Source of the DNA: Telopea speciosissima
Taxonomy: Eukaryota; Streptophyta; Magnoliopsida; Proteales; Proteaceae
Direction: 5' to 3'
Length of the DNA: 64,000 bases
Assembly (NCBI RefSeq): GCF_018873765.1
Contig: NC_057926.1
Coordinates: 56,123,378-56,187,377, forward strand
The translations under genes were made by a program, and so were the position numbers. Shown piece by piece: positions 1 through 64,000 of this stretch (position 1 is its first letter; each line of letters opens with the position of its first letter). The notes under the pieces are model-generated. The model was not told where the DNA came from. It made no database searches and worked only from the letters and a program-made list of their open reading frames with translations.

Positions 1-1665
1 ATTTTCAGGTCTATCTATCCAATGCATTAATCTAGAAAAAAGTGAGATTTTTTAGTAGAGATGTTAACTCGGATGATCACAAAAGATTCCCTATAGTCCT
101 TGGAACCAGAGAAATGTCTCAAGATGCCAAATATTTGGATACCAATCTCTTCCATAAAAGATCCAGATCTATATGCCTCCAACACATTGTTCAACAAGTC
201 AAAAACAGATTGACAGGTTGGAAAACTAATCTTCTTTCATACGCAGGACAGAAGATACTAACCCAATCAGTTCTTTCTTTTATACATAATTATCTTATGT
301 TATGTTTTGCCTTTCCAATTAAAAGTTTGTAAATCTATTAACTCTGTTTGCTTTAGATTTTGGAATGGAGATAAGGAAGGATTTCAGAAATTATATCCGA
401 TCTCTTGAGAACAATTTTGCACTCCCAAATATCAAGGAGGCCTAGGATTGCGAACCTCAGCCACACGGCCACATAGAACAAGGCTTTCTTTTGAAACAAG
501 GATGGAGGCTCCTCAACAATACTCATTCTCTTTGGTCCAAATGTCTAATTACCAAATATTCACGTAATAGATCTATGTTCGACCCTTAAACAATTACAAA
601 GACAGGATCTTGGACTTGGAACAACATTGCTAGTGTCCTGCCAACTCTTAAAAATTTGGTTACTCAAAAAGTTGGATTTGGCCATGTCACTTTCTTTTGG
701 ACTGATCCATTGTTCCTCCAAGAATCACTAATTGACTCACACAATAACAACACCTTAATCAACACCCAACTCAAATACTTCTCCTCTCAATGGAATATCA
801 ATCTCCTTCAAACATATTTATCAGCGTCCACTGCAATAACCATATCCAATTTCCCTCTATCCAATGAGTCTGATAAGTGGAGGCCCTCTGGAAGTTTCTC
901 CACCAAACTATCATCTAAATATCTCCACACTTGATGCCTAGTTCATGGAAATCCACCAACACAACTACCAGGCCAGTGGTGGAAATTCCTATGGAAACTT
1001 AAAACTCACCCCAAATTTTCCATGTTCCTATGGAGAATCAACAATGATGCCATCCCTATTACACATGCTTTGGTAAAATGGGGAAGTATAGACCTAATGT
1101 GTCATTACATGCTCATGGACCTTCAATGTCCTCGCCATCACTGCATACTTCACATGGAACCATAGAAATTAAGTGAGCATAAATGGAACTCCGCCAAACC
1201 AAAAGACAATCATGGATAATATCTATAGGTGGATCGCTGGTCTTCATCTATCTCCTCTTCGATTTGATGAAATGAATCACAACACCAATGAAAATGGTAA
1301 TACATTTGTCCTTTCCCTATATGGTTAATATCCTCTCCCTAATACATCCTATTCTATTATGTGCATGACATTTTAACAAAAAAAATAAACAAATCAGAAT
1401 GGATCTTCGGAATTTTGATCAACAATAACTTTGTTTTGGTGCAGTTAGACAACATCACTACCCCAAATCACTTAGAAGCTGAAGCTAGGGAACTTTTTGA
1501 AGGACTAATGTACATTTGCATTCTCCAGGATGGACCAATGTAATGGTGTGAAATGCATCTTACGAGCTGCAACAATTGATCTAAGGTTTAAATATCCAAT
1601 GGTCAACACAAAAAATAGTTGCAGCCATCAATTTTGTTCATGGTTTACTGGTTCGCCATATCATT
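1..1665 (+). mobile_element. Decayed L1-type LINE, 3' half (RT thumb, zf-RVT, RNase H)
   Basis: The translated pieces follow the order of plant L1 ORF2. A post-RT segment (about 42-332) carries the family signature LTGWKTNLLSYAGQKILTQSV. A linker region follows (656-934), with FFWTDPLF near its start. An RNase H-like tail (about 1361-1660) contains NHLEAEARELFEGLMYI and ends with a VAAINFVHG-like segment. The frame is broken by several stops and shifts, so this is a dead copy. The 5' part lies outside the window or is lost. A T-rich stretch follows at 1670, but I do not see a clean poly(A) tail or target duplication. Confidence 0.8.
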
Positions 1666-1821
1666 AAAACTTTTTTTTTTGTGGTAATTAAAACAAATAT
1701 TAGATTGTGTTTGGTATGTATTCTAAATCCACAAAAGCAATACGAAATTGACATACCTAGAAATCTCGAGTGCATTCTTAAAATTACAGACCAAATTCAG
1801 GCCCCTTTTTATTTTTTTTTT

Positions 1822-3187
1822 GGGTTATTTCCAAATGCTTCTTTGAAAATGGCCAAATTTACAGTTGCCTTTTGAATTTTCACTAATTTTACGTGTACCC
1901 TTGCTTTCCAAACTAAGTATCACTACAATCCCTCCCATTAGACAAAGACGTTATGATCTAACGTTTGACATTTTAATCTAACTTCTGACATTTTTTGTAC
2001 ATGGTTAGACCATTCTGCCCTTGATAGAGTGGAATGACAAAAATACCTTTATTTAAAAAAAAAAAACAAAAAACCTGCAACCCAGGTATCCTTCAACCCC
2101 CATTTTCCTTCCTTCTTCGATTTCTTCCAATCTTCCTTTTCTTGCAGGTACAGAGACTCTGTTCTTGAGCCATAGAAGCGGTTACCACGGCAGAGATCAA
2201 CTAGGGTTTCTGCAAAACATAGGCCAAGATGATTAGTGAAACATCTTTTCTTTTGCTGTTTGTTTCTCTTTTGATTCCAATAGGCATGCAAGAACGAGAA
2301 ATCCGCCATTAAAGAGGGCATAGAGTAAAGAAAATGTGAAAGAAGAAAATGGAAAACGTCAGATGACGGTCTCTGCTGAAGATATTACAGATTACAGAAT
2401 AGACCTTCTGCGATAAGGAAATGCAGGCGACAGAGGTGGGGTTTTTTAATTAATATATTTTTTTAAATCTCTCGACTCTCGAGCTCAACCTCCATGAACT
2501 GAAGAAGAAAGAAAAGCAGGAAAAAAAAAAAAACCCTGGGAAGTCATCCTTAGCTGAAGCTTCTGAAATCAGGTCTTAACTTGTTGTTTGCTACCGTACC
2601 TCTCTGTTTTTTGTCATTTCTTCCATGCCCGAAGTTTACCTCGAACTTCAAGGTATTTTCGTAAATCTTCTCCCTCTTCCTTTAATGTTATTTTTCCTGT
2701 TTTCGTAAAAAAGTTATTAAGCTTTTGCTCTTAGATCTTTATTTTTTTCCTTTTATATAAACAAACCAGACTAGAGGTTTTAATTTTGAAGGAGTTTTGT
2801 TCTTCGGAAGGCGAGGTGGGTTTTCTGGGATTGAAGAGAAGCAACAAAAACATTATATGGTTTCAAGGGATGATTGCAAATGGGTTCAATCAAAGGGGTT
2901 TGCAGGGATGATTGCACATGGGTTGAAAGATACCTTTGGGAAAGATGAGTTGCAGATTGTTTTTTTTTTTTTAGGTAAAGTCATTTTGGTCATTTTACCC
3001 TATTCAAGGGCAGAATGATCCATCAAAGTTCAAAAACTGAGATCCGTTATATTATAACGTCTCTGTCTAACGGTAGGGATTATAGTGATACTTAGTTTGA
3101 AAAACAGGGGTGTACATGAAATTAGTGAAAATTTATAAAGACAACTGTAAATTTAACCATTTTCAAAGGGACATTTGGAAATAACCC
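1822..3187. mobile_element. Mutator-like (MULE) non-autonomous element with long TIRs
   Basis: About 200 bp at 1822-2020 is an imperfect inverted copy of about 3000-3187. Both termini read GGGTTATTTCCAAATG inward, and the similarity continues through segments such as AAACTAAGTATCACTA. Long TIRs of this type are the Mutator hallmark. The flanks are T-runs on both sides (10 T on the left, 8 T on the right), compatible with a 9-bp poly-T target duplication but not proof of one. The interior has no transposase. It carries non-TIR sequence with gene-like texture, including a short ATG reading frame ending at a GT at about 2624-2652 and an open stretch at 2797-3018. A Pack-MULE that captured host gene pieces is an inference. 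Confidence 0.7.
2461..3018 (+). other. Possible captured gene fragment inside the MULE
   Basis: Between the inverted ends lies unique sequence that resembles a 5' leader, a short exon (ATG at 2624, MPEVYLELQ then a GT) and a second open segment at about 2791-2995 containing DDCKWVQSKGFAGMIAHGLKD (split here: DDCKWVQSKG, then FAGMIAHGLKD). I do not recognise the source gene. The open segment runs into the right TIR, so no complete product is expected. Confidence 0.3.
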
Positions 3188-3239
3188 TTTTTTTTATTAT
3201 CTAATAAAGCATCCGTTGTTTGGGCAGTAGTACATCAGT

Positions 3240-3498
3240 AAATGTAAGAAAAGTAGGAACCCGGATATGAATGAATGAAACACTCTGGTTAGTCGTTTCC
3301 GTAGAGGAGAAGAAAATTACGGGAAAAATAAAAAAAAATCCTGTATTCTTAGATCGTCATTCGTCAGACTTATCGATCTGTTTCAATTTTGCTTGTGTTT
3401 TCTCCACAAACGCTGTCGGTCATACTGTTCCTCTGTATTCCTAGCAAACCCAATCTCCAATCTTAAACTCTTCTGTTCGTTTGGGAATCCATCCAACA
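3240..3498 (+). promoter_or_regulatory. Probable 5' UTR / proximal promoter of the ALIX gene
   Basis: This non-repetitive interval lies between the MULE right end and the ALIX start codon. The CT-rich stretch just before the ATG fits a plant leader. No convincing TATA box is visible. The MULE ends about 310 bp before the start codon and could affect the promoter. Confidence 0.35.
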
Positions 3499-6400
3499 AT
3501 GGCCGCACCGGCGTCATCGTCAGCGGTCACGAGCCTGATGCTGGCGATCCACGAGAAGAAAACCAACTCTGTTGAGATCTATCGTCCCCTCCGTCAATTC
3601 ATCGCACTCAACTACTCGGAACGCGAAGCTCAGAACCTCGAAGATGACCTCCAATCTGTGAAGCATATGAGGTCTGACCTCGAACGCTCCGCCGACTCTC
3701 CCGACGTTCGCCGTGACCTCCTTCAGAAATACTTCAAGGCTTTATCCGTTATGGAGTCTCGTTTCCCAATTTCTCCCGATAAAGAACACATCAATACCAT
3801 CACTTTCACCTGGTTTGATGCCTTCAAGAATAAAAACAAGGCATCGCAGCAGAACATCCATTTGGAGAAGGCAGCTGTGCTTTTTAATCTTGGTGCTGTC
3901 CACAGCCAAATCGCTCTTTCTGCTGATCGATCTACTGCCAGTGGTCGTATCCAGGCTTCTCACTCCTTTATGGCATCGGCTGGGGCGTTTGCATTCCTCA
4001 GGGATAACGCGTCAATGAAAGCTTCGATTGGGCAGTCGACCCTAGATATCTCTGCTGAGTGCGCTGGAATGCTTGAGAGGCTCATGCTTGCTCAAGCCCA
4101 GGAGTGCATCTTTGAAAAGGTTGTCACGGAAGGCAAATCACCTGGTCTTTGCGCCAAGATTTCCAGGCAGGTGAGGCAGTACTACTCGTATTCTCTTTCA
4201 CCCACGGTTATTAGTTCCTTAAAATTTGGGCTTAATATTCAAGAAGTAGGAAAAAAGTGAAAATGAACTTTTGGGTTGGATTGAAACAGAGATTCGCAAG
4301 ATTTAGTGATTCAATTAAATAGTTAAAATTTTGTTACTAGTTTCTCTTGGAATCCGAGGAAATTACCTTCAAAAGTTCTTTGTAATGCTTATTCTTAATC
4401 CCTGTATTTTCCTTGAAATGTGTCCGTTGTATGCGGAGTGAATGCAGGTTGGAATATACTACGAGGAAGCTTTTGCAGCTTTAAATGTTGCTCCTTTGAA
4501 CCAGCATTTCGACCGTGCTTGGATATCACATGTACAGCTGAAGGTTGCTCACTTCTATGCGGAAGCTTGCTATCGGTATGGTTTGGAATTGCATGAGAAA
4601 GAAGAGATTGGTGAGGAAATTGCACGGTTAAAGACTGGGATTAGTGCATTGGCTGATGCCAAGAAATCTACTAAAGGAGTTGCAGCACAACTTATAGACA
4701 CAGTTAATCGGTTAGAGGCCGATATGAATCGCAATCTTGAGAGGGCTATGAAGGAAAATGATCGAGTTTATCTAATGAGGGTTCCTGGAGCTAATACTTT
4801 ATCGCCTCTTCCAGTTGCTTCGCTGGTCAAGTCCACACCAATGACTGATGTCTTGGATGCGAGCAAAGAAAAGTTGTTTGCAAGTCTTGTTCCTGACAGC
4901 AGTGCAAAGGCCCTATCAAGGTATACTGAAATGGTTGATGACATCATTCGGACTCAAGCTGAGAAATTGCAACAAGGGAGTGAAATAGCCAGAGTGAGGC
5001 TGAAGGAAATGGACTTGCCTGAATCCATTCTTGCATTGGAAGGGAATTTTACTCTACCAATGGATCTTAAAGAAGATGTTGAGGCAGTTCAGATCAGTGG
5101 GGGACCATCTGGTTTGGAAGCTGAGTTGCAACAACTTAGGGATTTGAGAAGGGTGAACCATGAATTGCTGGTCCAGACTGAAGAGATGTTGCAGAAGGAA
5201 GCAGGGGAAGATGCTCAATTTCGGAGTCAGTTTGGGACACGATGGACTCGACCTCAGTCCAGCACTCTAACAAAAAACTTGCAGGACCGCCTGAACAGAT
5301 TTGCTGGAAACCTTAAGCAAGCTGCAGAAAGTGATTCGCGGATTGAACGTACAGTGAGGGATCATTCAGCCCTTATGTCAATCCTTGACCGACGGCCGGT
5401 ATGTGTTGTTGACTTAATACTGAATGTTTTGTTCCTTATTCTGAGGCTTGCAGTGAATAGTCTTTGGTTTCTGGTTGTTTTTCATCTGTCCAACACTGTA
5501 ATACTGTTAATGCATTTACTCATTTCTTCTGTAGAATGGTCTTTGGTTTCTGGTTGTTTTTCATCTGTCAACACTGTAATACTGTTAATGCATTTACTCA
5601 TTTCTTCTGTAGAATGGTCTTCATCCATTTCCTAGAATGTTATCTTGGGTGAACTGGGGTTTTGAGATGACAGGCAGATGATAGCAGACAATTTCATTTA
5701 AATTTTGTTACAGAATTTATTCTAACAAAGGAACCTATCTTATGCCCAAGACATGACCTCGAGGGTCATGACTCACATGAGTCCTGCTTATCCTGTTTCA
5801 AGTCCATAACATAGTTAACTAGTAAATAAACTTTCACTTGTATGCCCTCCTTCTACATCCTAGTTTGCAATTTTAGTGTTGATCAGTGAGAAAGTAGTTT
5901 TTGCATGTCAAACCATGTGAAGGATAATAAAGGCATCAAATAATTAATTTGACTGATTTTGAGATCTAAAGACCTAGAGAGATAATGAATTCTGCTATAC
6001 TCAACTCGACTAAGCCTTTTCCCAATTACTCCAACCATAGGTTGAGGTTTTGTCGGGATCTCGTGAGATCTTGGTATTTTTCTTGGTTTTTCAAGCCACC
6101 GAAACAAGAAGAAACTTAAGGTTTACCAGGTTTTAGTAAAATTTCGGCCGAAATGGTACATTCCATGTTTCAGTCTATCTTCTTCTACCTCTAATTTATC
6201 TTTTCCTTTTTTTTTGTGGTAAAAACCATGGCGAAGAAGCACAATAGCAACCCCCTTTTGGGGCCACACAACACATTGGGGGGGGGGGGTTGAGCCTCAG
6301 CAGGCTGGCCAGGCCTGCTGCCTGCCTGCCTGTGTCGTCTGCCAGCCTGGCAGCAGCCCCTTCCCTCTCATCTTCTGTTTCAACATCCCCTTCTTCTAAA

Positions 6401-9400
6401 CCTACCCCAAATCAGAATTTAGAACTTACCTATTTGAAGGTTACAACTCCTACTTTAGGCCTTGGCCCTTCTAGGTCCTTGTTCCGTGCTCCTCCTTCAA
6501 ATTTTAGTTCTCAAAGACCCAAACCCTCTGAAATTTCTCTCTTCCTTCCTCTCTTTCTTTCTAAGGTCCTCTTAAAGCAACAATGGCACAATGCACAAGA
6601 GCAATAGGTGGGAATGAGAACATTCACAACACTCCACCCCTTTATTTTCTAAGTTTTAAAACTACCCATTCCTTTGTCCATGCCTCACCTTTTCTTGGAC
6701 CAATAAGCTTCTAGGGTGCCATGTCTTTGGTTGAACCAAAATAGCCCATTAAACTCACATGCAACCAGCCCCAAATGAACCCATTTCACCTGCTTGAACC
6801 AAGTGAACCAATGCAAACTACTACAACAACAACAACAACCATAACCTTATCCCAACTAAATGGGGTCGGCTACATGGATCCTAAAAGGTCATGATAGTAA
6901 TAGAAATAATAGAAGTAGAAGGGAGCAAAAAAAGTAATAAAAGTAAAAAGGAATTAAAAAAGATAAAATAAAATTACTAGGGGAAAAAGTCTAAGCAGTA
7001 GTCAAAGCAACATCCCAGGAACATCTCCCTATAAGGGGTTGGCTACACGGGTCCTCATCCTCCAAACAATTCTATCCGCGGTCATACTAGGATCGAGCCC
7101 TACCACATGCATATCCTTTCTTACTACTTCCCCAATAGTCATTTTAGGCCTGTCCCTACCTCTTTTACCTTCTTCAAACTGAATCTGGTCACTCTTCCTT
7201 ATTGGTGCATCCATGGGTCTCCATTGGACATGACCATACCATCTCAAGCGGCTCTCACGGAGTTTGTCCTGGATTGGTGCAACTCCTAATTCGGTTTTAA
7301 TACAATCATTCCTTACTCTATCTCTCTTGGTCTTGCCGCACATCCTCCTCAACATCCTCAGCTCCGCTACACTCATCTTATCTATATTATTCTTCTTAAC
7401 GGCCCAACATTCCGCCCCATAAATTATCGCTGGTCTTATTACTGTCTTGTAGAATTTCCCCTTAAGCTTAATAGGCATGCGTTTGTCACATAAAACTCCT
7501 AATGCACCTCTCCACTTCATCCATCCTACTTTAATTTTGTGGGAAACATCATCCTCTATATCACCTTCTTTGTGAATGGTTGATCCCAGGTATCTAAAGC
7601 ATTCACTTTGTGGTAGCTCTCGCTCTTCGAGTTTCACCACTTCATCGCCTTTCTTGGTTTGACTGAAGTTACACATCATGAACCAAGGCAAACTATTCCA
7701 CTTGAATTGACCCATTGATATAACCAACCCATGTCTAGAACTTAAACATTATCTAAATTAAATCAAGACTTATGTGATACAAAATTATAATTCATCTAAT
7801 TTATTATTATACCAATGAAATTAAAACCCTATATTCATATAGTAATGCTAATTATTTAAACATGGGAACAATAAAAATTCACCATGATATAAGTACCAAT
7901 TTATTTAATCCATTCAGATGAACTAATTTACTATAATGTCACTAAATTCATCCCTACTAGAAAAATTAAATTTGCATATTTACCCCTTAGGTAACAATAC
8001 GTCCATTGTCGGCGTCCGCCGTCCCCGAGGAGTACCTGACGACATCAAATAAAATATTTAAATAACCGTCTAAAGAGTGGGGTGTTACACTACCAACCTA
8101 GGGTCCAAAGTCAAACTACCATTTTGGATGTGATTTTTAAAAATTTAAGGGTTCCATTATGTTTATAGGGCCTATAATAGGTTGTCCTAAAAGTTTCATG
8201 ACCTAATTAGGTCATATGGCCCCCAAAACCCAAGTTCAAAATAAAAAAAAATAACAAACCAAGTTTTGGCCAAAATCTCGGTTTTGAGTCTTTTGACCGA
8301 AACATCTCAGTTTTGGGCCTGGCTGAAACAATGCCTGAAACCGAAACGTGAACCTTGACTCCAAAAGATCTTCTTTCACCATTTCACTTTGTTAAAAGCC
8401 ATGTATGTGGTCAATCCAAAGCCATTCATATCCTTTATGACTGCCTCTTCTTAAGTAAATTTTGGTATACTCATGGGTCTTTTGGCTCCTTGATGCAGAT
8501 TTATCACCAAACTGGGTTTCTTTGCTTAGGAATATGTCTAGGGTTGGGTTATATACATGTTGGGCCTTTGATCCCATGGGTTTTCTATGTAATAGGCCAC
8601 TTTTATGAGCCTAAAATATGGGTAATTAGGTTGCATACAAGATTAGATGTTTTAGTCCCAGTGAGAGTTGATTGCGTAAAACCTTAAAAATGCAGTTCAT
8701 TAAATGGTCAAAGAGTCTAGGAGAAAGTCCCAATGAAAACCTAGAACCCTCCCAGCTACTCCATAAAAGTGCTGCCTGTAAGCATTTTTGGAGGCAAAAA
8801 AATTTGAATGGATTTTCTGGGTTTATGCTGGGTTGCTTGGTGAGATGTTAATCTAGGCCACATCGCTCTTATCTCTTTCTTTCTTCTTCCCTTGTTCATT
8901 CGATTTTCTGAGTTGTATTCACCTATTTGTTTTTAAGTTGTGCTGGTTGTTTTGCTGGATTTCTGAAAGCGTTTGGTTGCTTATCATAAGGGACAATCCA
9001 TACTTAAAACTGACTTTAGTTTTGCAGTTCTCCCAACCCTGGGCTTCTTCCATTTTGTGCTCTCACCTCCCTGCGATCTGGTCTATGGGGACAAACAATT
9101 CTTAAACAGATTCTGTTGCCAGGACTGAACCAGGATCCCAATATTTTCATTTGAAAAATAAATCAGTGGTTCTGAGCCGTTGATTTTGGTAAACTAAATA
9201 GGTTATTTGATGAACCATCTGATGGGCCTTAGATCACCTGATTTAAGAAAGTTATAGCCAGATTATGGAAAATGTGTATTCTAACATGGGAGTTCTACTT
9301 CTCAGAGTTTTAGTTATAGTCCAAACCCGTTTCTTTCTCTTTTTCTATTTAGGAAGTAAATCAATCCATCAATAGAAAGTTTATTGTGTATCATTTTGTT

Positions 9401-12400
9401 GTCCAATATTGCAAATAGGTTGCTGATAGGAAAGTTAGGTTCCCTTTTCTTTTAATGAATAAAATTTTTAGTCTCCTGGACATGCTGAAATTGTCTATAG
9501 CTATTGCAAGTAGTGCTAAGTGACTCCTTCCCTGGTGCTTATGATGGCATCACCCTTTTGGTTTTGGATTACTGGAATATATAAAGCCTCAGGAATGCTC
9601 TAGAAATGGCCTGATTCCAGATTTATGGGCAGGCAAGTGGAGACAATAAGGGGGTTGGTCAATCTTGCATTTTCGAAATGTGTAGCCTGTTGCTCAAGTG
9701 AAATTTGGGTCAGCTTATTTTTTGTGAGACATAATAGCCAGTTTCCCATAAAGTTAACTTATTCTTGCATATTGTCTTAGACTCAACTCCCGGTCTCCCA
9801 CTAAGCTTGCCCTTTTGTTCCCCGCCGCCATCTTAATTAATGGTCCTGATAAGCGTTGTGTAGATTAATGAACTGCCATAGTCATCATGCCACATCAACT
9901 AATATGGGTTGGTTCATGTGATAGAGGATCCAGTACCTTTCTCATCGGTCAAATTTCATGAAAACTGAGCATGTTGTATAAGTCAAAATTTGTTCAAAGT
10001 AGTGAAAATTAGAGTCTATGTCACTAACAATTTTTAGTGCATATTATTACCTATTAGAGGCTATAGCATGTTTGTAATTTTGAATCATGTTTTTCCCCTT
10101 GTTGCATACTTTAATTGGGCTTAAACTTCATTAGTGAGATGAGTGTGGAGGCCTCTATCACATGGACCCACCATGTCCATCAAAGTCTGCCAAATGGTAA
10201 GAAATTTTGACCTTGTGAAATTGATGGCTATTCACTAATAAAGGCCGTACCCAGTGCACAAGATTCCCGCTACTGAAGGTTCTGGGGAGGGGCATATGTA
10301 TGCAGCCTTACCCCAACTTTTTATGGAGAAGCTGTTCCTTGTTCGAACCGCAACCCCAAGGTTGCAATAGAGCAACCTTACTGTTGTGCCGAGGCCTGCC
10401 CTCTAATGACGATTCACTAATGGTTTGTTATAATTATATTTTTCCTGTTATCTTATTATTTATAACAATTCGATACTAAACAAGTGAAGTAAAGGTGAAA
10501 GTTGGTAAGGCCTCCCTTTCTTTGATCTAACAAAGTAGATTACTCCATAATTGAAGTGCTCCTTTTATTATTATACTTTTGATAAATCATAAATGGAATA
10601 TTGTTAAAAAACAGGACATGCTTTATGGCTATACCTTATCTTGTTGATCTAGCTGTAAGAAGAACCCATATAGTAAGTTCAGATTCATTTTTGGTGCAAT
10701 ATATATATATATCCTAGCAAGTGTGGGAATTCCTAACCCATCTTATTTGGACTTCTTCACTGCATCAGATAGAATCTGCCCTTCCGACTCTGGCGAGGCC
10801 AATAATGTCTTTGGATGCCACTGAAGACGCCATTGTGGGATCCCTGAAGCAGAGCTTGGTAATTTGATCTTTAAGACTATACCAACTTGAATTGTTATAT
10901 GATTGTTCCTCATAATGAGATGTCTGTTTTTAAAATTTTTCTCCTTTTAAGCTTATATTATTGATTTCTCTAAATCATAATATGCACCTGCTTTACATTC
11001 AGATTCAAATAAATTGTTAAACCGCCTCTTTTGAGTAGTGTCTTGTTGCCTTCCATTATTTGAACTCTAACTAGGGTTCTTCCAGTACTTCAAAATGAAT
11101 ATTTTGATGAATGAAGACTATAATATGTCCTACCACGCACACACACACACACAAAAAGAAGATTATAATATGTTTCTGTTGGATATTCAGGAAATTGGTT
11201 ACTGTCATTTATTTGTTTGTATACATATGCCTGCATGCTTGTCCATAAATTTGTTGTGAACTGGTGTGCATGTTGATATCCTCCATAATCAGCTCGCAAC
11301 GTGATAAGCTAATAATAAATCTATATTATCTACTTATTTTGTTTAGCATACATGTCTACATAGTTCTGTTAAGATATTTCTTGTAATGTACTTCTCCCTG
11401 CTTGCTTTTGCACTTTCCTGCTTTTTGGTTATGTTTATACATCAGGTAATATCTTTGTCTTCTTTCAATATGTCATGTGAATACGTCAATGCAGACGAGT
11501 ATTTATTGTCTATGTAATTCAGCGAACAAGATTGAGGCAGGAAGCAGTGGTAGTTAACAGACTAGAAGAGTAAAAAGAATGCAGTTGCATTACATTGTTT
11601 TCATTTGAATTTTAACTGAACCTCAATAATACTTCCCCAGCAAAGCCTATAAGTGTGTTGTTTTGCATGGTCTGCCTGTTCATAGTGAACGCCATCTTTC
11701 TCCTTCCCCCTCCCCCTCTTATGATTTTTATAATTTTTTTAGCTTTCTTTCTGCATAAGAAAGATCTATGCAAAGCTGGGAGAGGATTAGAGATCTACTG
11801 CAAATGATTTTGTGAACCTTTCTATTAGAGTCAGATTAATTACATTACAGTGCTTGCACTCCTATTAGGTCTTTTGCTGACCTGCTTATTCTCTGCAGAG
11901 GCAATTGGAGACTCTAGGTGCACAAAGGGCTGGTCTTGAAGACATGCTTAAAGAGATGAAAAGGAAGGTGGGTTTGAATTGTGATTTATATTTTCCAGGT
12001 TTTGGTGGCCATTTTTAATTGAAAATACACATGCCATGTTTTGAGTGCATAAAATTTTATTACCATCTGTGAACTGTAATCACAGCACCCATTTTGTGTC
12101 AGTGTCTGCTTATGCTACTTCATGTCCAATTGTTTTTTTCTTGTCTCCATAATGTGTTAAGATGGGGTTCTAATCGTTGTGGATATGCTGTACCTATTGC
12201 TGTAGAAGACAAACTTGAGCTCATTCAGCGCCTTGTAAGCTTAACTTTGATTATGCTTTTCTGTAGTTGTCGAGATTTTTCTGGTTGATTTTAGCTTTGA
12301 AATTGAGAATGAGCATGGGATACACATACACCAGAGAAATTGTTGTCAAGAGACTGGGCTGAGCTGGATATCAAACCTAAGTGAACTGGTTAGAGTTTGG

Positions 12401-15400
12401 AATCAGGTGGATTTGTTCACTATAAGTCAACCAGTGTTTCAATGCTTGATTTTGCTGGGTGTTCCGGTGAAACCTTATTGGACTTGCATGGGAAGGTGGA
12501 AGCCATATTTAATGGAGGTGAAAAAGCCATGCTCAAGCGGAATCTTTTGTATCATTGTCTAGCCACTCTTTCCCTGAACTTTCTTAAGAATAGTTTTCTG
12601 CGCTGTTTTTATTTCCTGCCATCACCTCTTGACTGAAGAATGTTTATTTAAGATTGATTTGATATTTTTAATGACTTGAAATTCTCATTCTCTAGGAACA
12701 AAAAAGCAGGGTCAAGTATAATATTTTATGTGAAGAGTCTTGGACAAGTCACTATCATTATCTTTGTATTTGAATACATTAAATTAATCTCATCAAGAAG
12801 ATAAGGTCATGGTGAGACTAGCGTCGGTAAAAAAAACTGGACTTGTGAGTTGTGGCCAAAATTATTTCTACTTGTTATTTATTTATTTCTTAACCTTTTG
12901 ATCATCATATTTACCTATCACTTCTAGTATTTCTTGGTGCCTGGATCTGAATTTCAATTTTTTTTTGAAATTTTCTGAGGTTTCAATGAATATGCTCTTT
13001 AGTTTATACCAGTATCCCCTTTGTGAAATCCACTGTGGTGGTATGCTGTGGCATAGCGGATACATAGTCTATGAGTTCATTTTCTCTTGTACTGTAACCT
13101 TTAATTTCTCTTCTGAGATGAAGGATGGAAGACCATGTTCATAACTTCCTATTGAAAATGAGCTCAAATTCTTACTTTTAGCAAACCTGATTTGGGAAAC
13201 TGTTATTCGTTATGCAAACTTTGGACAAGTTTATTCATTATGTGGTTTTGTGGTTTGTGCTGGTTTTGTGCTTCTCTTTCTCTTCTTCAATTGAAAAGGA
13301 GGCTCATCAACTTGTTGTTACCTATTAATACGTTCCTGGTGGCTGTTCTCAGTTCATTGTGTTTTTATTGTATCTGGTTGCAGGATGAGATCCTGCCCAA
13401 ATTGATGACATCTACTGGCTCATATGAGGACCTTTTCAGGAAGGAGATAGCAAAATATGATCATATTTGTGAGGAAATTGCTCAGAATATTGAGGCACAA
13501 GAACAATTATTGATGCAGATCCAGGTCAAGTTATTTCCTACTTTTGGTATTTAAAATGTCTGCCCCCTGTAAGTGGTTTAGTCTGCTCTTTGCACCATTT
13601 TGTTGATTAGTTAAAACTCTACTGTTGTGATTTTACTGGGAGAAATGTATGAGATATTGAGATATCAGGTGGATCTTATGTTCATGAAAGAAAATATATC
13701 GTCTTGAGTTCAGTCAGTGTTTAATTTCCTTTCTCTTCATGTTTTTCGGCCATCAACTTTGTGACTTGTGATAAAGGATCATGTCAATGGTAACAAAAAC
13801 CTTCGATTTTTTTTTTTTTTCTATCTGACCATTGTGGATATTGAGTAACATTTTTGAGTACATCAATTATTAATAATGAAGTGCATTGCTTGTATTTTTC
13901 CATTGCATAACTTAATCCTCCCTCCCCCCAAAGTTTTTTGAACCTATAGTTATAATTAAGATAAGAAACGTTTCTGATTAAAACATGTAAAATTACTGAT
14001 ATGTTTTGATTATCTTTGTTACCAGGCTCAAAATGATGATTTTGCTGCTGTTTTTAATCTTGAAGACTACAAAGGTAACATTTGCTGTTAGAAATTTTCA
14101 TGGAAACAATTATTTATCCAAAAACATTTTTCATTAGAAAATGTTTTTTGAATACCGTGAATTCACTCAATTCCTATTTTTGTTTTTGTTTTTTTTATTT
14201 TCCTTTTATGAACTTCTCATTAAAATGTGATTATTGAATGCGTATTTTGTGTATATGCGTGAAGATATGAAACATTCCTTCACTTCACTTTTTTTGCTGT
14301 GCTCTTTGTTATTTCAAAGAGATTCCCCCCCTCCCCCCTTTTTTTTGAGGGGGGATGTTGATGGCTTATTTCTCTAAATCTGAATGTTTGACATTGCCTT
14401 TAAGACAGGAAATGTTTGTTCTGTATATATAAGGGAGCAGAAGTTCTTTATTTTTTTTGGTTTTGAAAGGGGGTTTTGGAAGTTGAGATGGCTGCCGAAT
14501 GGGGTCCATGTGTTTTGCCCCCTCATCCAGTCTCCACAGTTTTCAGCCTAATAACCTTTGCCACAATTCAAATATGGAATGTACTCTATGGGAGATTATC
14601 TTTTTTCTTTTTTCTCTATACATCAAAAAGAGTGAATCCTGCTCTTTGGTTGGGTGATCTGTTACCGTTGCTGGCCTTGGTGCAACGGTAAAGTTGCTCC
14701 ATGGTGACCAAGTGGTTAGGGGTTCGAGTCTGGAAACAGCCTCTCTGCAAAATCATGGGTAAGGCTGCGTACGTTATGACCCTCCCCAGACCCTGCAGTG
14801 GCGGGAGCCTCGTGCACTGGGTATGCCCTTTATATATGGGGAAGGTATTCGTGCATGGGAGATTCTCCCATCGACTCTGTCAAATAGGCGGGGCAAAGGT
14901 GTTTATGTCATTTTGGATGGACATTTATGCCCATTTGACTGCACTTAATGCCAGTCGTACACATGCACTGCCGTTTATAAAAACTTCTGCCTATATATAT
15001 ATGAGATTTTCTTATTGACACCCTTCAAGGTGTTAAATAATTTGAAACCTTACTTTTTGCCCTCTTATTATAGCATAATGTAGAAAACCTAGGACCTGTA
15101 ACCAGTAACTTGAGAGAGAAGAAAAGATGAGGAAGAGGAGAGAACTGTTCAACTTATCAGTCTCCCTCATAATGCTTGTATTTATAATCTCAAATTACAA
15201 TAGAAAGGGGAACTCCTAATCAGATTAGGAATTCCTAATCATGATAGGATTCCAAGTTACAATAGGAAAACAGAAGATACACATATCAACCAAATCACTG
15301 TTCATGTGAACAGTGTCACATGAACAGTACTTCAACACATAAAAATCTTTTCAAAGGAGGGTAATAGTGTCATTTCAGATATGTACTCGAAAAATGTGCA

Positions 15401-18400
15401 TGACACTGACACCTTTTGATAATTATATAATAATGTCACTTTCAACTTATTTAAAAAGACCCATTTATACCCCTATCTTAAAGGACTTTTGAGAATATGA
15501 CAAGGGGCAATTAAAAGGTGTCAAGTTCTAAATACACTTATACATGAACTTGTATTTTTGCCTTCCCTTATGCTCCCATTTGAATATCATGCTTCCTGAC
15601 ATCTCTTGTCCTCCTTGACACTCTGATCATGCTCGTTCATCTTTGTGCCATGTTTGAGTGAGAAAACACATTGCTGTATTCTGAGTGTTAGATAGAGACA
15701 CAGAGGCTTGAGCCATTTCCTGCCCAGTAATTGTCTCTGCTTCATTCTCCTCTTGGACTACCTGCTTCTCATTTTAGCATTGCCACATATGCATGCGCTT
15801 CCCAGCTAGTTTTGAATAATTAAAAAAGATGCTCATTTCTGCCCAACTTCTCATGTGGAGAGAGCATATAAGGTCTACTTTTAAGTTTAACCCACCACCT
15901 AAGTAGTTGTTGCCCACACTCATACACACACTGATGCAGATAGGTCACGTAGAGGGCTTATTTTATTGGAAATAAGCTTTGGGTTGGGTTATGTATGTGT
16001 TGAGCTTTTGATCTAATGGGTTTTCTTTGTAATGAGACACTTTAATGGGCCTAAAATATGGGTAGATAGTAGGAAAACGGGATTTACTTCATTAATTTGG
16101 TTAAGAGTCCTGTTTTGAATCTGTTTCTTTCATTATTTTAGTTTCCTAGTCACTTTATGTTACGTTATTAGGTAAGGATTGGGTTCAGCCTTTCCTTTTT
16201 GGTGTTTGTTTGTAAGGGGCTGCAGCCTTGTACACGAATTGGATTAATGAGATTGAAGAAAAAAAACATAGCTTTGTGCTTTTCTCTATGAGAGAGTACA
16301 GTGAGATGCCATTGGTAAGAGACCAAAATACAGTGAGAGGCCGTGGGTGAGAGACCCGAGTCTGAGAGAGACTACCCTGGGGATAAAGTTGGGTGTTCCA
16401 CTTAAATAAGTAACTTTAAAACAGAAATTTAAAAGGAATGGAATTCTTCTACACCTAATCCAATCCAACTAGGTAACAAAGAAGGAAATTTAAAAAAACT
16501 AAAACAGTCCCACAATTCGAGTTTCTAGTGAACCAGCAAAACACCCGAACTAGGCTTGGTTTGAACCAAAGACTGGTTCATTGGTCAACCGCATGGCTTT
16601 GTTTGGCTTTTAGCTGGTTCTTACTGTGTTGGTACTTGAAAAAGTATCTATCTTGGTGCTGATCTGCATCATTATTCTTTCCCATGTCTTTCTATTCTGC
16701 TAATTTTGTCCTTAACCCTTGGATTTTCATACCCTTTGCCCCTACTCTTTAACCTGATGTTATCTAGGATTTCCTCTTCTTGCAAGGTGTTACGATGTCA
16801 GGTCCTTAAAACCGCACAGCATCATGTTAGAAATGCAAAGCAAATAAATGGAACCCTTCAATGAGCCCTTTAACTTATTAGCATCTTATTAAATTGTATA
16901 TTACAGAGATAACTGAGAATAAGAAACCCCATTCCCCATGCCCCGTGCTAAGTAGAAAACTAAAGCTAAATGTGATAAAGTATGTTTCAGCTAATTTTCA
17001 ACAAAGTTGTGCGAGTCATCTTCCGCTTTGAAGCCTGTGATTCAGTTCTCAGAAGGAGAATTCTGGTTCTGATTTCTTTCATATTTGTCTTTGCCTTACT
17101 AACAGGCTCTACATATCTTTATGGGAAAAGGTAATGGTTTTGCTTGCTGTGTTTCAATTACCCCAGGGTTTTCATAGATTTTGGTATTCAAAGAGGGCTA
17201 GTTTCCAGGTGTATTGGAACCGGCTAATCTTTTGTATTGACTTCGTTTTTAACAATAATTTGGTTGTCAATGAAAAAGTTATTAATTTTCTGGAGTTCAT
17301 GCCAAGTTTTTGTTGTTGTTGTGATCCTACCTGAATATTTTGATTCAAATTTAGAAGCTTGTCCTGTATAGATTTTAATTTCTATAAGATCTCTGTTTCA
17401 GCATCTCGTGAGAATTGCTATAAACAGATTTCAGCTGCCATAGCAAAGTACCGAGAAATCAAGGAGAACATTAATGAGGGACTGAAGTTCTATGTCACTC
17501 TTCAGGTAAGAAATTGTTCTCTGTATTTTGTTTTATTCCCTGCTATTTTTTCAGTGCTTTGATAACCATTACCTGTAACATGAAGTTTTATGTCACTCTT
17601 CAGGTAAGAAATTGTTCTCTGTATTTTTTTAATCCCTGCTATTTTAGTGCCTTATAACCATTACCTGTAACATGATTTTCTTTTGGGGTAAAGACCTCAA
17701 ACATGATTTTTAAAAGGTATGTGTTGCTACATTTTCATGATATGAGTATCTCTATTCATCAATGGTGCTAATTTACTTGGATATCATTTGTTTATTGGAA
17801 AAAAAAGGAGATGGATGGCTTCATGTTCTGCAAATACCCCTGCTTGAAGTGCCACTATTTGCGACATTGTGATTTCTAAAATTTGATTATGGACGTTTAA
17901 GATGGCCTTTCTGATTTTGAAAGTGCTTATGTGGATGCAGTTATTGATTTTCTTGCTTTTCCTTCCCTTGAAATTTCAATGAATCAAGTCTGAACTTTGA
18001 CATGCTGAAAATTTTGTGAGGAAACTGGTGCCTTTGTGCATGGTGATCCAAAAAGCTGAAAACATTGGAGCTAATTTTCTTAACATCTAGCATAGTGAAT
18101 CCATTAATTCCCCTAGTCTTCATATAAGTACTTCTTCTTTTACCGAGTATTTGCTTAATAGATGGGTATTGTTTGACTCTTTGATGCCTTTGGTCATTGC
18201 TTCACTTTATTGGCCCTGATGTTGGTGTGGAGGGTATTGACCAAGTTAAATAAACATGCAGGCATTTCCTAGGCTATGTTTTGAATAGACTGCATGTGCT
18301 GTATTTCTCATTTGATGTATTCGAAACAAGAAGAAAGAGTGAATATTTTTTGTTTAGTGAGAATGAATCTTGACAATTTGTTCATTTTGATGAACCAAAG

Positions 18401-18983
18401 GGAATTGATGAAAGTCTTTTCGTTTGCTAATCAGGATGCTATCACCAATGTAAAGCAGCAGTGCAGTGACTTTGTGATGACAAGAAACATCCAATGCCGA
18501 GAAATGAGTGAAGATGTGCAGAGGCAAATGGCAGGTCTCAACTTCCGGGACAGGGGTGCCAGTGGGTATAACAGTAACTACCGTTCAGTTGGGCAACCAC
18601 ACCAAACTCAGAGAACTGCTTCTCCACAGCAGCCAGATCCTCAGGGCTCGCCACATCCTTCCCGTCCCCAGACCCCTTACTACCGGCCAGAAGAGCAGCC
18701 TCCAGTAGCTGGATATGGTCAGACGCATCTGCCATATTCCTCTCCGCAGCAGCAACTGCCACCAGGCCCACCACCACCTTACCATGTTCCAACTGCCGGT
18801 AGTCCTTACCCTCCCCAGCCTCAGCAACGGCCGGCTGAGTATGGGCAACCTGCTTATCCTGGTTGGCGAGGCCCATACTACAACGCCCAATCACAGCATC
18901 CTGGGTCACATCCTCCACCTCCTTATACCATTCCACCTAGTACTTATCCTCCTCATCAAAGTGGCTACTACAAGCACCAATAG
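3499..18983 (+). CDS. ALIX: ALIX homologue, BRO1-domain ESCRT adaptor (8 exons, 874 aa)
   Basis: Exons read 3499-4170, 4448-5398, 10769-10858, 11899-11967, 13384-13524, 14026-14074, 17402-17505 and 18435-18983. All introns are GT-AG, and the phases add up to one 874-aa frame (Arabidopsis ALIX, At1g15130, is about 846 aa by recall). The start is the ATG at 3499; the frame is open upstream to 3481 without another ATG. The BRO1 domain covers about residues 12-390, with the signature QQNIHLEKAAVLFNLGA near 120 and SPDKEHINTITFTWFDAF near 95. A coiled V domain follows (about 400-700), then a Pro/Tyr/Gln-rich tail (about 715-874) ending GYYKHQ. In plants ALIX binds SNF7-type ESCRT-III and the deubiquitinase AMSH3 and promotes endosomal sorting of membrane cargo to the vacuole. 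No coding lesion is visible. Introns 2 and 6 are swollen by transposons. Confidence 0.95.
5461..5620 (+). repeat. Tandem duplication in ALIX intron 2 (79-bp unit, 2 copies)
   Basis: A 79-bp unit beginning TCTTTGGTTTCTGG occurs at 5461 and again at 5540. The copies are almost identical, so the duplication is young. It lies 60 bp inside the intron, after the donor at 5399. Read in frame from exon 2 it looks like coding sequence, but it is intronic. Confidence 0.9.
5621..6818. other. Intronic stretch without recognised gene
   Basis: Part of ALIX intron 2. At 6048-6175 it holds a degenerate patch of the GGGATCTCG / CCGAAAC word type that recurs at 8250-8345, 31320-31640, 32085-32220 and 32690-32790. 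At 6277 there is a run of ten G. At 6290-6607 there is an open, compositionally biased stretch that I do not recognise. No coding exon of ALIX falls here. Confidence 0.5.
6819..7727 (-). mobile_element. RTE-clade LINE, 5'-truncated, inserted in ALIX intron 2
   Basis: The minus strand encodes the C-terminal part of an RTE reverse transcriptase: FRYLGSTIHKEGDIEDDVSH, YGAECWAVKK, then MLRRMCGKTKRDRVRND and SRLRWYGHVQ, which are RTE signatures. It runs about 230 codons without a stop and ends shortly before the 3' UTR. The 3' tail at 6819-6880 reads CCATTTAGTTGGGATAAG followed by (GTTGTT)n, the usual end of plant RTE elements. The 5' truncation lies near 7690-7727. The open frame implies a fairly recent insertion. 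It lies antisense to ALIX. Confidence 0.9.
7732..8090 (-). mobile_element. Possible LTR fragment (Ty3/Gypsy-like), fossil
   Basis: Read on the minus strand, the sequence from 8090 begins TGTAACACCCCACTC, a start typical of many plant Gypsy LTRs, and continues through an AT-rich body. I see no matching second LTR or internal coding region, so at most this is a solo or partial LTR. The inner boundary next to the RTE element is uncertain. Confidence 0.35.
8250..8700. repeat. Degenerate repeat patches in ALIX intron 2
   Basis: At 8250-8345 there is a patch of the AAAATCTCGG / CCGAAAC word repeat. At 8500-8665 there is a stretch recurring at about 15975-16070, sharing GGGTTGGGTTAT, ATGGGTTTTCT and CCTAAAATATGGGTA. 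The shared segment looks like part of a retroelement LTR. The two copies are diverged. Confidence 0.5.
8701..10229. other. Unannotated part of ALIX intron 2
   Basis: AT-rich non-coding sequence. I see no exon, recognisable transposon end or RNA gene. Confidence 0.4.
10240..10411 (-). mobile_element. Au SINE (tRNA-derived), in ALIX intron 2
   Basis: On the minus strand this reads like the plant Au SINE: a GGCCTCGGCACAACAG-type start, a B-box-like GGTTCGAACAAGG, a CTGCATACATATGCCCC core and a CTCCCCAGAACC 3' module, ending with TGCACTGGGTACGG. It is flanked by direct repeats of ATTCACTAAT at 10230-10239 and 10412-10421, a convincing target duplication. It is diverged from the consensus as I remember it. 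Confidence 0.85.
10422..10768. other. 3' end of ALIX intron 2
   Basis: AT-rich sequence with a short (AT)n at about 10699-10711, ending at the acceptor CATCAG before exon 3 at 10769. Nothing else recognised. Confidence 0.4.
10859..13383. other. ALIX introns 3 and 4 (exon 4 at 11899-11967 between them)
   Basis: These introns are AT-rich and carry a short (CA)n at 11136-11152. Open stretches at 12094-12288, 12397-12636 and 13192-13383 are not joined to ALIX by usable splice signals in frame, and I recognise no protein in them. Confidence 0.4.
14673..14836 (+). mobile_element. Au SINE (tRNA-derived), in ALIX intron 6
   Basis: It starts GGCCTTGGTGCAACGG (A-box region), has a B-box GGTTCGAGTC at about 14728, the GGTAAGGCTGCGTACG core and the 3' module CCCTCCCCAGACCC ... 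GGGAGCCTCGTGCACTGGG. This is close to the Au SINE consensus as remembered. It ends in a T-rich tail near 14836. I could not fix the target duplication. Confidence 0.9.
15012..15545. mobile_element. MITE-like element with GACACC...GGTGTC palindromic ends, split by an LTR
   Basis: The left end (TTGACACCCTTCAAGGTGT, about 15017) and right end (near 15515-15540, AAAAGGTGTCAAGTTCTAAATACAC) match the ends of the repeat at about 49486-49858 in copy A and 54330-54535 in copy B. All share an internal GTACTCGAAAAATGTGCA-like block. The left and right halves are separated by the solo LTR at 15079-15337, so the MITE is older than the LTR. Superfamily not assigned. Confidence 0.6.
15079..15337 (-). mobile_element. 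Solo LTR (short, probably Copia-type), fossil
   Basis: A 259-bp unit reads TGTTGAAGTACTG...TTTTCTACA on the minus strand, with the TG...CA ends of an LTR. It is flanked by exact 5-bp direct repeats CATAA at 15074-15078 and 15338-15342. It contains a TATA-like TTATAAATAC and a CT-rich leader typical of plant LTRs. No internal region or second LTR is present, so it is a solo LTR left by recombination. The intact target duplication suggests moderate age. Confidence 0.85.
15955..16275 (+). mobile_element. LTR-like repeat in ALIX intron 6, fossil
   Basis: This stretch shares several blocks with 8500-8665 (GGGTTGGGTTAT, ATGGGTTTTCT, CCTAAAATATGGGTA). It has the texture of a plant LTR: an AT-rich promoter-like centre, a TTGTAAGGGGCTGCAGCC segment and an ATTAATGAGATTGAAG tail. 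No internal coding region is seen beside it. Ends are approximate. Confidence 0.45.
17484..17673 (+). repeat. Tandem duplication of the ALIX exon 7 end and its splice donor
   Basis: A 98-bp unit starting at GAAGTTC (17484) is repeated from 17582. It spans the last 22 nt of exon 7, the donor CAG|GTAAG and about 70 nt of intron. The second copy keeps an intact donor at 17604. Use of that donor would append 98 nt and, in the ALIX frame, reach a stop at 17560-17562. Confidence 0.9.
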
Positions 18984-19807
18984 TGTAGCATTTGATTTGA
19001 TTGTTTGCTGCGTGATTAAATTCCTTCCATTCCTTATTTCGCCATATCAGTGTCAACATGGCTGTTATAGCTACCTACCTGGACTCTCAAGCTCGAATGT
19101 ACATGCTGCACTGCCAGATCTTTAATAATGCTATATGTATAGATGTTGTTTTAGAAATATTTTGTACCTTCTGAATGACCTTGATGTTGGTGTGTGCTCA
19201 AAATTTTCAACGTGTTAAAGAGAGAAAAAACAATCGTATGGCCCTTTTGCTTGCAGTTGGAATTTTTCTTGCTATCATTTCCATGTTATATAGCTTAATT
19301 TCTGTGTTTTGTTTTTAATTTTTTACTCCTATAACATAATTCTTTCTTTCTCCAAAGGCTCACAGGTGTTCCTTTGTACTATAGTGGAATATTTTCTGGA
19401 AAATTAGTTAGTGACAAGGAGAAATATATTATTTTCTTTGTTAATAGAAGAAATATATTATTATTAATTTAAAATTTAAAATTTGAAAGTGTGACTTATG
19501 CTACTGTCTTTTTGGAAATGGATATGGAATGAAATCATGTCATTTCCAGACTCTGTAGGATTAAAACTACATTGACATTGACATTTTTAGGCCCAGTCCG
19601 GTTGGAAGTGAAGAGAAGGGAAATGAAAGTTCCATTAGATTTCCAGGTATTAGTTTTTCCAATGGAAGTACATTACAAAACTAATCTTTTCCTGTGCTTT
19701 CCATTGGAGTTCTCTGAACAATCAAATATTACTTTAATTTGAAAAATCTTCATGAAGAAAAAGTTCTAGGAAAATTTGAGGGTAGAGTAGGATCATCTTC
19801 TATTGAG
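18984..19807. other. ALIX 3' UTR and intergenic sequence
   Basis: The first few hundred bases should be the ALIX 3' UTR. At about 19588-19735 there is a sequence with inverted repetition around GGAAATGAAAGTTCCATT ... CTTTCCATTGG that may be a small MITE. No gene is seen. Confidence 0.35.
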
Positions 19808-20905
19808 TTATTTGCGCTTGAGAAGCACAAATAGGCCTTGTGCAGGAGAATTCTTCGGATGTTGTGGCAAAACTCTGCAAATTTCATGGTGTACTGATCA
19901 AACATCTCATCAATGGTATCAGTTCCAAGTGTTTCCCGACGAATCCCTCAAAACTGAATCTAACATCTTGTTGTCAGGGAGAAGATTCTGCAGCTTCATT
20001 CTCGCGATTGTGAAACAACCATTTCTCTCCACTAAGCTCTCCAACTCTTCTGCAGATGGTGTGTAGATGGGCAAGTTGAATGAATCCACTCTGGCTTCAC
20101 ACAATACTCCTTACAATAGGCACACAGTACTTCATGAATACCTGTGGTATTAAGGCTGTGCTTGGTATGCATTATCAGAATAGATTCTGGGTCTAAAACG
20201 TATTCTGAAACCATATTCTTCTCCATTTTCTTGCTTCAATATTTGAAGTTGAATCATGAATAGCTCATTAGCCATTTCCATCAAGCAAGATTCCAAGAGT
20301 TCTAGAAAAGGAGCAAGAAAACATTGCATTGGAGGGACACCCTTTGGGAGGCTTGGAATTAGAAGTGTCATCAGTCCTCCAGGTAGAAGCTCAAGCACTC
20401 GAGCACGAAGAAAATACTCCATGTCCTTGGCAAATTGGGCTGAATAAGTCTCCCCATATTCCAAGCAGGTGAGTTTTTGTCCACCACTTCTTTCGGCACC
20501 TTAGAGAGCCAGAGGACTGCATAGGAAGAGTTAACAAAAGTAAAGAGGATCTAGGAAATAATCTCCCATGAAATGTGTCGGGAACACCGGCCACATAGTA
20601 TCGCCTTTCATGAGGAATGTAAGCGAAGAATGTGTTGAAGTCGTTCAAGCTATGATCGTTAAAGAAAACTTGAAATTCAGGATGACCAAGGCCCTGGGAT
20701 TGATACTTGAGCTCTATTGCATTGATTATGTTCTGCACTATTGTAGTGTAAGTATTAGGTCTAACTGAACAGCCCAAATCAGCAATGAGGAAAACTCTTG
20801 AATTAGGAAAATCATGAATAACCTTTTGGGATTGGTGTGTGGTTTGTGTGATTACACTTTCATCAAAAAAAAATTGCTTCATGAACCATCACCTTTGCAT
20901 TATCT
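19808..20905 (-). pseudogene. SABATH carboxyl methyltransferase pseudogene
   Basis: The minus strand encodes recognisable SABATH segments in order: FLIADLGCSVRPNTYTTIVQ (SAM motif I, canonical IADLGCSSGPN, here with R for G), EFQVFFNDHSLNDFNTFF, RRYYVAGVPDTFHGRLFP, then in another frame SSYAVLWLSKVP. In a further frame come AQFAKDMEYFLRARVLELLP and GGLMTLLIPSLP, followed by VDSFNLPIYTPSAEELESLV and a C-terminus FVLLKRK before the stop at 19808-19810. At least two frameshifts and a small deletion (the stretch between WNMGR and AQFAKDM) break it. An intron before VDSFN seems to contain a TGTGCTTGGTATGC-type MITE remnant. The first exon with the MNGGDG motif is not found. The family methylates the carboxyl group of small acids such as salicylate and jasmonate; this copy should make no enzyme. 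Confidence 0.85.
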
Positions 20906-21130
20906 AGACCTGCTCTCTATAGAATCACCCAAGAAACTACTTAAAATGTCACTATTGTTTCATTAAGCGTCTTGAAATGCAAGGACTGAAAAGCAATCAA
21001 TCAGTGAAAAAGGAAAATCATGGAAGAGAAGAAAATCTGAAGGTGAGAATTGTTAGCATAGCCATGAGGACCTTGCCCATCATTCATTGGGAATTCCTTG
21101 TTTCTTATTCATGTTGAGGATATTTTAATG

Positions 21131-21168
<38 letters not shown>

Positions 21169-22636
21169 GATATAAGCTTGTTTTATGGGAATGGAAGAAT
21201 CATGTAGATTTGTTAATGGGTATCTTTATCTTGTTGGATCTCACATCGTCATTCCGTTTATAAATCTGATAGTACCTCCACTTAATAGTTGGTCTTTTGA
21301 GATGAAGCTCTAACGTGGTATTAGAGCAGGTTCATCTTGCCTTCGTGCGTCCCAAATCTAATTATAATCTCCTTATTAAGTTTCAAAAAAAAAGTTTTAT
21401 AATCTCTCTGGGAGCTATACAATATCCATTAAGATGAAATAGAATTGCACTTGTTATTTTGTTTACATCTTTTTGGAAGAGGAACACTAGCAGTATGATG
21501 AAAAAAGTATTACAAACACAACAAAGTATGAACCAAACTGATTGTTGGATGATTAATACAACCATTTGGGCAAGCCAAGTATAAAGTGTGGGGTCTCATT
21601 TCCGTTCTCAACCATATGGCACCTACAATTGTTGAACCTTTTACCATTATACTTCTCTCTTGAACTACAAATGCCAAAGATAAATTTTCAACCATTTCTC
21701 AAACAATTTATATTACATGTCCTCAAGGGTAAGTGGTGAACATGCCACAAACTTCGAGCCTGCAATAAAGTGCCATTTGCTAGATTATTTATGATCAATG
21801 AACTTACCTTGAACATGAAAGAAGCAGCATTGGTTCTCTCCACAATTAATAACTGTTGGGAGCACCATGAACATTCCCAAACAGGGGATGTAGATTACTT
21901 CATATGCCAAGAGTTTGTCTAGGTCAAATAGAAACCCAAATTTCATTTGCCCTACCAGTATAAATCCTGGCCTAACACCACCACAATAACTAGAAATTAA
22001 AGCACCATCTTTTTTGGGACTCAGTGGACCAAGATCTTTCATACCTACTTGGAGAATTGCATATTTGCTTATAAATGTTTAATACTGTACTGGAAGGGGA
22101 AATTTTTTTCTTGTTCAGGTACCTAATTCTAAAGGATGAATGTTTTCTCAACTCTGTAAGAAGACACTTTTTCGCAATTCAAAAATAAAAATACAAATAC
22201 AGCAATATTCTTATAAACAATATATAGAATAAGCATATGCAAAAAACTTCAAAATTATCCCAACTTCCCCTTCAACACCCCCTCCCCCTTTTTCAATTTG
22301 CAACACTATGGGATATGAATGATTAATTTCCTTTATTTACAGCCAAAGTGGTTAGTCAACAGATCGATAATGTGATCTCCCATCCAATTGATCAGCTATA
22401 TTTCACTGATTATGTGTTTGAATGGCTTTCTCACCTACTCAACTTTTTAATTGGGTTTTCACAGCCCACCATAAAAAAAGGATGGTCAACTCTAATTGTA
22501 CAAGTAGAGGGTCATACTATTAACATTGTAATGGTACTGGAGCTACCTAATCTGAAATTCAGAAATTTCAGATCATTTGTAGGAAAATCTGTTGAAAGGT
22601 GGAATTAATATCAACCAATTTGAGAACTAATTGAAG
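20906..22636. other. Intergenic region between the two SABATH copies
   Basis: Holds a (TC)n microsatellite at 21134-21167 and AT-rich sequence. Around 21230-21330 a stretch with TTGTTGGATCTCACATCGTC and GTGGTATTAGAGCAGG resembles the boundary between an LTR and its primer-binding region. Open stretches at 21785-22042 and 22348-22608 match nothing I recognise. Confidence 0.4.
21134..21167 (+). repeat. (TC)n microsatellite
   Basis: About 17 TC units between the two SABATH copies. Confidence 0.95.
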
Positions 22637-23843
22637 CTATGAATCTTCTGATTGGTCAGAATTGCGTTTTAGAAGGATAAATAATTCACCTATTGTTTTG
22701 CAGTTTAGATCTGAAGGAATGGAAGATTCAGCAACTCTTTTATCAAATTGATCGAACAATGCATCTATGATTTCACTTCCAAAGTGTCTTCTGATGAGTT
22801 CCTCCAAACTAGGTCTCATCTGCAAGGTGATACATTTTTCTATTTCGATTAAGTGACTCATTGAACGATCCAATATTTCCATTTTCTCAATCCTGAAACT
22901 CCCATTTCTCTCTATCAATCCCTCTAACTCTTGTGTAGATGGTTGGTAGACAGGCATATTGAAGGAGTCCACTTGAGCTTCACTGGAGAATCCCTTCAAT
23001 AAGAGAAATCACATTCTATTAATGCAGAAAATTTGTTGCAGATATCATAGATTGAAGCAAAACCCGTATCAAATGTATGTCATAAAATGCAAGATGTAAT
23101 AAGCCCTCTTTAGCACCAATCAGGATAGGGACATTGATCATGTTAGGATACCTAATATCTTCCATGGGTAAGAAAAAATTGCTTACCATATTGATCATAT
23201 CCTTGAGGCTAGACTCCAAGAGTTCAAAGAGAGTGATGAGCCTTGATTGGGAAGGGTGGTTCTCATCTGGAAGACTTGGGATGAGAAGGGCCATCAAACC
23301 TCCACATACAATCTCTTGGGCCCTAGCATGTAAGAAGGAATCCATGTCCTTGGCATATTGAACTGAATAGGCCTCTACCACTTCTCTTTGGGAACTTGTA
23401 TAGTGTATCCTTCCCCTGTTCCATGCAAGACAGGTCTCATCTTCAAGCTCTGTTGGAACTCTAGACAGAAAATGTAGGGCATAAGAAGAGTGCACAAAAT
23501 GAAGAGAGGCCTTGGGAAATAAGCGGCCATAAAATGAACCAGGCATGCCGGCTGCAAAATAACGCTTGTTGGGAGGGAAGGATTTGAAGAGCATGTTGAA
23601 ATCGTTAGAGAAGTGATCACTAAAGTACATTTGAAATTCAGGCATACAAGAACCAAGGCCTTGAAATAGGTACTTGAGTTCTACAGCTTCCATTATGTTC
23701 TTCACTACCTGGAACCTATTAGGTCCAACTGAAAAACTCAAATCAGCAATGATGAAAGGATTAAAAGAACTGAGGAGTTGGACATCGAGCTTGTCGGCAA
23801 TGATATCGTCGATTACAGCCTTGGGAATATGCAATCCCACTCT
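22637..23843 (-). CDS. SABATH-family carboxyl methyltransferase, exons 2-3 (first exon uncertain)
   Basis: Two minus-strand exons join cleanly. Exon 2 is 23843-23187 (219 codons, acceptor GTAG, donor ATG|GTAAGC), and exon 3 is 22993-22637 (118 codons plus stop, acceptor GAAG). Together they give 337 aa of a family usually near 360-380 aa. Family landmarks include PGSFYGRLFPKASLHFVHSS, YALHFLSRVP, AWNRGRIHY, AYSVQYAKDMDSFLHARA, GGLMALLIPSLP, VDSFNMPVYQPSTQELEGLI and the tail GELFILLKRN. SABATH enzymes transfer methyl from S-adenosylmethionine to carboxyl groups. Oddities: SAM motif I reads IADLSFSVGPN instead of IADLGCSSGPN, and the usual W in ALHWLS is F. The expected exon with MNGGDGxxSY is not found upstream. 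It may be a neofunctionalised or recently dying copy. The substrate cannot be told. Confidence 0.75.
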
Positions 23844-24445
23844 CTACAAAACAGAGGGCAAGTTGTTAATCTAGTGATCATCAACTCAAGATTAATGCCT
23901 TTAAAAACTTGCAAACTTAATATTTGTCCTTCATGAAGATGCCAAAAACAAAAAGAGTTTTGTATGTTTAGGGGGATTGTTCCCATCAGTTCTTATATAG
24001 AAAGAGATTTACCTAATGAGGTTGACATGAAAATTTCTTTTGAAATTGAAGGAGTTTCAGGAGTTTGAATCTGGGCTTCATTTATTTGTTCCTTTCAAAG
24101 AGTCTAGAGAGCTATGGATCTATCTTCTCGAGCTTTACGGAGTTTTTTTGGCCTCACAAGATGACATATTAAGGGAAGAAGAAGAAGATCCCTGCTGCCT
24201 AGCCTGTGTTAAAATGGTAGGTCTCTGATATATATAACAGGGCAATGCATACAAATCTGTATACGTTTTTTCTTTCTAATAAGTGCATACATAGAAGAAT
24301 TAATGGTTGCAAGTGTTCTTTGTTTCTTAAGAATCAATAAATTTTTATTTTTTTTTCTAAAAACCAAAACCACAAACAAAAAGAAGGATTTACCAGTAAA
24401 CATATATGTATTAATTAGAGTCCTGTAAGTAGCTCAGAAAGATAC

Positions 24446-24534
24446 CTCGTTGCAACAAGTATGATGAGCCTCACTGCAAGAACTGCTTCTGCTCTCCGTC
24501 GGAGATGATTCAGGCGATTCCGTTGTCTCTCTTC

Positions 24535-24538
<4 letters not shown>
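24446..24538 (-). other. Candidate first exon for the 22637-23843 SABATH gene
   Basis: A 31-codon minus-strand frame starts with ATG at 24538 and ends in phase 0 at a good donor GAG|GTATCT. Its phase matches exon 2 at 23843. The peptide begins MGRETTESPESSPTESRSSS and lacks the MNGGDG motif expected there, so a join would give a protein missing part of the SAM/substrate pocket. A (CT)n leader lies just upstream at 24539-24571. Confidence 0.3.

Positions 24539-24571
<33 letters not shown>
24539..24571 (+). repeat. (CT)n microsatellite
   Basis: About 16 CT units directly upstream of the candidate minus-strand start at 24538. On the coding strand it is (GA)n, possibly a GAGA-type leader element. 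Confidence 0.95.
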
Positions 24572-24574
<3 letters not shown>

Positions 24575-25267
24575 CTAATCCTAAACCCCCCTTATGGGAT
24601 TAAAATAGCTTCACGCCTTAACCATTAGGAGGAAGGGATAACTCAACAATGTACCTTGATCTGCTTGGAATTGAAATATTATGATCTCTCAATATTTCAG
24701 CTTCTTTCTCTACTGAATTGAAACATTCCCTTTCAATTGATTTCAGGTTTTCAGGATCTGCTAAGAAGATCCTCCCTAAGGCTCCTCTCCCCTAAACTCT
24801 CTCTGTCTCTCTCTGAAACTTTCCTCTCTATCCAATCTCTCTCTCTTCGTCTCCCATGAAATTCTTCTGTTGGTATCTCCAATTTCTTATTTCCAAATCA
24901 ATTTTAAAAAATTTCAGAACTACTTCCTTAAAACTTGGTTCTTATACACGTCAAGAAACATGCATTCATGCATGTCCATTAAATCCGAAGAGGAATGAAA
25001 AATGGCTGAGTATCTCTGGCTCCAAACAGGTGGTGCCAGACTGTTTGGCAATTGACTTGCTTATATCCATCTATGAAAGGCCATATGCAATACTACCACC
25101 GGCTCCCCTAAAAAAAGTGGTAAGATAGAAAGGTGGAAAGGACCAAGGTGCACGGGTCACACAACATCAGTTAGCGTTTACTATATCACACTAATTATGA
25201 TTGTGCACGACCATGGATTCTGTTTAGACTTGCCAATCGAGGAAAACTTTTGTCTGCTTTGTTTCAA
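24539..25267. other. Intergenic, upstream of the SABATH gene
   Basis: A (CT)n microsatellite at 24539-24571 and further CT-rich sequence to about 24850 may be promoter/leader of the minus-strand gene. Beyond that I see no feature. Confidence 0.35.
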
Positions 25268-25675
25268 TATTGAGGGTAAAATTCTTAAATTTTGAACAAA
25301 CTTATGTGACTCCTCAACCCAAGGACAATCTCTCAAATACACATCAATTAAGATGTTGGCCTCCATTCAAAACCTAGGATTTATATGGTAATTCTTTTGT
25401 GTAAGCTCAAGTCGTTTAGTTTATTTCATAAGGCAATAAGGTCACACAGTCATTGTAGACAACAAACTTATCTCTACAAATTCTTGACTTTGAACGAACT
25501 TATGTGACTCCTTAGCCTGAAGACAATCTCTCAAATACACGTCAATTAAGATGTTGGCCTCCATTCAAAACCTTGGATATATATGGTAATTTTTTCGTAT
25601 AAGCTCGAGTCGTTTAGTTTATTTCACAAGGCAATAAGGTCACATAGTCATTATAGACAACAAACTTGTCCACCA
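25268..25675 (+). repeat. Tandem duplication upstream of the TTC5-like gene (about 198 bp, 2 copies)
   Basis: The block containing ACTTATGTGACTCCT, CAATTAAGATGTTGGCCTCC and GTCGTTTAGTTTATTTCA occurs at about 25285-25466 and again at about 25483-25664, offset 198 bp. The copies differ by scattered substitutions, so the duplication is moderately old. Function unknown. Confidence 0.85.
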
Positions 25676-26203
25676 TGTGCCAGATGATGTAGCAATTTTG
25701 TCACTTGGATAAACCTGCAGAGTTCTCTATATTCTTTTGATTATTTCATTTTTTCACTTGGCAAACTCCATTTTAATTAGAAACTTGACAAGTAAATAGG
25801 TGACCTTAGAATTATGCGTTTGTTTACAAAATTTAGGCCACATCTGATCATGCCAGATAACAAAAAAGGTACGACATAGAGAAGGCTCACTCCATGGCCG
25901 TTGAGGAAGGAAATTGTGACGTTTTATATGTAACGAACCAAGTCGCCCAAAAGATTGGTTTTGCAGGTTTTAGGGTTTTCTAGAACGAGGTTGACCGATT
26001 CCGATTTGGGTCTGATCGGAATCGTCTGGGATCAAACCGGATCCCGATTCCGGGTTTTTAAACCACGGGTCGTTTGGAACCAGAGACTCCGAGAGACAAC
26101 AATACCTTCATTCTGTGAAGCTCTCTATGAGTATTTGAGAATCAGGCGAGCGACTCTTTGCGACTCTTTGTTTGTTTAGTATTGTGAAGAATTCCATAGT
26201 GAA
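25676..26203 (+). promoter_or_regulatory. Probable promoter / 5' UTR of the TTC5-like gene
   Basis: Sequence before the ATG at 26204. Around 25970-26070 it holds a small patch of GATTCCGATT / GGATCCCGATTCCGGG words like the degenerate repeats elsewhere. No clear TATA box. The transcription start cannot be placed. Confidence 0.3.
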
Positions 26204-29200
26204 ATGAGCGAGCACAGCCAAAGTAAAGATCGAGATTTAATGGCCAAAGCCGCGAAGATCGCTGAAGATCTCTACAATTTGCGTGACACATACTTCCCTG
26301 CCGATCCTGAAGAGAAAATCTCTAAGTTGCAGACTGAAGCAGATCTTGCTCTCAAACTCCTCGATACGATTCCATATGGTACTCTACAATCCGAAGCACA
26401 CCTATTTCTATAAATTTTTATTCGCCACCTTTGCTTCTTTTAACAGTATTTACCAACTAGATTTTAGTATTTTTAGCTTAAAATTTAGAACCAATAGCTT
26501 TACTTTAACTAGGGATTCACTGTTTGTTCAGTTTCTCATCTCTGTCTTTTTTCATTTGTTTGATAATTGAGGAAAATAAGTAATTTCGGTTTATCTTGGT
26601 TGTAGGGGAATACGAAAGTGCTTACCATTAGCTCTCTGGAAAGAGTCATACGAACTGATAACAGAAAGTTCTAGTAATATATGTATATGCATTGTATTAT
26701 TAAAATGTTCTGCTTTGCCTTATGTATTGATGCTTGGAAATTCTCTCTTCATACGGTCTCCTGGTACTGCCCCGAACGGCCGAACCTCTATGATCAAAAC
26801 CCTGATACAATCAAATTTGACCATTGCAGCACATTGGTATCGGAAGTCATTAAACGGTTTGAAATGCATTAACAACAACAACAACAACAACTCAGCCTTA
26901 TCCCAACTAAATGGGGTCTCCTACATGCATCTTTGCCCTCTAATCCTACTTGAGGTGCATAAGCACTGATCATATTGACATCCTCTTTCCCCAACACAAG
27001 CTTGATGGATATAATCCTATCTCATCTTTATCCACTACTATGCCCACTCCACTTCTATTACTTTATCCCCTGTATTCCAAAGTTTAAAGTCATCCAACTC
27101 CTTAGCTTTTTTCCCCCTTCCTTCTAGTCTCTTGAATACAAACTATTTGATTTATTATCTTCTCTTTAATTTTCTTGACTACAGCTGTTCATCTTGCATT
27201 ACTAGATAATTAAATCAATTTTTTTTAAGGATTTTCTGAAGTTTGTGTTACTTTTTTTAGGTGAATATAACTTAATATTATTTTGTGGAAACCAAAATTA
27301 TTGTTGACTGTTTAATTTTTTTATTAACCCACCAGCTTCTCTTGCTCCTCAACAACTTGTCATATGTACACAATATCAATTTGCATATTTATTTACCTAT
27401 CCGCAAAACCTGCGTTGTTATGCAGAAGAAAGGAAATCACCTACACAGCGTGCAACTTATGAGTTTTTAAGAGGAAAGATATTGGATGTATTTCCTGATT
27501 ATAGGAAAGAAGCAGAAGACCATCTGTCAAAAGCTGTATGTTGTACAATGCTTTTTCCTGCTAGTTTACTGCTTAAGGGAATTTTTTGTGATCAAAGTAA
27601 CCATTTCATATTCCAGGTTAAGTTGAATCCATCTCTTTCAGATGCTTGGCTGTGCTTAGGCAATTGCATTTGGAAGAAGGGGGATCTTCTTTCAGCAAAG
27701 AACTGCTTTTCTCTGGCACTAAACAAGGTAATTTTTGGTTCTTAGAATCTCTTCATCTAAGGATATTGTTTTTGGTTCTGACTGGAGAATATTTAAGTTA
27801 GCCTTATAATATCAATTACTTGTAAATCCTTACTTTCTGTGTTTCTGCAGGCTCCAAACAAGAAAATACTTTGTCAGTTATCAATGCTGGAGCGAAGATT
27901 GGCTCAAGGCAAGAAACCTTTCTTGTGAATATTTCTCTTAATGCTTTTCATGCATATTGAACTGAGTTGACAAGCCTCGAGTTTGTTTGCTGACAGTTTG
28001 TCTTCTTAACACAGTCCTCATATCCTATTTGTATTCCATTTGATATAGAAAATGGTTTCATTTGGTGCACAATATGTTTTTGGCATGATCTATTTTTGTG
28101 AATTGTGCTTGCGCTTTAATAAAACAGTTAACAGTATGAATTAAATAAACTAAGCCCTTCACTCACCTTACTTCCATCTGGTGCCTAACTTGGTTCCAGG
28201 AAAAGGAATCCGTTGCCCACATTCTTTATACTTTTGAACCGTGATATACTGGTATGTAAGTTGTGTGCTTAAATATCTCTTCTTTCTTTGGGCTAATCTG
28301 TTTGCTTTTTCTTTGTAGGCACTGACAATCCAGCTCAAATTGTTGAAGAAAGCATTCAACATGCAAAGGAAGCTATTACTTTGGATGTCAAGGATGGAAA
28401 TTCTTGGTGTAAGGATCTGTAGCCCACAAATTTTTTGGGTGCCATTTTGTTTTCATTGGTTCAAATATTAAACTGAATTTTTTCTCTCTGAAATCTTACC
28501 TGGGTTTAGAAGCCTGTTTTCTCTTCAGATCTTTGATTTAATCACACCCGGGGGGGGGGGGGGCAGAGGCAAAATAAGTGTCAAGAACACAATTAATGCA
28601 TTCTTAAAGGTTTTGGTTCTCAACTGAAATTTTTTCTCTTTAAATCCCTTCCTTCCCCATTTTTGCTGGAAATCAACCCTGAATATATAAAATCTTGTAT
28701 AACTTGTTTATTTATTAATTTGGGATTATTGTGCTTATCTAAAAAACTTCTGTTCTATGATGATCATTGTCTTATAACAGAACAATACTTTCTCCCATCT
28801 GTATATAATATGTTATGAGAGGGTTTTCTCCTCATATCTTGGAGAAGACTCTATCTTCATGGTCCTCATTTTTTCCAAAGATGGCAGCACAGTTGTCACC
28901 AATACTATGTGACAATATTGTTTATGCAAGCCTCTAGTAATCATAGTTGTCAAGGTGACCCAAGGCATTGGAGTGGGTGCCTGCCTAGGCGCCCTAAGCG
29001 TGTACGCCGTGTATTAATGACTGTATGTTATATAGTAATGATGATTTATATAACTATGTTTATTTGCAACATATGCAACACAGAATCCGTATCAATGCAA
29101 TCTGATAGTATTATGTTATTCATTAAAAAGCAAAGCAATAAACATACAATAAACAAAACATTAATATAATATAAGCATATTCATAAAAAATAACATAATA

Positions 29201-32200
29201 TAGAGCGTCCAAGCCTAATATGAGAAAAAAAAAAACATATAATAAACAAAGCATTGATATAATATAGGCATATTCATCAAAGCAAAGCAATAAACATTAA
29301 TCAATGTAAACTTGTGAAGTGTCAACAAGGTGTGTTGTCGCCTTGGGACCCAAGAAAGAGCCTGGACACCTAAGCGGTGCCTAGACGACAACACCTTGAC
29401 AACTGTGCTAGTAATGTGGAAAGTTTCAGCCTGAATGCATTTTGCTTATGGAGGAACAAAGATTAGGCTCCGTTTGTTTTGGCGTAAAATTTTACCCGAC
29501 TTTGAAAAATTTTACATGTTGAAAAAGTTTCCAATGTTTGTTTTTTAATGGAAACAAACATTGGAAAACTTTTCAACATTTAAAATTTTCCAAGTAAAAT
29601 TATCTAGGTAAAATTTTACGCCGAAACAAATGGAGCCTTAGGAGAAAAGATTGATAAAAGTCAATATTTTTGGAAAACAGTTGGAGAAAATTCAACGAAG
29701 CCTCATCCCAACTAAATGTGTAGCTACGCGAATCTTGTTTCACCATTCAACTTTATCTAAGGTTATTGTAGTTGTTAAACCTAAAGGGATCGATATCTCT
29801 TTTCGCTTATCCCTAGGTGAATTTTGGCCTAACCTTGCTGTTTTAATTCCTCTAATTTGCACCATATCACTCTTAGGTCTTAACAATGCATTCAATGTCC
29901 TTCATTGAGCATGTGCAAAGCACTTAAAATAACTCTCCCTCAACTTATCTCCTATTGGAGCCACTTTTAAACTACCTCGAATGTGTTCATTTCTTATTTT
30001 ATCTTTTCTAGTTTTTCCACTCATCCACCTCAACCTCCTCATCTCGACTACATTTGTTTTATTTATTTGTTTTTTCTTTGTTATCCAACATTCAGCTCCA
30101 TACAACATTTGTATGGTTGAAAATAAAAGGAGAAAAGTTCAATACATGGTGGGGTATATGGTTCATAGCCAATGCATGAAGCAACATGCTTACCCAAAGG
30201 TTAAAACGGCCGAATTAGCCCTCCTCATGACAGAAAACATTGGCCCATTCTAGTTCTCCCCCCCCCCCCCCCCTACTACGTTTGGTTTTGTTGAAATTCT
30301 TATGTGAATAATGTTATTTAAATAAAAAAAAAAATTTCTGGAGGAAGGGTCAAGATTGGTCTAGATTGTATTTTGCTCACTCATCGTCAATTTCTCCTCA
30401 AAACAACCACTGGTCTGATAACAATACTTATCCTTGTGCAGCATTTCTCAATTATTCATCTCTTTTGGGCTGATTTACTGTATTTACTTGTTGATAAGTT
30501 TCGTCTTCCAATTCTTTGGGGAACTTTCATGCATTGCATTCATGCAATAAGGTTTTTGTTTTCTTTCCTGGAAAGACCCGTGGGGATTCAATCTGACTTT
30601 TCGTTTCTCTGTTTCATCATTAAGTTTCTTGTTCTTGATGTCTTGTTTCCTAGGATTATTATCATTTCTTTTTCTTATGAACTGTGTATATTTGTACGTT
30701 TCTCTTCTTTATGCTCTGTTTGTTTTGACGTAAAATGCCTGAGTAAAATAAAGTAGGTGAAATATTCTACTTCCCTTACTTTATTTTATATTCTTGGGCA
30801 AAAAATAGCAGCCCCCACTGTAGAACTTTGTTCCCCCCTTTTTTCTTCCTCCATGTCTCAGTACTTATTTTCACTTCACTGTTGTCATTTTTTTCCTCAA
30901 CAGATAATCTTGGAAATGCATGCCTCACAAGTTTTTTCATCACTGGAACATGGGATCATGACAAACTTTTGCAATCTTTGAAAGCTTATCAGAATGCTGT
31001 AAGTTTGCAAGATAAGAACTTCTGCAACTGATCCATCTTCTGTCAATTTCCAATTAATTTGCATGGCTCAATAAGCTATTTTTCTACTGTTTTAATTTCA
31101 GCAACAGGTAGAAGGCTAAGCCAGTTAGCTGTACTGTTGTAAGTTTGCAAAATGTACTAATTCTTTGTAACATGTATCAGGAAAAAGATGATACAGTGAA
31201 GTCTAATCCAGACCTTTATTTCAACTGTGCCACGGTAAGTCTTGGAGTTTTCATTTCACTCTTTTTTTATACGGGATGTTCTTAATCAATCACTTAAATT
31301 TCATAGGTTCCTGACCATTGCCGTCCGGAAATTTCGGTAGTGAAAATTCCTTCAAGTATGTTAGTGCATCACTTTTATCTTTCTGTTTGGTTTCGGTACT
31401 GGTTTAGCCCAACCAAAAAACCGAGTTGGATCAAGATCTCGGCGAGTTGGTGCACTTTTTTTTTTAAAAACTTGTTTGATGGTTTCAGTGGGTTTTTGAC
31501 CTAGTTTGGTCATGAAACTTGATATACAGCTTATTTTGCCTATTTAAACACAATGACACTATGAGATTTTCCAAAGTCAAAAATTGCTTAAATATGATTT
31601 ATATTTGATATTGAGCGAGTTATGTTTCGGTCAAACCTTATTTGATGTGCGCAAATGCTGTTAGAATCTCTCTGAATGAAAATATATTTTTACATATCAA
31701 AACAAATGAATATTTCACTGCACTTTCGTTTTTTAATAATGTTTTACCATATTAAGATTTATAGAATTTATATATTTGAGAAAAACCTGAGTATTTAAAA
31801 GTTGAAAAGTGCACTACCATCGAAAATCTAGTTTTTGTTCTTGAACTGGGAGGGTTGACTTTTTATCCTTTTGGAATTTTATTTTTTAACTATTTTTATT
31901 GGATTCAAATAGGGAGGGTTTTTCTTTATTTATGAATAATATCTTAAGTAAATGAAAGAACAAATAAAAAAAGTGCATAAATATGTGTTTGTCTTGGTTT
32001 CTGGCATAAATAACTGTCTGTCCTGGTTTCTGGCATAAATAACTGTCTGTCCTGGTTTCTGGTATAAATAAGTGTATGTATACCAAGGTTTCTCACTGAG
32101 ATGATCGAGATCTCGATCTGGACGAGACAATGCAATCTTCTCATTTTGCCTAGCATCTCATTTCGGTTTTTCAAAAAATCGAGATATTACTGAGATCTCG

Positions 32201-34065
32201 GAGAGTTCTTGTTCCATGAGGAGAAGATGCTATCCTCGAATGATGCCACACCTTGTGGCTGATCATCATTAGTAGTGTGGAATGAAGATGATGAAGAACC
32301 AGGCTGATTAAATCCACTATATCCAATACACATATTTACCCTATTTTTTGTAAAAAAAAATTACTTTAGGGAAAAAAGGTATTACCTCAAACTGTGAATC
32401 TTCAACCAATCTCTCTCAAATCCACTAAATCTTAGCTGTAGATGACTTGTACAAAGTTCTAACAACTTGTTCCTCCAAGAGTTGAAAGTGGAATGGCCAA
32501 AATCCACATAAAATTGATGTTTTTAGGATCCCAGAAGGTTTCACATGAAACCTATCAAAACTACACATTGAAATGGATCGAAACAGTACCCATTTCAACA
32601 GATTTTGGTTTCTAAAACCCCAGGTTGTACGGTTTCGGTGAATCAAAACGGCACTATTGAAAACAACCGATATTTTGACCAGAACATGAAAGTTTCAGTC
32701 GAAACTTGGAATACCTAGTGAGTCACACTAGTTTTCGTGCCGGTCCAGGTCGAAACCAAAATTTTTCTTTAAGTTTTGACTAAAACTACTGATTCCTTGA
32801 ACCATGATCCAAGTTACAAATACAAATCAAAGGCCAAAAAAATAGATCAAACCCATCCAATGGTGGTGATCATGCTCTTGCATTATTCTGTTCCGATTAA
32901 AAAAGCGTGGCCTCGAGTTTTATAAAATGTGAGGATCTTCAATGCACGACCAACAACCATTCTCCTTGACCCAATGAAACCAATGATCAGACCACAATCC
33001 AACGGTATGAAATCAGCAACATGGAATCCATTGTTGAAGTTGCCACGTGGAAAAACAAATTCGACTGGTTCAATAAAAAACCAACCAGTTTATGCTCCTC
33101 CATGGAGTGGTTCTTCGATGATAACTGGAGCCACTTGGTCTTCTATCGTCAATAGTTCGTCTTGCTTTTCCACTCATTTCTCAACGACTGAGATCATTTG
33201 CGAAGAAAGATTCCATACGATCATATGTGACCAGCAATTGGTTATTAAATTTCTTGCATTGTCACCTAGTCTCTTCGAGATTTGCTTCAACTTTTCACAA
33301 GTTCTCTTGCATGACTTGAATTTGTTGGTGGAGAGCAAACAAAAGAGTAGGATCCATGGTACCTATGGCTAGGTTAGGTTCTGATACCAATTGATTCAAA
33401 TAAGGGGTTGTTCTAGGACTGTGAACGTTCCCCAGTAACAGTAGTGTGAACAGTACTTAGAAGGAGGATGATAGAGGAGAGAAGGGAGAGCAGAGACAGA
33501 AAGGAGATCGTGGGGGAGAGATGGGAGATAACAATCTTTTTCAAACAAACTAATTCAATCCATTACTCAAACCATGGGTCAGGTTTAGCATCTTACATAT
33601 ATTTATAAAAAAAAATAATAACATAGAAGTCTAACTAACCTAAGCTTTTTATTTGACTCAAACAGTTAAATAGTAAAAAAACATAACAATCTAAACTAAA
33701 TCTAATTTCCTCCCCCAGCTGTAGGCTAAAAAAGGAGAGTATTAATTGACTCAAAGACTTATTTAATAATAAGGAAAAAGAACTGTGTCCGGGAGTGGAG
33801 CTCCTACACCCATACACAGGATGGGGCAAAATGACCACCCCACCCCCCATGAAAGGCAGAAATCCCACCCCTGTTGATGCTTCCGCATGTGTTCCCATTG
33901 GCCCCTGCACTGGCATAGGGGCAACGCTCCCGGACAGAGAATGTGTTCCCTTAATAAAATAAATAAAGACCAACTAAAAAAGAAACTTCTCCCTATCGCA
34001 GAAAAGAGAGAACTCTTGAACAGAAAAAAATAACTAAGACTTCAAAACAACTGTAAAAATTTTAT

Positions 34066-34100
<35 letters not shown>

Positions 34101-36714
34101 TATTTATCTAGCCTACATTAATACAATTCATTGTTTACCAAAAAAAAAAAATTAATACAATTCATCCAAGTTACAAAGTACAAATGGCCAAAATTACATC
34201 TATGCAGTTGACCAAAAGCAAATGCATATTTGATTTCAAGTAGCCCATGGTGAGTTCCTAGCTGCATCCACAATCAGATTTTGTGAGTTTAGGCCAGTGG
34301 TCCCACCCCAGATTATCCTGACAAGATGATGCTTGAAGGTGACAAAACCAATGCAATTGTTCTGAGAAAAATGAAGGCTAAAGACAAAGAACCTTAGCTC
34401 ATATTGTTAAATTTCCTACCACTACATTGTTGGGTCCATGGTAGGGCTCCCCAGTTTATAGTTTCCAGTTCCTCCTTATTTTGTGCAATCTGTGGTTCTT
34501 ACTATTGTTCCTGGTTTGGTCATGTTTGGAGATGTCATTCTGCCTTTACTTTGTTAAATTTATTCTCTTTTTCTGTTTGTAGTTCTCAGCATTACATCTT
34601 GCTTCAGAAGCTATATTAACAAGAATTGTGCTGTAAAATTACTGATGAAATTGTTAATTACAGGTAAACAAATATCTAGAATACTATGAGAGGGCCCTCA
34701 GTGGTTTTGAAGCTGCTGCTTCAAAGGATCCTGGGCTAAATGCTGCCGAGGAGGTTCAAAAAATGGTCAATCTTCTTGACAAGTTGGAAACTTCCTTGAA
34801 GGTTATGCATCTGTCTCTCTGTTTTTTAAGTCATTCTGTTACTTGTTTTGATACAATTTTCAGCTTCTTAGAATATTTTGATCACCTTCACATGCAACTT
34901 ACTTTACCCATCTGTTGGTCTAGGTTGGCCTCTTGGGTCATGCCTATGGGGAGGAGATAAAAAGTGCTACATATAAATTATGATGGCATTTATTTATTTT
35001 ATAATTATGGGTTTGAATCTTGGAGTGGATAATCTGAATCAGTTTTTGACGAAAGGAATCAGTGAAAAGAGCACAAGAAGGGTGCACAAAAAATTAACAT
35101 TATGGCATCATAATGGTTTTAAATGTTGGTATCAATTGCTTATCTGCCAGGAATATTTGGAGAGAGAAAGTGAGACACAGAGAAAAAGGGGATAATAAAG
35201 CTACATGCTCTAAGGAGTATAATTATATGTTTATAAAATAGTGAGCCAAATGGAATTTAGATTGGATCCTGAACATGCATTGAATCTGATTGTAATGTAA
35301 TTCAATGGACCTGGTCAATTTTAGTCCATGGATCTCATAATTCTTCAATGGATTGTTTGCTCAAACAAATGGGCACAGCACACAATCCAGACAGGTACCT
35401 TTTAAATGCCAATAGATTCTTCATTAGATATGCAACTGTTTCTGATGATAATGCATTCTTCAGGTACACTCCAGGGCAAAACGTGTTGCAGCAGTGGCAT
35501 CATCATTGGTTGATGTTAATTGTAAGCTACTCAACACGTCTGTAGTTCTGTGCATACTTCATACAAGACCTATTTGGTATACTTGGTTGAGCTCAGTATC
35601 CACTGTTGCACGAAATTCCCTAATCCCTCCTAACGAATCTCCAGTTGTTTTGTTTGTATTTTCCATGTTCAAGTGAATTCTTCATACAAAAAAGCAGCTA
35701 TAAATCTTCTGACGAAGGGGCGGAACAAAGCAGTAGCAGTTGTGGGGAAAGTGCTACTCTTCATTAACCATGATAACTTAACCCCCTTGTACGTCTGCCT
35801 TCAAAACACTATCCTACTTGTGTCGTCTAAATATAATCCTCTGTCGTTTGATTCAAATAGCACTTGTATTGTACATTGCAGTTGTATTACTTACTATGAT
35901 TTTTGTGATGTTATATTTTAGTGTGATAAGAGACTGCATATAGCATCCGCTTTAAACCTTTTGAAACATTTGTTAGACAGTATGATATTTTCCAAACTTC
36001 CATTTTCCACAAATTATTGGCTTTCAACTTTGTTACTTACTGAAGATAAATCGTTGTGCTCTGATTTTGCAGATATTATCTTGTATGTGATTCAGATCAA
36101 ACTTGTTTTATTCTTTCAGTGTATGGGTTACGTGTTGATGTGGTAAGGATTAATTGCTAGCCTTCAGATTATGTAATTTGCTTGTAGGCAGAAACAGCAG
36201 TCCCTACTCTAACAAATGACCACAGATCTATATTTGCATTCGTTTTCATCTGTTTCATGTGCATTTGCAAAAACTGACTACCTCTCTTTTCCTTGTAGAT
36301 TAAGGAGGCCGATCAGCTGACAATAATGGAACCTTGCTATAGTGCTGTTGACTTCTCTTGGAAGGGCAAGGTATGATTTTTTCTTCTCATTGTGATTTTC
36401 ATTTTCTTTTGTAAGCCAGGAAATCTAAGATGTTATTGGGCTCAGGTGTCCTGAATAGTGTAATTTGACCAGATCCATTTTCATATATAGAGTGGCACAA
36501 CCTATATGTCTCATGTTGATTTATGACACTATTTCTTTCTCTTCTTCTCCTCCGACCCCTCCCTCACCCCCAAAAAAAAAAAATTCAAATAAAGCAGCAC
36601 TACCAATTCAAATCAATTCGAGTTGATTTCTTGGAACAAATTCTTCTGAATGGAAAAGCTCTGGCTCCTCATCAGGCAGTTCACACATCCATTCATGCAC
36701 AACATAAACCGTGA
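26204..36714 (+). CDS. TTC5-like tetratricopeptide/OB-fold protein (13 exons, 420 aa)
   Basis: Exons: 26204-26378, 27426-27535, 27617-27727, 27851-27908, 28319-28408, 30904-30998, 31181-31234, 34664-34801, 35464-35521, 35674-35788, 36073-36142, 36299-36370 and 36598-36714. Phases close exactly into 420 codons plus stop (animal TTC5 about 440). TPR units are visible from about residue 60, for example [20 protein letters not shown] and [20 protein letters not shown]. The C-terminal third (from about 290) is the TTC5 OB-fold region, with [19 protein letters not shown] and [12 protein letters not shown], ending HAQHKP. In animals TTC5 (Strap) is a p300/JMY cofactor and recognises nascent tubulin chains during tubulin mRNA autoregulation; a role in plants is not established. 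Intron 4 uses a GC donor (CAAG|GCAAGA). Introns 5 and 7 are full of repeats. The coding sequence looks intact. Confidence 0.93.
26868..27130 (-). mobile_element. Internally deleted RTE LINE in TTC5-like intron 1
   Basis: The plus strand starts with (AAC)n followed by the RTE 3' tail in reverse (CTTATCCCAACTAAATGGGG). Immediately adjoining, still on the minus strand, is RTE endonuclease-region sequence (a GVGIVVDKD-like motif and [11 protein letters not shown], with shifts), normally kilobases from the tail. So the copy joins an endonuclease fragment to the 3' end and lacks RT. Confidence 0.7.
28550..28563 (+). repeat. Poly-G run in TTC5-like intron 5
   Basis: A homopolymer of about 14 G, a likely length-polymorphic site and a sequencing-error risk. 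Confidence 0.8.
28940..29405. mobile_element. Foldback element with GTTGTCAAGG termini
   Basis: The left end (AGTTGTCAAGGTGACCCAAGG, about 28944) and right end (ACACCTTGACAACT, about 29391) are inverted copies. Each end carries GCCTAGGCGCC or GCGGTGCCTAGACG inside. The centre is AT-rich with two similar blocks (AAAGCAATAAACAT...). No coding capacity. The superfamily is not assigned. Confidence 0.65.
29466..29637. mobile_element. Tourist-like (PIF/Harbinger) MITE, 172 bp
   Basis: A nearly perfect hairpin: GGCTCCGTTTGTTTTGGC at the left is matched in reverse by GCCGAAACAAATGGAGCC at the right, and pairing continues to the centre at about 29551. It is flanked by TTA on both sides (29463-29465 and 29638-29640), the 3-bp TWA target typical of PIF/Harbinger. 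A diverged relative of the left end occurs at about 30713. Confidence 0.85.
29695..30110 (-). mobile_element. RTE LINE fragment in TTC5-like intron 5
   Basis: The minus strand encodes [40 protein letters not shown] and [12 protein letters not shown], the RTE reverse transcriptase C-terminus. A shortened RTE 3' tail (CATTTAGTTGGGATGAGG in reverse) lies at 29697-29720 without the (TTG)n. Shorter and more diverged than the copy at 6819. Confidence 0.85.
31310..32220. repeat. Degenerate CGAGATCTCGG / CGGTTT word repeats and a 29-bp tandem array in intron 7
   Basis: Patches at 31320-31640 and 32085-32220 are rich in CGAGATCTCG-like palindromes and GGTTTCGG words. Between them, three copies of a 29-bp unit containing TCCTGGTTTCTGGCATAAAT start at about 31991, 32020 and 32049. 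No coding potential is expected. Confidence 0.6.
32880..33775 (-). mobile_element. LTR retrotransposon fragment (LTR end and gag start), fossil
   Basis: On the minus strand a CT-rich LTR-like region (about 33415-33600) precedes AATTGGTATCAGAACC, the usual sequence at the 5' LTR/primer-binding boundary of plant LTR elements. A gag-like beginning follows (about 33360 down to 32880). Broken, with no pol region visible. Superfamily uncertain. Located in the 3.4-kb intron 7 of the TTC5-like gene. Confidence 0.6.
33779..33949. mobile_element. GC-rich foldback element, copy 1 (GTCCGGGAG termini)
   Basis: Left TIR GTCCGGGAGTGGAGCTCCTA (33788) and right TIR, read inward on the minus strand, GTCCGGGAGCGTTGCCCCTA. 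The body holds a CATGAAAGG / CCACCCC block shared with the copies at 37007, 50290 and 57186. About 170 bp, no coding capacity. In the TTC5-like gene intron 7. Confidence 0.8.
34069..34098 (+). repeat. (TA)n microsatellite
   Basis: About 15 TA units in intron 7 of the TTC5-like gene. Confidence 0.95.
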
Positions 36715-37006
36715 ATGGGCTTCACTATTTCAAGAGAATATCTGTTTGTTGTGTACCTTGGAGTGAGGTTTCATTTTATTATTTTGCTTGACTGTATTAT
36801 ATGCAATTGTAGATGAAACAATGAAAATTTGTTGAGGGGATAGATCTTGTGTCTGTCTAGTTATACATGCCATTGACGTTTGATGTTTGCAACTCCCCAA
36901 GATGGAAGAAACATAAATCTTTGCCTTTTGACATCTGAGTATTCATGTATCCGGTTGTTCCTTCGGTATTACTCTCTCAAATTTTGTATTTTATTTTAGG
37001 GTCGGT
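36715..37006 (+). other. Probable 3' UTR of the TTC5-like gene
   Basis: AT-rich sequence after the TGA at 36712-36714, ending near the foldback element at 37007. No clear AATAAA is visible. Confidence 0.4.
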
Positions 37007-37165
37007 GTTCTCTGTGGGGGAGCGTGGCCCAAGCAGGCATGCGGGGACCTATGAGAGCAGGTGCATTGGCATCTTGGGGGTGGAATTTCCACCTTTCATG
37101 GGGGCAGGGCAGTCATTTTGTCCCCCGTGTCTGGGCGTGGGTGGTACACTCCTCCTCACAGAACT
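37007..37165. mobile_element. GC-rich foldback element, copy 2
   Basis: Left end GTTCTCTGTGGGGGAGCG, right end inward GTTCTGTGAGGAGGAGTG. The body contains GGTGGAATTTCCACCTTTCA, itself a palindrome. Same architecture as copy 1. Confidence 0.8.
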
Positions 37166-38078
37166 TTTCTCCTTTATTTTAACTTCATTTATTTCAGGAT
37201 TACCTTTCACTAAGCATGCATACAATGAACACACAAGCTTCAACCGATCATTGATACAGGCCAATTTCTTTGGAGAGGTGTGATTTTATGAGGCTGGTCT
37301 TTTGAAAATATGTTAATGTGACACCATCAGATGAGAATCCATCAAGTGATGAACCAAATACATGGTTTTCAATCCAATGCTTTCAAGATAAAAGATTATG
37401 CAAGGGTGGTTTTGCAGAATCATGATTATTTTCCTTCAAAACGAAGGGGGGAAAATCAACTTATTCAATAAGCTTTCGTGCCGAAGTAGCTCGTGGTTTC
37501 TAAAAACAGGTTTAGGGCCCCTGGCTCTCAGATCGGGATGGGTTTCGGATAGGGTTGAAGAGAGATTGTAAGCATATTTTAAAAAACCAGGCAGGACCGT
37601 ACGGTTGAACCGGGTTATTTTGGAATATTTTCGCTTTGTTTCTATTTAGCATATAAAGTTAGGGATGTAAATTGATCAAATTTGAATCAAACATAAACAT
37701 TATATGCATCCCCATTTGACTTGCTATTGAATATATTCAGATAGTTTTCGAAAATTGATTTTTTGAACACGGACGGATTCTTCTAAACGTATACGATTGT
37801 GACTATACATTTACATTCCTAGTCGAGACTAGAGAGTCTGGAGAGAGCAGCATTGTGGTTTCAATGTCCATGTTGAGTGGGGACACCTGAACAAGACGAA
37901 AATTGAGAAGACAGGAAGGTGAAGGGCTGATCTACAACCCCACTAGGGTTGATGTTAAAGTGTTATATATGAAATTACATAGTTTTTCTCATTAATTTTT
38001 AGTTTTCCTCATTAATTTTTTGTTTAATTACCTATAATATATTATAAATGAATAAAGATATTTTAGTATTATAAAATA
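37166..38078. other. Intergenic, degenerate
   Basis: No gene. A patch with GGTTTCGGATAGGG / CCGTACGGTTGAACCGGG words lies around 37530-37625, of the degenerate CGGTT type. AT-rich elsewhere. Confidence 0.4.
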
Positions 38079-38232
38079 GGGAAAAAGATCGTTGCTTGGT
38101 TGCATGGCCACTGTGCCAGCGGTTGGGCCAATGGCAGCGTGATTATGAGCATCGATTGCAAGGGTGGGATGGTCTCTTGATGCACCCATGTGACGGCGTA
38201 GGGGGCACCACCAAGTAGCATTCTTTCTCCCT
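38079..38232. mobile_element. GC-rich foldback element, copy 3 (GGGAAAAAG...TTGG ends)
   Basis: Left GGGAAAAAGATCGTTGCTTGG pairs with inward right GGGAGAAAGAATGCTACTTGG (each 21 nt, given here as family ends). The body has TGCATGGCCACTGTGCCAG. First of three tandemly placed elements. Confidence 0.75.
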
Positions 38233-38244
38233 ATAAAACATTAG

Positions 38245-38431
38245 GGAAAGAGAATGCTACCTGGGCGTGTGCAGTGCGTTGCCCCTGTGCCGAGACACAG
38301 GGATGCATGAAATGACCGTCACGCCCCTTGAGAAATTCCACCTTTCCATAGGGGCAATACGGTCATTTTACTGTACCCTGTGCAGCGTGGGGGTAGCACA
38401 CCACAAGCACTCATGCAGCATTCTTTCACCC
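38245..38431. mobile_element. GC-rich foldback element, copy 4
   Basis: Left end GGGAAAGAGAATGCTACCTG, right end inward GGGTGAAAGAATGCTGCATG. The body has a TTCCACCTTTCCATAGGGGC block like copy 2. Confidence 0.75.
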
Positions 38432-38460
38432 AGAATATTATTTATAAATCAAATTATTTA

Positions 38461-38640
38461 GGGAAAAGTTTGGGCACACCACCCGGTTATTGCAAGCTAA
38501 CATCTGTTGTGTCTATCTCTCCTTTTCCCTCTTTGAAATGACCCCTTTGTCCCTCTTATATGATGCCTTGTCTCAGGCCCCCATTGGTATCGCTTGATAG
38601 GTTATTGCACGTATGTGGGTGGTGTCCTAGTCACTCTCAT
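38461..38640. mobile_element. Foldback element, copy 5 (diverged)
   Basis: GGGCACACCACCCGGTTATT near the left pairs loosely with inward right AGGACACCACCCACATACG. Probably a relative of copies 3 and 4, which it adjoins. Confidence 0.5.
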
Positions 38641-40606
38641 TATTTAGTCATATTTTCATAACCAAGCCTAAACATATATAGACTGAAATTGAAATATCTG
38701 TATCAACATCCGATTAGCTTTCAAATGAATTTGAATAATTTCTGAAAATCAAATTTTCTAACTTAAATTTTTTCAAAAGGATACGAAAACAAATGGAATA
38801 CGAATTTTCGATCATGCATCTTGCTCGCAGTCTAAGCAGTAATCCCCTTTTTTAAAACTTCTGTTTTTTTTTCATGAAAATGTAATCATACAAACCACAC
38901 ACCAATCCCGAAAGATTAACCGATTTTTAAGACCGTAGAATGGCAGTACCGCAGTAGCCCCTTTCTTGAGAACCGTAAAAACTATCTGATCAACTTTGCC
39001 TTTGTCCTAACATTGGTGAAGACCAACAAAATAGATTCGAAACTAATTCAGCAGTCCCTCTACCAACTGTTTGAAAGACATCTTCAACTACTTTTCACCT
39101 TAAAAACTATTAATACTCTCAATGGTACAATGGCTGAGCACTAGTGGATCAATTGGACTTACCAGCTTGAGAGGGCCCCGCCAATTTGGCATTATTTTAC
39201 TGGGCTAGTTTGGTTAAGTTCCAACAATAACACTCTTTTGTTTTTGGTGAAAATGCCAAACAAATAAATTAAAATATGTCAAGTTCCAACAAGAGCACTC
39301 TTGGAGTCTTGGTCAGGCCAAATCCATTAACATCAAGACTATAGGTATCAGCATTTTGTCAGTCTCGGCCGATACTTATACAATACCATATTGGGCTGTA
39401 TTGGGCCTAAATTGGGGTGTTTTCTATACCCTCTCATAGGGCAATGTGAGATGATGCCTCTGCCCCTTGTATATTGATCTCCAGTGATACTGATTTGCAT
39501 TGATATCGATTCGCATCCATACTGATACTTAGAACCATAATTAACTTACCTTTTACCTCCTAAAGCAAAGTGAGAGAGAGAGAGATAAAAAATTATACTG
39601 AGCCATGATTTATGTACCAGCAGGCCAAAGCCATTAACATACCTTTTTTTTCCAGAAGGGCTTTTGGTTAGGAGCTGATTTGCCAAAGCTAAATATTGTC
39701 AAAACGCCATGAATGGCTCTTGATGCAATGCCAAGATAGAGTTTAGTCTGCTAACCAACAACCTAACAACCACTGTCCTCTTTTACCATCTTCAATCCCT
39801 TCTGTCTTCACATCCTACGCTGACATATAATATTTCAATCCAGCCCTTAAATGCCAAAAGCTAAATTTATAACTATAAACAAACCTGAAAGTTATCATTG
39901 AATTAGGCTGACTTGATCATAAAGAAGCAAAATCTAGGTCTCTCTCTCTCTTGGACATTACAACCACTGGGAAGCTCTGTTATACCTGGGGCAGTGATAC
40001 TGTGAATGCCAATGTAAAGAACAGATGTGAAATCTTCTTAATCCAACAGTTCATATATGTTTGATCAAATGATTTTGAGCTTCTGATGGTCAACTCCTTG
40101 ATGGGTCATCCAAATTGACACACCTGATGATCCATATTGTTAATTAGATGTTTGAAAGAGACCCAATACCTAGAAAAGATCTGGCAGGCGTTGCTGCTAC
40201 TTAGTGAGAAGATAGATATTCTCACATATCTGAAAGGAAGACGAATGTGGGACCCTTTTTCCAGGTACCTCTTATTAGAAAACCTTAAAATTAGGGGTGG
40301 GTGACCCAGGAGGACTAAAATCTGAATCATTTATTGTAGAAAATCCTGGTTTCCATGTCTCATCATTTGGTTGGCTGTGTCCTTAAGTGATCTCTACCAC
40401 ATTGCCTAACTCTCTTCCATGCCTCACCATGTGCTTCCCTTAAAAAATAGTACACAACCCACACTGAATGGGACCTCTCTCTGTCTCGGTCTCTGTCTCA
40501 CACAGCTTCTACACACTTATATCAATCTCAATTCAGAGTTTCAGACCAAAACCCATTTCACTACTCTCTCTCTCTCTCTTTCTCTTCCTCGATCTCCAAC
40601 TGAAAA
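38641..40606. other. Intergenic; promoter side of the first PADRE gene
   Basis: At about 39345-39540 there is a degenerate patch of GATATCGATTCGCATCC / TCGGCCGATAC words related to the CGATACGATATC repeats downstream. The rest is AT-rich without genes. The final 150 bp (CT-rich, 40560-40600) are the likely leader of the gene at 40607. Confidence 0.4.
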
Positions 40607-41104
40607 ATGGGGAATACCACATCTTGTGCTCCAACTATTATCTCAGGTGGAACAGTAAAGGTTTTGTTAAGTGATGGAAGACTAGAGGTGTACACAAGAC
40701 CAATTAAAGCAGCTGAGCTGATGCTAGAAAACCCAAGGCAATTTGTATGTAACTCTAGTGATCTCAAGGTGGGTCACCGGATTCTAGGCCTCGGAGCAGA
40801 CGAAGAACTCGAACGGCGCCGGCTATACTTCATTCTACCAATGGATTTACTCTACTCAGTGCTAACTAATGAAGAGATGTTATCTCTCTCATACAAGGCA
40901 TCAAGAGCAATGAAGCATGGAAACTCCAACAACATTGTAAGAATATTTCCTGTGTTAGGTGATTTTTGTATTTTCCCTTCAGAAGTGAAGACATTAGAAG
41001 AAGAGTCACCAGAGAGAAAGCCACAACCCACAGAAAGATTCTCTAGACAGAGATCATGGAAACCTGCTTTGGATACTATACTTGAAACCCCATCTTGGGT
41101 TTGA
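40607..41104 (+). CDS. PADRE (DUF4228) domain protein, 165 aa
   Basis: Single exon from ATG 40607 to TGA 41102-41104. The N-terminus MGNTTSCAP has Gly2 and Cys7, a possible myristoylation/palmitoylation signal seen in many PADRE proteins. The domain runs through the first about 90 residues: KVLLSDGRLEVYTRPIKAAE, LMLENPRQFVCNSSDLKVG, then LGADEELERRRLYFILPMDL. The tail is Ser/Pro/Arg-rich and disordered, containing RSWKPALDTILETPSWV, as in family members. PADRE genes respond to pathogens and abiotic stress; the molecular activity is not known. A second, diverged PADRE gene lies at 59877. Confidence 0.92.
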   Translation: MGNTTSCAPTIISGGTVKVLLSDGRLEVYTRPIKAAELMLENPRQFVCNSSDLKVGHRILGLGADEELERRRLYFILPMDLLYSVLTNEEMLSLSYKASRAMKHGNSNNIVRIFPVLGDFCIFPSEVKTLEEESPERKPQPTERFSRQRSWKPALDTILETPSWV

Positions 41105-41412
41105 CTAACCATGAAGGTTAAGGTAATGTACTAAGCTTAATTAGCTCTTTAGAGAGAGAGAGCTAATGATGTCTTAATTAATTACTTCTTCCCTCTCTGT
41201 GTAATTTTTTTGAGAATTTCGGTGTAGTTTTGTGACTACCCAGATTCAGGTTGACCCCCTTGCCCCTTGCCCTCGGTTGTCTAATAATGAATTCTTCTTC
41301 TTCCCTACGTTAGGGTCTCTTTTGTCTTTTCCACTCTTAATGTCGCCACGTAGCTATTAGCATTTACAAACAGTTTTGACTTTTCATATGGGTTTACGTG
41401 GAAAATGAAAAT

Positions 41413-41608
41413 AAATAGGGACTTGTATGTATGGGCTAGCAGTGTTTTGAGCTTCTGATAACAAAAAAAAGCCCATTTGAAACCTTGAAACTCCAAATAG
41501 GGACTGGTATGGGCTAGCAGTGCTTTGGGCTTCTGATAACAAAAAAGCCCATTTGAAACCGAAAAACATAATAATAGGGACTGGTATGAGCTACCAGTGC
41601 TTTGGGTC
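41413..41608 (+). repeat. Tandem repeat downstream of the first PADRE gene (about 80 bp, 2.5 copies)
   Basis: Units begin AAATAGGGACT at 41413, AAATAGGGACTGGTATGGGC at 41495 and AATAGGGACTGG at about 41573. Each full unit includes GGGCTTCTGATAACAAAAAA followed by GCCC, a potential small stem. Copies differ by a few bases. Confidence 0.85.
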
Positions 41609-41810
41609 AGTGAAATATAATAAAACCCAATCATGTTTTATCCGGTTGGACTGGTTGACCCATCGGGCAACCTCCAATACAGGTCAATCAGCCGGATATT
41701 TCACCTAACCACACGTGGTAAATTGATCGAGGCTCAGTTTTCATAGCATTGCCTAATTAATATGTTGAAAGCCAAGAAGCTTCACCGGTCAACATCGTTC
41801 TCCGAGTTCG

Positions 41811-41977
41811 GATCCTCTACTTCCCGGTACAGTCGTGCGCCCCCCCTCCCCCACAGTGAGGTGGAAAAGATCGCCTTATCCTCGCTCAGACAGAGATAAA
41901 GAGGTCTTTTTGACTGTCCTGCTGTGTCTGGGACACACACGGCAGTACGAGCAGGGCAGAAGTAAAGGATCCCGATT
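41811..41977. mobile_element. Foldback element with GGATCC...TACTTC ends
   Basis: Left GGATCCTCTACTTCCCGGTA pairs with inward right GGGATCCTTTACTTCTGCC. Inner blocks GACACACACGGCAGTAC and CACAGTGAGGTGG mirror the better preserved relative at 60790-60950. Confidence 0.65.
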
Positions 41978-42463
41978 ATCTCAGCTTACAGGTATATGGG
42001 TTTGTCTCTTTGGCTTTCATTACCCCACACAGAGATGGCCCATTTTGTAAGAGGAAGTGAGCTAGCCTGTGAATCCATCCATCATAATTATTGAACGGAA
42101 ATTTCCTATTAGTTTCCTGAATGTAGTCTATATTTATCCATTTTTTTCTATAAAATACTTTTTTTCTAATATTTTTGTGTTAAAAGTATATTTACTGAAA
42201 TTGATAACCATGTATATTACCATTATCTTCAGATACACAAAGTTTGCGAAGCCAAGGAATAGACCTTGGCCAATCTGTGGAACACATGATAGACACGGTC
42301 TTCTTTTCTAAGTCGCTTAATAAAACAAGTTTAAAGTCTCTTTCTCCCTTTACTTTTAATGAATATGTACACCATTTTACTGAGGATGGGTTATGTGAAT
42401 GTTTGAAGTGAAATATAAGCATTAAAGTGGGAAATATAGAATTAGTATTTATGCATTGAGCTG

Positions 42464-42640
42464 GGGATTGTTGCCAGACTGCTTGGCCCCTGCACCAGCG
42501 TGGGGGCCAATGATAGCATACGGGACATCAACAGAGTTGGGTTTTGTGCATTTTAGATTTTTAGGGGAGGAGGGGCAGTCATTTCAACACCCCCGCGGCC
42601 TGCCACAGGCGCCATGCAACATGAAAGCCTTCTTTTTACC
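42464..42640. mobile_element. GC-rich foldback element, copy 6
   Basis: Left TTGCCAGACTGCTTGGCCCC, right CACAGGCGCCATGCAAC. The body resembles copy 7 (CTGCACCAGCGTGGGGGCCA). Diverged. Confidence 0.65.
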
Positions 42641-42822
42641 TTACATATATTTAGTTAGGTCATCTAAAATAGTATTTAGGAGATAGATGTATGAATGAAG
42701 TAAAATTATACTGAAAATATGCCATTAAGATATAGTCTGGATATTTTAAAAAACTAGGGAAAAAGGAGATGACTTCATTGAGAGAATCAAAAAGGAAGTA
42801 ATCCATAGGTAAAATATAAGTT

Positions 42823-43002
42823 AGGGTAAGAGATCGTTGCCTGGTTGCATGGGCCCTGCACCAGTACGGGGTCAATGAGAGCATGTGCAGGGACTTCAAC
42901 ATAAATTGTATTTTTTATTTTATAATAGGTGAGATAGTAATTTTGCATGCTCTTATATCCAAGCGTAGGGGCCACATGACCAAGCATTGTTGTTTTCCCT
43001 AT
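42823..43002. mobile_element. GC-rich foldback element, copy 7
   Basis: Left AGGGTAAGAGATCGTTGCCT with GGTTGCATGGGCCC behind it pairs with inward right AGGGAAAACAACAATGCTTG with GTCATGTGGCCCC behind it. Close to copy 3. Confidence 0.75.
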
Positions 43003-43252
43003 CAGCTAATTGTATGAGTAATAGAAACTTCCCCACTATCAAATAATTTAGATCTTAAAAAAAAATATGAATTGATGTATGTTTGATGTGATTGCATACA
43101 AATGTACAATGATGTGAGATTAGGACCCACACTTTTTTTTTCCCTAGTAGTTATCCATGTAATAATGGAAGTATACGTTTTCGAAAAATCACAAAACAAT
43201 CTGAGCCATCCATTTTTTTTTTAAATCTAAACTGTCTATTACCACTAGTTGG

Positions 43253-43685
43253 GAGGGTGTCAAAGTTGGGACCGAACCGAGTAAACCACCCTGAACCAAA
43301 CCAAAATAGCCCAACCCAAATCGAGTCGAAGTCTTTTGGACTGTTTCGGTTTGGGGGGTTACGACCCCATAATCGAGAGAATCCGAAACCAAACTAAAAC
43401 CATCTCAAAAGCCAGACTAAAACCGAAACCAAACCGATCTACACCGATAAGAAACCGATAACAACCCGAAAACCATTAAAGATCATATTTTTTCTATAAT
43501 TTAATATAAGCGTGCATGGTAAATCGAACCCAAGTCGAACCGCAACCGACCTGATAACAAATCGATACAAGAAACGATGTAAACCCGAAACTAAACCGAG
43601 CCGAAACCAAACTTTCCTAATTAGTTTAGTTTTGGTTTTACCATTCCCACACCAAAATCGGCCCAAATCGACCGATTGACACCCC
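43253..43685. mobile_element. hAT-like non-autonomous element, AACCGAAACC-rich body
   Basis: Termini GAGGGTGTCAA (left) and, inward from the right, GGGGTGTCAA. Flanking 8-bp direct repeats CTAGTTGG (43245-43252) and CTAGTTTG (43686-43693) differ at one base. The body is a degenerate array of AACCGAAACC / GGTTTGGTTT words. The related sequence at 58640 lacks the insertion. The 8-bp target and GTGTCAA ends fit hAT. Confidence 0.75.
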
Positions 43686-45518
43686 CTAGTTTGGAGAGCT
43701 CATAGTAATGTCTAGAGTACCAATACACATTCATGGACATACACGGATGTGTGCTAATACAAAAGGGGGTATTTGGTTAAACATGACTCTGAAATTTGAC
43801 ACGTTTCTAATTTAGACCATATCCTCTCTTTCCAAAGGTCAGAATGAACATATCATCTAACTTTTGTGATAATAATAAATTTTTTATGAAAATATAAGAA
43901 AATTGAACCATCGGAAAATAAGATCTAGCATATTCATAGAGACAGCCCCCTCCAAACTTACTTACCCAGATGATAAGCTAGGCTAGTATAAGATCTATCT
44001 TGTTTCATAAATGTTATATCCTTAAGACTGTTTTAAATCTCAAAAGGAAAAAATAAAAAATAAAAAATAAAAGAAAAGAAAAGGAAAGGAAGAAAATAAG
44101 GAAAGAAGAAGAAGATAAGAAGACAGCTCCCACGGCTAATTACCCCCCCTTTTTTTTTTTTTATAGACTAAGGAATAAACAAAGTATTTACAGAATCTTG
44201 TCCATAAAAAAAGTGACGATGACAATTCACAGCTTTCCTAGCAACTCTGGTAGAGTCTGTCCATATTTCATGGACTCTCTTCCTAACAATATTGCCCACT
44301 TCTCCTTATTGAATTCCTCTTGTCTCGGCTTCTTGTGGGCATCTTGCAAACCCTTAATGTACACAAATAGTAAGCAATTTGTTTTTATAGAAAATAACAT
44401 AAGCCCATCCGACTTCCTTAGAAATAGGTTTAAACTACCATACAGATAATGAGGAGGATGATCCATGGTATGTACCACAGTATGCATTGGTGGATAGGGG
44501 GATGTTGTTACTTCGACAAAGGAAGGTATTGTTTGGTACAAGAATAAAATGTTAGGATCTGAAATCTATCTAGAAATGTTAAGCATGATACCATTAAGGT
44601 TAGGGTTTTGAAATTTGAATGTAATTGCATTACTAGCCTCCATAAAAATTAAATAGTGGTAGAAAAAATAGCCATAAAATTATTCAGATAACTCTGTCTA
44701 ATGAATGATTGAGAATAAGGATAGTAATTGATCCGAGGAAATTAGAGTTTGATTTTTTTTCTGTTTTTAATCTTAATGGTTCTACAACCTAAATTCTTTT
44801 AAAATAACAACAAACAAAGTGGAGAGCTTAAACCTTTGACTATTCTATGAAATAGTTAACTGCTTTAACAATCAAGGACTATGGATGGATTGATGAGTCA
44901 TGGATCAAATCATGGATTGATCGGCACATTTTCCAATGGATAAAAAAAGAGTCATTTTATTATTAGTTAACTAATACTGAAAATGATGGTATGTAAGCAA
45001 AATCATGGGTAATATTTAAAGTGTAATAATAATAAAAATTCAGAACAGTAGAGATCTTGGAATAATCATAGGTTCACCCATTGGCCCAAATGCTTATGAA
45101 GAGACCATGCAACTAAGTAGAGATTTTTTGCCAAATAATAAAAAATTCGAAACAATCTATCTAGATTAGCATATCAAGGTCGTCCAAATATCTATTACAT
45201 GATAGAGTGAAAGAAGTTCAAATTTGTAAACAAGTGGATCCCAAGATCTCCCTAATCACATGTAATATTTCAATCAAAACAAAAATTTTCAAGTGGCAAA
45301 ATGTATGTTTAAAAATTAAGATCATGGGAGAAAGCAAAGTAATGTTCAGTATATAGTAATATACATGAATATGTGCAATGCAATACACGAGAATATATTT
45401 AATTACCAAAAAAATACACGAAAATATATTTGATTAAATTAGACTCTAAAATTTGACGCATGACTAATCCAGAATCCAGATCATATATTATCTATCTAAA
45501 AATCAAATTATCATATAT

Positions 45519-45652
45519 GAAAGTGTTCTTTGTCCGTGAGTGTGGCCTACACCAATGCTCCCATGTATCTATCTCTCTCCTCCCCTTGTGGAGAGGAGAG
45601 AGATAGGACACATGGGAGTGCTAGCGTAGGCCAAGTTCTCGAACATAGAACA
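45519..45652. mobile_element. Foldback element, copy 8 (in duplication copy A)
   Basis: A near-perfect hairpin: CCTACACCAATGCTCCCATG and ATCTCTCTCCTCCCC on one arm, matched by the reverse on the other (GGAGAGGAGAGAGAT, CATGGGAGTGCTAGCGTAGG). It has an equivalent at 52276 in copy B, so it predates the duplication. Confidence 0.85.
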
Positions 45653-45820
45653 TTCCCTTTCTCATATATCACTTCATGTTACACAATAAAGATTGATAGG
45701 CCCCCGCTCAAATGAGTATTTCCCTAGTTATTGCAAGGTTATAAAACACAATATCAGGTATTGTTTTGGTCACTATTGATGTCAATATATCAATACTAGT
45801 ACATATTGGTTGAATCTGTC

Positions 45821-46323
45821 TAGGGTTGCAACAGGTTCAGGTTGGGCCGGGTTTTTTAAAACCCTAGCCCAACCCTAAGTCCCCTTAGTTGGGCCCAGGC
45901 CCGCCCTGACCCTGACTCAGGGCCTAAATACCTTGACCCTAACCCTAATCCTGACGGGCCAAGCCTAGCCCAAGCCCGCCCTGATTGGCCCTGCAATAAT
46001 TAAATTAAAATAACAAAACAATGAAAGATGTGAGAGAGGCGGCTTGAACCCAAGACCTTTTGATAGCAAATGGTTTTTACACAACACAAACTAGCACACT
46101 TGATATATGAATAATAACTTCTATTTTTTGATAAATAAAGAAATTTCTTCAGGGCCAAAATCAAGGTTGGGCTGACCCGAAGTCTCAACCTTGACCCGAC
46201 CCGATCCTGACTCAAGGCCAGGGATTTCTGGCCCTAACCTGCGCTCAGGGCCAGAAATCTTAACCCAGGCCCTGTTCGGGCTCAGGGCGGGTTCGGGCCG
46301 ACAGGGCCAAACTTGCAGCCCTA
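45821..46323. mobile_element. hAT-like element, 503 bp, GGGCCAGGG-word body (copy A only)
   Basis: Ends TAGGGTTGCAA and, inward from the right, TAGGGCTGCAA. Exact 8-bp direct repeats AATCTGTC lie at 45813-45820 and 46324-46331. Copy B has one related octamer (AATCAGTC, about 52569) and no insert. The body is mostly GGGCC/CCCTGACCC words plus an AT-rich middle. No transposase. Confidence 0.88.
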
Positions 46324-46605
46324 AATCTGTCCATATCGATTACATATTGGTTTGATTAAAAATATGGGGGGAGGGAGATTGCTACATTGCCCTTGAATAG
46401 ATTCCTTTATATCCTTCTCACATAATAAAAAGTGAGAGACCCACATTGACAGACTCTCTCCTATTTTATTCATGTGGCTCCCATATGGATTCCATATAGA
46501 TTATACCATTGTCCAACCCCCTCATTGGTGTAATGTACAGATTTCTTCTTACACTGTCATTGTAAGGACCCTCTCAAAAAAATTCTCTTTCTGACCATAT
46601 CAACC

Positions 46606-46688
46606 TAGGGGTGTCAATTTTGGACCGGATTTGGTCTTGACACTTTAGAGTCGGAACCGCTAGAGAAACGGACCAGTTGACACCCCTA
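46606..46688. mobile_element. hAT-like micro-MITE, 83 bp (copy A only)
   Basis: Ends TAGGGGTGTCAA and, inward from the right, TAGGGGTGTCAA. Exact 8-bp target repeats TATCAACC at 46598-46605 and 46689-46696. The matching place in copy B (about 52878) has a single site and no insert. Confidence 0.9.
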
Positions 46689-47090
46689 TATCAACCTATC
46701 TATATCGATGTCGTATTGGTATCAAACTTTGATCATGGTATTGGTAATCGTGTAATTGGTGTTGGCAGAAAATAATTCCGACTCTTGACCGATTCTGTAT
46801 CACTATATCGGTACGGATCAAGGGTAAAAAAATCAAAATTTGATTAAAAAAAAATTAAGGGCAAATCCAGATTGATACGGGCCCGATACTAGCCAATACC
46901 AATACCGTATCCGACGCGGATCCGTTTGACCATTCCCCCGATACGATATCAATGTTTAGAAAACTGATTAATAGGCGTGATTAGAATAAGGGATTTTAAA
47001 ATTTGAAAAACTTGGAACGAATAAATAGGGTGATTAAAATAAGGGATTATCATAGTAGGAAAGAATGAGGGTATATTATCATTTCCTGTA

Positions 47091-47340
47091 ACCGCGGGTG
47101 GACAGCTGCTCGCCTTTTCCTCAGCAGTGCCCCATCTTCAGTCGTCACACGGCAACCGACACACCAATTGAGCCGCCATCGTGTGTCGCTGCCGGCGCGG
47201 CAAGTGACGCTGACTGCACGCTTTCCTTATTTCCGCGACCATCAATTAGGAAAGCGTTTCGCATAATACGAGATTTTGCCGACATTCTTCCCTTCGAATT
47301 GAGGTCATTACTGATTTACCTCCAAGTTCCACCGTTTTCT
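47091..47340 (+). other. GC-rich gene-like block (copy A)
   Basis: The block from GACCGCGGGTGG to about 47340 is much more GC-rich than its surroundings and conserved with 53431-53900. Both copies encode RDFADILPFELRS near the end, and the nucleotide match around it is nearly exact. In A it is the 3' part of an ORF at 47098-47457; in B the upstream frame differs. It may be a first exon of an old gene or a captured exon. Not recognised. Confidence 0.4.
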
Positions 47341-47479
47341 CTACACCATACTCCCTCCCGTCCACAGGTTTATAGTTATCGGTATCATATTGATCATATT
47401 AGTCAATACATATCAATATCGATTGTAATTGATACTAGACCGATATGGTATCGGTGAGACGGCTATGGACACTTGCTTT

Positions 47480-48000
47480 TAGGTAAGGGTGTCAATCCGG
47501 CAGTTCCGTTCCGGTTTTTTGATTTCGGTGTGAGTTTCAATTAAACTGAAACCAAACTAATAAGGGTTTTTCGGTTTTGGTTTGAGTCGGACTCGGTTTG
47601 GTTAGGTTTGTGATATCAGTTTCAATTCGGTTCAGTTCGGTTTGAAACCCAGGTGTAGGCTGGTTTTGGGTAGAGATTTTGGTGTTTGGGGGTTGTTTAT
47701 AGTGTTCGATTCAGTTCGGTCCTATTAGGCGGGTCAGTCTGTGGCCCGTCGATTTAGACCGAACCGAGTCTAAATTGAATTGTTCTCTAACCCGTAAATC
47801 GAAGTCAAATTGATAAGGCATCGGTTGGGTTTGGAACGAGGTCGATCAAGTCTGGCCGGTTTTAACGGTTCGGTTTAGGTTTTAGAATTTTTATCCTATA
47901 TCGAGCTGATACGAATCAATACTGATGATATGCATCGATTTTAGTATTGGTATCGGTTATTCGATTGGTAGTAACTAATACCGATGCCAATACCATATAT
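47480..48000. repeat. Degenerate GGTTCGGTTT and CGATATC word repeats
   Basis: Starts near 47485 with AAGGGTGTCAATCCGG, a hAT-like end, followed by about 390 bp of GGTTCGGTTTGG-type words. The opposite end is not clear. From about 47895 it passes into CGATACGAATC / GGTATCGG words shared with copy B (about 54110-54190). Confidence 0.55.
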
Positions 48001-48119
48001 TAAAACAGTACTTCATTTGGTACCTTTGCATTGCATTAGAGAGGGGTCTTTTCGCGTTGAGTTGTGTCTGGACACAAGTACACGCCTAGGCATAGCACCG
48101 GTTAACGTTCTTTCTCCCT

Positions 48120-48420
48120 TAAAGTAAATGTGTTTACAACCATTTGTGATGGAAATTTTGTTAAAGCATCTAATAAGGTTGGATGGTCAGTCATGTGTTC
48201 GTGAAAATTATTTTAATACTGCAAAGATGGATTTTGGTTTTATAGGGAACGCATAGGAGTCGGGGGCAAGTGTCATCATCAATGGATTACGAAGAACAGA
48301 AGAGCTAGGTGCCTCGATCATTGATGTTTTGACTGATTGTAAGAGCTTAGTGGATTGGTTGACGGAAGGAAATAAGGAACGGTCGTAGAAGATATTTACT
48401 ATTTTAAAGCAGGCATGGTA
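48120..48420 (+). mobile_element. LINE RNase H fragment (copy A only)
   Basis: Frames read KMDFGFIGNA, then ASVIINGLRRTEELGASIID and VLTDCKSLVDWLTEGN, like the tail of the L1 RNase H domain. Broken, and without counterpart in copy B. Confidence 0.55.
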
Positions 48421-48447
48421 AACAGTTTTATTGTCTTTAGGTCCGAA

Positions 48448-48750
48448 TCCCCAAAGGATTGGGCTCCTCTCCTTGGAGGGCATCTCCCAATGAGAGCCCA
48501 ATGAGGCATCCAACGGCTGGGCTGTGCCGCACACATGTCGAAATATGTGCAACACGGATTGAGCTCCTCTCCGGGGAGCCTAGCATGCCCAGGGGGTATC
48601 CAGCCTTGGATGCCCTTTGGGCACATCCTGGACGTTGAGCTCCCTGAAGATAAGCCGGATCCGTGCTACACAGCCCAACCCAGCCACTGGGCACTCATTG
48701 GGCGATGCCCTACAAGGAAAGGAGACAAATCCCCAAATCCTGCCCACTAC
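48448..48750. mobile_element. Two-tier foldback element (copy A only)
   Basis: Outer arms of about 65 bp: left GGAGGGCATCTCCCAATGAG, right inward GTAGGGCATCGCCCAATGAG, both reaching GGGCTGTG. Inner arms: ACACGGATTGAGCTCC and inward CACGGATCCGGC ... GGGAGCTC. No coding capacity. Absent from copy B. Confidence 0.75.
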
Positions 48751-49485
48751 AAGCCCAATCCTAGACCTTCACAACAACCAGGTTAGGTGGACAGGTTGAG
48801 AATCACCATGAATAAAAGAATCTAAATTCTCCGTGCACCTTTCTAATGCTATCAAAGAGAGCCCAAAGTTAATTTGCTGGTAGCCTTCAAGGGTTAGGTA
48901 GGTTTTTGTTGGGCAAGACCAGGTCCTAAAATGTCAAACATTTCCTACCTCATACAGTGAAATTCATATAAGAACTACTTCAATTGCCTGCTAAAGACAC
49001 CTAACTGCCTACCTTTGCGTCATCCAACTTGAGTCTCAAAGTCATTTGTACTTCGATAGTGGGGTTCTGCTGGTCTTGTATATATGGGTGGTAGGTGAAC
49101 AATTAGTCTACTCAATATGTGTATTAGGTGAAAGAATTAGTCTACTCATTAATAGAATTTTAGGGGTAAGGTGGGTTATGTCCCTCCCATTGTACATCAA
49201 TTTTCTTTTCATCATTAATAAAATTTTAGGGGTTTTCCCAGGTCCCAGATAATATTAGGGATAAAAAAAAAATAGTCTACTCAATTATAGTAACAAAAAA
49301 CCCTTCCATAAGGCTTAAGCTAGAGGTTCTGCCTTAAGATCCTTCTTAGAAGTTATTATGTTTCCATGGACGGCTCCATTAACAACATTAATGCAAGACT
49401 ATTTTGACATTAAAGAGCAAAAAATTGATTTTTAGTTTATGGTGCACACTTACTAATCCCTATTACCTAACGAGACTGTCTAAAT
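48751..49485. other. Unassigned insert sequence in copy A
   Basis: Not in copy B. At 49085-49235 the motif TTAATAAAATTTTAGGGG recurs, like the 3' UTR of a plant LINE. No complete element or gene is seen. Confidence 0.35.
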
Positions 49486-49858
49486 GACACCTTTATAGGT
49501 GTATTTAGAACTTGTAACCTTCTTTTGATTGTCCCTTGTCTTATTCTCTAAAAGTTCTTTAAATCAACGATAAAATAGGTTTTTAAAATAATTTAAAAAT
49601 GATTTATCTTATGTTAAGGAAAAAGAATGCTGCCAGGCTATGTAGCGTACGCGAGTGCCTCCCAGTGTCTATCTCTTCTCCCTCCTATGAAATGACATAT
49701 CTAAATGACAGTTTAATAAAATTTGTCATGATCTTTGCACATTTTTCGAGGACACATCTAAAATGACAGGAATTACCCGTGTTGAAAACAAAAATGTGAT
49801 ATACTAAAATGACAAATAAGTACAAATTATTTGACACCTTAAGGAGTGTCAATAAGAA
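49486..49858. mobile_element. MITE-like element with GACACC...GGTGTC ends (copy A)
   Basis: Ends GACACCTTTATAGGTGT and ATTTGACACCTTAAGGAGTG. Interior ATGACATATCTAAATGACA and TTGCACATTTTTCGAGGACA match 54330-54535 and, less closely, 15345-15530. A foldback remnant (AATGCTGCCAGGCTATGTAG) sits inside at about 49626-49685. Confidence 0.6.
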
Positions 49859-50289
49859 ATTTCCTTACCTAATAACTAAATTTTTATAAATATGTTTCAG
49901 TAGTAACTACATTAAGATGCTAGTGTAACTACAATTATTAAGTAATGGTTTTATTCGAAATATTGTATTTACATTTTCAAAGCATCTTTAGAAGTTTTTT
50001 TTTATTTGGTAACTAAGCATCTTTAGAAGTTAGTTGACTCAATTTGAACAAATTATAAAGGATAGAAATGTCAAAAAAAATGAGTTTTTTAATTAAAACA
50101 ATATGTTCTTTTCAATTGTTTCTAAATGGTTCATCAAACTTTTAGTAAGTAATTAATATTCTATATTCATTATTTAGTTTGATGATATAGACATTCTATT
50201 ATATTTCTCTTCTATTTTTTATTATTTTTTCTTGAGGAGTATGTGAATCTTTCTAATGATACATGAATCATACTTTTAAAAGATATGGG

Positions 50290-50462
50290 GGAGAGTTTTT
50301 TTTGTCTGGGAGTGTAACCCTTGCACCAACGCGGGGTCAATAGGGGTGCACATGGAAGCATCAATAGGGACGACAATTCTACTTTTCATGAGGCACACAA
50401 TGCCATTTTGCAGGTGCCTATGTCTGGGTGCAGGAGCCACACTTCCGAAGAAACTCTTTTTT
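50290..50462. mobile_element. GC-rich foldback element, copy 11 (copy A)
   Basis: Left GTCTGGGAGTGTAACCCTTG, right inward CGGAAGTGTGGCTCCTGCA. Equivalent to 57186-57358 in copy B, so it was present before the duplication. Confidence 0.8.
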
Positions 50463-50515
50463 CCCAAAAGATATACATGAAAGTATGGTATGTCCAAAGC
50501 TATTAAAAATCACAC

Positions 50516-50826
50516 TTTCCTTGATGAAAATTAAGAGTGCCATTGGGTCAGTTTAATCGGATACTAGGTCAAATCGAAACCAAACTTAAGCTTGAACCAA
50601 ATTGTTAAGTCGAAGTTTGGTTTTGATTCAAGTCTTATCGGTGTCAACTTATCGAGTTTTTGTTAGTTTGATACCTATTTCAATATTACATACAAGTATT
50701 AAAAAAACTAGTAATAAAAGCATTGTATTTTTTTATCAATTCGGTTTCGAGTTCGAATATCAATTTTGATTGGGCTATTCAGTCGAGTCCAACATCTAAT
50801 ATTGACTCAATATCTTTCCTTTTCAA
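50516..50826. other. Junction between duplication copies A and B
   Basis: Not shared with the sequence upstream of copy A as far as I can see. Consists largely of CGAAACCAAAC / GGTTTCGAG words. Confidence 0.45.
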
Positions 50827-51197
50827 ACAAATCGAACCATCAAAAAGTAGAGTCTAGCATATTCAAAGATATAACCCCCCTAAACTTACTTAGCCAGATG
50901 GGGAGCTAGGCTAACATAAGATCTATCCTGTTTCATAAGTATTTTAAATCTAAAAAAATTCCAAAAGATAAGAAAACAACTCCCACAGGATCTTTCCCTC
51001 TTGATCTTCCCTTGACAACCACTTTACCAGCTCTGTAGAGTCTGTCGATATTTCATGGACTCGTTTCCCAACAACATTCACAACATTGCCCTCTTAGTTC
51101 GTTTGTGAATTCCTCTTATCGCAGCTTCTTGCGGGTTTCATGCAACCCCATAGTGTGATCAAATTGCCCATCCAGTTTTCTTAGAAGTATGGTTAAG

Positions 51198-51385
51198 GCC
51201 AGGGTTTTAAGTATTTTAAAATATCTGTCGATACTAATCGATACCTATTTATTTTGTAGAGTATCGATACAATATAGAATCGATACGATACTTAAAAAAT
51301 ATCAAATGTATTGGGTCGATACGTGATCTAATATGATTAATATTTTTCGATACGATATGATATCCAATACCGATATTTTAAATCT
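51198..51385. mobile_element. hAT-like element, 188 bp, CGATACGATATC-word body (copy B only)
   Basis: Exact 8-bp direct repeats TGGTTAAG at 51190-51197 and 51386-51393. The ends show weak inverted similarity (CAGGGTTTTAAGTATT versus inward AGATTTAAAATAT). Copy A has an uninterrupted GGTTTAAACTACCAT (about 44429) at this place. The body is ATCGATACGATAC-type words. Confidence 0.82.
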
Positions 51386-51517
51386 TGGTTAAGACTACCA
51401 TAGAGATAATGAGAGAATGATCCATGGTATGTATCACAATATGCATTGGAGTAGAAGAAGGCATTGTTTGGGGTGAGGATAAAATGTTAAGATCGGAAAT
51501 CCATCTAAAAATACTAA

Positions 51518-51623
51518 GGCTGCATTTGATACGCATTCTTGGAATGTATTCTAGATCGATTTTGTATTTTCGGATGATAAAATAATTGTTTTAATCATCC
51601 AAGAATACATACCAAACACAACG
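51518..51623. mobile_element. Tourist-like MITE, 106 bp (copy B only)
   Basis: Left GGCTGCATTTGATACGCATT, right inward CGTTGTGTTTGGTATGTATT, then CTTGG on both. TAA on both sides (51515-51517, 51624-51626). Relatives of the end sequence (TTTGGTATGCATTCT type) occur at about 1710, 20150 and 61110. Confidence 0.8.
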
Positions 51624-52275
51624 TAAATGTCCACATGATGATGGAAGAGGAAGAAAAAGGGTAAATGTTTTTGGATGAAACTAGGAGAATGTGGTGACAT
51701 GGTGACTTGATGAGTCGTGAGAGGGAATGCGTATGGAAGAAAAAAAAAAAAAATACTGAAAATGCTAAGATGGAAGCAAAATAATGGATAATATTTAAAG
51801 TCTAATAATAATAAAAAATCAGAACAGTCTATCTAGATTAGCTTATCGAGGTGGTCCAAGTATTTGTCACATAACACAGTGAGTGGATCCCAAGATCCCC
51901 CAAATCATATGTAAATCATAGGTAATGGTCCAAATATCTATCACATGACAGAGTAGATGAAGCTCGAATTTGTAAACAAGTGAATCCAAAGATCCCCCTA
52001 ATCACATGTAATTTTTCAGTCAAAAAAGAATTTGTCAAGTGGTAAAATAAATGTTTAAAAATTTAAGATCATGAAAAAAGCAGAGTAATGCATGGTCAGT
52101 ATAATGTAATCTACATTAATATATGCAATGCAATTCATAAGAATATATTCGATTACCAAAAACACATACACGAGAATATATTTGATTAAATTAGATTCTA
52201 AAATTTATCGTGTGACTAATCTAGAATCCAAATCATATATTATCTATCCAATAACTAAGATTATCATATGGAAAA

Positions 52276-52398
52276 TCGTTCTTTGTCCATGAGCGTGACC
52301 TATACCAATACTCCCATATGATATAAGGGGAGGAGAGAGAGAGAGAGAGATGGAAGTACTGGCATAGGCCACGTTCCTGAACAGAGAACACTCCCCTT
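52276..52398. mobile_element. Foldback element, copy 12 (in copy B)
   Basis: Equivalent of the hairpin at 45519. One arm is eroded and a (GA)n has grown in the loop (about 52331-52350). Confidence 0.75.
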
Positions 52399-52620
52399 TC
52401 TCATATGTCATTTGATGTTACACAATAAAGAGTGCTAGGCGCTTGCTCAAATCAGTATTTCCCTAGTTACTAACTTACTGGCTTATTGCAAAGTTATAAA
52501 ACACAATATCGGGTATTGTTTTGGTCACTGCCGATTTCAATATATCGATACCGATATATATTGGTTGAATCAGTCCATATTGGTTCAATTTTAAACCAAA
52601 ATATCAATTTTTTATTAAAA

Positions 52621-52662
52621 ATAGGGAGGGAGGGAGGGAGGGAGGGTGGGTGGGGGGAGGTA
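52621..52662 (+). repeat. (GGGA)n / G-rich microsatellite
   Basis: GGGAGGGAGGGA repeat ending TGGGTGGGGGGAGG. In copy A the same place has only a short GGGGGGAGGGAG. Confidence 0.9.
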
Positions 52663-53430
52663 AGCTATGTTGCCCTCCTATAGATTCTTTTAAATTCTTC
52701 TTACATAATAAACAGTTAGACCCACACTAACACTCACATATTCTGACCATGTGGCTCCCATATATATTCCATATAGATTATACTATTTTCCAACCCTCCT
52801 CATTGGTGTAGTGTGCAGATTCCTTCTTACGCTGTTCTTGTAAGAAACACTCCAAAAAAATCACTTTTTCGATCATATCAGCTTATCTGTATCGATGCCA
52901 TATTGGTATCAGACTTCGATGATATCAATACACATCAATGGAAACCCTCAATCATGGTTTTAGTAATCAGTATTGACAAAGGCTAATACCAATTCTTGAT
53001 CAATCCTGTGTCACTGTATCGACACGGATCTAGGGTAAAAAGGTTAAAATTTGATTTTTAAAGAAAATCAGGAGCAAATTCAGATTGATTCTGAGCGATA
53101 CCAGCCGATACTAATATCGTATCCAACGCTTATCCCTTTGACCATGCCCCCGATACGATATCAATACTTTTTCTAACTGAATTATAGGTGTGATTAAAAT
53201 AAGGTGTTTTAAAGTGGGAAACTGGGAAATAATAAATATTAAGGGATTATCATATTAGAAAATAATGAAAAACCGGGTGACGGAAGGCGAAGCTAAATAT
53301 GGCGTGGAAACGGGAAAGAAATTAAAAAAACAAAAAAGAAAGAAAAAAAAAGAATGATATTATAATGAAGAAAATTGTTCTACCAAAAAAGAAAAAAAGA
53401 AAAAATAAAATAGATATACCTCATTTCCAG

Positions 53431-53905
53431 TGACCGCGGGTGGACAGCTACGCGCCTGCTCCTCAGTACCATCTTTAGTCGTCACACTTCACACGGCAAC
53501 CGACACACACTTCACACGGCAACCGACACACCAATTGAGCCGCCATCGTGTGTCTCTCTGCCGGCAAATGACGCTGACTGCACCCATTCCTAATTTCCGC
53601 GACTATAGGTTATAGGTCAACCTCAAGGAGCAGCGCAGTTGGCAAGAGACGAGGCCTAAGGAAGCTGAAGGTCCTGAGTATGACACCACCTCACCCCTTG
53701 GGGCCACCCGCCTGAGCGAAAACTCTTTGATGAACATGGAGCCTTAGTATCTCCCGGTTCGTGTGTGTTGTGGGGTTGTACACGAGCCCCGGGGATTTAG
53801 TAGATACCTCCTATAACAAATAGGTTATAGGTCAACATCTCGCATGATACGAGATTTTGCCGACATTCTTCCCTTCGAATTGAGGTCAGTACTCACCACT
53901 TCCAA
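53431..53905 (+). other. GC-rich gene-like block (copy B), interrupted by a SINE
   Basis: Counterpart of 47091-47340. It has a local 25-bp tandem duplication (CACTTCACACGGCAACCGA twice, about 53485-53530), the SINE at 53622-53819, and the conserved coding-like end RDFADILPFELRS at about 53848-53886. Confidence 0.4.
53622..53819 (+). mobile_element. tRNA-derived SINE, 198 bp (copy B only)
   Basis: Flanked by exact 17-bp direct repeats ATAGGTTATAGGTCAAC (53605-53621, 53820-53836). The 5' end resembles a tRNA: AGCGCAGTTGGCAAGAG (A box region) and AAGGTCCTGAGTATGACACC (degenerate B box). The rest ends in a short A-rich tail (TATAACAAA). Not an Au SINE. Absent from copy A, so inserted after the duplication. 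Confidence 0.85.
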
Positions 53906-54329
53906 CCATGGTTTTAGGTATCAGGTATCAGTCAGAGCAGTATGGATTTTAGTGTCACATTGGATGCAATATCAATATCAAGTATCAACCTGTATTGATT
54001 GTATCGGATGGTTTTGCCCTAAAAAATATTGATACGATATGGTATTTTAACAATTATAACTACGTAAAAAAAGTGGATTTTGATCTCGTATCATATTGAT
54101 ATGGGCCAATATCAATGATACATATCGGTATTAGTATTGATGTTGGTTACTTAATTCGTAGTAACCAATATTGGTGCCAATACCATATATTAAACTTGTG
54201 CTCCCGTTGGTAGTTGTTACCTTTGCATTGCATTTTGGAGGGATATTTTCAATTTCGTCAATGGGGAACACTAGTTACCAAGAGATTTTGTACTCTATAG
54301 CGATGAAGAAAAACCTAGTCCATTGTTTA

Positions 54330-54535
54330 AAATGATATATCTAAAATGGTAACTTATTAAAAATTGTCATGATTTTTGCACATTTTTCGAGTACACATCT
54401 AAAATGACAACAAGTACTCTCGTTGGGAAAAAATGTGATATGCTAAAATGACAAAAAAAAAAACTTATAAATTTTTTTTTGGGTAAACAAACTTATAAAT
54501 TATTTGACACCTTAAAGAGTGTTAATAAGAAAATT
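54330..54535. mobile_element. MITE-like element, right part (copy B)
   Basis: Matches the right portion of 49486-49858 (TTGCACATTTTTCGAGTACA, ATTTGACACCTTAAAGAGTG). The left end seen in copy A is missing here. Confidence 0.55.
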
Positions 54536-54747
54536 GTTTACCTAATAACTAAAATTTTTATAACTGTTTTCGGTAATAACTACATTAAGATGCTAGTGTA
54601 CCTACAGTTATTTAAATAATGGTTTTATTCGAAATATTGTATTTACATTTTCAATGCCTCAATTTGAAAAAATTATAAATGATAGAAATGTCAAAAGAAA
54701 ATGAATTTTTTAATTAAAACAATATGTTCTTTTCAATTGTTTTTAAA

Positions 54748-57013
54748 AGAGATCCCCTCTCGCCTGCTATTTTCATTTTATGTTCTCAAGCTCTTTCTTC
54801 AGTTATCTCTCATGCTCAGGAGCTTGGTTCTTTGCAAGGCATCAAAGTTCGTCACAGAGGTCCCCCAATCACTCATTTACTATTTGCTAACGATTGCTTA
54901 CTTTTTTCAAAAGTGAAGTTGCAGGAGGTCACATCTCTTAAGCAATGCTTGGATTTATATTGTAAAGCCACTGGGCAGGCTATAAACCTTCAAAAATCCT
55001 CTCTTACATTTAGCCCAAATACGTCTAACAGGTTCAAGCGGTGGTTTTCGAGGGTATTAAAAGTTCCATATGGTGATGGACCTTCTAAATATCTGGGATT
55101 ACCAACTGACTTTGGTATTTCCAAGAAAGTTTTATTTCAAGAACTGAAGGAGAGGACTCTTAGGAACCTACAGGGTTGGAAGGAAAATTTTCTGTCCCAC
55201 GCTGGGAAGGAAGTTTTATTGAAGGCTACAATCGATACTATGTCTAACTTCGCAGGTTCACACTTTAAGTTGCCAGCTTCACTCCATGATTCAATCAGAA
55301 AGGCGAGCTCGGATTTCTATTGGGGAAATTTTGACAAGGATTCCAAAATTCATTGGATTTCTTGGTCAAGACTTTGTAGATCCAAGGTAAAGTGGGGTTT
55401 AGGTTTTAAAGACTCAAAACTCCAAAATCAAGCATTATTGACGAAGGTAGCTTGGCGGCTATGGTCATCACCGGATTCTCTATGGGCTCGCTTTATGAAG
55501 TCAATATATTTTCCACACTCAAATTTCTTTGATGCAAGATTGGGTAACAAACCATCATGGGGTTGGAGAAGTTTACTAGAACGAAGGAAAACACTGCTTA
55601 AAGGGCTACTTTGGCAGATAGGAAATGGAGAAAATATAAACATCTGGCTAGACAATTGGGTTCCAACACTTCCCAATTTCAAGATTCAAGATCCGAAACC
55701 CATTGGGTGCCAATTAAATTCTGTGGCGGATCTCATTGACCCCATCTCAAGAGGGTGGAGGATTGATCTACTTCAAAAATACTTTCAGCCTGGTACAAGG
55801 GAAGCCATTCTCAAGATTAATTTGAGTCTTTTCCAAATGGAAGACAAGCAGTTATGGGGCCCATCGAGTAATGGTATTTTTTCTGTTAAGACGGCTTACC
55901 ACTTGCTATCAAATGAAGCTCAAGCTGCTACCACTACAAGCGCATCTTCTTCACACATTCATTAGTGGGACCTTATTCCAGACTCCACCTGGAAACGCAT
56001 TTGGGGTATGAATACTCTGCCAAAAATAAAAAGCTTTATTTGGAGAGTTTGCGCATAGGGTATTGCTTCAGGGGAGGGTCTTCACTCTCGTCGAGTTCCA
56101 ATCGATTCGTCATGTCTTCGTTGTGGGGCGGATAAGGAAACTGCAGATCATATTCTATTGGGCTCTTCATTTGCTCACTTGGTCTGGTTTGGCAGTAGTT
56201 TGTCATACTCTCCTCCTTCCAACTACAACCCATTGTTACATGAATGGATAGGAAGTTGGGATGCCCTTTATCGGAGTGATAAGAAGCTTGCTCAAGAGTC
56301 GTTAGCGCAAGCATCCTTTCTTTGCCGGTATCTTTGGCTTGCAAGAAATGATTTAACTTTCAACGTCATAGCATGGAGTCCTCAAGAAGTGATTTTGGTA
56401 GCTGAGAAAGCCTATATTGAGTTCTCGACAGCATCTACAAAGGGTCAGCGACGAGATGCACCATCGATTGGTCCTATGAATGCGTTGAATGTTACATGGA
56501 TGCCCCCCGCTCTAGGTTTCATCAAAGTAAATTGCGATGCAGTACTTCTTCAAGGGACCTCGATTGGGGGTTTGGGTTTCATCTTCAAAGATCACTTGGG
56601 AAGCCAAATTAAGGCTATCTCTGCTCCTTATCTTCTCAGCTCAACTGTCCAAGGGGAGGCAGTGACAATTAGAATTGCATTGTCATAGGCTACTGCTCTT
56701 GGATTCACACATCTTCTAGTTGAATCTGATTGTAAGGAGATCATTGATTTGCTTCACACCGGTAATCAGTTCCCGCCCTTGGAGGTGGCAGCGGTAATCA
56801 ATGACATTAGGCATCAATTTCTTTCTCCTGTGTTCCACGAGCTCTGAACGGTATTGCAGATGTCTTGGCCAGGAAGGCCCTGTCTATCATGTGTACAACA
56901 AATTGGCCAAATTCCATTCCTTGGCTTCATAGGCTTTGTGTTTCTAAAGCTAATGGCTTTACACATGGTTCTCAATTTCAGTAAATCTATTTTTCACCCA
57001 AAAAAAAAAAAAA
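54748..57013 (+). mobile_element. 5'-truncated L1 LINE (copy B only)
   Basis: Breaks the sequence TCAATTGTTTTTAAA / TTGGTTCATCAAAC, which is continuous in copy A at 50125. Begins inside the RT palm (RDPLSPAIFILCSQALSS), then HLLFANDCLLFSKV (FADD-box variant), SKYLGLPTDFGISKK, LRNLQGWKENFLSHAGKEVL, zf-RVT (IKSFIWRVCA, SSCLRCGADKETADHILLG) and RNase H (FIKVNCDAVLLQG, GLGFIFKDHLG). Ends in A13 at 57000-57013. Stops at 55963 and about 56057 and a stop after the RNase H start make it inactive, but long open frames show it is the youngest large insert here. Confidence 0.92.
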
Positions 57014-57185
57014 TAAATTTGGTTCATCAAACTTTTAACATGTAATTTATATTCTATATTCATTATTTGGTTTGATGATGTAGACATTCTATTATCTTTC
57101 TTTTGTACTTTTTATTATTTTTTCTTGAGGAGTATATGAATCTTAATTTCTAATGATACATGCATCATGCTTTTAAAAGATATGG

Positions 57186-57358
57186 GGGAGAGTTTTCACT
57201 CCAGGAGTGTAGCCCTTGCGCCAATGGGGGTCAATGGGAGCGCACATGGAAGCATCAATAGGGGCGGCAATTCCACTTTTCCTGAGGGCACAACGTCATT
57301 TTACGGGTGCCTGTGTCTGGGCGAAGGAGCCACATTCTCGGACAAACTCTTTTTTCCC
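57186..57358. mobile_element. GC-rich foldback element, copy 13 (copy B)
   Basis: Left CCAGGAGTGTAGCCCTTGCG, right inward CCGAGAATGTGGCTCCTTCG. Equivalent to 50290 in copy A. Confidence 0.8.
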
Positions 57359-57404
57359 AAAAGATATACATGAAAGTATGGTATGTCCAAAGCTATTAAA
57401 AATC

Positions 57405-57502
57405 ACTCTGAGTGTGGATCGGAGAACCCCAGTCGTACGATGTGCACTGTACGTCGTGCGGCGCACAAGTGCGCTGGAGAGGAGCCGGATCCAAAAACTC
57501 TC
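57405..57502. repeat. GC-rich palindromic patch (GGATCC...ends)
   Basis: Starts at the end of copy B. Contains CGTACGATGTGCACTGTACG and GCGGCGCACAAGTGCGC, both partial palindromes, between GTGTGGATCGGAG and GAGCCGGATCCAAAA. Probably another small inverted-repeat element. Confidence 0.5.
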
Positions 57503-58554
57503 TCCAATCTTCTTGCCAAAAAATAAAAAAGAACTCTTTCTCAATAATTATGTTAAATGTTAATTCATTGAAGAAAAAAAAGTAGCTAATAAAATAACCT
57601 CTCCATTATCTACATCCACTAGAGAAATTTGGTTGGTTTTTATTGATCGATAGATGTACTTCTTAACAGTGTCCATATTTCAAATTTAGTATTCCATCTT
57701 AATCATATTTCAAATTTTGTATTTTTCCCCCCTTGAGAAATATAAATTCCATATATAGAAAAAAAACATTGAATACTTCACCCTAATGGCTAACCCAACA
57801 ACTTTGGTCCCCCTGTACCTATGCCATCTGGTTCTTAGGCTTGAAGGTGAAAGGCTTGAAATGGTTAAATTTGGTCCAGTTAAACATATATATGCATTGA
57901 ATTGATCACTAGAATTTAAATGCCTTGCATTTAAACAATTGCTTCTATCTCCTCCAGAACATGACTTTTTGCAGATATGGTTTGGGATCAAAAAAAGAAA
58001 AGAAACCCCACATAGAAGGGCAAGCAAGTATGAAGGCAAGGAATGTCTTACCCTAAGTCTTCTCCAGGGATGCGTCTATGTCACAAAGCAATGACCATTA
58101 CATAGGAAAATCCTTGGCTTAATTTATGTCAATCTATTTCATACCCAATCATTAAATGTTGCCGTGGTGAGCTCAAAATGGCAGTTAAGGGCAGTGGTCA
58201 AACACATTATGTATCTTAAAACCAGTGCACGAGACTTTTGCCATTGCGTGGTCTGGGGAGGGTCATAACCCTATTTTCATAGAGAGGTTGTTTTTCAGAA
58301 CAATCTGTATCTTTATTTAAACCGAAGATTGTATAACTCTGGGCTTGAATCCATTTCACCCTTAATATTTTTCTTAACTTTTTAGATGATAATCAACTAG
58401 GGATGTTAAAACAGTTTGTTCGATTAATTTATATCATTTTGTCAGACTGAAAATGATGTTTATTGGTCCAGTCCATCTCGATTCATAATCGGTTTCTCTT
58501 AACTGTCCTTTATTGGTCTAGTCTTGATTTTCTATTTATTAAAAAATAAAAACA

Positions 58555-58870
58555 AAAGAAGGTAATGTTTTCGATAATCACAAAATAAATCTGAGCTATA
58601 AATTTATATGTTTTTTTAATCTAACCCGTATGCTCCTACTCTGAATTGGGAGAATGCACAGTAATGTTTAGAGTACTGGCATACATGTGTGGGCATACAT
58701 GGAATGTGTGCCAATAAAAAAAGGTGTATTTAATTGAATTAGATTTTGAAATTCGACATGTGGCTAATCTAGACCACATTTTCTCTATCAAATGGTCAAA
58801 ATAGACATATCAACTATCCATGTGGCAAAATAGATGCCCTATGATATCTGAAAATATAACATACCCTTGT
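58555..58870 (+). repeat. Partial copy of the region upstream of duplication copy A
   Basis: Matches 43165-43890 without the hAT-like insert: AATCACAAAATAAATCTGAG / AATCACAAAACAATCTGAG, AGTAATGTTTAGAGTAC / AGTAATGTCTAGAGTAC, ATTCGACATGTGGCTAATC / TTTGACACGTTTCTAAT. Same orientation as the original. Confidence 0.75.
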
Positions 58871-59703
58871 TACAGTAATAAGTCCACAAAAATATTAAAT
58901 TTTATCATATATTTTTTTTTTGTTTTTTTATCAATTTTTTCAGTTTCAATCTAAATGGTAAAGTTGGCTAATTCTTATAAAAAAAAAAATCAAGTTGGCT
59001 AATCAGTTGCTTTCTATCTTTTACGGTTTCTAAAATTCAAAACTAATACGATAAAGTATTCAGTTGGTTGGATTTAAGTTCTTGTACTTCTTTATTTATG
59101 TTTTTTTATATTTTTTATATCCCATATGTTTGGTTCTCTTGAAGAAAAACAAAATAAACTGAACTTACCAAACACCTATTTATTATTTTGTTTTTTTTCA
59201 TTATTAAAAAAAAAAAAAACTAATAATACTTCTATGAAATGTTACCAAACGTCACTTTATTACCTACCCAGGGTAGAAGTAAGAACCTTTTGAGAAATTG
59301 GAATTGGAAATGTATATCATAGCTGTTAGCTGTAGTGACACATAAAAGCAAATAGTGTAAAAAAGATAAAAAAGACAAAGGAGCTCCAGTTCCGAAGAAG
59401 AGGAATCTGAGAAGAAAAGCAAATGGTAGGCCCCACACGTAATAACAGCGAAATATCTGCAAACATATCCAAAGCACGCATTTTCAATTATTTTAATTTT
59501 TGCCCTTTCCTTTGGAATTTGTTTGGATCTTTCCTATTTCCATTTTCCCAATTTTCAAATCCCCTACGCGGATTTCCACCAAAACGAACGAACGAACGAA
59601 CCATGTCAAACCAACACAACTGTCATCTAAACAACGAATAATACGAATCTTCAAATCCCCCTTATGGCCCACTCATCTCTGGTGGACCCCACATTTTCCT
59701 TCC

Positions 59704-59714
59704 CTTATTTATAA
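59704..59714 (+). promoter_or_regulatory. Putative TATA box of the second PADRE gene
   Basis: TTATTTATAAG, about 165 bp upstream of the start codon, followed by a CT-rich leader. Position and sequence fit a plant TATA element; inference only. Confidence 0.55.
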
Positions 59715-59876
59715 GCCTCCCAAGTTCTCCACCGCCTAAACTCAGAACTCTCATCTTCCACAACTCTCAAGTCTCAACCCTTTCACATACGTAGACTTTC
59801 TTTCAGCCTTAATCTCAAGCACCTAATCTGCTTTTCTTCTCCTTCTTCTTCTCGTGTTCTTCTGCAACTTGTGAAT

Positions 59877-60437
59877 ATGGGGAACTACATCTCCTGCACT
59901 CTATCTACAGTCCCAGGCAATAAGCACTTCTCCAGATGTGCCAAGGTAATATTACCTAGTGGGGATATCAGGCAATTCGACGGACCCGTCAACGCAGCGG
60001 AGCTCATGTTTGAGAACCCAAATTACTTCTTAGTAAATTCTCAATCGCTGCAGATTGGTCGTAGATTCTCTGCTCTCAACGCCGATGAGGAATTAGAGAT
60101 GGGTAACGTCTACATCATGTTTCCCATGAAGAGATTGAATTCTGTTATCACTGCGGTGGATATGGGAGTGCTTTTGATTACTGCCAATTCGGCAGCCAAG
60201 CGGGCTTCTGGGGGAAAACTCAGGATCTTGCCGGAATCCGGTGGATGCACTGCACGGGTTGCGCCGGTCTCAACTGCTGTTAACAATTTGCAGGGAAGTG
60301 AAGAAGGTTTGCCGAAATTGAAATTGGATGATATTGAAGACTTCTCTGTACAAGAATTCAAGCACAGGTTATCAGTTTGCAGATCGAGAAAGCCTTTGTT
60401 AGAAACCATAACAGAGGAACCCCTCTGCTTTAGGTGA
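59877..60437 (+). CDS. PADRE (DUF4228) domain protein, 186 aa
   Basis: Single exon from ATG 59877 to TGA 60435-60437. An in-frame GTG lies two codons upstream, but ATG giving MGNYISC fits the family. Gly2 and Cys7 suggest lipid modification. Domain: KVILPSGDIRQFDGPVNAAE, LMFENPNYFLVNSQSLQIG, then LNADEELEMGNVYIMFPMKR. A variable middle follows, then the C-terminal motif RSRKPLLETITEEP, also seen in the paralogue at 40607 (RSWKPALDTILETP). The two proteins share the domain layout but are only modestly similar, so they are old paralogues. Family linked to stress and pathogen response; biochemical role unknown. Confidence 0.92.
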   Translation: MGNYISCTLSTVPGNKHFSRCAKVILPSGDIRQFDGPVNAAELMFENPNYFLVNSQSLQIGRRFSALNADEELEMGNVYIMFPMKRLNSVITAVDMGVLLITANSAAKRASGGKLRILPESGGCTARVAPVSTAVNNLQGSEEGLPKLKLDDIEDFSVQEFKHRLSVCRSRKPLLETITEEPLCFR

Positions 60438-60789
60438 ACCATTTTAACAAAACCACAAGGTTAAAGTGTATGTCTATGTAGTTTGTGCTCTCCTGTTTTT
60501 TGAAGATGAGAGAATTAATTCTTTGTAATTGTTGGGAAAGAAAAAAGAAATTCTTTTGTGTAATACAAAGAAATAAGAAATTCTTTTGTGTAATACAGTG
60601 AAATAATCACTAACTTTGAATAGAAAGATCCACTCCTTAGTTCATATTCCATATAGATTTTGGGGAAAAATTGGATCAAAGGATCAAAACCATGGATCAT
60701 ACAGAACCACTGAACCAGCAAAACCCAATTTGTTTTTTTCTTTGAGAAATTATTTTTGGTTCATGGCCAATTCAAAGGGGGAGAGAGGA
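60438..60789 (+). other. Probable 3' UTR of the second PADRE gene
   Basis: AT-rich. A 29-bp direct repeat containing AAATTCTTTTGTGTAATACA occurs twice at about 60546-60600. Confidence 0.5.
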
Positions 60790-60950
60790 TTCAGATCCTC
60801 TACTGCCGAGCTGCCAGGCAGAACGGTACTGTCGAGACACAGCAAGGCGGGGAATGATCGCCTTACCCCTATCCCAACGTTTTACTCGAGCAGGGGTAAG
60901 AGGGTCATTCACCGCCTCGCTGTGTCTCGGCAGTACCCCTTAGAAGTTAC
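60790..60950. mobile_element. Foldback element, long GC-rich arms
   Basis: Arms of about 33 bp: GGTACTGTCGAGACACAGCA (60823) and inward right GGTACTGCCGAGACACAGCG, followed by AGGCGG and GAATGA. Relative at 41811-41977. Strong potential hairpin, no coding capacity. Confidence 0.8.
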
Positions 60951-62225
60951 ATGTTTAATACCAATTCCTGCCTAATTCAACTTTAACAGATCCCTTTCAG
61001 CCGCCATAACTTACCAAAAGAATCGCCTTTGGTACAAATTTCACAATCAATTACAAGTTTAGACGGTTCCATAAATGGATTGAATTATCGGAACTGATAT
61101 GTATCGGCCTAGAATGCATTCTAAGAATGCATACCAAACGCTGCCTTAATTTTAGAAATTAAAATTTCAATCGATTTTATTCTAGGGTAAAACTGTTGGT
61201 TTTGAAATGAATCGAATAAAGTGTGACTCGCATAAAAATCGAACTTCAAGTGAACCTAAATCATACTAAACCCTAAAGACTAAAAACACGAGTTCTAAGA
61301 TTTCAGTTCACCTCGTCTGTCTTACTTCTATCTTTCTATATCGACTCTCTTCACTTCTCATATGCAATTCTACACTTATGCTAGTTTCCTCTATCGTGCC
61401 TTGCTTCTTCAATACCAATACAAGATATTCTTAAATCTTGTATGATTCGAAGAAGTGAATCACATAACTGAATTATTGAGACCATATAATAAATCGAACG
61501 AAGCCAAATATAGAAAATCGAATATGAACCACCCCGAGCCGATTCAATTTCAATTTGAGAGTATGAAAATTATTCGATTTGTTTCGATTTCAATTTGTGA
61601 TGCCAATTTAATTATGTGTTTATTGGAGCAGCTAAAGAGCCTTAGCTATGCTAACAAGATGATTGAACCTCCAAGAGACCAAGAACCAGTTGCACTTGAA
61701 TATACTCATTCAATGATTGAACCACATTTCTTGGTTATCCACCTTATGCAGATGAGTTGCGTCAAAAGCTAATGTCATCTCAGTATCTCATAGTCAAAAC
61801 TAGTTTCTCTGAATCTAATTTCTATCTCTTAGCTGGAGTCTCGAGGTGGGTTTGCAGGATTGGCCCATATGAGATGGCCTTCTTGGATGAACTAAATATC
61901 TATCTTGAAGTGAATTGGATAATGCATATTTTTTTGTTTTTTGGAAAGGGTTTCTAAAGGGCAGTGTAAGTACACCAATGAGGGGTTGGAAAATGATATT
62001 ATTTATACGGATCCATATGGTAAAAATAGGAGAGAAAGTATCACTGTAAACCCTATTATGTGAAAAGCGTATAAAAAAGTCTGTACAAGAGCATACTAAA
62101 AAGATCCCAAAGTTTGCTACTTACACATCAAGTTTTAGTCGAAACATAGTTTTCTAGGTAAGAAAAACCAATGGAAAAAAAATGAATTTCTAAAACTAAT
62201 TGAAAAACAAAAAATCTTTTGGACA
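60951..62225. other. Intergenic without recognised gene
   Basis: Contains an end fragment of the TTTGGTATGCATTCT MITE type near 61107-61142 and patches of AATCGAACTT / CGATTTCAATT words (61150-61610). The open stretch 61455-61772 reads into these words and is not a credible gene. Confidence 0.4.
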
Positions 62226-62233
62226 AAAAATGA

Positions 62234-63439
62234 GGGGTAAAGCTGTTTGTAACCAGTCCGGTTACAACAATGTTTTGTTACCGAGCTTATTTGTCCATGC
62301 CATATCACTTGCCACCTTTTAAAGGTAGGGTAATTTTCGTAATTTCCCCCTCCTCCCTCTCCTTCTCCCAATCTCCCCCTTCTTCTCTATCTCGGTCTCC
62401 CCTCCACTACCACTCCCTGCGCCCAGCCTTGCCCCCATTCCCCGCAACACCCCCGCCCAGCCCACTTCTCACAGTTATCAGAGGCAGCAACCCACCGTTT
62501 CCATCTCCACACCATTTCAGCTAAATCAGATCTTTAAAGCGTTGAAAAAGATATTGCTAGACTTTAGGTACCTAGCCCAAACTCCTCACAAACCAAAAAT
62601 ATTTGTTTCTGAAAATCAGAAGTTGCAGAGTGATCCAATTCTCACAAACTATGAAGAATGAGCTTTCAAAGCACCAAAATCTCATGGATGAATCCGGAAA
62701 TCTTTGTTCTTAAAATCAGACGTTTGTATTCGGTGCTTTCTCTTTTTCTTCTGATTTTCAATTTTATCAATTGAATCCTAGCTGAGCTGTGGCGGTGACG
62801 GATGAGGAAGCACCGGATACAAACGTGGTTTTGATAAGCTTCGATGAAGTGATTGATGCAATGGCAATTCATGATGAGGCATTAGCATTAGCATAAACAT
62901 TGGAGTGTAACAAGCGAGCACCACCGCCGCAACCACTACCATCACCATGATCGAGGAGATGTAGAGTGGAATTGCAAGCTCAAATGGGGAGAGTGGAGAG
63001 TGAGATTTCTCTAATTAATTCTGAGATTCCGATTTGATTTCCTCATCATTTCGAAATTCATTGTGATATACCAGGACCAGTAAAACGCTAAGCATTATTT
63101 GTAGCACTTCGCAGTGGATTGTGGACCGAAAACAACAGTTGAAGTCCGGAACCAGAGGCACTTGTTGACACCGCAGAAGAATATAGAGGGTTCGGTTTGG
63201 GAAATCTAGAGGTTGAGAGGAAGGGAGGGGGAGAGGGAGTCGGAGATGGTGGTGAGGTGGGTGTTGTCGGAACCGGGGATGAGGGCAATGGAGAGGGAGA
63301 GGGAGAGGGAGAGGTTCTACCAAATTTTAAAATTACAATATCAGGCTTTCTAATTTAATGCCACATCTACATATGATGGCCAAAAATGTCTGATTACAAA
63401 TTCTGCTTGTAACCTTCTTGGTTATAAACAGATACACCC
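62234..63439. mobile_element. MULE-like non-autonomous element, 1206 bp, with 8-bp target duplication
   Basis: Left end GGGGTAAAGCTGTTTGTAAC, right end inward GGGTGTATCTGTTTATAACC; similarity continues through GGTTACAA. Flanking direct repeats AAAAATGA at 62226-62233 and 63440-63447 are exact. The interior has no transposase. It is richer in GC than its surroundings and contains CT-rich and GAG-rich blocks and a minus-strand open frame at 63015-63323 rich in Pro/Ser, reminiscent of a captured 5' exon. Pack-MULE is an inference; hAT is the alternative given an 8-bp target. Confidence 0.75.
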
Positions 63440-63479
63440 AAAAATGAAAAGAAGTAAAGAACTCAAAATACAAAGAAAA

Positions 63480-64000
63480 ATGTCAATACATGAAATGACA
63501 TGTATGTTGGGATCGACACACGACAAACAGAAACGCAACAAGAGGAAGAAACCCAAGCAAACAAAAACAACACACAAGATTTACGTGATTCAGTAAAAAC
63601 CTGTCTACATCTACGGAGAGATCCCTTGTTCTTCACTAAGAGAAAAATACAGTACAAGCATGGTTTAAGTTTAATCCCAAAATCCAAACCCAAATCCCTT
63701 GTACACCTCTCAGTAAACCTAAGAACAATCCACTCTCTTACACCTCACATCTTGCATGTCCCTTGCTTGTCCTTATATTTCTCTTCCCATTTTAAATCCC
63801 CTCAAAATATATAGAGATACAAAGCTTGGCATGCAAGCATCCTTCCCTTGCATCCCACTCAACCCAGCTTGACCATCAAGCTAACCATAAGAGTTCCAAT
63901 GCAATAAATGCAAGCCAAAACCCAACAACTCATGTGAATCCCCATGCAATCAATGCGAGTCAAAACCCAACAATGTAGTGGGAAGCGCCAAGAAGCGCCT
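63480..64000 (-). mobile_element. Possible LTR-type repeat at the window end, fossil
   Basis: The sequence ACACAAGATTTACGTGATTC and CTACATCTACGGAGAGATCC resembles a conserved stretch of many plant LTR elements (usually with GTGGTTCGG). The element would continue beyond 64000. No coding region visible. Low certainty. Confidence 0.3.

Follow-up and report, generated by a model that had tools for sequence, protein, structure and literature searches.

Genes and Setting of the Locus

All sequence comparisons were made within the 64-kb window, i.e., the whole stretch of DNA analysed here. The genes recognizable in it by Pfam mark it as plant DNA: two proteins with PADRE, which we take to be a plant family, BRO1/ALIX pieces, and one Methyltransf_7 protein. 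The last corresponds to 23019–23843, within the second of two neighbouring minus-strand methyltransferase-like gene pieces (19997–20888 and 22637–23843); self-BLAST matched 19997–20793 with 22880–23757, and the ORFs of these pieces are split over frames. The two PADRE genes (40604–41104 and 59715–60437) lie on the same strand, are 37% identical (68/184), and flank a pair of repeated segments, copies A and B, whose features are listed in Table 1. We do not include the PADRE genes in the duplication, as their distance of 19 kb does not fit its 6.9-kb period.

Searches for coding sequence within the pair found no Pfam family at its curated cut-off in copy A (six frames) or in the three minus frames of copy B, the plus frames of B being represented in the scan by the two ORFs of a LINE (see below). 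The same frames of A and B yielded only sub-threshold matches (E up to 0.5), to RVT_3 (E 0.0044) and Dbr1_C (E 0.1). A hidden gene in the unit was also rejected, since tblastn of the copy A ORFs against copy B gave matches in many frames of either strand, the pattern expected of non-coding homology.

Table 1. Features of the duplicated segment, with the corresponding site in the other copy for elements found in one copy only.
Feature	Position	Strand	Evidence or repeats	Site in other copy
Copy A of tandem segmental duplication	43900..50516	+	self-comparison, block alignments	
Copy B of tandem segmental duplication	50829..57409	+	self-comparison, block alignments	
Spacer between copies	50517..50828	.	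312 bp	
Older foldback, copy in A	45519..45661	.	target repeat TCATATAT both sides	
Same foldback, copy in B	52271..52400	.	loop region decayed; TCATATG both sides	
Older foldback, copy in A	50287..50465	.	target repeat AAAAGATAT both sides	
Same foldback, copy in B	57184..57358	.	AAAAGATAT both sides	
503-bp element, A only	45821..46323	.	terminal inverted repeats TAGGGTTGCA... / ...TTGCAGCCCTA; target repeat AATCTGTC	empty, B 52568–52575
81-bp MITE, A only	46607..46687	.	terminal inverted repeat AGGGGTGTCAA; target repeat ATATCAACCT	empty, B 52875–52884
A-only 1.6 kb	48054..49678	.	without clean target repeat	
18-bp micro-insert AGTTACCAAATAAAAAAA, A	49997..50014	-	perfect 17-bp repeats	about 20 bp missing from B at target
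188-bp weak foldback element, B only	51198..51385	.	target repeat TGGTTAAG	empty, A about 44426–44433
106-bp MITE, B only	51518..51623	.	terminal inverted repeats, TAA both sides	A aligns on one side only
198-bp SINE-like insert, B only	53622..53819	+	17-bp perfect target repeat	both flanks align, A ~47241–47258
15-bp micro-insert GTTTACCCAAAAAAA, B	54474..54488	-	perfect 13-bp repeats	empty, A about 49816–49829
5'-truncated LINE, B only	54748..57013	+	zf-RVT domain, poly(A)	A continuous across 50126/50127

Architecture of the Tandem Duplication

Self-comparison of the window gave a colinear diagonal of ten direct blocks running from 43900/50829 to 50516/57409, the best of which (44973–45820 / 51752–52575) had an E of 9e-166 in self-BLAST, which resolved this diagonal into smaller pieces. 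The first-pass annotation had placed A at 43899–50515 and B at 50827–57405, with at least eight ordered anchors; the ten blocks bear this out, with refined ends within 4 bp, and the continuous diagonal goes far beyond the scattered transposon matches that had been named as the result to contradict it, which did not materialise. The two copies are direct, adjacent, and colinear over more than 1 kb, as expected of a tandem segmental duplication, and we judge the duplication to be old because their substitution identity is 85.0% over 2791 trusted columns. It is a real but ordinary event in mostly non-coding plant DNA. Tandem segmental duplication followed by decay is a known kind of system, and the A/B pair is the same in kind, with neighbouring colinear copies, indels, and independent insertions, but with lower divergence at its 3' end than elsewhere.

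The spacer contains a short palindrome (50572–50628), has no second match in the window at E 1e-4, and matches the left and right flanks no better than 100 shuffles do. The flanks and spacer yielded no repeat that would mark a site of exchange; exchange between flanking repeats was considered and not supported, as the scores of the left flank against the spacer (32.5 and 34.0) did not exceed the maxima of 100 shuffles (38.0 and 34.0). The duplication may have formed by either unequal exchange or a replication-based route.

Mobile-element remains are abundant in A and B alike, and block 9 has parts that are seen again near 15 kb, so that the pair might alternatively represent a large non-autonomous transposon that inserted twice, side by side. 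However, blocks 1–8 do not recur outside the pair in the 64-kb window at E 1e-5, except for one 52-bp match (block 5, 46481–46532 with 62020–61971), and comparison of the left with the right flank gave no match above shuffles; we therefore regard this origin as very improbable. Self-BLAST found no further repeat of the whole A/B unit elsewhere in the window. The history that we favour with considerable confidence is that a largely non-coding piece of a plant chromosome was duplicated once in tandem, the unit now measuring ~6.6 kb, and that the copies would then have diverged through point mutation and small indels, through partial deletion, and through transposons inserting independently.

Elements Shared by Both Copies

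Under such a history, an element that occupies both copies between the same target repeats would have landed before the duplication, and an element that has target repeats in one copy and an uninterrupted site opposite would have landed after it. Two foldbacks are present in A and B with matching target repeats and thus predate the duplication. The 9-bp repeat of the 3' foldback is identical at all four sides, and its B copy has a diverged minus-strand relative (33773–33941), itself related to 37008–37182. The 5' foldback still folds well in A (z -8.9), and no longer does so in B (z -1.6). Its A copy was rejected as a microRNA gene: the best match, MIR6426, reached 46.3 bits where the gathering score is 96, and did so on either strand and chiefly through pairing, and this foldback gave 21 matches to many families at E 0.01.

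The GACACC element (block 9) is also present in both A and B and has a minus-strand relative near 15 kb; the left, middle, and right parts of this family are matched in A, and only the middle and right parts in B. The initial count of at least three insertions older than the duplication takes in the two foldbacks and reaches three only if the truncated GACACC element is included.

Insertions Found in One Copy

Gap edges were scanned at 14 sites for target repeats of at least 6 bp. Repeats of at least 8 bp with sensible ends were found at 6 of these sites, so the expectation that gaps coincide with target repeats held at that length for these six; of the other eight, three had nothing, four had 6–7 bp, and one had low-complexity matches only. 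The junctions at five of the six sites combine a target repeat on the filled side with an aligned unfilled site opposite and are clean cases of insertion after the duplication: the 503-bp element, the 81-bp MITE, the 188-bp foldback, the SINE-like insert, and the 15-bp micro-insert (whose repeat measures 9 bp exact in the gap-edge scan and 13 bp exact in the direct-repeat survey described below). At the sixth, the 18-bp micro-insert, the target is missing in B, and the empty-site comparison gives no before or after. The first-pass statement that the other copy is uninterrupted wherever one carries clean target repeats is therefore true of the best cases and fails at this insert.

The 198-bp insert in B, whose target letters in A match poorly, is called SINE-like from its look and target repeat only; neither ARAGORN nor Rfam, with matches taken up to E 10, saw a tRNA in it, so that the tRNA-like head expected, together with pol III boxes, of a tRNA-derived SINE was not recognized by either. 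The target repeats of the 106-bp MITE (3 bp, TAA) and of the LINE (about 4 bp, TAAA) fall below the 6-bp limit of the scan, and their junctions were read by eye.

The LINE is identified by reverse-transcriptase-type coding remains and a poly(A) end. Its second ORF matched zf-RVT in Pfam (E 1.7e-06; 29 bits, cut-off 27.5), its first ORF (415 aa) matched no family at E 0.01, and a relative lies on the minus strand at 42159–42303. LINE target repeats are about 7–20 bp long, and the repeat here is shorter, none of at least 6 bp having been found in the scan. The number of insertions placed after the duplication reaches the at least six originally proposed only if this LINE is added to the five clean cases. 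Plant L1-clade LINEs end in poly(A) (PMC3747384). The insert in B resembles them in its zf-RVT domain, 5' truncation, and poly(A) end, and differs in its target repeat of just ~4 bp.

Some of the gaps might be excisions or deletions instead of insertions. Part of the A-only 1.6 kb, the largest stretch confined to A, is in fact best read, from its sequence relationships, as a probable loss from B and not as an insertion into A, because the family to which its 3' part (49494–49623) belongs, shared with 15414–15542, is matched in A by left, middle, and right parts and in B by the middle and right ones only; the target of the 18-bp micro-insert is likewise absent from B. Against this, the five clean cases have both target repeats on the filled side and one on the opposite side, as insertion predicts, and we consider deletion or excision an improbable explanation of the gaps, insertion remaining the preferred reading. 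The A-only 1.6 kb further holds a sub-threshold RVT_3 trace near 48251–48421 and an inverted-repeat pair (48456–48732). Another A-only stretch, 47461–47886, matches the left flank in inverted orientation (44.5 vs. 41.5 for shuffles; E 4e-6), the one pair in the flank comparisons to exceed its shuffles, which would fit two elements of one family.

Divergence Along the Unit

Divergence was taken from block alignments together with an alignment from which seven inserts had been removed; an initial global alignment, in which extending a gap cost very little, was set aside, its gaps having been filled by chance matches. Such matches persist in the insert-removed alignment at 47495–47877 and 48054–49678, and the counts leave out these regions, the gap regions between blocks, and A 49679–49689. 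Plain block alignments gave 83.8% identity over 3036 columns (K2P 0.184).

A single event predicts one common divergence along the unit, and this was not what we found. K2P was 0.191 ± 0.011 for A 43900–48053 (2059 columns) and 0.111 ± 0.013 for A 49690–50516 (732 columns), the 3' 0.8 kb, with a change point at A 49824 (LR 22.1) that was reached by 0/500 block permutations (largest 21.5). The 5' part is itself uneven, ranging from 0.101 (47079–47338) to 0.317 (47887–48053). Transversions are also fewer in the 3' part (26/732 vs. 135/2059 columns), so that the difference is not accounted for by loss of methylated C alone. The lowest 5' value belongs to a GC-rich block (47079–47338 / 53421–53915) that is better conserved than its surroundings, perhaps as a former promoter or first exon, and that in B contains the SINE-like insert.

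The lower divergence of the 3' part, transversions included, is what two duplication steps of different age would give, with blocks 1–8 older and blocks 9–10 younger. Yet block order is the same in both copies, so that a second event must have exchanged the homologous end and nothing else, a result that gene conversion reaches more simply; moreover, 50286–50470, the portion of the 3' part with the shared foldback, has a K2P of 0.180 ± 0.037 (23 transitions, 5 transversions), like the rest of the unit. We consider two steps unlikely. The uneven divergence weakens the notion of one event without exchange since, not that of a tandem duplication. We infer a single duplication event followed by mostly neutral decay, with the 3' part less diverged through gene conversion or constraint. 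Gene conversion, constraint, or a lower mutation rate may each lower divergence there, and this part could have been converted later or could stem from another event. Because divergence is uneven, insertions in the 3' part could also have been copied or erased by gene conversion, or an element moved from one copy to the other.

Micro-Inserts With A-Rich Tails

Three inserts of 15–19 bp (34117–34165, 49980–50031, and 54461–54501, repeats included) end in TTACC(C) followed by an A-rich tail and lie between perfect 13–17-bp repeats. A survey of exact direct repeats of at least 11 bp around inserts of 8–60 bp, on both strands, returned 82 pairs, among which four inserts were A-tailed (the three above and 58961–59003) and one, as a control, had the A-run at the opposite end. 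TTACC(C) precedes the tail in 3/4 of the A-tailed inserts; the insert at 58961–59003 is 19 bp long and A-rich, has perfect 12-bp repeats, and is without the motif. Three of the 12 TTACC(C)AAA sites in the window lie inside inserts between 12-bp exact repeats; at least three did so in 1/20,000 random-position draws, a figure that is too favourable, the motif having been picked after the cases were seen. A wider survey of A-runs of at least 6 (112 on the plus and 102 on the minus strand), with repeats sought within 3 kb, showed no general excess in the window: repeats of at least 12 bp numbered 6 upstream and 5 downstream, the latter being the control, so that the signal is confined to the short inserts. 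This survey listed 34117–34165, 58961–59003, and 49980–50031, and not 54461–54501.

Two further loci were noted in passing. At 39216–39302 a 43-bp insert lies between 22-bp repeats (20/22 alike), and its minus-strand end, TTTTCACCAAAAACAA, resembles the LINE end, TTTTTCACCCAAAA. By eye, an older case with imperfect repeats occurs in both copies, at about 45380–45440 and 52130–52190, and its B member is included in a listing of direct repeats.

By sequence, the three micro-inserts look like extremely truncated retroinsertions, and we read inserts of this kind as retroinsertions that halted nearly at their start. We tentatively suggest, as a possibility held at somewhat below even confidence, that the genome has recurrent ultrashort retroinsertions of 15–19 bp, consisting of a few bases, TTACC(C), and an A-rich tail between perfect 13–17-bp repeats, in which target-primed reverse transcription would have halted a few bases past the tail. 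Break repair with filler DNA, for which the term patch-mediated is used in print, is an alternative source of such micro-inserts and a rival to this suggestion. A literature search found no title on ultrashort plant retroinsertions, which is weak evidence of their absence from the literature.

Meaning of the Chronology and of the Micro-Inserts

A tandem duplication with transposons landing before and after it, as the first-pass annotation had it, is still the best reading, with a coarser chronology than proposed and with not all gaps being insertions. The relative order of MITE, SINE, and LINE activity reduces to a before/after sorting into two bins, without order inside either, because target repeats of this length do not allow dating. 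The empty-site idea itself is already known: related empty sites serve to check transposon insertions for a plant MITE (PMC3626606) and for plant Tc1-like elements (PMC4054914). The A/B pair is like these in setting a filled copy with target repeats against an unfilled homologous site, and differs in that a single tandem pair spanning less than 14 kb contains all the sites, so that several families share one before/after reference event. Such a shared event lets the activity of several transposon families be ordered locally, a modest gain given two bins and uneven divergence.

If the reading of the micro-inserts is true, repeat annotation would miss ultrashort scars of this kind or mistake them for small tandem duplications, and, if they are general, many retrotransposition scars would be too short for present annotation.
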